DNA from: Thermodesulfovibrionia bacterium
GTDB taxonomy: Bacteria > Nitrospirota > Thermodesulfovibrionia > UBA6902
DNA: 42,078 nt
Direction: 5' to 3'
Assembly: GCA_945788685.1 (NCBI GenBank)
Contig: CALZMZ010000013.1
Span: forward strand, 1-42,078
Of the stretch, positions 1 through 42,078 are shown one piece after another; the first letter of the stretch is position 1, and each line of letters starts with the position of its first letter. Made by a program: the position numbers and the translations under genes. The notes beneath the pieces are model-generated. The model was not told the DNA's origin, ran no database searches, and was given only the letters and a program-made list of their open reading frames with translations.

Positions 1-232
1 CAACAATGTCCACCTGGGCATTATCTTTCTGGCTAATATGCAGATTGGCTATCTAACGCCTCCTCTTGGCATTGGCCTCTTCATATCCAGCTATCGTTTC
101 AACAAAGGGATACTCAAGATAACAGTGGCTTGCTTGCCCTTTATCGCCATTTTGATCACCTCAGTCCTAGTGATTACCTATTGGCCGGACCTCAGCCTCT
201 TCCTGCTCAGGGTAATGGGTAAACCCTATTGA
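1..232 (+). CDS. TRAP transporter large permease (DctM-like), C-terminal end only
   Basis: The frame is open from base 2 and ends with TGA at 230-232, so the gene enters from outside the window. The visible residues begin NNVHLGIIFLANMQIGYLTP and continue into PLGIGLFISSYRF and two hydrophobic stretches. This matches the C-terminal end of DctM-type large permease subunits of TRAP transporters, where an HLGI...IGYLTPPxG segment precedes the last membrane helices. The family imports organic acids across the inner membrane with the help of a periplasmic binding protein and a small permease, neither of which is in view. The ORF-track start at 38 is an internal Met. Family call is from short sequence only, but the motif is characteristic. 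Confidence 0.8.
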   Translation, partial: NNVHLGIIFLANMQIGYLTPPLGIGLFISSYRFNKGILKITVACLPFIAILITSVLVITYWPDLSLFLLRVMGKPY

Positions 233-744
233 TCGTTTCTAAATAAATTCAAAGTGTTCCTCTTTCAATATCTAATACATTATTCTTGACTCAACCTCCT
301 CTTTGATGCTACGTTTCTTTCATAGTGCATTTTTTTCATTTCGTTTTTTAGGCACAGAAGACCATCAAATCAAATTTAAAAAATGAACACTCAGATGAAA
401 TTTAAGCGTATGCGACTGAATAAGGTATTTGCTTGAATGTAAGAATGTTATTTGCTGTAGAAAAAAATATAAATTAAGAATATAGTGCAAAGTGAAGTTA
501 CTTTAAAAAAGAGCATTAATCTCCAACTGCTGCGTTTTTAAACTCACCTAAAAACTGCAGATAACATGATGTTATAAATGATCAAAGGACCTCCCCCATT
601 TTGAGGATATGTCGGTATTATAGATAAGAGGATTATCAATAGTCTGTACGTATTAAGAATGGGCTGTTCTGGCCAATTTTCAACTTATGCGAAAATGAAG
701 CTCAATAAATAAAATATATTGAATATACATTTGTATGCGGTAAA
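233..744. other. Intergenic region, no gene seen
   Basis: About 510 AT-rich bases lie between the permease end and the SRAP gene end. I see no ORF with a ribosome site. The only structure I noted is a 15-bp palindrome ATAACATGATGTTAT at 561-575, which could be an operator or chance. The two flanking genes converge here. Confidence 0.5.
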
Positions 745-1413
745 TTAATCATGAACAGGTTTAATACACTCAGGTGTATTATGGGCAGGAGAATTAACCA
801 TGGGTGATACCTGGTAAAGGTCCATTTTATCTGAAGGAAAGGCTTTTAAGACAGGGAGCAGTTTTTCGGCGTCCTGTTCAGACGGGTCCAGCCAGCGGTC
901 CTCATCTTTTTTCTGAATGATGACCGGCATCCTGTCATGTATGTTCATCAGGAGATCATTTGCGCTGGTTGTTATGATTGTACATGTGCATATCTTTTTC
1001 TTTTCCGGGGAAGTCCATTCACTGAGCAGGCCGGCAAATCCAAGAGGTTTCCCTGATTTAAGACTGATATAAAAAGGGACTTTTGATGTGCCCTGTTTTT
1101 TCCACTCATAAAAACCGCTGGCCGGTATAATAACACGGTGCTTTTTAAAGGAAGACCTGAAGCTCGGTTTTTCAGCTACGGTTTCGGAGCGTGCATTTAT
1201 CATTCTGTAGCCTATTTTCGGGTCCTTTGCCCATGACGGTATCAGTCCCCATTTGCAAAGGGCCATGCTCTTCTTTCCAGCATTCATTACAATTACAACT
1301 TCCTGGGATGGCGCTATGTTATAGCTTGGAGACAGGGCAAAAGAGGGTTTATCAACCCCGAACTCATCAGCAATATCTTCAATGGAGACAGCCCTGACAA
1401 AGCGACCGCACAT
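745..1413 (-). CDS. SOS response-associated peptidase (SRAP, YedK/HMCES-like)
   Basis: This 222-residue protein starts MCGRF, with the invariant Cys at position 2 that becomes the N-terminal residue after Met removal. SRAP proteins such as E. coli YedK and human HMCES use it to form a thiazolidine crosslink with abasic sites in single-stranded DNA, shielding them during replication. Other family residues are visible: N73 in NARSE, E103 in SGFYEW and H159 in HDRMPV. Length is usual for the family. Its ATG overlaps by one base the TAA of an upstream HicB-like small gene (TAATG), so the two are probably co-translated. No LexA box is obvious to me upstream. Family assignment is firm; the cellular role is from the family. 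Confidence 0.93.
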   Translation of the reverse strand: MCGRFVRAVSIEDIADEFGVDKPSFALSPSYNIAPSQEVVIVMNAGKKSMALCKWGLIPSWAKDPKIGYRMINARSETVAEKPSFRSSFKKHRVIIPASGFYEWKKQGTSKVPFYISLKSGKPLGFAGLLSEWTSPEKKKICTCTIITTSANDLLMNIHDRMPVIIQKKDEDRWLDPSEQDAEKLLPVLKAFPSDKMDLYQVSPMVNSPAHNTPECIKPVHD

Positions 1414-1577
1414 TATGTGTCTTTACATTCACCGCACGGGTAATAGACCCTGAACGCGGTCTTCATTTTTTCAACAGCTTCTTCCTGGGTCTTTCCTTTT
1501 GCTGAAAACCCCGGGATCTTGTCACACGTTACGATCCATTCACCATTGGTGTTCTGATAAATCGAAAATTCTTTCAT
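1413..1577 (-). CDS. HicB-like small protein, orphan antitoxin-type domain
   Basis: This ORF is too short for the track: 54 residues, MKEFSIYQNTNGEWIVTCDK then IPGFSAKGKTQEEAVEKMK and a tail with two Cys (PCGEC). The pattern of a short beta strand pair, a P-G-x-x-x-x-G turn and a helix rich in E/A/K matches the N-terminal partial RNase H fold of HicB antitoxins (COG1598-like). HicB normally pairs with the HicA toxin and often carries a DNA-binding C-terminal domain; neither is present here. Its stop codon overlaps the SRAP start (TAATG), which suggests translational coupling. It may be a stand-alone HicB-fold protein rather than an antitoxin. I see no clear Shine-Dalgarno. Confidence 0.72.
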   Translation of the reverse strand: MKEFSIYQNTNGEWIVTCDKIPGFSAKGKTQEEAVEKMKTAFRVYYPCGECKDT

Positions 1578-1634
1578 TTAATAACTTACAAATTAATGTA
1601 ACGAGTGTCTACGTATAAACTCAAAGATTGAACT

Positions 1635-1715
1635 GTCATTCCCGTAGTCTTTTGAGCGGGAATCCAGTCTTTTTGATGAGTTCTGGATGCCCGACTTACT
1701 GACCTCGGGCATGAC
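1635..1715. repeat. Dispersed palindromic repeat, family GTCATTCCCG, copy 1
   Basis: The element begins GTCATTCCCG and ends CGGGCATGAC, so its ends are inverted. Inside are two further arms, AGCGGGAATCCAG and TTCTGGATGCCCGA, which also pair. A second, longer copy lies at 29902-30020 with the same order of arms. It lies in the intergenic region upstream of the HicB-like gene. The 62-residue minus ORF 1586-1774 in the track is read through this repeat and is not a gene. Confidence 0.75.
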
Positions 1716-1801
1716 AAATAAAGATACGACAGTTTATACACAGACACGAAATAGTATTCAATAAAGTATATCAAAACTGCAAATAATAGAAAAACATATG
1801 C

Positions 1802-2302
1802 TCATGATGTGAAATAAATATTATAAACAGCCAATACATAGTAATAAGCCATTACTACTGACAGTACCAGTCTTACGGCTGTACCGGCCAGAAAACCGAG
1901 AAAAGATCCGAATGCCGGTTTTAATGCATGGTTCGCTTTTTTACCGCTGATCATTTCTCCGGCAAATGCACCGAGCATCGGGCCTATGACTATTCCTGCA
2001 GGAAATAAAAAAAACACTCCGGCAAAAAGTCCGAGCGTACTGCCCCATATGCCATACTTTGATCCACCTAATTTTTGTGTTCCATAAATCGGGACTACAT
2101 AATCCAGGATGCCTACAAAAATGGTCAGCAAGGCAAATGTGACGAGGAATTCCATGGTAAAAGAATGAACTTGGCTGATATGAAGGAGGAGTAATCCTGC
2201 ATAACCGATTACAGGACCGGGAAGTACAGGCAGTATGCATCCGACCAGTCCTGTAATAATACAAATTCCACCGATTATTATGAGTATTGAATCAATATAC
2301 AT
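1802..2302 (-). CDS. DUF456 family membrane protein
   Basis: This 166-residue protein is almost entirely hydrophobic, with about four to five membrane segments. The N-terminal part (IIIGGICIITGLVGCILPVL then PGPVIGYAGLLLL) and the glycine-rich centre (KYGIWGSTLGLFAG, IVIGPMLGAFAGE) match DUF456 proteins, whose helices carry repeated small-residue motifs. The family's function is unknown; it is found in the inner membrane. The gene stands alone, with the HD-GYP gene diverging from it. Start is the ATG at 2302; the preceding bases do not show a strong ribosome site. Confidence 0.85.
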   Translation of the reverse strand: MYIDSILIIIGGICIITGLVGCILPVLPGPVIGYAGLLLLHISQVHSFTMEFLVTFALLTIFVGILDYVVPIYGTQKLGGSKYGIWGSTLGLFAGVFFLFPAGIVIGPMLGAFAGEMISGKKANHALKPAFGSFLGFLAGTAVRLVLSVVMAYYYVLAVYNIYFTS

Positions 2303-2515
2303 TATTCATTAGTCTACAATGTGTCCGGTCAATTTCCAAACTATTCTCTATATAATATTCAGTTAATAAACTTCCTCGACTATTTCCTGACAAGTCATAA
2401 ACGATAATTTACAGGTGTTGTCCATCGTCTTTTGCGTACTAAAGGAAAGTCCTGTATCTACCGAAATATTATCAATGGGGAGATATTGTGAGGCATTAAT
2501 TTCTCAGCATTCGTC

Positions 2516-3733
2516 ATGATCAAAAAAATTAATACGAAACAGTTAAGACCCCGCATGTACATCAGTAACCTGAATTGCGCCTGGTTAGATCATCCGTTTA
2601 TTGGAAATAATTTCATGATAAAGGATGCGGCAACGATACAAAAGATCATCGATTACGGTATCGAGGAAGTTTATATAAATACAGATTATGGATTGGATGT
2701 TCCTGATACTTCAACTAAAGATAAAAGCAGGCATGATACTGCAGAAGAATCTGATTCCGGTCCAGGCAAAAAACCGGCAGGGACAAAGCCGGTCCCTCTT
2801 AACGAGGAGATTGTCAGGGCAAAGAAAATAAAAGATGAGACAATGAAGACAATGAAAACGGTTCTGGATGATGTCAAGCTTGGAAAGCCCCTGGAAAAAG
2901 AAAGGATTGAACAGGATGTTGCGGCCATCACCGAATCAGTCTTGAGAAATAAAGACGCGCTTATCGGATTGGGACGGCTCAGAAATATCCATGAGTATAC
3001 TTATGGTCATTCTCTCAGCGTATGCATCTTAATGGTCGCATTTGCAAGGTATCTGGGGTTTGATTCCCGGTTCATACAGGAACTGGGAATCGGGGCCCTC
3101 CTGCATGACATAGGCACAATACATATATCTCCGCAAATTGTAAACAAGAATACAAAATTATCAGAAGCAGAGTATGAAACGATAAAGAGGCATGTTGAAT
3201 ACGGATGGGACATACTTGAAAAAACATCAGGTATGGGCGAGATATCCATGAAGATGGCTTATCAGCATCATGAAAGGCTTGACGGAACCGGTTATCCGAA
3301 TGGACTGAAGTCAGATGAAATATCACTTCATGTGCAGGCTTTGGGAATTGTTGATGTTTATGATGCAGTAACGACCAAAAAGAGATATCGCGCTTCCTAT
3401 CAGCCGACCGAGGCATTGAAGATGCTTTATAAGTGGGGTGGAACCCGGTTTGACAGCAGTCTTGTGAAGAAATTTATCCGCTGTATCGGTATATTTCCTG
3501 CAGGCTCGCTGGTAAGTCTGGAAAGCGGTCTGCTCGGGGTAGTTATTAACCAGGGTACGGATGATTTATTGAAACCTACTGTCAGGATTGTTATGAACAT
3601 CAATAATAATCGCGTAATCGGCATGCCCTATGACATCGACCTTTCGAAGCAGGAAGGAAGAGGGAGCAGGGACAGAATAATGAGCTATGAGTCTCCTGAG
3701 AAATGGAGTCTTCAACCTGAGATGTATCTGTAG
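2516..3733 (+). CDS. HD-GYP c-di-GMP phosphodiesterase with DUF3391
   Basis: This 405-residue cytoplasmic protein has a DUF3391 N-terminus (about 1-70, INTKQLRPRMYI...) and a polar linker. Residues about 140-310 form an HD-GYP domain with HD at H197-D198 (LLHDIGT), HHE at 251-253 and GYP at 259-261. HD-GYP proteins with these metal and substrate residues hydrolyse c-di-GMP to GMP through pGpG, so the enzyme is probably active. It has no membrane segment or receiver domain. The ATG has no clear ribosome site, but a TAA lies a few codons upstream in frame. Its last residues, ESPEKWSLQPEMYL, recur in a remnant at 4659-4724. PilZ and GGDEF proteins in the window form the rest of a c-di-GMP circuit. 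Confidence 0.92.
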   Translation: MIKKINTKQLRPRMYISNLNCAWLDHPFIGNNFMIKDAATIQKIIDYGIEEVYINTDYGLDVPDTSTKDKSRHDTAEESDSGPGKKPAGTKPVPLNEEIVRAKKIKDETMKTMKTVLDDVKLGKPLEKERIEQDVAAITESVLRNKDALIGLGRLRNIHEYTYGHSLSVCILMVAFARYLGFDSRFIQELGIGALLHDIGTIHISPQIVNKNTKLSEAEYETIKRHVEYGWDILEKTSGMGEISMKMAYQHHERLDGTGYPNGLKSDEISLHVQALGIVDVYDAVTTKKRYRASYQPTEALKMLYKWGGTRFDSSLVKKFIRCIGIFPAGSLVSLESGLLGVVINQGTDDLLKPTVRIVMNINNNRVIGMPYDIDLSKQEGRGSRDRIMSYESPEKWSLQPEMYL

Positions 3734-3832
3734 AAAAGATTCAAGGGAACAGGACCGTCTGTTGAGTTTAGAGTCAATAAGTATTATTTCGTGGTCAATA
3801 ATGTGTCTTATGAATTTTATGGACAATCGATG

Positions 3833-3873
3833 CCTACCTCACTGGCCGTGTGAATAATGTGGGCTAAATAACA
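3833..3873. repeat. Repeat arm, family GGCCGTGTGAATAAT, copy A
   Basis: The 40 bases starting CTACCTCACTGGCCGTGTGA match 32 of 40 positions at 7501-7540, and share the core CTGGCCGTGTGAATAAT with 31701-31720. Only one arm is evident here, so it may be a decayed copy. It lies between the HD-GYP gene and the pseudouridine synthase gene. Confidence 0.65.
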
Positions 3874-3962
3874 AATTATTCCGCCTTATCCTCCTAACTA
3901 TTAGAACACACAAAGTGTCTTTCACATATTAACAAGAATAAGTTTAAAATATGGACTGACCA

Positions 3963-4658
3963 ATGTATAAAATGATTTCAGACCATAGAGAATTTCTTAT
4001 TATCAGCAAAGATCCGGGCGTGAGTTTTCATAAGGACAAAAATGATAAGGGACTGCATGAAAAGATAAAAGAGGACCTGGGTATTAATACACTCTATTCA
4101 GTCCACAGACTTGATAAGATGACATCAGGGTTACTTGTTTTTGCTAAAAGACCGGAAATTGCAAGGGATCTCTCCAATCAGTTCAGGAGCAGGAAAGTGG
4201 AGAAATATTACATTGCCATATCTGACCGCAGGCCGGGAAAAAAACAGGGGACTATCATAGGGGACATGGTAAAATCCCGAAGAGGAAGCTGGAAATTAAC
4301 AAGGGGACAACGTGATCCTGCCATTACAAGTTTCTTCAGCTGCGCCCTTGGGGAGGGGCTCCGACTGTTTCTGCTCAGGCCCTATACCGGAAAAACCCAT
4401 CAGCTCAGAGTGGTAATGAAAAGCCTGGGTGCTCCTGTGCTGGGTGACAGTACGTATCATAAAAAGGAATTGAACGGAGAATGTGACAGGGGGTATCTGC
4501 ATTCATATGTGTTGAGGTTCAGGCTGAAAGGGAAATTTTTCGAGTTTGAAAGCCTGCCGGATTCCGGGGAGCAGTTCTTAAGCGATATGTTCTTATTAAA
4601 TATAAATACATACCGGCATCCCTGGCTTATGAAATGGCCTATGATTAAAAACAGGTAA
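3963..4658 (+). CDS. RluA-family pseudouridine synthase
   Basis: This 231-residue protein has the RluA signature HRLDKMTSGLLVFAK, with the catalytic Asp at D51 of HRLD. The later segments RPYTGKTHQLRVVMKSLGAP and LGDSTY match the family's second and third conserved blocks. These enzymes convert uridine to pseudouridine in rRNA or tRNA. It lacks an S4 RNA-binding domain and is short, like the minimal RluA relatives that act on tRNA or of unknown target. The exact substrate cannot be told from sequence. The start ATG at 3963 has no clear Shine-Dalgarno. The stop codon is directly followed, in frame, by the remnant of an HD-GYP tail. Confidence 0.9.
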   Translation: MYKMISDHREFLIISKDPGVSFHKDKNDKGLHEKIKEDLGINTLYSVHRLDKMTSGLLVFAKRPEIARDLSNQFRSRKVEKYYIAISDRRPGKKQGTIIGDMVKSRRGSWKLTRGQRDPAITSFFSCALGEGLRLFLLRPYTGKTHQLRVVMKSLGAPVLGDSTYHKKELNGECDRGYLHSYVLRFRLKGKFFEFESLPDSGEQFLSDMFLLNINTYRHPWLMKWPMIKNR

Positions 4659-4724
4659 GGGGACAAAACAGTAAATTGTGAATCTCCTGATGAATGGAAT
4701 CTCCAGCCTGAGATATATTTATAA
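4659..4724 (+). pseudogene. Remnant C-terminal tail of a second HD-GYP gene
   Basis: Directly after the pseudouridine synthase stop, the frame reads GDKTVNCESPDEWNLQPEIY plus L and TAA. The end of the HD-GYP gene at 2516-3733 reads RDRIMSYESPEKWSLQPEMY plus L and stop. Eleven of 21 residues are identical and the stop is in the same place, and the first bases after the stop are also similar. This is best explained as the leftover 3' end of a paralogous gene. The track ORF 4678-4860 is read in another frame and is not a gene. Confidence 0.7.
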
Positions 4725-4819
4725 AAGATATCCTCACAACAAGTCAGACCTGCAATCAGCAGAACACAGCCGTCAGTTTAAAACCGGCATTGATGACATG
4801 TATAATTTAAAATATCAAT

Positions 4820-4954
4820 TTAATCTGTTCCGCCTTCTTTGTACTTTAATATCCCGTTGATCCTTGAAGGGACAGATAAATCTTTGATAAGCACAAGAAG
4901 GATGATACTGATGCAGCTTCCAAGTACGATACCGATAATTAATCCTAGCAGCAT
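4820..4954 (-). CDS. Small single-span membrane protein, 44 residues
   Basis: A minus-strand ORF below the track cutoff encodes MLLGLIIGIVLGSCISIILL followed by VLIKDLSVPSRINGILKYKEGGTD. Residues 2-23 form one glycine-containing transmembrane helix; the rest is a short charged tail, probably cytoplasmic. The ribosome site AGGAG lies 7 bases before the ATG, which argues for real translation. It resembles small one-helix proteins such as the DUF3789 type, but I cannot assign a family. It is isolated, between the HD-GYP remnant and the LOG gene. Confidence 0.6.
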   Translation of the reverse strand: MLLGLIIGIVLGSCISIILLVLIKDLSVPSRINGILKYKEGGTD

Positions 4955-5458
4955 CTCCGATCTCCTATGATAGCTGAGAACTTACCTGATGATAGCCATC
5001 TTTACTAATGATTAATAGTTATACTCAATGGGACCAGCTGAACTTATTGAGTATTTAGTGAATAGATAACAACGTTAGCCGGGTTGTTTCGAGTACTTTA
5101 ATAAATCCTTTGCATTTTGTAAACAGTTAATTTTTGAACTGTTAATTATCAATTAAATCAATATGTTAGCAGGTAGGTGCTGCTGATTCTATCTGATAAT
5201 TATTATCATCTCATTTATATGGTTTTCTTTATGAATGAGTTTCTGATATCAGGATCAGTCATTCCCCCCTTTAACCTTAACCAGCAGCAAATCGAAATGT
5301 TTCTTATATGTAACGGCGGGGGATCATTTGCCCGCCTTCTTTCAAGATGAGCCAATTATTTAAATCAGCCTTCATCTTCAGGCTATCTTAAGCCTGCCAT
5401 GTATGCAAAGCAGTTAAGGGATTGTCAATGTATGACGATTAATATTATTATCATCATA
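4955..5458. other. Intergenic region with a palindrome and a terminator-like hairpin
   Basis: About 500 bases without a convincing ORF. It holds an inverted pair AACAGTT / AACTGTT at 5122-5143 and, further on, a GC hairpin (listed separately). A transcript ending at that hairpin could come from an unannotated small RNA, but no promoter is clear enough to support it. Confidence 0.4.
5315..5343 (+). terminator. Possible intrinsic terminator
   Basis: GGCGGG at 5315-5320 pairs with CCCGCC at 5331-5336, with a 10-base loop, and is followed by TTCTTTC. The stem is GC-rich and short, and the T run is imperfect. No plus-strand gene ends just before it, so it may end an unseen transcript or isolate the LOG gene. 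Confidence 0.4.
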
Positions 5459-5489
5459 TTGACATTATGACAACTTGAAAAATTATACT
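5459..5489 (+). promoter_or_regulatory. Candidate sigma-70 promoter for the LOG-family gene
   Basis: TTGACA at 5459-5464 and TATACT at 5484-5489 are separated by 19 bases, slightly longer than ideal. A start of transcription near 5496 would leave a short leader before the ATG at 5511 and would exclude the TTG at 5475 used in the ORF track. Confidence 0.4.
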
Positions 5490-5510
5490 TTTTATAAAAA
5501 GGAATTAACC

Positions 5511-6557
5511 ATGATTGATCTTCATTTTACACGTACTAATGGAACAGCAGATAAAGCCATTGATGATTTGATGGACCTTGTGGGAAATGTACATCACCCT
5601 GAACTTGTAAGGGAGATGATCCTTGCTGCGCTCAAGGCAGGACAGGAGAAAAATGACAGGGCGCATATGAAACTGATGAACACGACGATGAAGGAGATGA
5701 GGTTCACAGGGAAGATGTTTGGACCTTACAGTCACATCAGAAAGGTGACGGTATTTGGTTCTGCACGAACGGAAAAGGATGAGCCTATTTATGACATTGC
5801 CCTCAATTTTGGAAAGCAGCTTGCTGACTCGGGATATATGGTAATTACAGGCGGGGGACCGGGCATTATGCAGGCTGCAAACGAAGGCGCCGGGCCTGAA
5901 CATTCTTTTGGAGTAAATATTCAGCTTCCCTTTGAACAGCAGCCGAACCCGGTTGTGATCAATAATCCCCGTCTGATAACGTATAAATATTTTTTTAACC
6001 GCAAGGTGGCTTTTCTCAAGGAGGCCGATGCAGTTGCCCTGTTTCCCGGTGGATTTGGAACACTTGATGAAGCCATGGAGACCCTTACACTGCTTCAGAC
6101 CGGAAAGCATGACCCCCTGCCCCTGGTACTGCTTGATGAACCTGGAGGCACATACTGGAGCAGATGGTTGAGATTTCTTAAAGAAGAACTTATGTCTCCT
6201 GATTATATTGATGATTATGATTTTAATCTTTTCGAGTGTTTTGACTCCATTGATGATGCTGTTGCAAGCATTAATCATTTCTACAGCCGCTACCATAGCC
6301 TGCGGTATGTAAATGGCAAACTTGTTATCAGGCTGAACTCAGGGATCGACCAGCTGTCAATAAGGAACTTAAATGATAAATTCAGGAACATCCTTAAACA
6401 GGACGGTAAGATTTATATGTCAGACCCTTTGCCTGAGGAATCTGATGAACCAGAGCTGATGGACAAACCCAGACTTGTGACGGATTTTAATTTGAGGGAC
6501 TTTGGCAGGTTGAGAGGGTTAATTGATGATATCAACAATTATGAAAATACAAATTAG
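5511..6557 (+). CDS. LOG family protein (Rossmann-fold nucleotide hydrolase-like)
   Basis: The protein is 348 residues from the ATG at 5511, chosen because AAGGA lies 8 bases upstream; the track start is a TTG 36 bases earlier. The LOG motifs GGGPGIMQAANEGA (about 114-127) and PGGFGTLDEAME (about 179-190) are intact. LOG proteins hydrolyse the N-glycosidic bond of nucleoside 5'-monophosphates: plant LOG acts on cytokinin nucleotides and bacterial PpnN on purine and pyrimidine nucleotides. They are often misannotated as lysine decarboxylases. The extra N-terminal 75 residues and C-terminal 90 residues make it longer than the minimal LOG enzyme. The substrate here is unknown. The PilZ gene follows closely and may be in the same transcript. 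Confidence 0.88.
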   Translation: MIDLHFTRTNGTADKAIDDLMDLVGNVHHPELVREMILAALKAGQEKNDRAHMKLMNTTMKEMRFTGKMFGPYSHIRKVTVFGSARTEKDEPIYDIALNFGKQLADSGYMVITGGGPGIMQAANEGAGPEHSFGVNIQLPFEQQPNPVVINNPRLITYKYFFNRKVAFLKEADAVALFPGGFGTLDEAMETLTLLQTGKHDPLPLVLLDEPGGTYWSRWLRFLKEELMSPDYIDDYDFNLFECFDSIDDAVASINHFYSRYHSLRYVNGKLVIRLNSGIDQLSIRNLNDKFRNILKQDGKIYMSDPLPEESDEPELMDKPRLVTDFNLRDFGRLRGLIDDINNYENTN

Positions 6558-6580
6558 ACAGTGAATAAATTAAGGTGAAC

Positions 6581-7330
6581 ATGAACAGAATGAAGGTGCT
6601 TATAGCTGAAAGCAATCCCTCGGTAAGACAGTTTATCAGGTATACCATGCAGGAGCATTTTCCTCAATTTGATTTTGAAGTTGCAACAAACGGAAAGAAT
6701 ATTCAGAAAAGAGTGGAAGAAACGAAATTTGATCTCGTAATCTATGAGAGAGAGATGCCGATGTTGAGCGGAGATGAATTCCTTGCATGGAGGAAGGGCC
6801 ATTCAGGATTTGCGGCAGTTCCGGTTGTCATCATGTCTTCTGACAGACGGGAAGAATGTCTGAAAACTGCCATAAAACTGGGTGCAACTGCCTACCTGAT
6901 CAAACCTCTGTTAATGGAGCACCTTGTAAGTAATATCAGGGAAATAATCGGCAGGCAGGAACGGGCCCCGGAAGACAGGAGAAGGTTTGACAGGATCAAG
7001 ACAGAGGGCATTATTTCCATAAAATTTAATAATAAAATCTGTAAGGGAAAACTGATCAATATCAGTTCGGGCGGCATTCTGGGGATGTTTAACAACAAGG
7101 ATGGGCTGCCCAATATTCTGGATAATGTAGATGTTGATATCGAGTTGATCAATAAAAATAAAATTCAGGGACTAAGTGCAGATGTAATCAGAATACAGGC
7201 TGTCGACTCGATCATGGGTCTGAATTATATTCAGCTTGTGGTGAAATTTGATGAGACAATGCGTCCTGAAAAGAAGAAAGAATTTGATGAAGTCATTTCC
7301 AGCATTCAGCCGAGCACAATGACCAGATGA
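6581..7330 (+). CDS. Pseudo-receiver plus PilZ domain protein
   Basis: From the ATG at 6581 (AAGG 5 bases upstream) the protein has 249 residues. Residues about 5-125 form a response-regulator receiver fold: the switch Ser (S86) and Lys (K108 in YLIKP) are present, but the phospho-acceptor position is Glu (E56 in LVIYEREMP) and the acidic pair is reduced to A-E (IAESN). Phosphorylation as in normal receivers is therefore unlikely. Residues about 130-245 form a PilZ domain with RxxxR (R134-R138, RRFDR) and NxSxxG (NISSGG, N160), the c-di-GMP-binding signature. It is probably a cytoplasmic c-di-GMP effector. The gene begins 23 bases after the LOG gene. Confidence 0.87.
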   Translation: MNRMKVLIAESNPSVRQFIRYTMQEHFPQFDFEVATNGKNIQKRVEETKFDLVIYEREMPMLSGDEFLAWRKGHSGFAAVPVVIMSSDRREECLKTAIKLGATAYLIKPLLMEHLVSNIREIIGRQERAPEDRRRFDRIKTEGIISIKFNNKICKGKLINISSGGILGMFNNKDGLPNILDNVDVDIELINKNKIQGLSADVIRIQAVDSIMGLNYIQLVVKFDETMRPEKKKEFDEVISSIQPSTMTR

Positions 7331-7340
7331 CCTCTATCCC

Positions 7341-7540
7341 ATATTATTCACAAATATGTGAGTCAGGGAGGTAAGCCTTAATAAAAGTTTTGAATACGGC
7401 AAAAAGCAATGAAATATGATCAATCTCTGATGTTGATCAGCATACAGAGTGTAATCTGCTGATCTTCTGCCAAAGCCGCTCCCAAAACTTTTATTAAGGC
7501 TTACCTCTATGGCTGTGTAAATAATGCAGGCTATATAACA
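7341..7540. repeat. MITE-like inverted-repeat element, copy B of the GTGTGAATAAT family
   Basis: A perfect 24-bp inverted repeat (AGGTAAGCCTTAATAAAAGT then TTTG at 7369-7392, and its complement at 7483-7506) encloses 90 bases without an ORF. Outside the arms, ATTATTCACA on the left and GTGTAAATAATGCAGGCTAT on the right extend the inverted symmetry imperfectly. The right flank matches copy A (3833-3873) at 32 of 40 positions. It lies between the convergent PilZ and malQ genes and might also act as a transcription terminator for both. Confidence 0.75.
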
Positions 7541-7551
7541 TGCCGGCCCTC

Positions 7552-9069
7552 TTATTTCTTATCAGTCAGCTGGTACCTGCCTGAGATTCGGACTAAATCT
7601 GAAAGCTTATCAATTAATGGACGGGTCAACTGTTCCTGCCTGAGCCTCCACTCCCAGTTGCCATTGGCGCTGGCCGGCAAATTCATCCTGTCTTTTTCTC
7701 CGAGACAGAGGATGTCCTGCATAGGGATAATGGCCATGTCCGCAACAGAGGTCATGGCAAGCCTTATCAGCTCCCAGTTAATATGTTCTTCAGTAATCTC
7801 CCTTCCAAGGTAGAGAGAAATTCTTTTCCGGTCTTCCCCGGACAGTTCTGACCTGTACCATCCAATTATTGTATTGTTATCATGCGTGCCGGTGTAAATT
7901 ACGCAGTTCTTGACATGATTATGCGGGGCATAAGGATTGGTGGGCAGGTCTTCTCCAAATGCGAACAACAATACTTTCATACCCGGAAATCTGAACCTGC
8001 TGATTATAGTTCTCACATCATCAGTAATTATCCCAAGGTCTTCGGCAATTATTGCACCGGCAGGTACGTGCTCTAAAAGAGAATTGAAAAAATCCTTTGC
8101 CGGGGCATGCATCCACTTTCCGTTAATGGCGGTCTGCTCTGATGAATGGACCTGCCAGTATCCTACAAAGCCCCTGAAATGGTCCAGTCTGAACATATGG
8201 AAAAGGCTGTGATTATGTGTGATTCTCTTAATCCACCATTCATAACCTGATTTTTTAATAACATCCCATCTGTAAACCGGATGTCCCCACAACTGACCTG
8301 TTGAGCTGAAATAATCAGGCGGGACACCGGCAACATAATCCGGCTTTCTGTTTTCGTCAAGACTGAATATTTCAGGATTTGCCCAGACATCAGCACTATC
8401 GTACGTAACATAAATGGGGATGTCTCCGATTATTTTAATATTCCTGCTGTCACAATAGTTCTTCAGGGAATACCACTGGGTAAAGAAAAGAAACTGCAGA
8501 AACATTTCTTTCAGGATACTGTCTTTAAATGTATTGCGGCTCTCTATCAATGTCCCGTTATTTCTGTCTCTAAGATCTTCAGGCCAATCACCCCATTCAA
8601 GTCCCTTATTACTTTCCTTGATTGAAATAAACAGGCCATAGTCTTCGAGCCAGTAAGAGTTGGCATGAAAGAAATGCTGAAACTTCCGGTGCTCCGGCAG
8701 CTTTTCTTTAATTCTTTCAAATGCCTTTTGCAGCAGTCCTTCCTTGTATTCTGTAACTTTTTCGTAATTGACTTTTCCAGCTGAAAAATCAGGTGGATTT
8801 TTAATGTCATCCGCTTCCAGAAATCCGGTCTTTACAAGCCTGTCCGGACTGATAAGCAGATGGTTGCCTGCAAAGGCTGAAAAACTGCTGTATGGAGAAT
8901 TGCCATATGCAGCGTTCGTCTGGTTTAACGGAAGTATCTGCCAGTAACTCTGACCTGCTTCAGACAGGAAGTCAACGAATTTATAGGCTTCAGGCCCCAT
9001 GTCCCCGATCCCGTATTGTGACGGCAGTGATGTTATATGAAGAAGTATGCCGCTGCCCCGTTTACCCAA
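7552..9069 (-). CDS. malQ: 4-alpha-glucanotransferase (amylomaltase, GH77)
   Basis: This 505-residue cytoplasmic enzyme moves alpha-1,4-glucan segments between chains and glucose. All GH77 landmarks are present: GDIPIYVTYDSADVWANP near 215-232, the nucleophile D296 in FRLDHFRG, the acid/base E343 in IAEDLG and D397 in GTHDNNT. Length is typical of bacterial amylomaltases. The start is TTG at 9069: homologues begin RxSGILLH at this point, and AGGAGG overlaps the stop of the upstream gene just before it. It lies 8 bases after the DUF3536 GH57 gene, so the two form an operon. In the cluster it would recycle short glucans. Confidence 0.94.
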   Translation of the reverse strand: MGKRGSGILLHITSLPSQYGIGDMGPEAYKFVDFLSEAGQSYWQILPLNQTNAAYGNSPYSSFSAFAGNHLLISPDRLVKTGFLEADDIKNPPDFSAGKVNYEKVTEYKEGLLQKAFERIKEKLPEHRKFQHFFHANSYWLEDYGLFISIKESNKGLEWGDWPEDLRDRNNGTLIESRNTFKDSILKEMFLQFLFFTQWYSLKNYCDSRNIKIIGDIPIYVTYDSADVWANPEIFSLDENRKPDYVAGVPPDYFSSTGQLWGHPVYRWDVIKKSGYEWWIKRITHNHSLFHMFRLDHFRGFVGYWQVHSSEQTAINGKWMHAPAKDFFNSLLEHVPAGAIIAEDLGIITDDVRTIISRFRFPGMKVLLFAFGEDLPTNPYAPHNHVKNCVIYTGTHDNNTIIGWYRSELSGEDRKRISLYLGREITEEHINWELIRLAMTSVADMAIIPMQDILCLGEKDRMNLPASANGNWEWRLRQEQLTRPLIDKLSDLVRISGRYQLTDKK

Positions 9070-9077
9070 AAATCCTC

Positions 9078-11483
9078 CTAAACTTTAACATTAAGATAAT
9101 TTCCCAGCTTAAGAAAGCAGTCCATCCACTGCTTTGAGGATTCTTCCTTTTCTTTCATCTCTCTGAAATACTCCTGACTGACAGCGAAGTAGATATTCTG
9201 GGCCTTCCACACATTCAGTGAGAGTGAAAGCGGCTCAAGTGTTTCCAACGCATCAATAATCCTCTCGGGCAGTTCGGTCTGATAAGGTTCTGCACTGAAG
9301 TTTTCCATTTTTGTTATGATCCATTCACTAACTTTAAAACCCATTGTTGTGCTGTCTATCCTGACAGACCATCTTTTGGTCTCATCAATTAATCGTTTAA
9401 GTCGTACCTTGTCAAACGCCTCTTCTTCAAACATTTTCTTCAGGTCTGAATTGATAATATATTCTGCAGCAGCTGCAAATGGCCGTGGTATCTGGTGCCT
9501 CAGGTTTTCATAAAAATTCATGATAGTGATGTTGTTTTCATATATCTGCCGGTAAGCTGTCTCAACACCTTCATATGTAAGCTCCAGTATCTGGTCAAGC
9601 ACTTTCTTCTGCTCGTCCTTGAACAGATGCCACAGAGAATAAACATTGCTGTCAAAATGCTTGTCCATCTGTCTGACCACTTCAGGTATATTGCCCTGGG
9701 CAAACGTGTCCTTTAGTTCATTTTTCATTTCTTTAAGCTTTTCTTCAGTGATAAAGTCCCTGACACCTGCGCTGATATTGTGATCACCGAAATGAAGAAC
9801 GGCAAAACTTATATTTCGTTCTTCCCAGGTGATATCGGACGTAATCGTTGTCTGGCCCACAGCCAGGGTCATCTTCCCGGCCTCAAGCTGTTCATAAAAG
9901 TCACTTCTGGAAGTATAACAGCAGATCCTGGTTTCTGAACTGTAATCCTCAAAGATAGATGAAATGCAGTAGTGTGCACCAACCCTTAAAAGATCACACT
10001 GGGCCGGTTTTACATATTTGTCATAAGCAGCAGCGGCATTTTCAAACTTATTGGATGGTGCCTCTTTCAGTTTTTCTATATATTCCAGCTCCAGAGACGT
10101 GCCCTGAATATCTGAGGCATATTGAATGGCCTTGGATGCATACTGCATGATCTGGATATTTTCAACTCCCGAAACCTCGTCAAAGAACCAGCCGCAGCTT
10201 GTATACATCAACATGGCATTTCTCTGCATCTCAAGCAGGTTCAGGGCCTTTACTTTGTCTTCCTTTGAAAGGTCCCTGCTTGCATGTACACTGAAAAATT
10301 TCTCAATATTTTCCTGTGATCTGTCAAGAATGACCTCAATATAACCGTTTCTGGCGTCCCAGGGATTTCTGAAAACATTCGATGACTGGTTTTCATATAT
10401 GGTAATGAGAGAATCCCTTAACCAGTCCATCGCATTTCGAAGAGGTCTTCTCCATTCCTGTGTCCATCCCGGATGAGCTCCTGAGTTGCATCCACAGTTG
10501 TTCCTCCACCGTTCAACACCATGTATACAGCTCCAGGATGAATTTTCAAAAAGCTCCACTTCATACGTGGGAGGAAATTTTTCAAGATACCCGGCATAGT
10601 TTGTGATCTTTGCTATATTGTTTGACTCAATATGGTTGAGACAATATGCGAGGGCCATCTCACCGAACTTATGGTGATGGCCAAAGGTTTCACCGTCAGT
10701 GGCAACATGTATCAGATGGGCGGAGTCCTTTTTATCACGGGCTGCTCCAAGCAGACTGTTGGCAAGATTTTCCCCTTTAGTAAGCGCATTACCAAAAGCT
10801 ATGTTATGGGAAAGCCCGCCATCATAAAAGAACACACTGATTTCACCGCCGGATGGCAGTTTTACCCTATATGGCCGTGTAGTATCAATGGAACCGTCAG
10901 AAACCTCATGCCACTGATCATGCCCCTGTTTCCGGATTTTTTTTGCCTGTCCCGGGGCAAGGATTGTAAATGTAATGCCATGATCATAAAGGATTCTGAG
11001 TGTGTCCAGATCAACAGCGGTCTCAGGAAGCCACATGCCTTCCGGTTGTCTGTCAAATCTCTTTCTGAAATCATTTATGCCCCAGACCACCTGTGTTATT
11101 TTGTCATGTCTGTTGGCAAGGGGCATGATCATGTGGTTATATGCCTGGGCGATTGCGTTGCCGTGGCCGCTGTATTTTTCAATGCTTGTTTTGTCAGCTT
11201 CAAGAATTGCAGTATATACCTGTGGCGCGAACTCCTGCAGCCAGCTCAGAAGTGTGGGGCCGAAATTGAAACTTATCTTTTCGTAATTGCTTACTATCTG
11301 GTTGATCCTGCCTTCCCTGTCATGAATTCTTGTGACCGAGTTAGGTTCATAACATTCAGCGTTTATCCGTTCATTCCAGTCATGCCAGGGGTATGCAGAC
11401 TCCTGGGTCTCGATCATTTCCAGCCATGGGTTTTCACGCGGGGGCTGATAGAAATGTCCGTGTATGCAAATATGCCTTTTCAT
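9078..11483 (-). CDS. GH57 family glycoside hydrolase with DUF3536
   Basis: The 801-residue protein starts KRHICIHGHFYQPPRENPW, the usual N-terminus of DUF3536-containing GH57 proteins. The GH57 barrel fills about the first 350 residues, with the likely nucleophile E154 in GMWLPETAVD and acid/base D263 in ATDGETFGHH. The rest carries the DUF3536 region, a long helical part of unknown function. GH57 enzymes act on alpha-1,4/1,6 glucans (amylase, branching and debranching-like activities); the activity of this subgroup is not settled. No signal peptide is seen. It is the first gene of an operon with malQ and diverges from the DUF4912-GT4 gene across a 378-base region. Confidence 0.9.
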   Translation of the reverse strand: MKRHICIHGHFYQPPRENPWLEMIETQESAYPWHDWNERINAECYEPNSVTRIHDREGRINQIVSNYEKISFNFGPTLLSWLQEFAPQVYTAILEADKTSIEKYSGHGNAIAQAYNHMIMPLANRHDKITQVVWGINDFRKRFDRQPEGMWLPETAVDLDTLRILYDHGITFTILAPGQAKKIRKQGHDQWHEVSDGSIDTTRPYRVKLPSGGEISVFFYDGGLSHNIAFGNALTKGENLANSLLGAARDKKDSAHLIHVATDGETFGHHHKFGEMALAYCLNHIESNNIAKITNYAGYLEKFPPTYEVELFENSSWSCIHGVERWRNNCGCNSGAHPGWTQEWRRPLRNAMDWLRDSLITIYENQSSNVFRNPWDARNGYIEVILDRSQENIEKFFSVHASRDLSKEDKVKALNLLEMQRNAMLMYTSCGWFFDEVSGVENIQIMQYASKAIQYASDIQGTSLELEYIEKLKEAPSNKFENAAAAYDKYVKPAQCDLLRVGAHYCISSIFEDYSSETRICCYTSRSDFYEQLEAGKMTLAVGQTTITSDITWEERNISFAVLHFGDHNISAGVRDFITEEKLKEMKNELKDTFAQGNIPEVVRQMDKHFDSNVYSLWHLFKDEQKKVLDQILELTYEGVETAYRQIYENNITIMNFYENLRHQIPRPFAAAAEYIINSDLKKMFEEEAFDKVRLKRLIDETKRWSVRIDSTTMGFKVSEWIITKMENFSAEPYQTELPERIIDALETLEPLSLSLNVWKAQNIYFAVSQEYFREMKEKEESSKQWMDCFLKLGNYLNVKV

Positions 11484-11861
11484 GTAACTCCTGTTTGTGA
11501 TACGTGTCTAACGTAAGAATATCGGATTATATTCTATAACAGTTCATATGAATTAATCACATAATATCATCACTAATAATAGTTATCAATATTTATTGTT
11601 TTTCTTATGGAAGAAGGGTGTTTTTATGTCAGTCGAAATAATTCTTCTATTATGCCCGGCATCGGGATTAATCCAGTCTGCCTCCCCTTAATCCCCTCCC
11701 GTCCCGAATCGGGTCTCCACGAAGGATCGCTCCGACCTGATAGTAAAAGGAGAGGAAAAATCAGTTGCCAGATCCGATAAACTTACCGGACCCGGTGCAT
11801 GACTTCATTGATTATGATAAAATGCCCTATTAAATTCTGTTAATTTTCTGAGGAGGATGTA
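11484..11861. other. Divergent intergenic region between the two glucan operons
   Basis: This stretch separates the GH57-malQ operon (minus) from the DUF4912-GT4-GH57 operon (plus), so promoters for both must lie here; I could not pick either with confidence. From 11683 it holds a pyrimidine-rich repeat-like tract (CCTCCCCTTAATCCCCTCCC) with the palindrome CCCGAATCGGG at 11703-11713 and a partly complementary AAAGGAGAGGAAAA further on. Confidence 0.45.
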
Positions 11862-13580
11862 TTGCCGGAAAAAAAGAAAAAAGCCGTACCCTCACAAACC
11901 CGTTTGAGAAACATTGCCTGGGAAGTGGGCCAGAATTATCCTGTTTCACATACAGCAGACTATATAGTTCTGTTAATGATTACTCCGGGAACAGGACATG
12001 TTCACTGGAATGTCACAAAAAGGACTGTCAGTTCCCTGGTCAGGAAGAAAATTATTATTGATGAACATATTCACCCGGTCGTGCGCATTCATGATGTGAC
12101 AGATATTATCTTTGACGGTTCCAACTCACACCGTTATTTTGACATAATGGTTGAGTCAAGCAAAGGACATTACACCTTTGCCCATGACCATAACGCAAGA
12201 CATTATATTGCCGAGATTGGTCTCAGCAATAAGGGCTCATTTCACACTGTTGCCAGGTCTGAAGCTGAGTTCTTTGGCAGTGACAGGCCATCCGGCATTT
12301 ACAGCACGTCAGGCCTGTTTGGTGGTGGAATGATAAACAGGATGTTTCCGGTTGAAAATATATTTGATGCCCCTGTGTATGAAAAGATGAACAATGAACT
12401 GGCATCGGTAAAAAGAAAACAGGTACTTTCAATAGCTGTTATTAACATTAATATACATGGGGCCCCGGATTCAGACAACCCGCTCAACGACTTTATCAGG
12501 AGCATGTCAAAAAGTTTTAAGACATTTGGCTGCAGGTCCGCATTGTTTGACAGGGAAGATAAAGATGCATTACATATTTCAGACACAACCATATTAAAAA
12601 CGGCAGGGACGGTTTCAGAATCCATATATAATAATGTGGCAGGCAAGCATAAGAAAAAGGCCTTTCATCTGGTCCATTGCCATGACTGGTATTCGTCACA
12701 GGCCGGCATTGATGCAAGGAAGGAATTAAAACTGCCTTTTGTTCTTACTCTGCATTCCACGGAATTTGAGAGAACAAAAGCAGACAGGATGTCAGATCTT
12801 TCAAATAAGATAAGCGCGATCGAAAAAAAAGCTGTCAAGGCCGCTGATCTGGTTATCGTTCCCCGCTTGTCAACCCGGGAGCAGGTGACAGGTCGTTATA
12901 AGGCACGGCCTGACAAGGTCATCATCATTCCTGATGTTATTGGTGACGTGCATGACAGTCAGGCTGCTCACACGTCTCACGCTTCAGAGGCAAGGCAATG
13001 GTTTGGTATTCCGCATGACAGTCAGGTTGTGCTTTATTCAGGAGAAATGTCACATGCCGGCGGTGCAGACCTTCTCATGGAGGCACTGTCCACTGTCTGC
13101 CGGAACCACAGGTTGTCTTATTTTATTTTTGCAGGAGAGGGTCCTCTGAAAGGAGAACTTGAATCCAGGGCCCATCACATGGGTGTCAGCCAGAGATGCC
13201 GTTTTACCGGACATTTACCCAGGAAATCATTTGAGTCTGTTCTATTGACCTCAGACTTTGTAGTAATACCTGCCAGGACATGGCAGGATGAGGGACTTGC
13301 AAAGATGGCTATAGATTATGGCAAGCCTGTTCTGGCGACACACCAGTCAGGCGTTAACTGCATTGAGCACGGCAAAAACGGTCTTGTTACATTTGACAAT
13401 CCCGGCTCTATTGTCTGGGGGGTGCAGGAACTGCTCCATAATCCATTGAAAGACAGTATGGTCCGTGCTGCTGTAAAAAGAAGCGCCGGACAGGCACCAT
13501 CGCTGGAAAGTATTGCGGCCCGGCATTATATGTACTATGAGATCTTACTGAAAAACAAGAAAGGGAGCAGACGTGTCTAA
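11862..13580 (+). CDS. DUF4912 domain fused to a GT4-type glycosyltransferase
   Basis: The protein has 572 residues from the TTG at 11862, placed by AGGAGG at 11851-11856 with 5-base spacing; the ATG at 11857 is out of frame. Residues about 25-140 match DUF4912: VHWNV corresponds to the usual YWE strand, and RIHDVTDIIFDGSNSHRYFD and AEIGLSNKGSFHTVARS to its later blocks. Residues about 180-560 form a GT-B glycosyltransferase resembling family GT4 (VHCHDWYSSQAG, LTLHSTEF, LYSGEMSHAGGADLL). The E-x7-E donor motif is not kept: the aligned segment reads TWQDEGLAKMAIDYGKPV, with W and M at the two Glu positions. It may be a modified or inactive transferase. It overlaps the next GH57 gene by 8 bases. 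Confidence 0.82.
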   Translation: MPEKKKKAVPSQTRLRNIAWEVGQNYPVSHTADYIVLLMITPGTGHVHWNVTKRTVSSLVRKKIIIDEHIHPVVRIHDVTDIIFDGSNSHRYFDIMVESSKGHYTFAHDHNARHYIAEIGLSNKGSFHTVARSEAEFFGSDRPSGIYSTSGLFGGGMINRMFPVENIFDAPVYEKMNNELASVKRKQVLSIAVININIHGAPDSDNPLNDFIRSMSKSFKTFGCRSALFDREDKDALHISDTTILKTAGTVSESIYNNVAGKHKKKAFHLVHCHDWYSSQAGIDARKELKLPFVLTLHSTEFERTKADRMSDLSNKISAIEKKAVKAADLVIVPRLSTREQVTGRYKARPDKVIIIPDVIGDVHDSQAAHTSHASEARQWFGIPHDSQVVLYSGEMSHAGGADLLMEALSTVCRNHRLSYFIFAGEGPLKGELESRAHHMGVSQRCRFTGHLPRKSFESVLLTSDFVVIPARTWQDEGLAKMAIDYGKPVLATHQSGVNCIEHGKNGLVTFDNPGSIVWGVQELLHNPLKDSMVRAAVKRSAGQAPSLESIAARHYMYYEILLKNKKGSRRV

Positions 13581-15156
13581 AGGATATGTGGCATTTGTAC
13601 TTCATGCGCATCTTCCATATGTGCGCCACCCCGAGTATGACTCGTTTCTTGAGGAACGGTGGTTTTTTGAGGCCATGACAGAGACATATATCCCGCTTGT
13701 TACATTCTTTGATAAGCTTGTCAAAGACAGGGTACGGTTCAGGACCACCATTTCAATTTCACCTTCTCTTCTTGCGATGATGGAAGACAGTCTGCTTCAG
13801 GAAAGGTATGAGGCCCACCTGTCAGGACTGATTGAACTGAGTAAAAAGGAGATGGACAGGACCAGCAGTGACCCGCATCTTCATCACCTTGCAGGAATGT
13901 ATCACGGGCTCTTTAAAGGAGCGAGAGATGTGTATGTAAAAAAGTACAGGCGAAAAATTTCATCAGCCTTTCTGAAATACCAAAAGAAAGGCGTTGTAGA
14001 GCTGATTACATCATCTTCAACACATGCCATCCTCCCCCTTATCTCTTCACTGCCAAAAGCAGTTGTTGCACAGGTCCGTAATGGTCTGGATTATTTTGAA
14101 AGTGTTTTTGGTTTCAGGCCCGGGGGTATGTGGCTGCCTGAATGCGCTTATGACCGGGGACTTGATAACATACTCAGCAAAGAAGGAATAAATTATTTTT
14201 TTATGGAAGCTCACGGTGTTGAAAACGCGAGCATTTCACCATTTTATGGTTTACATGCTCCTGTCTTTACCCCGTCAGGTATTGCAGCATTCGGAAGGGA
14301 CAGGGCAAGTACAAAGCAGGTCTGGTCTGCCAGGGAAGGATACCCGGGTGATCCTGATTACAGGGAGTTTTACCGTGATATCGGACATGATCTGGACCAT
14401 GATTATATCCATCCCTATATTGCCGGGGACGTACGCGTTGATACAGGCATCAAGTATCACAGGATAACAGGCCGGTCAGGCTGGAAGGAATATTATCATC
14501 CTCAAATTGCACAGGAACGTGCATCGCAGCATGCCGGAGATTTTCTTTATAAAAGAATATCACATATTGAATACCTTGCATCTGCCATGGAGACGAAACC
14601 TGTTGTGGTCGCTCCTTTTGATGCAGAGCTTTTCGGGCACTGGTGGTTTGAAGGGCCGCAGTGGCTGGATTACGTTATCCGAAAGGCCGCATATGACCAG
14701 GATGTACTGGAGCTGACAACCCCTTCTGAATATCTGAGACACCACCCTGTTCACCAGACGGGAACACCGGCATCATCTACCTGGGGACATAAGGGATATT
14801 ATGAGACATGGTTAAACAGTAAGACCGAGTGGATTTATCCTCAGCTTCATGAGTGTGCCCACAGGATGGAAAAGCTGGTGATGAAAAACGGAAAAGGCAG
14901 GGTTGCTGCACTGACCAAACGCGCTCTTAAGCAATGTATGAGGGAACTTTTACTTGCCCAGAGCTCGGACTGGCCTTTCATCATAAACAGCGGCACATCA
15001 GTGGAGTATGCTGAAAGAAGGGTTAAGGACCATGTGGCGAGATTTCATTTTCTGGCAAACGCGATAGACAAAAAGGACTTAAAATTAAAATACCTGTCTG
15101 CTATTGAACATATGGACAATATTTTTCCTGATATCGACTATAAGCTGTTCATGTAA
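13573..15156 (+). CDS. GH57 1,4-alpha-glucan branching enzyme-type protein (copy 1)
   Basis: The 527-residue protein begins with GTG at 13573, preceded by GGGAG and overlapping the upstream stop by 8 bases. It carries the GH57 branching-enzyme landmarks: HAHLPYVRHPE at the N-terminus, nucleophile E190 in GMWLPECAYDRG and acid/base D350 in APFDAELFGHWWFEGP. The C-terminal helical part (LLLAQSSDWPF and after) corresponds to DUF1957. Enzymes of this type, such as the Thermococcus and Thermus ones, create alpha-1,6 branches in glucans; some relatives only hydrolyse. It is clearly paralogous to the gene at 32625-34232, which shares most of these motifs. Both follow a DUF4912 coding unit. Confidence 0.9.
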   Translation: MSKGYVAFVLHAHLPYVRHPEYDSFLEERWFFEAMTETYIPLVTFFDKLVKDRVRFRTTISISPSLLAMMEDSLLQERYEAHLSGLIELSKKEMDRTSSDPHLHHLAGMYHGLFKGARDVYVKKYRRKISSAFLKYQKKGVVELITSSSTHAILPLISSLPKAVVAQVRNGLDYFESVFGFRPGGMWLPECAYDRGLDNILSKEGINYFFMEAHGVENASISPFYGLHAPVFTPSGIAAFGRDRASTKQVWSAREGYPGDPDYREFYRDIGHDLDHDYIHPYIAGDVRVDTGIKYHRITGRSGWKEYYHPQIAQERASQHAGDFLYKRISHIEYLASAMETKPVVVAPFDAELFGHWWFEGPQWLDYVIRKAAYDQDVLELTTPSEYLRHHPVHQTGTPASSTWGHKGYYETWLNSKTEWIYPQLHECAHRMEKLVMKNGKGRVAALTKRALKQCMRELLLAQSSDWPFIINSGTSVEYAERRVKDHVARFHFLANAIDKKDLKLKYLSAIEHMDNIFPDIDYKLFM

Positions 15157-15167
15157 TTCTATCGATT

Positions 15168-15221
15168 AACAGTAGTTCAACTGTAGTTTAACTGTAGCTC
15201 AACATTGCTCAACAGTAGTTC
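15168..15221. repeat. Tandem array of 11-bp units
   Basis: Five consecutive units, AACAGTAGTTC, AACTGTAGTTT, AACTGTAGCTC, AACATTGCTC and AACAGTAGTTC, start 12 bases after the GH57 stop codon. The period equals about one helical turn. An inverted related piece, TTGTTGAGCAACAGTTAA, lies near 15293-15310. There are no spacers, so it is not CRISPR. Confidence 0.7.
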
Positions 15222-15323
15222 AAAGGTTGCTTTAAAATTATTGTACATTGATCATAGAAGAAATAATAAAGCCTGCTTCCAATGATGCGCCATTGTTGAG
15301 CAACAGTTAAGTAACCGTTTATG

Positions 15324-15545
15324 TCAGATTTCTGTGCTGGTTACATAACAGATGTCGTATCTGTCAAATTTTCTTGCGCATGTATACACCAGTTTTTTCA
15401 GTCGCTTGAGTCGTCTTAGTGACCTGCAGTAGTGCAGGGAAAAATAGGACTTATACAGGACAAGGTACAGGAAAAGGTCCTTTTTCTCATGTACTCCAAA
15501 TTCTCTTAACATACCCACTATCTCTTTGCTGGACAGCGTTTTCAT
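15324..15545 (-). CDS. Small hypothetical protein, 73 residues
   Basis: I do not recognise the family. The protein starts MKTLSSKEIVGMLREFGVHE and then has a hydrophobic-aromatic stretch (DLFLYLVLYKSYFSLHYC) followed by a strongly basic segment (RSLRRLKRLKKLVYTCARKF). AGGAG lies 8 bases before the ATG, which supports translation. It is predicted to be mostly helical; it could contact membrane or nucleic acid through the basic face. It stands alone between the 11-bp array and the cytochrome P460 gene. Confidence 0.55.
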   Translation of the reverse strand: MKTLSSKEIVGMLREFGVHEKKDLFLYLVLYKSYFSLHYCRSLRRLKRLKKLVYTCARKFDRYDICYVTSTEI

Positions 15546-15808
15546 TTTTCAAACTCCTGCTCAAATATATGCATATTCTATGCCCATGTAACTCTTTGTT
15601 AATAAAGAATTGATTTGCTGCATAATCTGTCACAATACTGTCATATTGACAAGGGCATGTCAATGCGTCCTTTGCCTGGTTTTTGTCAGGAAAAACAGAT
15701 CATGAAAGCGATCACAAAAGCATAGAAATGTATGTTGGGGCGAATGGCCATTTGCACTGTAATGATGTTAGTAAAGAGGAGTAACGTGTCCTGTTATTTA
15801 CAGAGTAT

Positions 15809-16312
15809 TTATGGCATTAAAGCGGGATGGGTAAATACATAATCATTATGTTTTACAGGAGTGTGGCAGCCAAAACATTCCTGTACAAATGATTTATCTT
15901 TACCATACGGTTTTTGATCAAGGCCTTTCCATCTTGCAAACCCCCATCCTCCAGTTGATGCAAATTTTTCCGAGTCCTTTACCATAAACTCCGCATGGAC
16001 AAATTCACCCGGAATGACCGCTTTTTGCCACTTTTCATGATTAGTGTCTTTCCACACGAGTTTTCCAAGTATGGAACCGTCAGGCCAGGGATTGGTCTTT
16101 CCCTCTCTTGCAGCCTTAATTGCAGTATCATTTCCAAGAATCGCCCTCAGCGTTTGATTATCATCCCTGTGGGACACACTGATAACAGGCCAGTCCTTAT
16201 ATCCGTCAGGCAGATTGATTCCATTGGGAGCTGGATGTACATTATCGTCTGCAAAAGAGTTTACATAAAAACAGAAAGTAAACACGGTAATCAGGAATAT
16301 TAATCTTTTCAT
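15809..16312 (-). CDS. Cytochrome P460 family protein, periplasmic
   Basis: The 167-residue protein has a signal peptide (MKRLIFLITVFTFCFYVNSF, cleaved near residue 21) and one c-type heme motif, CFGCH, near the C-terminus. The order of blocks (LPDGYKDWPVIS, then the internal region, then heme motif) matches cytochrome P460. Characterised P460 enzymes oxidise hydroxylamine, with a Lys or similar crosslink to the heme; other members have unknown roles. GGAGG lies 5 bases before the ATG. The FadL-type gene starts upstream on the same strand, separated by a 201-base repeat-containing gap. Family call is firm; substrate is not known from sequence. Confidence 0.87.
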   Translation of the reverse strand: MKRLIFLITVFTFCFYVNSFADDNVHPAPNGINLPDGYKDWPVISVSHRDDNQTLRAILGNDTAIKAAREGKTNPWPDGSILGKLVWKDTNHEKWQKAVIPGEFVHAEFMVKDSEKFASTGGWGFARWKGLDQKPYGKDKSFVQECFGCHTPVKHNDYVFTHPALMP

Positions 16313-16390
16313 ATTGCCTCCAGTTTAATTTTCTAAGGGTATGTCTTTTGTATATCAAATAAAGCATGATTTTGCAATGTAGAAAAAGAC

Positions 16391-16472
16391 AGGGTATGGG
16401 TAATGGGTGATGGGTAACGGACAACGGACGACGGGCGACGACCGACGATCGATGGGTGATGGGTGATAGGTC
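16391..16472. repeat. Degenerate word array (GGGTGATGGGTAACGGAC type)
   Basis: The stretch is built of near-repeated 6-8 base words such as GGGTAAT, GGGTGAT, GGGTAAC, GGACAAC, GGACGAC, GGGCGAC. It lies between the FadL gene end and the P460 start. Related words appear at 17931-17979 and, inverted, at 21649-21673. Confidence 0.6.
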
Positions 16473-16513
16473 TAGGAATTGGAACGACGAGATTCACGAA
16501 TGGTTCTCAAATC

Positions 16514-17782
16514 TTAAAATAAATACGCCGCATCAATCCCCATCATATGGACGCTGCTTTTGTATGTGCCGTTTACACTGGTCAGTGGATTTGGTATAAG
16601 GGTATCATCGGGATTATCATCGAGCGTATTGTTCTTTTCTCTGTCTTCATACTTTTTATAAACATACAGCAGTCCAACCTCGATATTTCGAAACCTGATA
16701 TCAGCGCCCAGAGAGAAATTATGTCCATCACTGTCAGGTACGGAAGGCTCAAACGTATCATCCGGTACCGGGCTTGGATCATAGGTGTATCCGGCATTAA
16801 TATCAAACGTATCATTGAGCCGGTACTGTGCACCAAAACTTACAGGATATACGTCCTTCCAATCCCTTTGGAGCGTAATAGCAGTTTCAGTGGCTACAGG
16901 CTCGTCAAGGGCTATCTTCAGTTCGTCATATGCTGACCATCCCTCCCTTTTCACAGACACTTCAAATACGAATGAATCAATACCGCTGTACGCAATACCG
17001 GCAAATGTCTGGGAAGGAAGATTTACCATAGTCTCTGCCGATGTATCCGGGAAAAATGTTTCCAGTCCAAATCCTGACGGCACCTGATGCTCAACTTCTC
17101 CTTTAAATGTTGTCTTTATTTTGCTGCGATATGAAAACCCGAACGAAATATCTTCCGAAATATCTACGAGGAGACCGGCATTGTATCCAAATGCCGTGTC
17201 ATCACCGGTCAGCTTCTGCTTGATATCAGGTGCGGAACCGACAGTAATATTCCTGTTCAATTCTGCATCAAACATCGAAATGCTGATTCCTCCGGCAATA
17301 AAGACCTGTGGAGTAACCCTGTAGGAAACAGCAGGATTGAAAGTGACCGTTATTAATTCCGAATGAGTGGCCAGATATCTTCCTTCCCATGCATCATCCC
17401 AGGTTGATGAGAGACCAAACTGTGAAAACACCCCGAGTCCTGCAGATACACTATCATTGATCCTGTAAACGGCAAATAATGTCGGGACATAATGGGAGGT
17501 ATCTTTCAGATTGAATGTCTTGCCTGTAGCATCACTTCTGAATTTAACGGAACTTTTGAGATAATTTATGCCGAGCCTCACCTGGGGCTGCTCCAGTTTA
17601 TTCATGAGTGCAGGATTGAAAAAGAGTGCAGAGGAATCATCATTATGGGCAATAACAGCTCCGCCCTGTGCTATGGATGCTGAACTATGGTTGTAAAGTG
17701 CAAAACCCGCAGACCAGACTTGCGGGGCCAGGGCAGTTATGAGAAGAGTTGACAGAATGATACATAAAGCAGGTTTTCGCAT
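16514..17782 (-). CDS. FadL/OmpP1/TodX-type outer-membrane transport protein
   Basis: The 422-residue protein has a signal peptide ending near VWSA, followed by GFALYNHSSASIAQGGAVIA, the typical FadL N-terminus with an A-G-A/S-rich hatch start. The remainder alternates aromatic and polar residues as in a beta barrel, and it ends with Phe (DAAYLF), as expected for a BAM substrate. Family members carry long-chain fatty acids or aromatic hydrocarbons across the outer membrane. It is a strong indication of a Gram-negative envelope. The gene is followed on the same strand by cytochrome P460. GAGGAT precedes the ATG at a normal distance. Confidence 0.9.
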   Translation of the reverse strand: MRKPALCIILSTLLITALAPQVWSAGFALYNHSSASIAQGGAVIAHNDDSSALFFNPALMNKLEQPQVRLGINYLKSSVKFRSDATGKTFNLKDTSHYVPTLFAVYRINDSVSAGLGVFSQFGLSSTWDDAWEGRYLATHSELITVTFNPAVSYRVTPQVFIAGGISISMFDAELNRNITVGSAPDIKQKLTGDDTAFGYNAGLLVDISEDISFGFSYRSKIKTTFKGEVEHQVPSGFGLETFFPDTSAETMVNLPSQTFAGIAYSGIDSFVFEVSVKREGWSAYDELKIALDEPVATETAITLQRDWKDVYPVSFGAQYRLNDTFDINAGYTYDPSPVPDDTFEPSVPDSDGHNFSLGADIRFRNIEVGLLYVYKKYEDREKNNTLDDNPDDTLIPNPLTSVNGTYKSSVHMMGIDAAYLF

Positions 17783-17848
17783 AATTCATCCTCCATGAAG
17801 TAATTAATGCGTAATGAGATCAGACATGCGTATGAATTTAATATCTCA

Positions 17849-17871
17849 ATATTAGGGTCAGACCCTAATAT
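17849..17871. repeat. Perfect palindrome ATATTAGGGTC-A-GACCCTAATAT
   Basis: Eleven bases on each side of one central A are perfectly complementary. The AGGGTCAGACCCT core lies upstream of the fadL-type gene. It could be an operator or a dispersed palindromic unit; no second copy is visible in this window. Confidence 0.6.
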
Positions 17872-17930
17872 ATTCCCTTACAAATGTGTCAGGTATTATG
17901 CTGGATGGTTTTTAATTTAGTCAAGGGAAA

Positions 17931-17979
17931 GACAGGTAACGTATGACAGGTAATAGGTAATGGGTCATGGGTCATGGGA
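17931..17979. repeat. Degenerate word array (CAGGTAATAGGTAATGGG type)
   Basis: Words such as CAGGTAA, AGGTAAT, GGGTCAT repeat imperfectly. The 25 bases at 17947-17971 match, in inverted orientation, 21 of 25 positions at 21649-21673, on the other side of the GWD gene. Confidence 0.6.
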
Positions 17980-18003
17980 ATGAGAACTACGTTGCAACTG
18001 CAG

Positions 18004-18023
18004 GGGCGTATTGCAATACGCCC
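18004..18023. repeat. Perfect 20-bp palindrome GGGCGTATTGCAATACGCCC
   Basis: The 20 bases equal their own reverse complement, and the flanks GCAG / GCTGC extend the symmetry with one offset. It lies upstream of the GWD gene. It resembles short dispersed palindromes found between genes in many bacterial genomes. Confidence 0.65.
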
Positions 18024-18143
18024 GCTGCAATAAACATCAATAATTTACATCCTCTAAAAATAAGTATAATATGGATGTAGAAGCAGGACAGGGTATTAAT
18101 AAAGGATCATTATTCATTTCAAAATTTACGTAAATAATATTTG

Positions 18144-19754
18144 ATGACAACGACTGAAAAGATTGCTATTAATAATGATTTAACACTCAAGGTTGATATT
18201 GAAGAGACAGACGACAATATATTCCTGTCCCTTCAAATGAATAACCAGGGGAATTGCCGTCTTCATTGGGGATTAAGCAGGAAGATAAGTAAAATCTGGA
18301 AACTCCCGCCCAGCACGTCATGGCCTTCAGGCAGTATTGTTTTTGGAGATTCAGCAATCCAGACACCTTTTGAATTACATGAAAATGAAAGCCGGATTAA
18401 ATTCAGTATGGAGAAATCAGCTGAATTCGGTGTTATGAACTTTGCCTTTTACTACCCTGATACAGACAGGTGGATCAATAATCACGGAAATAACTTTCAT
18501 ATCAGATTGCCGGTACCTGAAAAGGTTCGCACTGATACAGTAAACATACTTGAAGAGACTCTGTCAGGAGAAGTCCTGTATAAAGACAATTTTGAAATTG
18601 ATGACGAAGGTGATGTATCTGTAGCTGTAACAGGAGAGAATAATGCATTCAGGATTTATTTTGTAACAGATATTCCCGGCAAACTGCTTTTGCACTGGGG
18701 CGGGGCATTTAAAAATCCCTTTGAGTGGAGACTGCCTTCGGAACATATGTTACCGCCGGATACAGTTGTGTATGATGACAGGGCTGTTCAGACTGCATTT
18801 ATGTTTCAGGATAATGTAAACCGGTTGGAGCTGGAGTTTAATGAAGAAGCTGCTCCTCTTGGTATTCATTTTGTCCTTACGTTTGCTGATGAAGCAAGGT
18901 GGCTGAATGACAGGGGGCAGAACATTTATATACCTGTAGCAGAACTTCTTAAGAAAAACGCATACAAGGGAACTTCCGGCAATGCACATATTGCCAGGGA
19001 TATAGTGCAGGCAGAAACAGGCCGGAACTCATGGACATTGATGCACCGCTTTAACCTCGGTCATGACCTGCTGGACAGGATTGAAAAGGATGAAGAGGGT
19101 CTTGCACTGATCTTTGTCTGGATGCGCTATTCTTTTTTGCGCCAGCTCGACTGGCAGCGCAATTATAATACAAAGCCGAAAGAGCTGAGCCATGCCCAGG
19201 ACCGACTGACTCTGAAACTGGCAGATATGTACATTAATTTTCCTGACAGCAGGGAGATGATCAGTCTAATCATGAGCACCCTGGGCAGGGGTGGTGAAGG
19301 CCAGCGTATCAGGGATGAGATCCTCCAGATTATGCACCGTCATCATATCAAAGAGGTGGCAGGCCACTTTATGGAGGAATGGCACCAGAAGCTGCATAAC
19401 AATACTACTCCTGATGATATTGTGATATGTGAGGCCTATCTCGAATTTTTAAAAAGTGACGGCAATCTTGATCTGTTCTATTCAACTCTTGAGGCAGGCG
19501 GAGTTACAAAGGATCGACTGGAGAAGTTTGAACGTCCAATCATAACCCATCCTGATTTCATACCACACCTGAAAGATGCACTCATCCATGATTTTGAAAA
19601 CTATCTCAAGCTCCTGAAATCGGTCCATTCCGGGACTGATCTTGAAGGCGCTGCTGATGCAGCCGGATATCTGATGGATTATGAGATGAGGGAACATCTG
19701 AATTTTATTTTCCATTCCAGACATGATGCTTCGGTATCTTTAATAAAGAACTGA
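18144..19754 (+). CDS. Alpha-glucan water dikinase, N-terminal part (two CBM45 modules)
   Basis: This 536-residue ORF is the front part of a GWD (R1) protein. Two CBM45 starch-binding modules occupy about 10-125 (CRLHWGLS, IWKLPP, WINNHGNNFHIRL) and 155-270 (LLLHWGGAF, EWRLP, WLNDRGQNIYIPV). After them come the GWD-specific helical blocks: WTLMHRFNLGHDLLDRIEKD, QRNYNTKPKELSHAQDRLT, GRGGEGQRIRDEILQIMHR, EEWHQKLHNNTTPDDIVICE and SVHSGTDLEGA. GWD phosphorylates glucose units of starch using ATP and water. The track start is a TTG directly before the ATG at 18144. The frame ends at TGA (AAC TGA C), where homology continues in another frame at 19747 onward. GWD is mainly known from plants, algae and some protists. 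Confidence 0.9.
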   Translation: MTTTEKIAINNDLTLKVDIEETDDNIFLSLQMNNQGNCRLHWGLSRKISKIWKLPPSTSWPSGSIVFGDSAIQTPFELHENESRIKFSMEKSAEFGVMNFAFYYPDTDRWINNHGNNFHIRLPVPEKVRTDTVNILEETLSGEVLYKDNFEIDDEGDVSVAVTGENNAFRIYFVTDIPGKLLLHWGGAFKNPFEWRLPSEHMLPPDTVVYDDRAVQTAFMFQDNVNRLELEFNEEAAPLGIHFVLTFADEARWLNDRGQNIYIPVAELLKKNAYKGTSGNAHIARDIVQAETGRNSWTLMHRFNLGHDLLDRIEKDEEGLALIFVWMRYSFLRQLDWQRNYNTKPKELSHAQDRLTLKLADMYINFPDSREMISLIMSTLGRGGEGQRIRDEILQIMHRHHIKEVAGHFMEEWHQKLHNNTTPDDIVICEAYLEFLKSDGNLDLFYSTLEAGGVTKDRLEKFERPIITHPDFIPHLKDALIHDFENYLKLLKSVHSGTDLEGAADAAGYLMDYEMREHLNFIFHSRHDASVSLIKN

Positions 19755-21564
19755 CAGGGACAAATACCGGGTCCGGGAAATGATGTATCTGGATTTTGCT
19801 CTTGAAGCGTATTTGCGTGTTATTGTGGAACGAAATATTCATGATATTACAAATCATGATGATCTTGTTGAATTGATAGACCTCGTGCTTGAGAACCAGA
19901 TATTTTCCTTCAGCAACTTTGAACTTTCGGTCTGTTCCGGTCACTGGAACCGCCTTAAGGGAACTGATCGTGAAGGTCATGACTGGGCACTTCATGCCAA
20001 ATCTGTACTGGACAGGCTCGGAAGGGCGATAGCTGAACTGGGTGACCGTTACTATGGATTACTGCAGGACAATGCTCATTATCTCGGTGAGGCATTTTAT
20101 GCGGAAAAATGGACGATCAATCTGTTCAGTGAAGAGATAGTCAGAGGAAGGCTGTCATTTGTTCTCTCCATTCTGATCCATCATCTTGACCCTGTTCTTC
20201 GCAAACGAGCTAACCTTGGAGACTGGCAGGTCATAAGTCCGGGACAGGCCAGCGGAGTGGTTGAGGTTGTGCAGTCCCTGGACTCTGTTCAGGACAGGAC
20301 CTTTGAAAAGCCAACTATAATTATTGCTGACAGGGTCAGGGGGGATGAAGAACCCCCAACAGGACTTAGAGCAGTAATAACACCTGATCTGGTCGATCTG
20401 GTTGCTCATGTTGCGATAAGGGCCAGGAATGCAGGCATTCTTTTTGCTACATGTTATGACAGGGAAAAATTTGAAAAACTTAAAGGTATGAAGGGGCAGA
20501 CAACAAGTTTAAGAATAAACCCCTCTGGTGATATTGAAACATATGATTCAGAAGAAGACTGGGACGTGCAGTCTGTTGTGTCCGGGGCCGAGGTAAGAAA
20601 GATAAAGAGTTTTTCGAAAAACGGATATGTCGTTTCTTCAGAAAAATTCAGTCATGATCTCGTAGGAGGCAAGTCTCTAAATCTTACCAGCCTGAAGGGT
20701 AAAGTACCGGACTGGATCCATCTTCCTGCTTCAGCGGCCATCCCCTTTGGAGTAGCAGAACAGGTTCTGGCTCTTGATATTAATAAAGACACATCCGGTC
20801 AGATTAAACAACTGTCAGCCCTTATCGAAGATAATCCGGAGGAAAACCTCGCAAAGATACGAAAACTGATGCTTGATCTTAATGAGCCGCCTGAGCTTGT
20901 TTCATCGCTGCGGATTGTCCTGGAAGATGCAGGTCTTGGCTGGCATGAAAACTGGGAAGATGTATGGATGTGCATCAAACGTGTCTGGGCTTCCAAATGG
21001 AATGATAGAGCCTTTGTTAGCCGCAGGAAACAGGGGATTGCCGATGATGACCTGTATATGGCCGTACTTATCCAGCAGGTCGTGAAGGCTGAATATGCAT
21101 TTGTCATACATACCTCAGATCCGGTTACAGGTGACAGCGAAGAGCTTTATGCTGAAGTGGTTCCCGGACTCGGGGAAACACTTGTAGGGAATTATCCGGG
21201 AAAGGCCCTTGGTTTCAGTTCAGGCAAAAAGACGCCGGAACCAGGGATAATTTCATACCCAAGCAAAAGTATTGCATTGAGCGGAGGGGGTCTGATCTTC
21301 CGGTCAGACTCAAACGGTGAAGACCTCGCCGGGTATGCAGGAGCAGGACTGTATGACAGCGTGACAGTCGAGGAACCCAGAAAGATCCAGGTCAGCTATA
21401 ATGATGAGCCTCTGGTATGGGATGAAAAATTCAGAAATGATATTCTGTCGGCCATAACCAATATAGGTATTTCAATTGAGCACCTCATGGGATCGCCCCA
21501 GGACATCGAAGGTGTTTATAGCAAGGGTAAGTATTATGTTGTCCAGACACGACCACAGATATAA
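19747..21564 (+). CDS. Alpha-glucan water dikinase, C-terminal catalytic part
   Basis: The track places the start at ATG 19780, but homology-like residues run upstream to 19747 in this frame (TDRDKYRVREMMYLDFALE, like the DLLFLDIALD block of plant GWD). Numbering from 19780, the phospho-histidine domain has H210 in VAHVAIRARNAGILFATCYD, matching the catalytic His of plant GWD (SHVSVRARN). The C-terminal half is the ATP-binding PPDK-N-type domain (DLVGGKSLNL, PVTGDSEELYAEVVPGLGE, FRSDSNGEDLAGYAGAGLYD, ending YVVQTRPQI). Only a +1 frame change near 19747-19753 separates it from the N-terminal ORF. There is no good ribosome site before 19780. With both parts joined the protein would have normal GWD order; it could be a sequencing error, a true mutation, or two interacting chains. 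Confidence 0.88.
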   Translation, partial: RTDRDKYRVREMMYLDFALEAYLRVIVERNIHDITNHDDLVELIDLVLENQIFSFSNFELSVCSGHWNRLKGTDREGHDWALHAKSVLDRLGRAIAELGDRYYGLLQDNAHYLGEAFYAEKWTINLFSEEIVRGRLSFVLSILIHHLDPVLRKRANLGDWQVISPGQASGVVEVVQSLDSVQDRTFEKPTIIIADRVRGDEEPPTGLRAVITPDLVDLVAHVAIRARNAGILFATCYDREKFEKLKGMKGQTTSLRINPSGDIETYDSEEDWDVQSVVSGAEVRKIKSFSKNGYVVSSEKFSHDLVGGKSLNLTSLKGKVPDWIHLPASAAIPFGVAEQVLALDINKDTSGQIKQLSALIEDNPEENLAKIRKLMLDLNEPPELVSSLRIVLEDAGLGWHENWEDVWMCIKRVWASKWNDRAFVSRRKQGIADDDLYMAVLIQQVVKAEYAFVIHTSDPVTGDSEELYAEVVPGLGETLVGNYPGKALGFSSGKKTPEPGIISYPSKSIALSGGGLIFRSDSNGEDLAGYAGAGLYDSVTVEEPRKIQVSYNDEPLVWDEKFRNDILSAITNIGISIEHLMGSPQDIEGVYSKGKYYVVQTRPQI

Positions 21565-21565
21565 A

Positions 21566-21673
21566 ATAAAATTACGAATTACAAATTTCAAATTACAAAT
21601 GACGAAAGACGAAAGACAGTGACGTGTGACTCGTAACGGGTAAAATAACCCATAACCTATGACCTATAACCTG
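21566..21673. repeat. Degenerate word array (TTACAAAT / GACGAAAGAC / CCATAACCTATGACC)
   Basis: The gap after GWD is made of repeated words: TTACGAA, TTACAAAT, GACGAAAGACGAAAGAC, then CCCATAACCTATGACCTATA. The last 25 bases (21649-21673) are an inverted near-copy of 17947-17971 upstream of GWD. Confidence 0.6.
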
Positions 21674-21681
21674 AAACTGAG

Positions 21682-22488
21682 ATGAAGAAAATCAGAATAG
21701 GAAACCAGACTGCTTTTTCAGCTTCAGACATAATGGATCCGTTTGAATATGCCGTGGAAAACGGGTTTGACGCATTTGAGTGGTTTCCTGATAAGCAGGA
21801 CATAAACAAAGGCTGGGACGTTAATGATATAGACAGTCAGACCCGTTCTTATATCAGAACGGTTGCTGATAAACATGATATAGATCTTTCCGTGCATGCT
21901 TCTTTAGAGGCCGAGATGTGTAATGCTGACAAAATAGATGTAATGCTCTGTAATATCAACTTTGCACAGGAGATAGGGGCAACGCTTATCAATACGCATC
22001 TCTGTATAGAGAAAGGAATAAACTATTATGTGGATGCCATAACTCCTGTTGTGAGAGAGGCAGAGAAGGCGGGACTCAGTCTGGCAATTGAGAATACAGT
22101 ATTTACAGTCCCGAAAGATTTCAACAGGTTGTTTGATATTATAAGACAGCGTAAGATTGCATCATCAGGAAAGTTTGGCATGTGTCTGGACCTCGGTCAT
22201 GCCAACCTGTCCAGTTTCAGCCGGAATAATTTCCTGAAATTCCTCGATCTGCTTGATCCTGATGTTCCTATTATTCATATACATATGCATGAAAACTATG
22301 GTGACAACGACAGCCACCTTCCGCTCTTTACAGGACCTTCAGGAAAAAATATTTCAGGCATTGCTGGTTTTATTAAAAGAATGAATGGGCGGGGTTTCTC
22401 TGAATCAATAATTTTTGAGCAGTGGCCTGAACCACCGACTCTGCTGATTGAAGCAAGAGACAGGCTGTATAGTATGTGGAATGAGTAG
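21682..22488 (+). CDS. Sugar phosphate isomerase/epimerase family (xylose isomerase-like TIM barrel)
   Basis: This 268-residue protein is a single AP-endonuclease-2/xylose-isomerase-like TIM barrel. Probable metal ligands are visible at the strand ends: Glu in LAIENTVF, Asp and His in CLDLGHANLS, His in IIHIHMHENYGDNDSHLP and Glu in IIFEQW. Such enzymes isomerise or epimerise sugars, or act as endonuclease IV; the lack of the full set of nine endonuclease IV ligands and the G-D-N-D-S-H-L-P segment favour the sugar-isomerase branch. Substrate is unknown. The gene lies between the GWD and the GH13 gene on the same strand, which may mean a role in the glucan pathway. No strong ribosome site precedes the ATG. 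Confidence 0.8.
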   Translation: MKKIRIGNQTAFSASDIMDPFEYAVENGFDAFEWFPDKQDINKGWDVNDIDSQTRSYIRTVADKHDIDLSVHASLEAEMCNADKIDVMLCNINFAQEIGATLINTHLCIEKGINYYVDAITPVVREAEKAGLSLAIENTVFTVPKDFNRLFDIIRQRKIASSGKFGMCLDLGHANLSSFSRNNFLKFLDLLDPDVPIIHIHMHENYGDNDSHLPLFTGPSGKNISGIAGFIKRMNGRGFSESIIFEQWPEPPTLLIEARDRLYSMWNE

Positions 22489-22497
22489 GTAAGTATT

Positions 22498-22593
22498 CAG
22501 GAGCAAAGTGACAAAGGCCAGAGGAACAAAGTTTTAACAACAATACATGAAGAATTATTTTTTTCACTTTATTTCTTTGTCACTTTGTGCCTG
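22498..22593. repeat. Imperfect inverted repeat GAGCAAAGTGACAAAG
   Basis: CAGGAGCAAAGTGACAAAG at 22498-22516 pairs with CTTTGTCACTTTGTGCCTG at 22575-22593, with two mismatches in 19 bases and a loop of 58 bases. It lies between the TIM-barrel gene and the GH13 gene; it may attenuate transcription or belong to the word-array class seen in other gaps. Confidence 0.55.
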
Positions 22594-22618
22594 ATTAGTT
22601 ATTAAACCAGGAGATATA

Positions 22619-23923
22619 ATGAGACAACCTGAAAAAATGATCATTTATAATTTATTTCCTCTGCTGGCAGGCAAGACCGGCCAGTGGGAGAGCCATCTGA
22701 AAAGGGCTGCTGAAATGGGTTTTAACTGGGTATTTGTTAACCCGATCCAGTATACAGGTTTTTCGGGCAGTCTTTATTCCATAAAGGACTATTTTCAGAT
22801 CAACCCTTTATTTGTAGATGAGGACAGCTCTGTAAGCCCGGGTGACCAGATAAAAGAAGTCAATAAACGTGCAGAAGAACTGGGGATGAAAATGATGATA
22901 GACCTCGTAATCAATCATTGTGCGGTTGACTCTGAATTGTTGGTTGAACATCCTCAATGGTTTGAATGGAGAAAAAAGGAGAAGGTTACCCATCCTTTTG
23001 CACTTGAAAACGGCAAGAAAGTTGTCTGGGGAGACCTTGCAAAGTTTGATCACAGGAACACCAGAGACAAGGAGGGAATGTTCCGGTTTTTCCTCAGTGT
23101 GGTGGAATTTCTTATAGATCTCGGGTATCACGGCTTTCGATGTGATGCAGCATACCAGCTTCCAAAAAGCCTTTGGGAAAGGCTTATTAAGGAGACCAGA
23201 GCAAAATATCCGGATACCATTTTTTTTGCAGAAACACTTGGCTGCTCATCTGACCAGACAAGGAAAACTGCGAGCGCCGGATTTGATTATATTTTTAACA
23301 GCTCCAAATGGTGGGATTTTCGCGGGACATGGCTGATGGAGCAGTATAACCTCACAAGAGATATTGCGCCGTCAATCAGCTTTCCTGAAAGCCATGACAC
23401 AGTGAGGCTCAATGAAGAACTGAACGGCAACATCGAAGGTCTGAAGCAGCGCTATCTTTTTACCGCGCTTTTTTCAGCCGGTACAATGATGCCTTCAGGG
23501 TTTGAGTTTGGTTTCCGCAAGAGGATGCATGTTGTAAAGACCAGGCCCGGTGACTGGGAGGAGACGGATATTGATCTTACTTCCTTTATCAGGAACGTGA
23601 ATAATATAAAAGAAAAGTATACGGTGTTTCACGAAGAGTCGCCAGCTGAGATTCTCCAATGTGACAATCCCAATGTACTTCTCTTCTGGAAGGCATCAAC
23701 CCATTCGCAGGATGAAGCGCTTCTTATTCTGAATAAAGATATATATCACCACCAGAGTTTTTATGCTAAGAGGTTATCTAACCTCATGCAGTCAAAGGCC
23801 CAGTTGACTGATGTGTCTCCGGAACAAACAATGGATTATATTCCCGAGCCATTTTCCTATGACCTCAGGCCGGGCCAGGGGATTGTGCTTGTTACTGCAA
23901 GGGATGCTGTCACTGAAGACTGA
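22619..23923 (+). CDS. GH13 alpha-amylase family enzyme, GlgE-like catalytic core
   Basis: This 434-residue protein is a GH13 barrel with the three catalytic acids in place: D176 in GFRCDAAYQ, E205 in FFAETLG and D260 in PESHDT. The wording of the blocks (FVNPIQYTG, MIDLVINHCAVDSELLVEHPQWF, RCDAAYQLP, AETLG) is closest to GlgE maltosyltransferases, which build alpha-1,4-glucan from maltose-1-phosphate. True GlgE has extra N-terminal domains and about 650 residues; this one starts directly at the barrel. It may therefore be a hydrolase or transferase of a GlgE-related subgroup. AGGAGATATA precedes the ATG. No signal peptide, so it acts in the cytoplasm, fitting the storage-glucan cluster. Confidence 0.82.
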   Translation: MRQPEKMIIYNLFPLLAGKTGQWESHLKRAAEMGFNWVFVNPIQYTGFSGSLYSIKDYFQINPLFVDEDSSVSPGDQIKEVNKRAEELGMKMMIDLVINHCAVDSELLVEHPQWFEWRKKEKVTHPFALENGKKVVWGDLAKFDHRNTRDKEGMFRFFLSVVEFLIDLGYHGFRCDAAYQLPKSLWERLIKETRAKYPDTIFFAETLGCSSDQTRKTASAGFDYIFNSSKWWDFRGTWLMEQYNLTRDIAPSISFPESHDTVRLNEELNGNIEGLKQRYLFTALFSAGTMMPSGFEFGFRKRMHVVKTRPGDWEETDIDLTSFIRNVNNIKEKYTVFHEESPAEILQCDNPNVLLFWKASTHSQDEALLILNKDIYHHQSFYAKRLSNLMQSKAQLTDVSPEQTMDYIPEPFSYDLRPGQGIVLVTARDAVTED

Positions 23924-24170
23924 GATGCCTGGCGTGACACCTTTATATAATTTGCTTATCATCGCTGACTCTACTGACAAAGTGAGTATTTGCATAGCTG
24001 TGGAAAATGAGGATTTACGATTGAAAGTGTTAATGCAGACATCAGAGAGGCGTGGCTGAATCATAATGTCTTGCATAAAACTAATTTGCAATGCAAAAAT
24101 TAATAACAGCGAAAAAGATTCCTGCTGTCACACATTCTAATGCATGGACCTGTTATAAAATCTTTTCATT

Positions 24171-25907
24171 CTATTGTCGAGGCGCTTCAATTGTCAAGAA
24201 TTGTGTTTTATATATCAGGTGTGTAATAACATTTTTTTTACGAATGAAGTCCAGACGAGTACGGTCAACTCGAAACCCTACTACATCATCCTCGTATTTA
24301 TAGGGTTTTATCTCTAATTGAGGATTGCCGGTTAATCTAGAATAAATCTTGCCCTCATGAGCAATAATAGTAATCTTAAGTCCATCAATCGGTGGATCGT
24401 AAACACCGATAATTTCAGCAATGACATCTTCTGACAACACTGGGTTTTTGCGGATAAAAATAACGTTATCAACCTGGGTCTCAAGGGGAATTGAAATCGA
24501 TTCAATGTCCCCATTATCATTTATTAAAAAGCGGATCTTCAGCCATAGATCAAAATCAGATAAATGCCATTCAAATACGTTGTAGTGGTAATGACTCAAC
24601 TCTGACCATTCCAGACTTCCTACAGTGCATGCCTGAAGCTTTTCGCCTTCCAGTTTGACTTCGAAGTCCGGATAGCCATCTGCTTCATACGTGCCTGTAT
24701 AGATTTCTAAAGGATGCGTAGGGGGGGCTTCTTCAATACGTTCCTCGGCTGCCGTTTGCTTGCCTTTTGCCTCAGCCGCAATAATCGGGTCCAATATGTT
24801 ATGAAATTTTGTATTCCAGTGCTTCTCCGGCAGGTCCAGAGCTCGATCAATGGCTTCATATAAAAGTAGTTCGCACAATGGCAGCGCTGCAATATTTGTC
24901 AAAGCTGCAGCAGCGATCTTCTCCTGAGCAATAAAACCAATGATCAGGCTGTGCCCCTCGACACCGCCACTGTGGTGGATAAGGGTATATCCTCGGTAAG
25001 GCTCTATAAACCAGCCCAACCCATATGTAATAATCGCATTCCCCATTAAGGCTTCCCTGATTCCGCCCCTCGGAATAATTGTCTGGGGCAGGTGCATCTG
25101 CTTGAGATTGTCAGGAGAAACAAGCTGTACATCTGCAGCCCGACCATCGTTTACATGAACCTTGAGCCATTGAGTAAGATCTGCAAGTGTGGAGAACAAC
25201 GACCCTGCAGCACCCGGTGCCAATTCAGTGTGTTGGCCAAACGGCATACGGACTAGTCCTTTTGCTCCCCCTACATCATCCCGGTCTACTCGGTAACCTA
25301 TCGCATTAAATAGACCTTCTCCTGGAGGTTCCGGCACGAAGTTTGATGCATCCATACCGAGTGGGGACAAAATTCTCTCTTGCATAAAATCTTCCCAATG
25401 TTTTTTCGCAATCTTTTCAACTAAATATCCGGTTGCATAATACATCAAATTGTTATACTGGAATTTTTCGCGGAATGTAGCACTGAATTTCAGGTGCCTC
25501 ATACGTTTGATAAATTCAGCACGTGACACGTCCAGCCGCCATGCTGAGAAATCGTGCCGGGGCATGCCGGAGCGGTGACTTAACATATCCCGAACCGTCA
25601 GATGCTGTGTAACATAATGGTCATCCAGGATGAATTCCGGCATATACTCTCGTACGGGTTTGTCCCATTCTAGTTTCCCTTCATCTACAAGCAGGGCAGC
25701 ACTCATTGCTGTAAATGATTTTGTAACTGAAGCTGCAGGGAATCGCGTATCTTCTGTCATCGGAAGATGATCATCGACGTCACGTAATCCATAGGCACCT
25801 TTGTGAAGCACCTCATTGCCTTTAACAATCACAACGGCTGTACCGGGACAGTGCCATGAATCCATGGCACTTTTAATATACTGGTCGAATTTATCTAAGC
25901 GCATCAT
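24171..25907 (-). CDS. Serine hydrolase, class C beta-lactamase/penicillin-binding-protein-like
   Basis: From the ATG at 25907 (AGGAG 6 bases upstream; the track uses a TTG one codon earlier) the protein has 578 residues. The beta-lactamase-like domain covers about 1-365, with S60-x-x-K63 (AASVTKS), a Tyr-x-Asn motif (YNN in KFQYNNLMYY) and HHSGG for the third motif. The C-terminal 200 residues resemble DUF3471-type beta domains attached to such hydrolases. No signal peptide is seen, so the location is unclear. Family members include esterases, D-aminopeptidases and peptidases; the substrate is unknown. It is the last gene of a minus-strand accessory block, next to two acetyltransferase genes. 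Confidence 0.85.
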   Translation of the reverse strand: MMRLDKFDQYIKSAMDSWHCPGTAVVIVKGNEVLHKGAYGLRDVDDHLPMTEDTRFPAASVTKSFTAMSAALLVDEGKLEWDKPVREYMPEFILDDHYVTQHLTVRDMLSHRSGMPRHDFSAWRLDVSRAEFIKRMRHLKFSATFREKFQYNNLMYYATGYLVEKIAKKHWEDFMQERILSPLGMDASNFVPEPPGEGLFNAIGYRVDRDDVGGAKGLVRMPFGQHTELAPGAAGSLFSTLADLTQWLKVHVNDGRAADVQLVSPDNLKQMHLPQTIIPRGGIREALMGNAIITYGLGWFIEPYRGYTLIHHSGGVEGHSLIIGFIAQEKIAAAALTNIAALPLCELLLYEAIDRALDLPEKHWNTKFHNILDPIIAAEAKGKQTAAEERIEEAPPTHPLEIYTGTYEADGYPDFEVKLEGEKLQACTVGSLEWSELSHYHYNVFEWHLSDFDLWLKIRFLINDNGDIESISIPLETQVDNVIFIRKNPVLSEDVIAEIIGVYDPPIDGLKITIIAHEGKIYSRLTGNPQLEIKPYKYEDDVVGFRVDRTRLDFIRKKNVITHLIYKTQFLTIEAPRQ

Positions 25908-25955
25908 CAATCTCTCCTCCTATCACCGCTGGTTTGATTTTACTTCACAGACTTG

Positions 25956-26456
25956 TTATCCAATTTCTTTTTGATATTTAATCATGTTATATCCTGAATC
26001 GATCTGGTTATGAACTCTTCTTTTCTCCTGAAATCCGCACGCAAGGTACATTCGCTGAGCTGGAAGGAAAAAAGGATTTTCACTAGTCGAAGCTAATGCT
26101 GTTTTAATCCCCTCGGATTGAAATATTCTTAAAATTTCACAAATCTGTTGCTTGCCGAAACCATTTCTCCGGAATCTTGGCAATATGCAGTTATGTCCAA
26201 TAATTCCATATTCCAATCCCTGTCTCGGATCAAAAGATCCAAATCCGACTAACTTATCGTCTGACCAGCTTAAGAACACACAACTTCCAACTGTCTCCGG
26301 ATGTTCAAATGCATCTCTATCAAACTGATGCCATTTATGTACTTCCGGTTCCCAATATAAAGGATCGGAATTTATGAGTTCTTCATAGCTATCCCATAAT
26401 AAAGAAGCCAGTATTCCTGGTTCATTCTTATTAATCGATGTGAACTGGATCTTCAT
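25956..26456 (-). CDS. GNAT family N-acetyltransferase
   Basis: The 166-residue protein has a GNAT core: LVGFGSFDP strand, then GHNCILPRFRRNGFGKQQIC with the acetyl-CoA-binding R-x-x-G-x-G loop (RRNGFG), and a final strand with ASTSENPFFLPAQRMYLACGF. It transfers an acetyl group from acetyl-CoA to an unknown amine. No ribosome site is strong. It lies between the serine hydrolase and a frameshifted GNAT gene, all on the minus strand. Confidence 0.82.
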   Translation of the reverse strand: MKIQFTSINKNEPGILASLLWDSYEELINSDPLYWEPEVHKWHQFDRDAFEHPETVGSCVFLSWSDDKLVGFGSFDPRQGLEYGIIGHNCILPRFRRNGFGKQQICEILRIFQSEGIKTALASTSENPFFLPAQRMYLACGFQEKRRVHNQIDSGYNMIKYQKEIG

Positions 26457-26553
26457 TATTATGAATAGAATTGATTATCGAACTCATTGCAATGAGAACC
26501 AAACAGCTAACTCCTGCCGTTATTCAAGACTGATATTGAGATATTATTCTACT

Positions 26554-27053
26554 CTATGACAATGATTTTGCCATATAATATTCGTCAACATAAGAACCAT
26601 TAACGAAAAGTGCGTGTTCCTTTTTGCCCTCAATCTCAAATCCCATTTTCCTGAATAATGCAAGCGCTTTATTATTATTGGTCATCGTAGATAGTTCTAA
26701 ACGGTAAATTTTATTTTGATAAGCCCATTTTTCTATTTCCTTAAATAACAGGGTGTCGATACCCTGCCCTGTATAAGATTTAATTATACCTATTACCAAA
26801 TTGACATTGTGTCTATTTCTTTTAAATATTCCCCCGAATGCCTTAAGATACCCAATCAATTTCCCATTATCTTCTGCTACATATATTATTCCATTGTCGG
26901 TTGATAAAAGATATTTTATTTCATGTTTTTGATCGCTGACAGATGTCACTCTTTCATCAGGTTCCACCAATACAAACCGTGTTTCTTTCTCTATTTTTTA
27001 CGAAGCTCTAAAAACTTCTTAGCGTCACTCTTTCTTATTTGTCTTATTATCAT
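26554..27053 (-). pseudogene. GNAT acetyltransferase, frameshifted at an A6 tract
   Basis: The track ORF (26554-26970) starts inside the domain. Upstream, a different frame from ATG 27053 encodes MIIRQIRKSDAKKFLELRKK before a TAG; this is the normal start of a GNAT protein (IRxAxxxDAxxFLEL). Joining the two at the A6 run in CGTAAAAAATAG gives ...LRKKIEKETRFVLVEPDER, a continuous typical sequence. Downstream the acetyl-CoA loop region (YTGQGIDTLLFKEIEKWA) and RKMGFEIEGKKEHALFVNGS are intact. One missing A, a homopolymer sequencing error, or -1 slippage at AAAAAA are all possible. The start is only 10 bases after the methyltransferase stop. Confidence 0.8.
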
Positions 27054-27063
27054 TTATCAATAA

Positions 27064-27810
27064 CTATTTAATACGTTTTGCAATGATAAAGTCTTGATCT
27101 GGTATGCCGATTCTGTCCCAGTCGCTGTAATGGATTGGTTCTATTATATTGAATCCGCAGTTATCGTAAATCTTTCTAACAAATGTCTCGCTCTGTGCGA
27201 TACCTTCTTCAGGATTTTCCGGATCAAACGTATAACATTCACCAATACTATGAGTAAAGTTGAAACTGGCTGTTCCTTTTCTGACTCCTTCTGCCGTTTT
27301 ACTGTTTATTAAATAATAACTGGCATAGAATGTCCCGGTAGGCTTGATTACCCGGGATAATTCGTTTATATAGTACTTCATTTCGTGATCTACCATATGA
27401 GTAAATAGAGAATGTGCATACACAATATCAAACATGTTCTCAGAATATGGCAGTGTCATCTCTTTCAGTTGGTATTTTCCATTTGGATTATACAATTTCT
27501 TTTTCACATCGACATGAGCAAAATGAAAATCAGGAAATGAAACTGAGATATTTTTTTTACACCAGTCGATATGTTCGGGACAAATATCAAATCCATAGTA
27601 TTTACCAGCATCACTTAAAAAATGCAGTAACAGTAGCGCGACCCTTCCGCATCCACAACCCGCATCTAATATGGTTTGTGAAGGGGAGATATTTGCATAT
27701 TCTTTAAGTATATTGAAAGTCTGCTGTCCACTTTTGGTAAATACGTCCGCGTCTTTAAATGGTCCGACCCATGTTCGGATACTTTCAGGAGGAATGAGAT
27801 TGTTGCTCAT
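27064..27810 (-). CDS. Class I SAM-dependent methyltransferase
   Basis: This 248-residue cytoplasmic protein has the SAM-binding motif I LDAGCGCGRVALLLLHFL and motif II-like YYGFDICPEHIDWC, then the motif IV region MFDIVYAHSLFTHM. This is a Rossmann methyltransferase of the Methyltransf_11/25 type. The target (small molecule, sugar or protein) cannot be read from sequence. It heads the minus-strand accessory block and is followed 10 bases later by the frameshifted GNAT gene. Confidence 0.85.
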   Translation of the reverse strand: MSNNLIPPESIRTWVGPFKDADVFTKSGQQTFNILKEYANISPSQTILDAGCGCGRVALLLLHFLSDAGKYYGFDICPEHIDWCKKNISVSFPDFHFAHVDVKKKLYNPNGKYQLKEMTLPYSENMFDIVYAHSLFTHMVDHEMKYYINELSRVIKPTGTFYASYYLINSKTAEGVRKGTASFNFTHSIGECYTFDPENPEEGIAQSETFVRKIYDNCGFNIIEPIHYSDWDRIGIPDQDFIIAKRIK

Positions 27811-27936
27811 CTTGTTCTTTATTTATTAGTTGAAGTCAGCGGCTGGCCAAAAAGTTGGCCGCGTCAGCCCTGCCGCGCTTCTTCCAGTCCGCAGAACTGT
27901 TTTGTTATGCCTTTATTTATTTGAACTTGCTCTCAC
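27811..27936. other. GC-richer intergenic segment with partial attC-like features
   Basis: Read on the minus strand it contains GGCATAACAAAACAGTTCTG and, further, the hairpin GGCCAACTTTTTGGCC. Its base composition is richer in GC than the genes around it. GCATAAC resembles the start of integron attC sites, but the matching GTTRRRY core at the other end is missing. I treat it as an unexplained segment, possibly a decayed recombination site. Confidence 0.3.
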
Positions 27937-28212
27937 CTACCGAAATTGAGCTCTTATTCTGCCTGCTGACACACCCATGGCTATTGCCTGCACTGCACCA
28001 ATTTCTTCATCGGTAAGTCCATTTTCTTTGGCAACTCCAAAGAAATGTTACATTCATGGGTAGCATCCAGCGATGAACGATGCTGCCAATTGGATCATAA
28101 CAGTTGTTTTCTGATCTAATATTTCATTATTAGCTGTTGACTCAAAGAATTCTTCGTATTTTTGTTTCTGCTTCTCCGGTAACAATGGTTCTCCTTTCAT
28201 TTGTTCTGGCAT
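27937..28212 (-). pseudogene. AhpD/carboxymuconolactone decarboxylase-like gene with two in-frame stops
   Basis: One open frame from ATG 28212 encodes MPEQMKGEPLLPEKQKQKYE, then MIQLAASFIAGCYP, a TGA, Met, a TAA and HFFGVAKENGLTDEEIGAVQ to a TAG at 27937. The family has a C-x-x-C pair in GCxPC; here the second Cys position is TGA (28054-28056) and TAA follows two codons later (28048-28050). AhpD-like proteins are small helical peroxidase or disulfide-handling proteins. The remainder of the frame is well preserved, so the inactivation is recent or the stops are sequence errors. Confidence 0.78.
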
Positions 28213-28583
28213 AACGTATATCATTATAAATTTGTCATAAAGGGGTAATGGAATGAAAAAACCATCACTATCAGAGTTAAATTAAATTCTACGTTCAAAG
28301 ATCCTAACACAGGACAAGTATATCTCAACTTTATAATTAGAACAAGAATAAAGTGTACAAAAAAATGTACAATTCACTAGAACTCTGTATTGATTTACAA
28401 TGGAAATATTCAGTGATGAAGACCCGCCTTGGATTGAGGATTATTAGATAATAGTTACGATTCCAGTATCACTCAAAAACTGATGCTATATATGAGTCAA
28501 TCAGCACTTCAATTTTACGAGGGATTAGACGATTTGAGGTTATTTTAAAGTGATGAGCAACGTAACCTGAAAGAGACGCTGGA
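28213..28583. other. Intergenic region, no gene recognised
   Basis: About 370 AT-rich bases. It contains two copies of the palindromic hexamer TGTACA separated by six A (28354-28371). A short plus frame near 28400 (MEIFSDEDPPWIEDY) ends quickly and could be debris of a lost gene, but I cannot identify it. Confidence 0.4.
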
Positions 28584-29801
28584 TCAATCAAGTCTGACAA
28601 GATGTACCTTCTTTAACAGAATGTGCAGTGATACGGGCGGCATGAGAGTTGTCAGGAATGCTATTACGATGAGAATCGAAAAATAGATATTGTCAATGAT
28701 TCCCATCTGAAGTCCGATGGATGCGATGATAAGTTCAACAGCCCCCCTCCCGTTCATTGCAGCGCCGATGACCATTGCTTCGCCTCTCTTCATTTTTCCA
28801 ACGATAGCGCCTGCTCCGGAGCCGACAAGTTTTCCCGTAACAGCGGCAATGAGCAGAATGGACAGGGGCAGAAAATGGGTTGTGAGAACAGAGAAATCAA
28901 TATGAAAGGAGAGGCTGACAAAAAATATGGGGCCGAGAAAGCCGTATGTTATGGAAACAAACCGGTCATTTATTTTCTGAAACAGCTCTTTGCTCACGAT
29001 GCCTTCACGTACGAACAGCCCTGCCATGTAAGCACCCAGGATGATATGCAGCCCTGCCATCTCTGCCAGTACTCCAAATATCAGGGCCATGATAAGGGCG
29101 AAGGTAAACCCCTTTGCCTCACGGGATGAAAAATATTTGCTGAATTTCGGATAAAGCAGCATTCCAATTAAATGAGATATGCCAAAGAAAGCCGCCACCT
29201 TAAGCATCTGGATAAGGAGATGGGTGCCGATTAATGAATTGTCTCCTGAAGCAAGGTCTATGATGATAGTAAAGAGTGCCAGAGAGAGAATGTCATCAAT
29301 GATGGAGGCACCGATAATAACCGGGGTGACTCTAAACCTGGTCATTTTCATATCGGTAAGCACTCTTGCGTTGACAGCTATGGCAGTAATGGAAAGGGCC
29401 ATACCGATAAAAAGGGCCTGGATAAGGGAAAGATCAAGAAAGTAGCATGCTCCGAGACCCAAACTAAATGGCAGTATAAAACCTCCAAAAGCCACAAACA
29501 ATGACGGTTTTGTCATCCGCTTTAATTCAAAAGGATTTGTTTCCAGTCCGGCATAAAACATCAAGAAGAAGATCCCCAGCTCTGACAGGACATGCAGGGT
29601 CTCATCCGGATGTATAATGCCCAGCACAGGCGGCCCGAATATGAATCCGGCCAGAAGCTCTCCTATTACCGGGGGTTGTCTGATTGTGCGAAAGAGAACG
29701 CCAGTAGTCCAGATAATTACCATGACCATAAGCAGGTTTATGATAGAATTATTTGCTGATATGACCTCCTGAAAGGAATCTATTATTAGCTCTATTATCA
29801 T
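28584..29801 (-). CDS. CPA2-family cation:proton antiporter (Na+/H+ or K+/H+ exchanger)
   Basis: The 405-residue inner-membrane protein has about 12 hydrophobic segments. Family blocks are PPVIGELLAGFIFGPPVLG, LFFAGLE-like FLMFYAGLETNPFELK, and GASIIDDILSL with the paired acidic residues D169-D170 typical of electrogenic CPA2 exchangers. There is no C-terminal TrkA-N or USP domain, so it is the short form. It exchanges protons for Na+ or K+; the ion cannot be told. The gene is single, between the accessory block and the GTCATTCCCG repeat copy 2. Confidence 0.9.
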   Translation of the reverse strand: MIIELIIDSFQEVISANNSIINLLMVMVIIWTTGVLFRTIRQPPVIGELLAGFIFGPPVLGIIHPDETLHVLSELGIFFLMFYAGLETNPFELKRMTKPSLFVAFGGFILPFSLGLGACYFLDLSLIQALFIGMALSITAIAVNARVLTDMKMTRFRVTPVIIGASIIDDILSLALFTIIIDLASGDNSLIGTHLLIQMLKVAAFFGISHLIGMLLYPKFSKYFSSREAKGFTFALIMALIFGVLAEMAGLHIILGAYMAGLFVREGIVSKELFQKINDRFVSITYGFLGPIFFVSLSFHIDFSVLTTHFLPLSILLIAAVTGKLVGSGAGAIVGKMKRGEAMVIGAAMNGRGAVELIIASIGLQMGIIDNIYFSILIVIAFLTTLMPPVSLHILLKKVHLVRLD

Positions 29802-29901
29802 AAGAGTTTCATATCATGGATTGACTGTGATAACAAGCAAGGTTGGAGGCTGGTAAAGAAAACAGGCTTATCAGAAATAGTGTGAATGACTATGTTTTTC
29901 C

Positions 29902-30020
29902 GTCATTCCCGCAGTTTTTAAGCGGGAATTCAGAGATTTGATGAAGAATGTCATGGATTGATTTGTATGATCAAATTTGTGAGAACTCTGGATTCCCGAT
30001 CAACAGACCTCGGGAATGAC
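29902..30020. repeat. Dispersed palindromic repeat, family GTCATTCCCG, copy 2
   Basis: The ends are GTCATTCCCGCAG and CGGGAATGAC; internal arms are AGCGGGAATTCAGAG and CTCTGGATTCCCGA. The order matches copy 1 at 1635-1715, but the centre is longer. It occupies most of the 290-base gap between the glgA end and the antiporter start; no gene is seen there. Confidence 0.78.
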
Positions 30021-30094
30021 TGACTAAACCATGTCGTATATGCTGAACCATAACGAACATAAAAGCCAATGACAGGCAATACCTTTTATGTGGT

Positions 30095-31567
30095 TTACTT
30101 TTCCCTGATGTAATCGTAGACATTCATGTAGTGCCGACCAGGATGGTTCCATGAGAAATCATATTTCATGCCGTTTTCCATCAGCTCCCTGTAATATTCG
30201 GGGTACGAGTACCACATGCCAATAGCGCGATGCAGAGCAGATTCCAGTCCTTCATTATTGAAATTATGAAAGACATAACCGGTCCGTTCATTAAAGGGTC
30301 TCTGGGCATGGTCCGCATCAAAAACAGTGTCTCTTAATCCACCCGTGTCCCTTACCACCGGTATTGTCCCGTATTTCATGGCGATAAGCTGTGTCAAACC
30401 ACAGGGTTCAAACAGGCTTGGAACTATAATCATGTCAGAACCGGCATAAATAAGGTGAGACAGTTCTTCATCGAAGCCGATCTCAAGATGACAGTCAGGA
30501 TTGTCATTGAACTGATGCTTCAGGTTCCAGAAATAGCTGCTTATCTCATGGTCGGGGCTTGACCCTAACAGCACGAACTGGCATCCATGATCCAGGGCAA
30601 AAAAGATGGCATGTTTGATCAGGTGTACCCCTTTCTGGTGGTCCAGCCTTCCGATATAAGCGATTATCGGTTTGTATTCATTTCTTAACAGGAGTCTGTG
30701 GCGCAGCACTTCCTTGTTTCCATATTTTATGTCCAGATTTTCAGGACCATATTTATAAGGGATGTGACGGTCAGTTTCAGGATTCCAGATGTCATAGTCA
30801 ATACCGTTCAGTATGCCCCCGAATTTGCCCTGATGCACATGCAATGTGTGACCGAGACCATACCCTTCATCTGTGTACTTGATCTCCCCCGCATATGTAG
30901 GAGAGACAGTCGTCACAAAATTGGAATAAACGATTCCGCTTTTCATCAGGTTTAATGCGAAGGGATCAATGTTGTCCCGCATGCGGTCGAAGTGAAAATA
31001 ATGGCCTGAATTATTAAGCCCTGTTTCCCGCAGAATATACTCGCCTACAAGGCCCTGGTGTTTGAGGTTATGCAGTGTATAGCATACGCGGGGGTGGCTC
31101 ATACCGATATGTTTGTAAATATCATACAGGAGTACAGGAACGATTCCTGTCTGCCAGTCGTGGCAATGAACTATGTCCGGGTTTTTGCCGGATTTCAGCA
31201 TGAATTCCATCGCTGCCCTGCAGAAAAAGACATATCTCTCAGGATCATCATGATGTCCGTAAAAAACTCCCCGGTTAAAAAAGTTCTTACTGTGATGGGC
31301 GTCTATGAAATAACATTTGCGTCCATGGACAAATCCGAAATAAACCGTGCAGTGGACCCACTGGTCATAATAAGGGACAACAAGATCAGAATAGGATTCC
31401 TGAAGTCCATAAATCTGGTCATACCGCATACAGTCATATTTGGGGAGAATAATCTCGACATCATTGCCCCTGATTTCCAGTTCACGGCTCAGGCCGTACA
31501 CCACGTCGGCAAGACCGCCGACCTTGGCTACAGGCGCGCATTCTGATGCTATCATCATAATGTACAT
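30095..31567 (-). CDS. glgA: Glycogen synthase (GT5)
   Basis: The 490-residue cytoplasmic enzyme adds glucose from ADP- or UDP-glucose to the non-reducing end of alpha-1,4-glucan. The ADP-glucose-binding motif K15-x-G-G-L (PVAKVGGLADVVYGL) is at the N-terminus, HCHDWQTG lies in the N-terminal domain, and the C-terminal GT-B block IIVPSLFEPCGLTQLIAMKY plus TIPVVRDTGGLRDTV has the expected Glu residues. Length is typical. AGGA lies 7 bases before the ATG. The gene diverges from the DUF4912-GH57 pair across a 375-base region that includes a strong hairpin. No glgC is nearby to supply ADP-glucose. Confidence 0.95.
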   Translation of the reverse strand: MYIMMIASECAPVAKVGGLADVVYGLSRELEIRGNDVEIILPKYDCMRYDQIYGLQESYSDLVVPYYDQWVHCTVYFGFVHGRKCYFIDAHHSKNFFNRGVFYGHHDDPERYVFFCRAAMEFMLKSGKNPDIVHCHDWQTGIVPVLLYDIYKHIGMSHPRVCYTLHNLKHQGLVGEYILRETGLNNSGHYFHFDRMRDNIDPFALNLMKSGIVYSNFVTTVSPTYAGEIKYTDEGYGLGHTLHVHQGKFGGILNGIDYDIWNPETDRHIPYKYGPENLDIKYGNKEVLRHRLLLRNEYKPIIAYIGRLDHQKGVHLIKHAIFFALDHGCQFVLLGSSPDHEISSYFWNLKHQFNDNPDCHLEIGFDEELSHLIYAGSDMIIVPSLFEPCGLTQLIAMKYGTIPVVRDTGGLRDTVFDADHAQRPFNERTGYVFHNFNNEGLESALHRAIGMWYSYPEYYRELMENGMKYDFSWNHPGRHYMNVYDYIREK

Positions 31568-31942
31568 AATCTTATCCTGGCTCTGCCGTCAAACCGACAG
31601 ATATTCTTTCCGGCATATGGTGACCCGCATAAAATAATCAACCTTCTGACTAAAGTCAACTCCAGCCCGGATTATTCACACGGCCAGGGGAGGCTCACCT
31701 CCCTGGCCGTGTGAATAATCCGGGCCAGGTGAGGACAGTGAAAAAAATCTGTACGAAAGATTTGACTATTAATAAAAAAAGTTATGAGATAATATATCAC
31801 ATATGAGAACAGGGTGTATCCATTAAAATGCGGGGTATCATAACAGGGATTTTGAGAGCCGGAGTTCCGGGGCACAATTTTTAATGTAATTATTAAATTT
31901 TGGATTATAATATAAGAATAAAATTATTTACACATACTTTCT
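31568..31942. other. Divergent region between glgA and the DUF4912 gene
   Basis: Promoters for glgA (minus) and the DUF4912-GH57 pair (plus) should lie here, but none stands out. The main structure is the 25-bp stem at 31665-31725, listed separately. The rest is AT-rich and without an ORF that I trust. Confidence 0.45.
31665..31725. repeat. Strong hairpin, copy C of the GTGTGAATAAT family
   Basis: GCCCGGATTATTCACACGGC continued by CAGGG (31665-31689) pairs perfectly with 31701-31725, leaving an 11-base loop. The core CTGGCCGTGTGAATAAT is shared with copy A (3833-3873) and, with changes, copy B. It lies upstream of two divergent genes, so a plain terminator role is unlikely. Confidence 0.8.
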
Positions 31943-32578
31943 ATGGTCCACAAAAAAATGAAAAGACCTGCAAAAAAAAGACCTGTCAGAAAGGCAGCTG
32001 ACAGGCCCAGACTGCAGAAAAAAAGTGTTGATATAAAAAAGATCAAGAAGTCCCGCGTGATAAGGCAGGACCTCCCTTCAGCATATAACATGGATACTAT
32101 TGTAATCATGCCGGTAAATGTTGAGAAGAATTTTATTTACTGGGAAGTGACCGGGAAGCTTCTTAAAGAGCAGGGGGCGGGCAGGGGGCCTGTAAAGCTT
32201 ATGGTCAAAATATATGAAACGGACACTGATAAAGAGGTTTATTCTTTTACGGTCAATGAAAAAGTGGGCAAACACTATATGCACAGCCCTGTTCCTGTAA
32301 CAAGCCTTTTTGCGGAGATCGGGACAGTGAGAGGAAAGACATTTACTTCCCTTATGAAATCAAATCCGGTATCACTGACTGCCGTTTCTGCCAGGACGGC
32401 AGATCATGAAGTATGGATAAGAAGGATAAAAGATTCTGCAGAGGCATTTCATGTCTCTGACATTGAGGTAACAAGAATATCAAAATATAATCCATTTCTG
32501 CATAAGCACTTCCATGAACTGCAGGATGTATTTGAATCTCCTTTTTCAAGCAGCACACTCCTGCGCCAGCGAAGCTAG
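31943..32578 (+). CDS. DUF4912 protein with basic N-terminus
   Basis: The first 45 of 211 residues are strongly basic (MVHKKMKRPAKKRPVRKAAD and after), probably disordered. Residues about 50-155 match DUF4912: DTIVIMPVNVEKNFIYWEVT (the usual R-D-x-x-W-x-x-x-Y-W-E strand), then LMVKIYET, and FAEIGTVRGKTFTSLMKSNPV. The function of DUF4912 is unknown. The gene is followed 46 bases later by a GH57 branching-type gene, just as the other DUF4912 unit in the window (11862) is followed by one, so a role with these enzymes is likely. There is no Shine-Dalgarno before the ATG at 31943; the Met at 31958 is an alternative start. Confidence 0.75.
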   Translation: MVHKKMKRPAKKRPVRKAADRPRLQKKSVDIKKIKKSRVIRQDLPSAYNMDTIVIMPVNVEKNFIYWEVTGKLLKEQGAGRGPVKLMVKIYETDTDKEVYSFTVNEKVGKHYMHSPVPVTSLFAEIGTVRGKTFTSLMKSNPVSLTAVSARTADHEVWIRRIKDSAEAFHVSDIEVTRISKYNPFLHKHFHELQDVFESPFSSSTLLRQRS

Positions 32579-32624
32579 AAAGACCCTTGTTGATATTAAA
32601 AATATATTGCGGTGATCGATCTCC

Positions 32625-34232
32625 ATGATTAAACAGAATATTGAGGGGTTATGGCTTCCTCTCTTACACGCACACCTTCCGTTTGTTAAACACCCGGAAC
32701 ATGAATATTTCCTTGAGGAGCAGTGGCTGTTTGAGGCGATTTCCGAATCATACATACCGTTGCTGATGAATATGAAAAAGCTGGTTGACGAAAGGATCGA
32801 TTTCCGCCTGACAATTTCATTAAGCCCCCCTTTACTTGAGATGATGTCTGACGAACATCTCATGGACAAATATATGGTGTATCTGGACAGACTGATCAAT
32901 CTCTCCACAAAGGAGTTAAAGAGACTGAAAGATGACGTTGCATTCAGGTCTCTTGCAGGATTCTATAAAAACAGATATGCTGAGATCAAGGCGTTTTATA
33001 TAGAGTTTCTGAATCGGAATATTGTGTCAGGCTTTACGTATTTTGATAAGCTGGGTAATATCGAAATCATAACGAGCTGTGCTACCCATGGATTCCTCCC
33101 CCTGCTCAGCGTTAATCCCCGTTCAGTGGAGGCCCAGATCCGCATTGCTGTTGATTCTCATTACAAATTCTTCGGGCAATACACTAAAGGTATCTGGCTT
33201 CCGGAATGTGCTTATTACGAAGGTCTGGACAGGCTTCTTGACAAATACGGCATAAGGTTTTTCTTCCTCGATTCCCACGGATTAATGCACGGTTCGCCCG
33301 CTCCCAGGTATGGAGTGCATGCCCCGGTTTATACAGATAGCGGTGTTGCTGCCTTTGGACGGGACATGCAGTCATCAATGCAGGTCTGGAGTGCTGAAGA
33401 GGGGTATCCCGGTGACTGTCATTATCGTGACTTTTACAGGGATATTGGTTTCGACCTGGATTTTGATTATATCAGGCCTTATATAAGCCCGGACGGTAAC
33501 AGGGTATTTACCGGTATAAAATACCACAGGATAACAGGCAAGGGGGAGCACAAAGAGCCTTATGATCCTGTGATGGCAATGGACACTGCAAAGATGCATG
33601 CCCGGCATTTCTGTACTGAAAGGATAAAACAGATACAGTCTCTGGGAGTGCTTATGGACAGACATCCTGTTGTTGTGTCTCCCTATGATGCTGAGCTCTT
33701 TGGTCACTGGTGGTTTGAGGGCCCTGATTTTCTTTATTATGTTTTTCGGGAAATTAATCGTCATAAGGATATCAAGGCCTGTACGCCTTCTGAGTATTTA
33801 AAATATAGTCACCGGAACCAGGTTATTACTCCATGTCCCACATCATGGGGTGATAAAGGGTACTATGATGCCTGGTTGAATAAAGATACTGACTGGATGT
33901 ACAGGCACTTGCACCAAATGGCTGAAAAAATGGAGGATCTTGCCGGCAAGTATTTTCATGAGTCAGATGAAATTAATGTGAGATGCCTGAAGCAGCTTTC
34001 ACGGGAACTGCTGCTGGCCCAGAGCAGTGACTGGGCCTTTTTAATCACTACAGACACGGCAAAAGAATATTCAATGAGACGGTTGAATGAACATATCACA
34101 AATTTCAATACACTTTATGAGGCACTTGAGTCAGGTACAGTGGACCTGGTTCTGCTTGAAGTCATGGAGAAGAAAAATTCGATATTTGAGGATATTGACT
34201 TCAGGATTTATTCACATATGGATAATCCATGA
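32625..34232 (+). CDS. GH57 1,4-alpha-glucan branching enzyme-type protein (copy 2)
   Basis: This 535-residue protein is a clear paralogue of the one at 13573. Shared blocks include HAHLPFVKHPEHEYFLEE, GIWLPECAYYEG with nucleophile E194, QVWSAEEGYPGD, and SPYDAELFGHWWFEGP with acid/base D355; the C-terminal DUF1957-like part has LLLAQSSDWAF. It probably makes alpha-1,6 branches in glucan, in the cytoplasm. It is encoded just after a stand-alone DUF4912 gene and converges with glgB, a GH13 branching enzyme. Two GH57 and one GH13 branching-type enzymes in one region suggest different branch patterns or conditions. Only a weak ribosome site is seen. Confidence 0.9.
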   Translation: MIKQNIEGLWLPLLHAHLPFVKHPEHEYFLEEQWLFEAISESYIPLLMNMKKLVDERIDFRLTISLSPPLLEMMSDEHLMDKYMVYLDRLINLSTKELKRLKDDVAFRSLAGFYKNRYAEIKAFYIEFLNRNIVSGFTYFDKLGNIEIITSCATHGFLPLLSVNPRSVEAQIRIAVDSHYKFFGQYTKGIWLPECAYYEGLDRLLDKYGIRFFFLDSHGLMHGSPAPRYGVHAPVYTDSGVAAFGRDMQSSMQVWSAEEGYPGDCHYRDFYRDIGFDLDFDYIRPYISPDGNRVFTGIKYHRITGKGEHKEPYDPVMAMDTAKMHARHFCTERIKQIQSLGVLMDRHPVVVSPYDAELFGHWWFEGPDFLYYVFREINRHKDIKACTPSEYLKYSHRNQVITPCPTSWGDKGYYDAWLNKDTDWMYRHLHQMAEKMEDLAGKYFHESDEINVRCLKQLSRELLLAQSSDWAFLITTDTAKEYSMRRLNEHITNFNTLYEALESGTVDLVLLEVMEKKNSIFEDIDFRIYSHMDNP

Positions 34233-34306
34233 TCGGGTACTGTTGCGGATCTCTGCGAGGAGTCGATACGACCGGAATGACAGATCAATCAGGATGACAG
34301 ATATTA

Positions 34307-36325
34307 TTATGGCTCACCGAGCATGTCCCAGGCCAGAACTGTTTTATCGGTTTTAGCCACCTTTTCCCGAACGGGTTTTTTTACAGTCTTCTTTTTACCT
34401 GATTTTTTTCTTACAGGCCTTAATATTACTGCTCCAAGGGGAGGGATGCTGAGGTTTAACGAAAACTGCTTTCCCTCCCAGGGCACAGGTTCTGCCAGGA
34501 CTTTTCCATAGTTGCCGATGTTGCTTCCCCAGTATCTTTCAGAATCGCTGTTAAGCATTTCTTCATAATAGCCTCCGTTTTGTATGGCAACCTTGTAATT
34601 ATGTCTTGGGACAGGAGTGAAGTTTAAAACAAAAACAAGAGTTTTTCCAGTGTTTCTGGATTTTCTGATAAAAGATATTATGCTGTTTTCATAATCATCA
34701 AAATTTATCCATTCAAAACCCTCATGTGAAAAATCATTGTCATATAACGCGGGCTCGCTTTTATAAAGGTGGTTCAGGTCTCTTATCCAGTTCTGTATTC
34801 CCGCATGAGCAGGATAATTCAGGAGATACCATTCGAGGTTTTCATCATGGTTCCATTCCTTCCACTGTCCGATTTCTCCACCCATGAAGATCAATTTTTT
34901 ACCGGGATGGCCATACATATAGGCAAAAAGAACCCTGAGATTCGCACATTTCTGCCACTCGTCACCTGGCATTTTCCCGACAAGTGATTTTTTCTCATGC
35001 ACAACCTCGTCGTGGGAAAGGGGCAGTACAAAATTTTCTGAAAAGGCATACCATATACTGAATGTAAGCTGGTCGTGATGGTATTTCTTATGAACTGGTT
35101 TTATAGATACATATTTCAATGTATCGTGCATCCATCCCATGTTCCATTTCATGCCAAATCCAAGTCCGCCCAGATGCGTGGGTTTTGTTACCATGGGCCA
35201 TGCCGTAGACTCCTCAGCTATAGTCTGTACATCAGGATAGCCTGAATAAACCGCTTCATTAAGCCGTTTGAGAAAACTAATGGCTTCAAGGTTTTCATTC
35301 CCGCCATATTCATTAGGTTCCCATTCACCCCGTTTTCTTGCATAGTCAAGATACAGCATTGAAGCAACAGCATCTACCCTTAATCCATCGATATGGTATT
35401 TTTCAATCCAGTACAATGCACTGCTGATGAGAAAGTTTCTTACTTCACTTCTGCCATAGTTGAAAATATAACTTTTCCACTCAGGATGATAGCCTTTTTT
35501 GGGATCCTGATGTTCGTACAGATAGGTTCCGTCAAAGTATGACAGTCCATGCTGGTCAGAAGGAAAATGAGAGGGGACCCAGTCAAGTATTACGCCTATG
35601 TTTTTTTGATGCAGATGATCAATAAGATACATCAAGTCCTGTGGTGTTCCATATCTGCTTGTTGGAGCGAAAAAACCGGTACACTGGTATCCCCATGAAC
35701 CATAGAAGGGGTGTTCCATGATGGGCATGAGTTCAATATGGGTAAAACCCATATTTTTTACATAATCTGCAAGTTCATACGCTATTTCTCTGTATGTCAT
35801 GCGATTTTTTTTATTGTCCGGATGATTGCGCCATGACCCAATATGTACTTCATAAATGGATATGGCCGAATCAAGTGTATTGATTTTCTGCCTTTTTGAC
35901 ATCCAGTTACTGTCATTCCATGTGTAATCCAGGTCCCAGACAACTGAGGCTGTTTTCGGGGCCCGCTCCCAGTGATACGCAAAGGGATCTCCCTTGTCTA
36001 CACTGTATTTATTAAACCTGGAAACTATATGGTATTTATAGATGTCGCCCTTTATTATTCCCGGAATAAAGCATTCCCAAATGCCTGAATCATCTCCCCT
36101 AAGGCAGAGTTTGTGAGTATCACTGTTCCATCCATTAAAGTCGCCCTGAATGGAAACCTGTCTGGCATTTGGGGCCCAGACAGCAAAATAGCGGCCTTTT
36201 TTCCCGTTAATTACAGCAGGGTGGGAACCCAGTTTATCATATAGTCTGAAGTGGTTGCCTTCTTTAAACAGATATATATCATGATCCGAAAAGAGGCTTA
36301 TGTCAGACTTTACAGTTTTCTTCAT
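34307..36325 (-). CDS. glgB: 1,4-alpha-glucan branching enzyme (GH13)
   Basis: The 672-residue enzyme forms alpha-1,6 branches in glycogen. A CBM48 module (about 20-130, FAVWAPNARQVSIQGDFNGW) precedes the GH13 barrel. Catalytic residues are D318 in GLRVDAVASMLYLDY, E371 in IAEESTAWP and the Asp of LSHDEVVH. The C-terminal all-beta domain ends at about 635 (PPLGAVILRP), where most GlgB proteins stop; a basic tail follows (KKSGKKKTVKKPVREKVAKT), ending LAWDMLGEP. The first CBM48 found in longer GlgB forms is missing, so it is the short type. The gene converges with GH57 copy 2; its start faces the HDOD-GGDEF gene. Confidence 0.95.
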   Translation of the reverse strand: MKKTVKSDISLFSDHDIYLFKEGNHFRLYDKLGSHPAVINGKKGRYFAVWAPNARQVSIQGDFNGWNSDTHKLCLRGDDSGIWECFIPGIIKGDIYKYHIVSRFNKYSVDKGDPFAYHWERAPKTASVVWDLDYTWNDSNWMSKRQKINTLDSAISIYEVHIGSWRNHPDNKKNRMTYREIAYELADYVKNMGFTHIELMPIMEHPFYGSWGYQCTGFFAPTSRYGTPQDLMYLIDHLHQKNIGVILDWVPSHFPSDQHGLSYFDGTYLYEHQDPKKGYHPEWKSYIFNYGRSEVRNFLISSALYWIEKYHIDGLRVDAVASMLYLDYARKRGEWEPNEYGGNENLEAISFLKRLNEAVYSGYPDVQTIAEESTAWPMVTKPTHLGGLGFGMKWNMGWMHDTLKYVSIKPVHKKYHHDQLTFSIWYAFSENFVLPLSHDEVVHEKKSLVGKMPGDEWQKCANLRVLFAYMYGHPGKKLIFMGGEIGQWKEWNHDENLEWYLLNYPAHAGIQNWIRDLNHLYKSEPALYDNDFSHEGFEWINFDDYENSIISFIRKSRNTGKTLVFVLNFTPVPRHNYKVAIQNGGYYEEMLNSDSERYWGSNIGNYGKVLAEPVPWEGKQFSLNLSIPPLGAVILRPVRKKSGKKKTVKKPVREKVAKTDKTVLAWDMLGEP

Positions 36326-36465
36326 ATACGTATATATACTTAACCTTTATACTATGATTCTAAAGGTGACAGCTGTTTCATCCGTAGATAATATTATAAT
36401 TTATCACAAAAAGATACTTGAAAACGTGGATACGTAATATAAATATTTATTTGGACTGAAAACAG

Positions 36466-37971
36466 ATGCAAAGTGTAGATTCAGTAATTGATAATGTAAA
36501 AAATCTGCCGTCCCTGCCTGCGATAGCGCTAAGAATAATTCAGGAGATCAAAAAAGACAAGATTTCCAATAACTCACTGGCCGAGATAATTTCATATGAT
36601 CCTGCATTAACAACCAAGATTCTTAAGATCGCCAACTCCTCTTTTTACGCTATCTCCAGCGGGGTTGAATCCATTGACAGGGCAGTCCAGATTCTTGGAC
36701 AGGAAGCACTGAAAAACATTGCGCTCTCGTTTGTAATCGTAAAGGGTCTTAAGAGAAACAATGTAGACAATTTTGACCATGAATTCTTCTGGAAGAGGTC
36801 AATTACTGCAGCAGTGAGTGCTGAAATGCTTGCATCCAGATTAAATGGAAAACGGGAAGATACGTTTGTAATTCCCCTTTTGATGGACATCGGTGCACTT
36901 GTGATGTACATGATTAATCCCCATGAATATTTCAAGGTCTTTGATGAGAAAAGGGTGTCTGGCTTAACAACTGTTGAGGCGGAAAAAAAATTATTAGGTT
37001 ATGACCATCAGGAGCTTGGCAGCAGCATATTGATGAAATGGAAAATACCGGACAACATCTCCCAGCCAATAGCCTATCATCATGACCCTGAGAACTGTCC
37101 TCCGGATATAAAGGACGTGGTAGAAATCCTGCAATTGGCTGATATAGCATCGTCTGTATACCATAGCAGCAACAGCACACAGAAAATGGGTCAATTCAGG
37201 AAATTATTAAAAGAGAAACTGAAGATCAGTGATGAAGAAGTAGGTGATTTTATCGATGGAATCGCAGAAAAGACAATAGAGGTACTGGGTACTTTTGAGA
37301 TCGATCCGGGAGATATGAAGCCGTACTCGCAAATACTTGAAGAAGCCAACACAGAGCTCGGTAAGATGAATCTTTCATACGAGCAGCTGGTAATGGAATT
37401 AAAACAGGAAAAAAACAAAGTGGAAATTCTTGCCAGGGACCTGAAGGGTGCAAATGACAAACTTAGGGGCCTGGCTTTTGAAGACGGGCTTACACAGCTT
37501 TTTAATCACAGATATTTTCAGGACCACCTGGAACGTGAGATTAGCAGGATTGACAGGTATTCCCATCTCCTGTCGCTCATAATGATTGATATTGATCACT
37601 TTAAAACGTTCAATGATACATATGGACATCAACAGGGTGACACCGTGTTGAGGGCGGTTGCCGAAGTATTAAATAACTCAATAAGGAGACCTGACATTGC
37701 GGCAAGGTACGGAGGAGAGGAGTTTGCGATCATACTTCCCGAGACAAACCTGAAAGGCGCCCTTGTTCTGGCAGAAAGAATAAGGCAGTTTGTTGAAGAT
37801 CTGGAAATAAAGATTGATAATCAGGCCCTGAAAGTAACAATAAGTCTTGGCATTACCTTCTATGATCCAGCAAAGGGGAGGAAAAAGAAGGAAGAAATAA
37901 TCGAGTCTGCTGACAAGGCACTGTATAACTCCAAAAACACAGGCAGAAACAAGCTGAGCATAGCCCAGTAA
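36466..37971 (+). CDS. HDOD-GGDEF diguanylate cyclase
   Basis: The 501-residue cytoplasmic protein has an N-terminal HDOD domain (about 5-210, NLPSLPAIALRIIQEI, YDPALTTKILKIANSSFY), a coiled-coil stretch (about 290-335, rich in E and K) and a C-terminal GGDEF domain (about 340-500). The active-site motif is G416-G-E-E-F (RYGGEEFAIILPE), a functional variant. The inhibitory site R407-x-x-D410 (RRPD) sits five residues before it, so c-di-GMP probably feeds back on the enzyme. It makes c-di-GMP from GTP. The signal sensed by HDOD is unknown. Other c-di-GMP genes lie at 2516 and 6581. It diverges from glgB. Confidence 0.93.
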   Translation: MQSVDSVIDNVKNLPSLPAIALRIIQEIKKDKISNNSLAEIISYDPALTTKILKIANSSFYAISSGVESIDRAVQILGQEALKNIALSFVIVKGLKRNNVDNFDHEFFWKRSITAAVSAEMLASRLNGKREDTFVIPLLMDIGALVMYMINPHEYFKVFDEKRVSGLTTVEAEKKLLGYDHQELGSSILMKWKIPDNISQPIAYHHDPENCPPDIKDVVEILQLADIASSVYHSSNSTQKMGQFRKLLKEKLKISDEEVGDFIDGIAEKTIEVLGTFEIDPGDMKPYSQILEEANTELGKMNLSYEQLVMELKQEKNKVEILARDLKGANDKLRGLAFEDGLTQLFNHRYFQDHLEREISRIDRYSHLLSLIMIDIDHFKTFNDTYGHQQGDTVLRAVAEVLNNSIRRPDIAARYGGEEFAIILPETNLKGALVLAERIRQFVEDLEIKIDNQALKVTISLGITFYDPAKGRKKKEEIIESADKALYNSKNTGRNKLSIAQ

Positions 37972-38369
37972 GCAGGATTATAACGTGTCGTAATCACAAA
38001 AAGCATTACATTAACTGTACACAATTCCCTGACTCAGTCCTGAGCAATGACAAATCTCAAAGCCCCAATATCAAATCAAATCCAAATGTAGAAATGTCAA
38101 AACAAACTGCACACCAGTACATCCTGAAGTAAAACACATTTTATTGTCAGGAAGTAATCCTGGTCACCTCTATTAAAAGCTATATTTTGATATTGTGATT
38201 TTGACATTCATTTAGCATTTGAGCTTTGAGATTTGTCATTTGGATTGTTATATATATTTTTCACGAAAAATGTTTAATTCCTGCTATGATTATATTATCT
38301 TTTCCAACGATTAAACAGCTTTAATTTGTCTGAAATCAGATAATAAACTTTACTGTAAGGAGGAAGTCT
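37972..38369. other. Intergenic region before carB with long inverted-repeat words
   Basis: The 398 bases have no gene. They are filled by words such as CAAATCTCAAAG, ATATCAAATCAAATCC and their complements (see repeat entry). A promoter for carB is expected here, but none is clear. Confidence 0.5.
38046..38240. repeat. Long inverted repeat AATGACAAATCTCAAAGC
   Basis: AATGACAAATCTCAAAGC (38046-38063) is exactly complementary to 38223-38240. Inside, AATGTCAAAA (38093-38102) pairs with TTTTGACATT (38199-38208). The element is about 195 bp and made of related AAATC/CAAA words. It sits 130 bases before carB. Confidence 0.7.
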
Positions 38370-41300
38370 ATGCCCAGACGTGACGACATCAAAAAGGTGA
38401 TGATCATCGGTTCAGGACCAATAGTAATAGGTCAGGCTTGTGAGTTTGACTATTCAGGGACACAGGCCTGCAAGGCCCTGAGAAATCTGGGGTATGAGAT
38501 AGTCCTCGTCAACTCCAATCCGGCCACCATCATGACCGATCCGGGCATAGCTGACGTTACATATATTGAGCCCCTTACCCTTGAATACATGACCGATATC
38601 ATCGAAAAGGAGCGTCCCGATGCGTTGCTTCCCAATCTTGGAGGCCAGACAGGACTGAACCTTTCATCAGAGCTTGCCAAAACAGGAGTGCTCGATAAAT
38701 ACGGCGTAAAGGTGATAGGTGTCAATATTGATGCCATTAAGAGAGGTGAAGACCGCCAGGAATTTAAAGATACTATGGAGCGTCTGGGCATTGAAATGCC
38801 AAAGAGCGAAATTGCTGAATCAGTCGAAGAAGCGGAAAAGATTGTTGAGGAACTGGGCTTCCCGGTTGTGATCAGGCCTGCCTATACCATGGGCGGTACC
38901 GGAGGAGGCCACGTCTATAACCTCGAAGAACTGCGGACCGTAGTTAACCGGGGGTTATCTGTCAGTCTTGTGCATCAGGTGCTAGTTGAAGAGTCAGTGA
39001 TTGGCTGGGAAGAGCTGGAGCTGGAGGTTGTACGTGATGCAAAGAACCAGAAAATAACCGTCTGCTTTATAGAAAACGTCGATGCCATGGGAGTGCATAC
39101 CGGTGATTCCTATTGCACAGCGCCCATGCTGACCATTTCACCTGAACTGCAGGAGCGTCTGCAGAAATATTCCTACGATATCGTCGATGCGATTGAGGTT
39201 ATCGGCGGCACCAATGTTCAGTTTGCCCATAATCCTGAAACAGGCAGGGTAGTTGTAATAGAGATCAATCCAAGGACCTCGCGTTCATCAGCTCTGGCTT
39301 CAAAGGCCACAGGATTTCCCATAGCCCTGGTCTCATCAATGCTTGCAGGAGGGCTTACCATGGATGAGATCCCCTACTGGAGGGACGGCACGCTTGAAAA
39401 ATATACTCCTTCGGGAGATTATGTTGTAGTTAAATTTGCAAGGTGGGCATTTGAAAAATTCAAGGGCGTTGAAGACAAGCTGGGCACCCAGATGAAGGCT
39501 GTTGGAGAAGTCATGAGTATCGGGAAAAACTATAAGGAGGCATTTCAAAAATCGATCCGTTCTCTTGAGAACGGGCGACACGGGCTTGGCTTTGCAAATG
39601 ACTTTAATGATACATCACTGAGTGACCTCATGGACATGCTACTGGAGCCGTCCAGCGAACGTCAGTTTATCATGTACGAAGCGCTGAGAAAAGGCGCTGA
39701 CATAGATGATCTGCATGATAAGACATATATTAAAAGGTGGTTTATCGAGCAGATGAAAGAGCTGGTGGACCTTGAAGAAAATCTGTTGCAGCATAAGGGC
39801 AAGATGCCGCCCGATGACCTCCTGGTCCAGGCCAAGAAGGATGGTTTTGCGGACAGATATCTTTCTAAGATACTTGGAGTCTCTGAAAAGGATATCCGTA
39901 TAAAAAGAAGCTCGCTCGGAATGGTAGAGGGATGGGAGCCTGTACCGGTAAGCGGAGTGGAAAATGCTGCCTATTATTTTTCAACGTATAATGCTCCCGA
40001 CAAAGTTGATGTGAGTTCAGACCGTAAGATCATGGTACTCGGCGGCGGCCCCAATCGTATCGGACAGGGAATTGAGTTTGATTACTGCTGCGTGCATACG
40101 GCCTTTACCCTTCGGGATGAAGGGTATGAGACAGTGATGGTCAACTGCAATCCCGAGACAGTGTCAACTGACTATGACACATCGGATAAACTTTACTTTG
40201 AACCCTTGACAGTTGAAGATGTCCTTGCGATCTATGAAAAGGAAAAGCCCGAGGGCGTTGTTGTTCAGTTTGGGGGACAGACCCCTTTGAACATAGCGGC
40301 AGAGCTTGAAGCCAATGGAGTAAAGATTCTCGGAACCAGTCCTGAAACAATCGACCTTGCGGAAGACCGCGACCGGTTCCGTAAGATCATGGAAGACCTG
40401 AACATACCCCAGGCAAAGTCAGGGATGGCCGGAAGTGTTGATGAGGCATTTGACGTTGCTGAAAGGATAGGGTATCCGCTCATTGTCCGGCCGTCATATG
40501 TTCTTGGAGGACGTGCCATGGAAGTAGTGTATGACAAAGAGATGCTGCAGGAATATGTTTCTGCAGCGGTGGACATGTCGCCGGAACGGCCTATCCTGAT
40601 TGAACAGTTTCTGGAAAATGCAATAGAAGCTGAAGCCGATGCAATATCTGATGGCACTGACGCCTTTGTGCCTGCAGTTATGGAGCACATCGAACTTGCG
40701 GGGGTCCACTCAGGTGATTCAGCCTGTGTAATACCTCCTGTCAGTATTGCTCAGGAGCATATCAACACAATTGAGGAATATACCAAAAAGATAGCGGTAA
40801 AATTAAATGTTATTGGGCTGATGAATATTCAATATGCCATTGCAGATGATGTTGTCTATGTACTTGAAGCAAATCCCAGGGCCAGCCGTACTGTTCCTCT
40901 CGTAAGCAAGGTATGTAATATACCGATGGCCCGATATGCCACACAGATCATGCTTGGGAAAAAATTAAGTGACCTCCATCTCTCACACAAAATAATTCCG
41001 CATTATGGTGTGAAGGAGTCTGTTTTTCCGTTCAACATGTTTCCTGAGGTAGACCCCCTGCTCGGCCCTGAGATGCGTTCTACCGGAGAAGTACTGGGTA
41101 TGGCCGGTCATTCAGGACGGGCCTTTTACAAGGCACAGGAGGCCACAAAGCTGAAACTCCCCCTGGAAGGGGCGGTCCTGATATCTGTGTCCAGACGGGA
41201 CAGGGCAGGTGTGATCAAAGCAGCACAGGAATTTAAAAAGGCCGGTTTTACCATTAGGGCCACAAAGGGGACATATAATTATCTGGCTGACAATGGAATA

Positions 41301-41570
41301 AAATCCGAAGAAATTCTGAAACTCCATGAAGGACGTCCTAATCTGATAGACGCAATTGAAAATGGTGAAATACAACTTGTGGTCAACACACCAATCGGCA
41401 AACGCAGTGCCATAGATGACTCTTACATCCGCAAGGCAGCGATAAAGCATAGCTTGCCTTACATTACCTCCACTGCTGCTGCTGTCGCTGCAGCCAGGGG
41501 GATTGCCGCATGCCGTGAGAAGAAAAGCGGGATCAAAAGTCTTCAGGAATATCATGCGGATATAACTTAG
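38370..41570 (+). CDS. carB: Carbamoyl-phosphate synthase large subunit
   Basis: This 1066-residue enzyme makes carbamoyl phosphate from bicarbonate, ammonia (delivered by CarA from glutamine) and two ATP, for pyrimidine and arginine synthesis. It has the usual internal duplication: the first half starts KVMIIGSGPIVIGQACEFDY and the second KIMVLGGGPNRIGQGIEFDY (about residue 553). ATP-grasp blocks VIRPAYTMGGTGGG and IVRPSYVLGGRAMEVVYD are present in each half. The C-terminal 130 residues form the MGS-like allosteric domain. Length is standard. AAGGAGG lies just before the ATG. CarA is not in the window. Confidence 0.97.
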   Translation: MPRRDDIKKVMIIGSGPIVIGQACEFDYSGTQACKALRNLGYEIVLVNSNPATIMTDPGIADVTYIEPLTLEYMTDIIEKERPDALLPNLGGQTGLNLSSELAKTGVLDKYGVKVIGVNIDAIKRGEDRQEFKDTMERLGIEMPKSEIAESVEEAEKIVEELGFPVVIRPAYTMGGTGGGHVYNLEELRTVVNRGLSVSLVHQVLVEESVIGWEELELEVVRDAKNQKITVCFIENVDAMGVHTGDSYCTAPMLTISPELQERLQKYSYDIVDAIEVIGGTNVQFAHNPETGRVVVIEINPRTSRSSALASKATGFPIALVSSMLAGGLTMDEIPYWRDGTLEKYTPSGDYVVVKFARWAFEKFKGVEDKLGTQMKAVGEVMSIGKNYKEAFQKSIRSLENGRHGLGFANDFNDTSLSDLMDMLLEPSSERQFIMYEALRKGADIDDLHDKTYIKRWFIEQMKELVDLEENLLQHKGKMPPDDLLVQAKKDGFADRYLSKILGVSEKDIRIKRSSLGMVEGWEPVPVSGVENAAYYFSTYNAPDKVDVSSDRKIMVLGGGPNRIGQGIEFDYCCVHTAFTLRDEGYETVMVNCNPETVSTDYDTSDKLYFEPLTVEDVLAIYEKEKPEGVVVQFGGQTPLNIAAELEANGVKILGTSPETIDLAEDRDRFRKIMEDLNIPQAKSGMAGSVDEAFDVAERIGYPLIVRPSYVLGGRAMEVVYDKEMLQEYVSAAVDMSPERPILIEQFLENAIEAEADAISDGTDAFVPAVMEHIELAGVHSGDSACVIPPVSIAQEHINTIEEYTKKIAVKLNVIGLMNIQYAIADDVVYVLEANPRASRTVPLVSKVCNIPMARYATQIMLGKKLSDLHLSHKIIPHYGVKESVFPFNMFPEVDPLLGPEMRSTGEVLGMAGHSGRAFYKAQEATKLKLPLEGAVLISVSRRDRAGVIKAAQEFKKAGFTIRATKGTYNYLADNGIKSEEILKLHEGRPNLIDAIENGEIQLVVNTPIGKRSAIDDSYIRKAAIKHSLPYITSTAAAVAAARGIAACREKKSGIKSLQEYHADIT

Positions 41571-41872
41571 AAGATGTTACTGAGTGGTGATTGTATATAA
41601 ATATTAGCGATCCTCAATTATTCTGATTTTTCAAGATAAATCAGATTAATCAGTGAAATGGGGTGAGGTTGGATTCCGTTAATTTCTTTAAGAAATTATC
41701 ATTATTATAATAAGGTGTCTTTTCAGTCAATATTTATATTGTAGCAGTGCAATATTTAAGTTTAAGCCCTATCTCCGAATGCACGTGTTTTTATTCTTTA
41801 ATACCTAATGTTCAATGCATTTATTGCCGATTAAAAAACATCAACAATACTTATGAGGAGGAAAATTTATTT
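41571..41872. other. Intergenic region, no gene seen
   Basis: About 300 AT-rich bases between carB and the zinc-ribbon gene. Nothing but AT-rich sequence and the ribosome site of the next gene (GAGGAGG) near the end is recognisable. Confidence 0.45.
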
Positions 41873-42078
41873 ATGTCATCGATATTATCTCAGTGTCCTT
41901 CATGTGGTCGTCAAGACATCGATCTTGAAAAGCAATGTGAATGTGGATTTAGTGATAAATCTATTATTGAGAACCTTGAAAAGAAAAGTAGGGATACAGT
42001 CAAAAAAAATCCCATAAAAAAAGTTGATAAACCAGAAAAAAACAATCTTAACAATCTCGTTTTAAAAGAAATTGATTC
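41873..42078 (+). CDS. Zinc-ribbon protein, N-terminal part only
   Basis: The ORF starts MSSILSQCPSCGRQDIDLEK and continues QCECGFSDKSIIENLEKKSR to the end of the window without a stop. Four Cys in a C-x2-C...C-x-C pattern within the first 25 residues form a small zinc ribbon. A Lys/Asn-rich, probably disordered linker follows. AGGAGG lies about 11 bases upstream, slightly far but clear. The main domain lies outside the window, so function cannot be told. Confidence 0.7.
   Translation, partial: MSSILSQCPSCGRQDIDLEKQCECGFSDKSIIENLEKKSRDTVKKNPIKKVDKPEKNNLNNLVLKEID

Follow-up and report, generated by a model that had tools for sequence, protein, structure and literature searches.

Glucan water dikinases (GWDs) have been regarded as having arisen along with the primary plastid and as a mark of organisms that make starch (PMC6260743), and phosphate on bacterial glycogen was still regarded as speculative in 2025 (PMC13011383). 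What, then, is a plant-type GWD gene doing within a cluster of bacterial glycogen genes? The question arises from a 42,078-nt stretch of a Thermodesulfovibrionia (Nitrospirota) assembly, referred to here as the window, in which an earlier note, made from the sequence alone, had pointed out such a gene. The answer that we consider probable is that this gene, GWD-A, belongs to a bacterial module for alpha-glucan phosphorylation, in which the TIM barrel encoded next to it (TIM1) is a candidate phosphoglucan phosphatase taking the place of SEX4 or laforin. This reading is based on homology, domain order, conserved catalytic residues, gene order across phyla, gene fusion and co-occurrence.

An interrupted dikinase gene among alpha-glucan genes

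The glycogen-cluster setting described in the earlier note is borne out by domain searches, which identified a GT5 synthase of the GlgA type, two GH57 branching enzymes, GlgB, and GH77 and GH13 enzymes. The relevant features of the window are as follows.

7552..11483, minus strand: GH77 4-alpha-glucanotransferase (MalQ) and a GH57-DUF3536 protein (domain search)
11862..15156, plus strand: DUF4912-GT4 glycosyltransferase and a GH57 branching enzyme (domain search)
18141..19754, plus strand: first ORF of GWD-A (537 aa, starting at TTG), with both CBM45-type modules and the greater part of the helical core (PF23166 in two stretches, 175.6 bits)
19749..19750, no strand: 50-nt out-of-frame gap, its placement ambiguous by a few bases (DNA alignment against L070 and L089)
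19780..21564, plus strand: second ORF of GWD-A, 594 aa; end of the helical core, phosphohistidine domain, LFATC motif and PPDK_N
21682..22488, plus strand: TIM1, a TIM barrel resembling endonuclease IV, 268 aa, candidate metal-dependent phosphoesterase (PF01261)
22619..23923, plus strand: GH13-like enzyme belonging to the conserved group (PF14701, PF00128; nearest PDB entries are alpha-amylases)
30095..31567, minus strand: GT5 glycogen/starch synthase of the GlgA type (PF08323, E=2.5e-66)
31943..34232, plus strand: DUF4912 protein and the second GH57 branching enzyme (domain search)
34307..36325, minus strand: GlgB-type GH13 branching enzyme (CBM48, alpha-amylase and alpha-amylase C domains)

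Each of the two GH57 branching enzymes adjoins a DUF4912 domain. Of 70 GWD-A loci, 19 have the GH13 enzyme within the 6 kb that follow GWD-A, and at two loci (L088 and L103) the dikinases, a second TIM barrel (TIM2, see below) and the GH13, GT4, GH57 and GT5 genes all run in one direction.

The domain order of GWD-A, spread over positions 18141-21564, is that of a GWD: two CBM45-type modules, a helical core, a phosphohistidine domain and an ATP domain. Every module named in the earlier note was located. The GWD1 N-terminal Ig-like domain (PF23166) matches in two stretches (E=4.9e-52), two CBM45 tryptophan motifs are present (CRLHWGL at 18255-18275 and LLLHWGG at 18684-18704), and the helical blocks GRGGEGQRIRDEI and WHQKLHNNTTPDDIVICE lie at 19284-19322 and 19380-19433, respectively. 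In the second ORF, the GWD phosphohistidine domain (PF22973, E=1.5e-35) includes the motif AHVAIRARN at 20404-20430, and the C-terminal ATP-binding domain (PPDK_N, PF01326, E=1.2e-27) is accompanied by RSDSNGEDL at 21301-21327. The catalytic histidine is invariant in an alignment of 25 bacterial relatives (H773 of the intact relative L015). When the intact relative was modelled with AlphaFold2 (mean pLDDT 84.9), its domains came out in the GWD order, with a pair of all-beta modules followed by an all-helical core, a swivel domain and the ATP domain; like the PF23166 matches, the model supports the tandem N-terminal modules typical of GWD1-type dikinases. A fold search with the whole model gave clear matches to the ATP domain only, and the plant GWD structure 9ha9 was not among the matches listed.

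The earlier note placed the dikinase at 18144-21564. The homology stands, with the gene broken into two ORFs. Aligned with the DNA of L070, which is of the same genus, and of the Thermodesulfovibrionia MAG L089, the window is 50 nt short near 19749/19750, which shifts the frame; a gap of this length rules out a simple one-base sequencing slip. L070 and most other relatives have a single intact frame. The intact relative L015/L070 is a single ORF of 1157 aa, located on a 3.17-Mb single-contig Nitrospirota genome (a MAG), to which the first ORF of GWD-A in the window is 77.6% identical; the second is 78.3% identical to L015.

One way to read the gap is that GWD-A is a decaying pseudogene and that glucan phosphorylation does not occur in this organism. 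Besides the gap itself, this explanation can point to the second dikinase (GWD-B) and TIM2 of some relatives, neither of which was found in this 84%-complete assembly (G000). Set against it are the substitution patterns: relative to L070, the nearest relative, both halves of GWD-A have pN of about 0.12 and pS of about 0.54, and the neighbouring TIM1 gene is alike. Judged by these values the two halves are under the same purifying selection, which makes the break either a recent event or a fault of the assembly. The neighbouring TIM1 and GH13 genes are intact, moreover, and the assembly is a draft in 192 contigs. We regard decay as doubtful, yet because the gene is interrupted in the assembly, dikinase activity in this particular organism is only putative.

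The TIM barrel downstream of GWD-A

The gene just beyond the stretch described in the earlier note is the more informative part of the locus. TIM1 lies directly downstream of GWD-A in the window, and it does so in 48 of the 70 named loci with room downstream, distributed over seven named phyla. In half of these (24) TIM1 is a standalone gene, while in the other 24 it forms the N-terminus of GWD-B. The GWD-A and TIM1 ORFs mostly overlap, abut or lie within about 130 nt of each other.

The two genes also tend to occur together, as seen in three phyla, in counts that all ignore kinship among genomes. Within the window's own class (231 genomes), 47 genomes carry both, 10 GWD only, 3 TIM1 only and 171 neither (p=2e-35), and the genomes with both include some in which the two are unlinked, such as G145. 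One of the TIM1-only cases, G002, is an artefact: the end of a GWD gene lies at a contig edge, which reduces these cases to 2. In a Verrucomicrobia class sample the same 4 of 286 genomes carry both genes, and in a planctomycete class all six GWD genomes have TIM1, on the same contig as GWD. There are also observations that count against our preferred reading, namely the 10 own-class genomes with GWD but no TIM1, and 7 other planctomycete genomes that have a lower-scoring TIM1 homologue and no GWD. Six of these seven homologues have no recognised glucan gene among the neighbours examined, and two (L158 and L162) apparently miss one metal ligand; another, L159, adjoins GlgE and a maltokinase-GlgB fusion.

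What kind of enzyme might TIM1 be? It belongs to the Pfam family AP_endonuc_2 (PF01261), which is mixed in function. Nine of its residues (H72, H106, E137, D170, H173, H199, D210, H212 and E246), which we take to correspond to the ligands of the trinuclear metal site of endonuclease IV, do not vary in any of 52 sequences, whether standalone or fused, or in any of the 29 sequences of a further alignment (A3). Profile alignment pairs eight of the nine with residues of M. tuberculosis endonuclease IV (5zhz). The TIM1 profile finds MJ1311 first in the PDB (E=5e-15), followed by the M. tuberculosis enzyme (E=3e-5). The structural model (pLDDT 93.6) also has MJ1311 as its closest fold, and since it is as near to several epimerases as to endonuclease IV, fold alone does not decide the role.

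It is conceivable that GWD-A is an alpha-glucan dikinase while TIM1 is a sugar or sugar-phosphate isomerase or epimerase acting on the products of glucan breakdown. The best structural neighbours include the D-tagatose 3-epimerase-like MJ1311 and UlaE, and the superfamily accommodates sugar epimerases. Epimerases, however, retain only an E/D/H/E set of ligands, whereas TIM1 invariably has all nine endonuclease IV ligands, among them both early histidines and the D-x-H pair. The second PDB match of the profile is an endonuclease IV and not an epimerase, and fusion to a dikinase fits a role in handling phosphate. On this evidence we think an epimerase unlikely.

A metal-dependent glucosyl-phosphate phosphoesterase is favoured instead by the profile matches, the nine ligands, the precedent of CbiR and the lack of DSPc in two genomes. 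CbiR is a metal-dependent phosphodiesterase in the same superfamily as endonuclease IV, itself a phosphodiesterase (PMC7733943), the AP endonuclease 2 superfamily, with which TIM1 shares its TIM-barrel fold and metal ligands. TIM1 differs from these enzymes in sitting among glucan genes; it is only about 15-16% identical to E. coli endonuclease IV in a structural alignment, and its score of 27.3 bits is below the CbiR cut-off of 105 bits. The earlier note had suggested looking for phosphoglucan phosphatase genes, and a search for the dual-specificity phosphatase domain DSPc (PF00782) found none either in G000 or in its congener G001, which is 95% complete. SEX4 and laforin have that DSPc fold, which is unrelated to TIM1; the likeness lies in the proposed role only. 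Taken alone, the assignment of TIM1 as a glucan phosphatase is plausible, if somewhat short of probable.

Bacterial distribution and relation to plant enzymes

Rather than an isolated plant-type oddity, GWD-A is a widespread bacterial family and not a stray gene. PF22973 scores above the cut-off in 57 of the 231 genomes of the window's own class, and 14 control genomes gave no such match. Among GTDB representatives 138 relatives were confirmed, of which 80 were kept, and these span at least nine named phyla (Nitrospirota, Planctomycetota, Verrucomicrobiota, Thermodesulfobacteriota, Myxococcota, Pseudomonadota, Acidobacteriota, Nitrospinota and Deferribacterota; names as in the source records, with many relatives being MAGs). 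The Planctomycetota include Scalindua, Anammoxibacter and Gemmataceae. Eukaryotic contamination, which the earlier note had named as a possible objection, is excluded by the bacterial flanking genes, by the same gene on the 3.17-Mb single-contig Nitrospirota MAG and by about 80 other bacterial records.

A profile of 25 bacterial relatives (A1), searched against the PDB, matches chloroplast GWD fragments over the helical core with E=2e-125 (9ha9) and E=1e-124 (9qvi), and the next matches, at 4.5e-26 or weaker, are ATP domains of PEP-synthase-type enzymes. The window protein has the GWD helical core, with 42.5% identity to 9ha9 over 393 residues; the range for bacterial GWD-A is 34-44%. These matches, together with the Pfam domains, bear out the claim of a GWD-type dikinase with CBM45 modules in a bacterium. 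GWD-A shares with plant and algal GWD1 (EC 2.7.9.4) the two CBM45-type modules, the helical core, the phosphohistidine domain, the C-terminal PPDK_N and the conserved catalytic histidine. It differs in length (about 1157 aa in the intact bacterial relative as against about 1420 aa for PpGWDa; PMC6805951), in its operon with a TIM barrel, and in the redox motif, which is CFATC in land plants and LFATC in GWD-A of the window. The first cysteine of CFATC is present in none of the relatives whose motif was read. Green and red algae have lost CFATC as well (PMC11986951), so this land-plant motif is not strictly defining for GWD1.

Could the gene have reached this lineage by lateral transfer from algae or plants? 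Such a transfer has a published hint in its favour: Fig. 9 of a 2018 paper (PMC6260743) is a GWD tree in which some bacteria are coloured, and its legend suggests that some bacteria could have acquired GWD in this way. Apart from that legend, we found no previous reference to GWD in bacteria in the open-access literature, nor any description there of a bacterial GWD operon. Our quick tree of the helical core compared 76 bacterial GWD-A sequences with a single plant sequence on a long branch, a sampling that leaves transfer some room. The plant sequence nevertheless fell outside all 76 bacterial ones (support 81, which is low, with a long-branch warning), and the window gene grouped with its Nitrospirota congener (100) and then with the anammox bacterium Anammoxibacter (99). 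Mutual identity among bacterial GWD-A falls to 36%, and the gene is found in at least nine phyla, within a bacterial operon and with a bacterial fusion partner. Transfer from algae or plants is, on these grounds, quite improbable. A search for eukaryotic GWD or PWD sequences in viral contigs found nothing.

Least probable of all, and very unlikely in our view, is that GWD-A, as a dikinase of the superfamily, has a substrate that is not a polyglucan (a small sugar, an antibiotic or PEP), for although its ATP domain is nearest to rifampin phosphotransferase and PEP synthase by both structure and sequence, no PEP/pyruvate domain was found in the window protein, which has the CBM45 modules and the GWD helical core and is encoded among alpha-glucan genes. 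Plain PEP synthase lacking CBM45, the outcome that the earlier note had itself set as a refutation, is ruled out by the GWD domains and CBM45 modules.

A putative phosphorylation cycle and the second dikinase

An alpha-glucan is the likely substrate of GWD-A, and its presence in uncultured bacteria of at least nine phyla, usually with TIM1 next to it, suggests that bacteria too phosphorylate their storage glucan reversibly. Here we infer the substrate, the position phosphorylated, the phosphatase role and the effect on turnover. The CBM45 modules would bind the storage glucan, which the earlier note supposed might be starch-like, and the beta-phosphate of ATP would pass by way of the swivelling histidine to a glucosyl hydroxyl (C6 in plants). 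Phosphorylation may then loosen ordered chains, giving access to GH13, GH77 and phosphorylase enzymes, and TIM1, most likely a metal-dependent phosphoesterase, would remove the glucosyl phosphate again. If TIM1 does remove glucan phosphate it would represent a new class of glucan phosphatase, one relevant to starch technology and to research on Lafora disease. With two dikinase paralogues in a conserved bacterial operon, both the supposed origin of GWD with the plastid and the presence of phosphate on bacterial glycogen become open to testing.

A second phosphorylation is likely where GWD-B occurs. This distant dikinase has the phosphohistidine and ATP domains in common with GWD-A and is only 17-23% identical to the plant GWD helical core. 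Like PWD (GWD3, EC 2.7.9.5), it is a second, distant GWD paralogue, and most GWD-B have a VFxxC motif where VFVTC is given for PWD (PMC6805951). We did not adopt the name PWD, because CBM20 is missing: a Pfam scan of the N-termini of L056, L058 and L016 found a TIM barrel or nothing in its place. A broader picture would have a full reversible cycle in many phyla, run by GWD-A, GWD-B with its PWD-like motif, and the endonuclease IV-like phosphatases TIM1 and TIM2, with paralogues older than the plastid and eukaryotic enzymes derived from such bacteria; we offer it tentatively, as a possibility that we would not expect to hold in full.

No Pfam model covers the TIM2 family; when profiles were compared it proved to be related to TIM1 (E=8e-7), and the ligand positions line up. 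Scalindua MAGs (L072 and L075) carry the complete set of GWD-A, the TIM1-GWD-B fusion and TIM2. Two planctomycetes with GWD-A and TIM1 lack TIM2, and each of them gave only one match in the GWD search. Elsewhere it directly follows GWD-B in 18 of the 22 loci with room for it (17 by scripted count, and L099 by inspection). GWD-B and TIM2 occupy a separate locus in the congener G001, where their ORFs overlap by 4 nt, and in L122 and L123 TIM2 is fused to the GH13 enzyme.

Affinities of GWD-A

The glucan water dikinase homologue GWD-A of this Nitrospirota genus (window 18141-21564) has anammox planctomycetes as its group-mates (L071, L072 and L075; Anammoxibacter, 99). Because the GWD-A proteins of both group together, an exchange of the gene between the Nitrospirota genus and anammox planctomycete lineages is suggested.

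TIM barrel families

The distant dikinase paralogue GWD-B is followed directly downstream by TIM2, a family of about 350 aa with no Pfam match of its own, in L016, L117, L071, L072, L075, L088, L101, L103, L109, L114, L119, L128, L133 and L140. Sequence comparison revealed a metal-ligand pattern common to TIM2 and TIM1, the Endo IV-like barrel that follows GWD-A. The GH13-like enzyme, which has its own gene at 22619-23923 of the window, is instead fused with TIM2 into one protein in L122 and L123.

L016 11283-12305, TIM2
L117 11803-12903, TIM2
L122 16454-18799, TIM2-GH13-like fusion
L123 16510-18858, TIM2-GH13-like fusion

TIM1 homologues also occur in planctomycetes without GWD, and two of these, read by eye, have apparently lost a metal ligand.

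L158 5587-6432, TIM1 homologue, H106 to Y
L162 4333-5142, TIM1 homologue, H72 to Q

In another such planctomycete, GlgE and a maltokinase-GlgB fusion adjoin the homologue, a neighbourhood that hints at a wider TIM1 role in glucan or maltose-phosphate metabolism.

L159 285-6879 (-), TIM1 homologue with GlgE and maltokinase-GlgB fusion

Other genes near the glucan cluster

DUF4912 occurs twice in the window, each time adjoining a GH57 branching enzyme, and a cytochrome P460 family protein lies close to the glucan genes.

11862-13580, DUF4912 fused to GT4 glycosyltransferase
31943-32578, standalone DUF4912
15809-16312 (-), cytochrome P460 family protein
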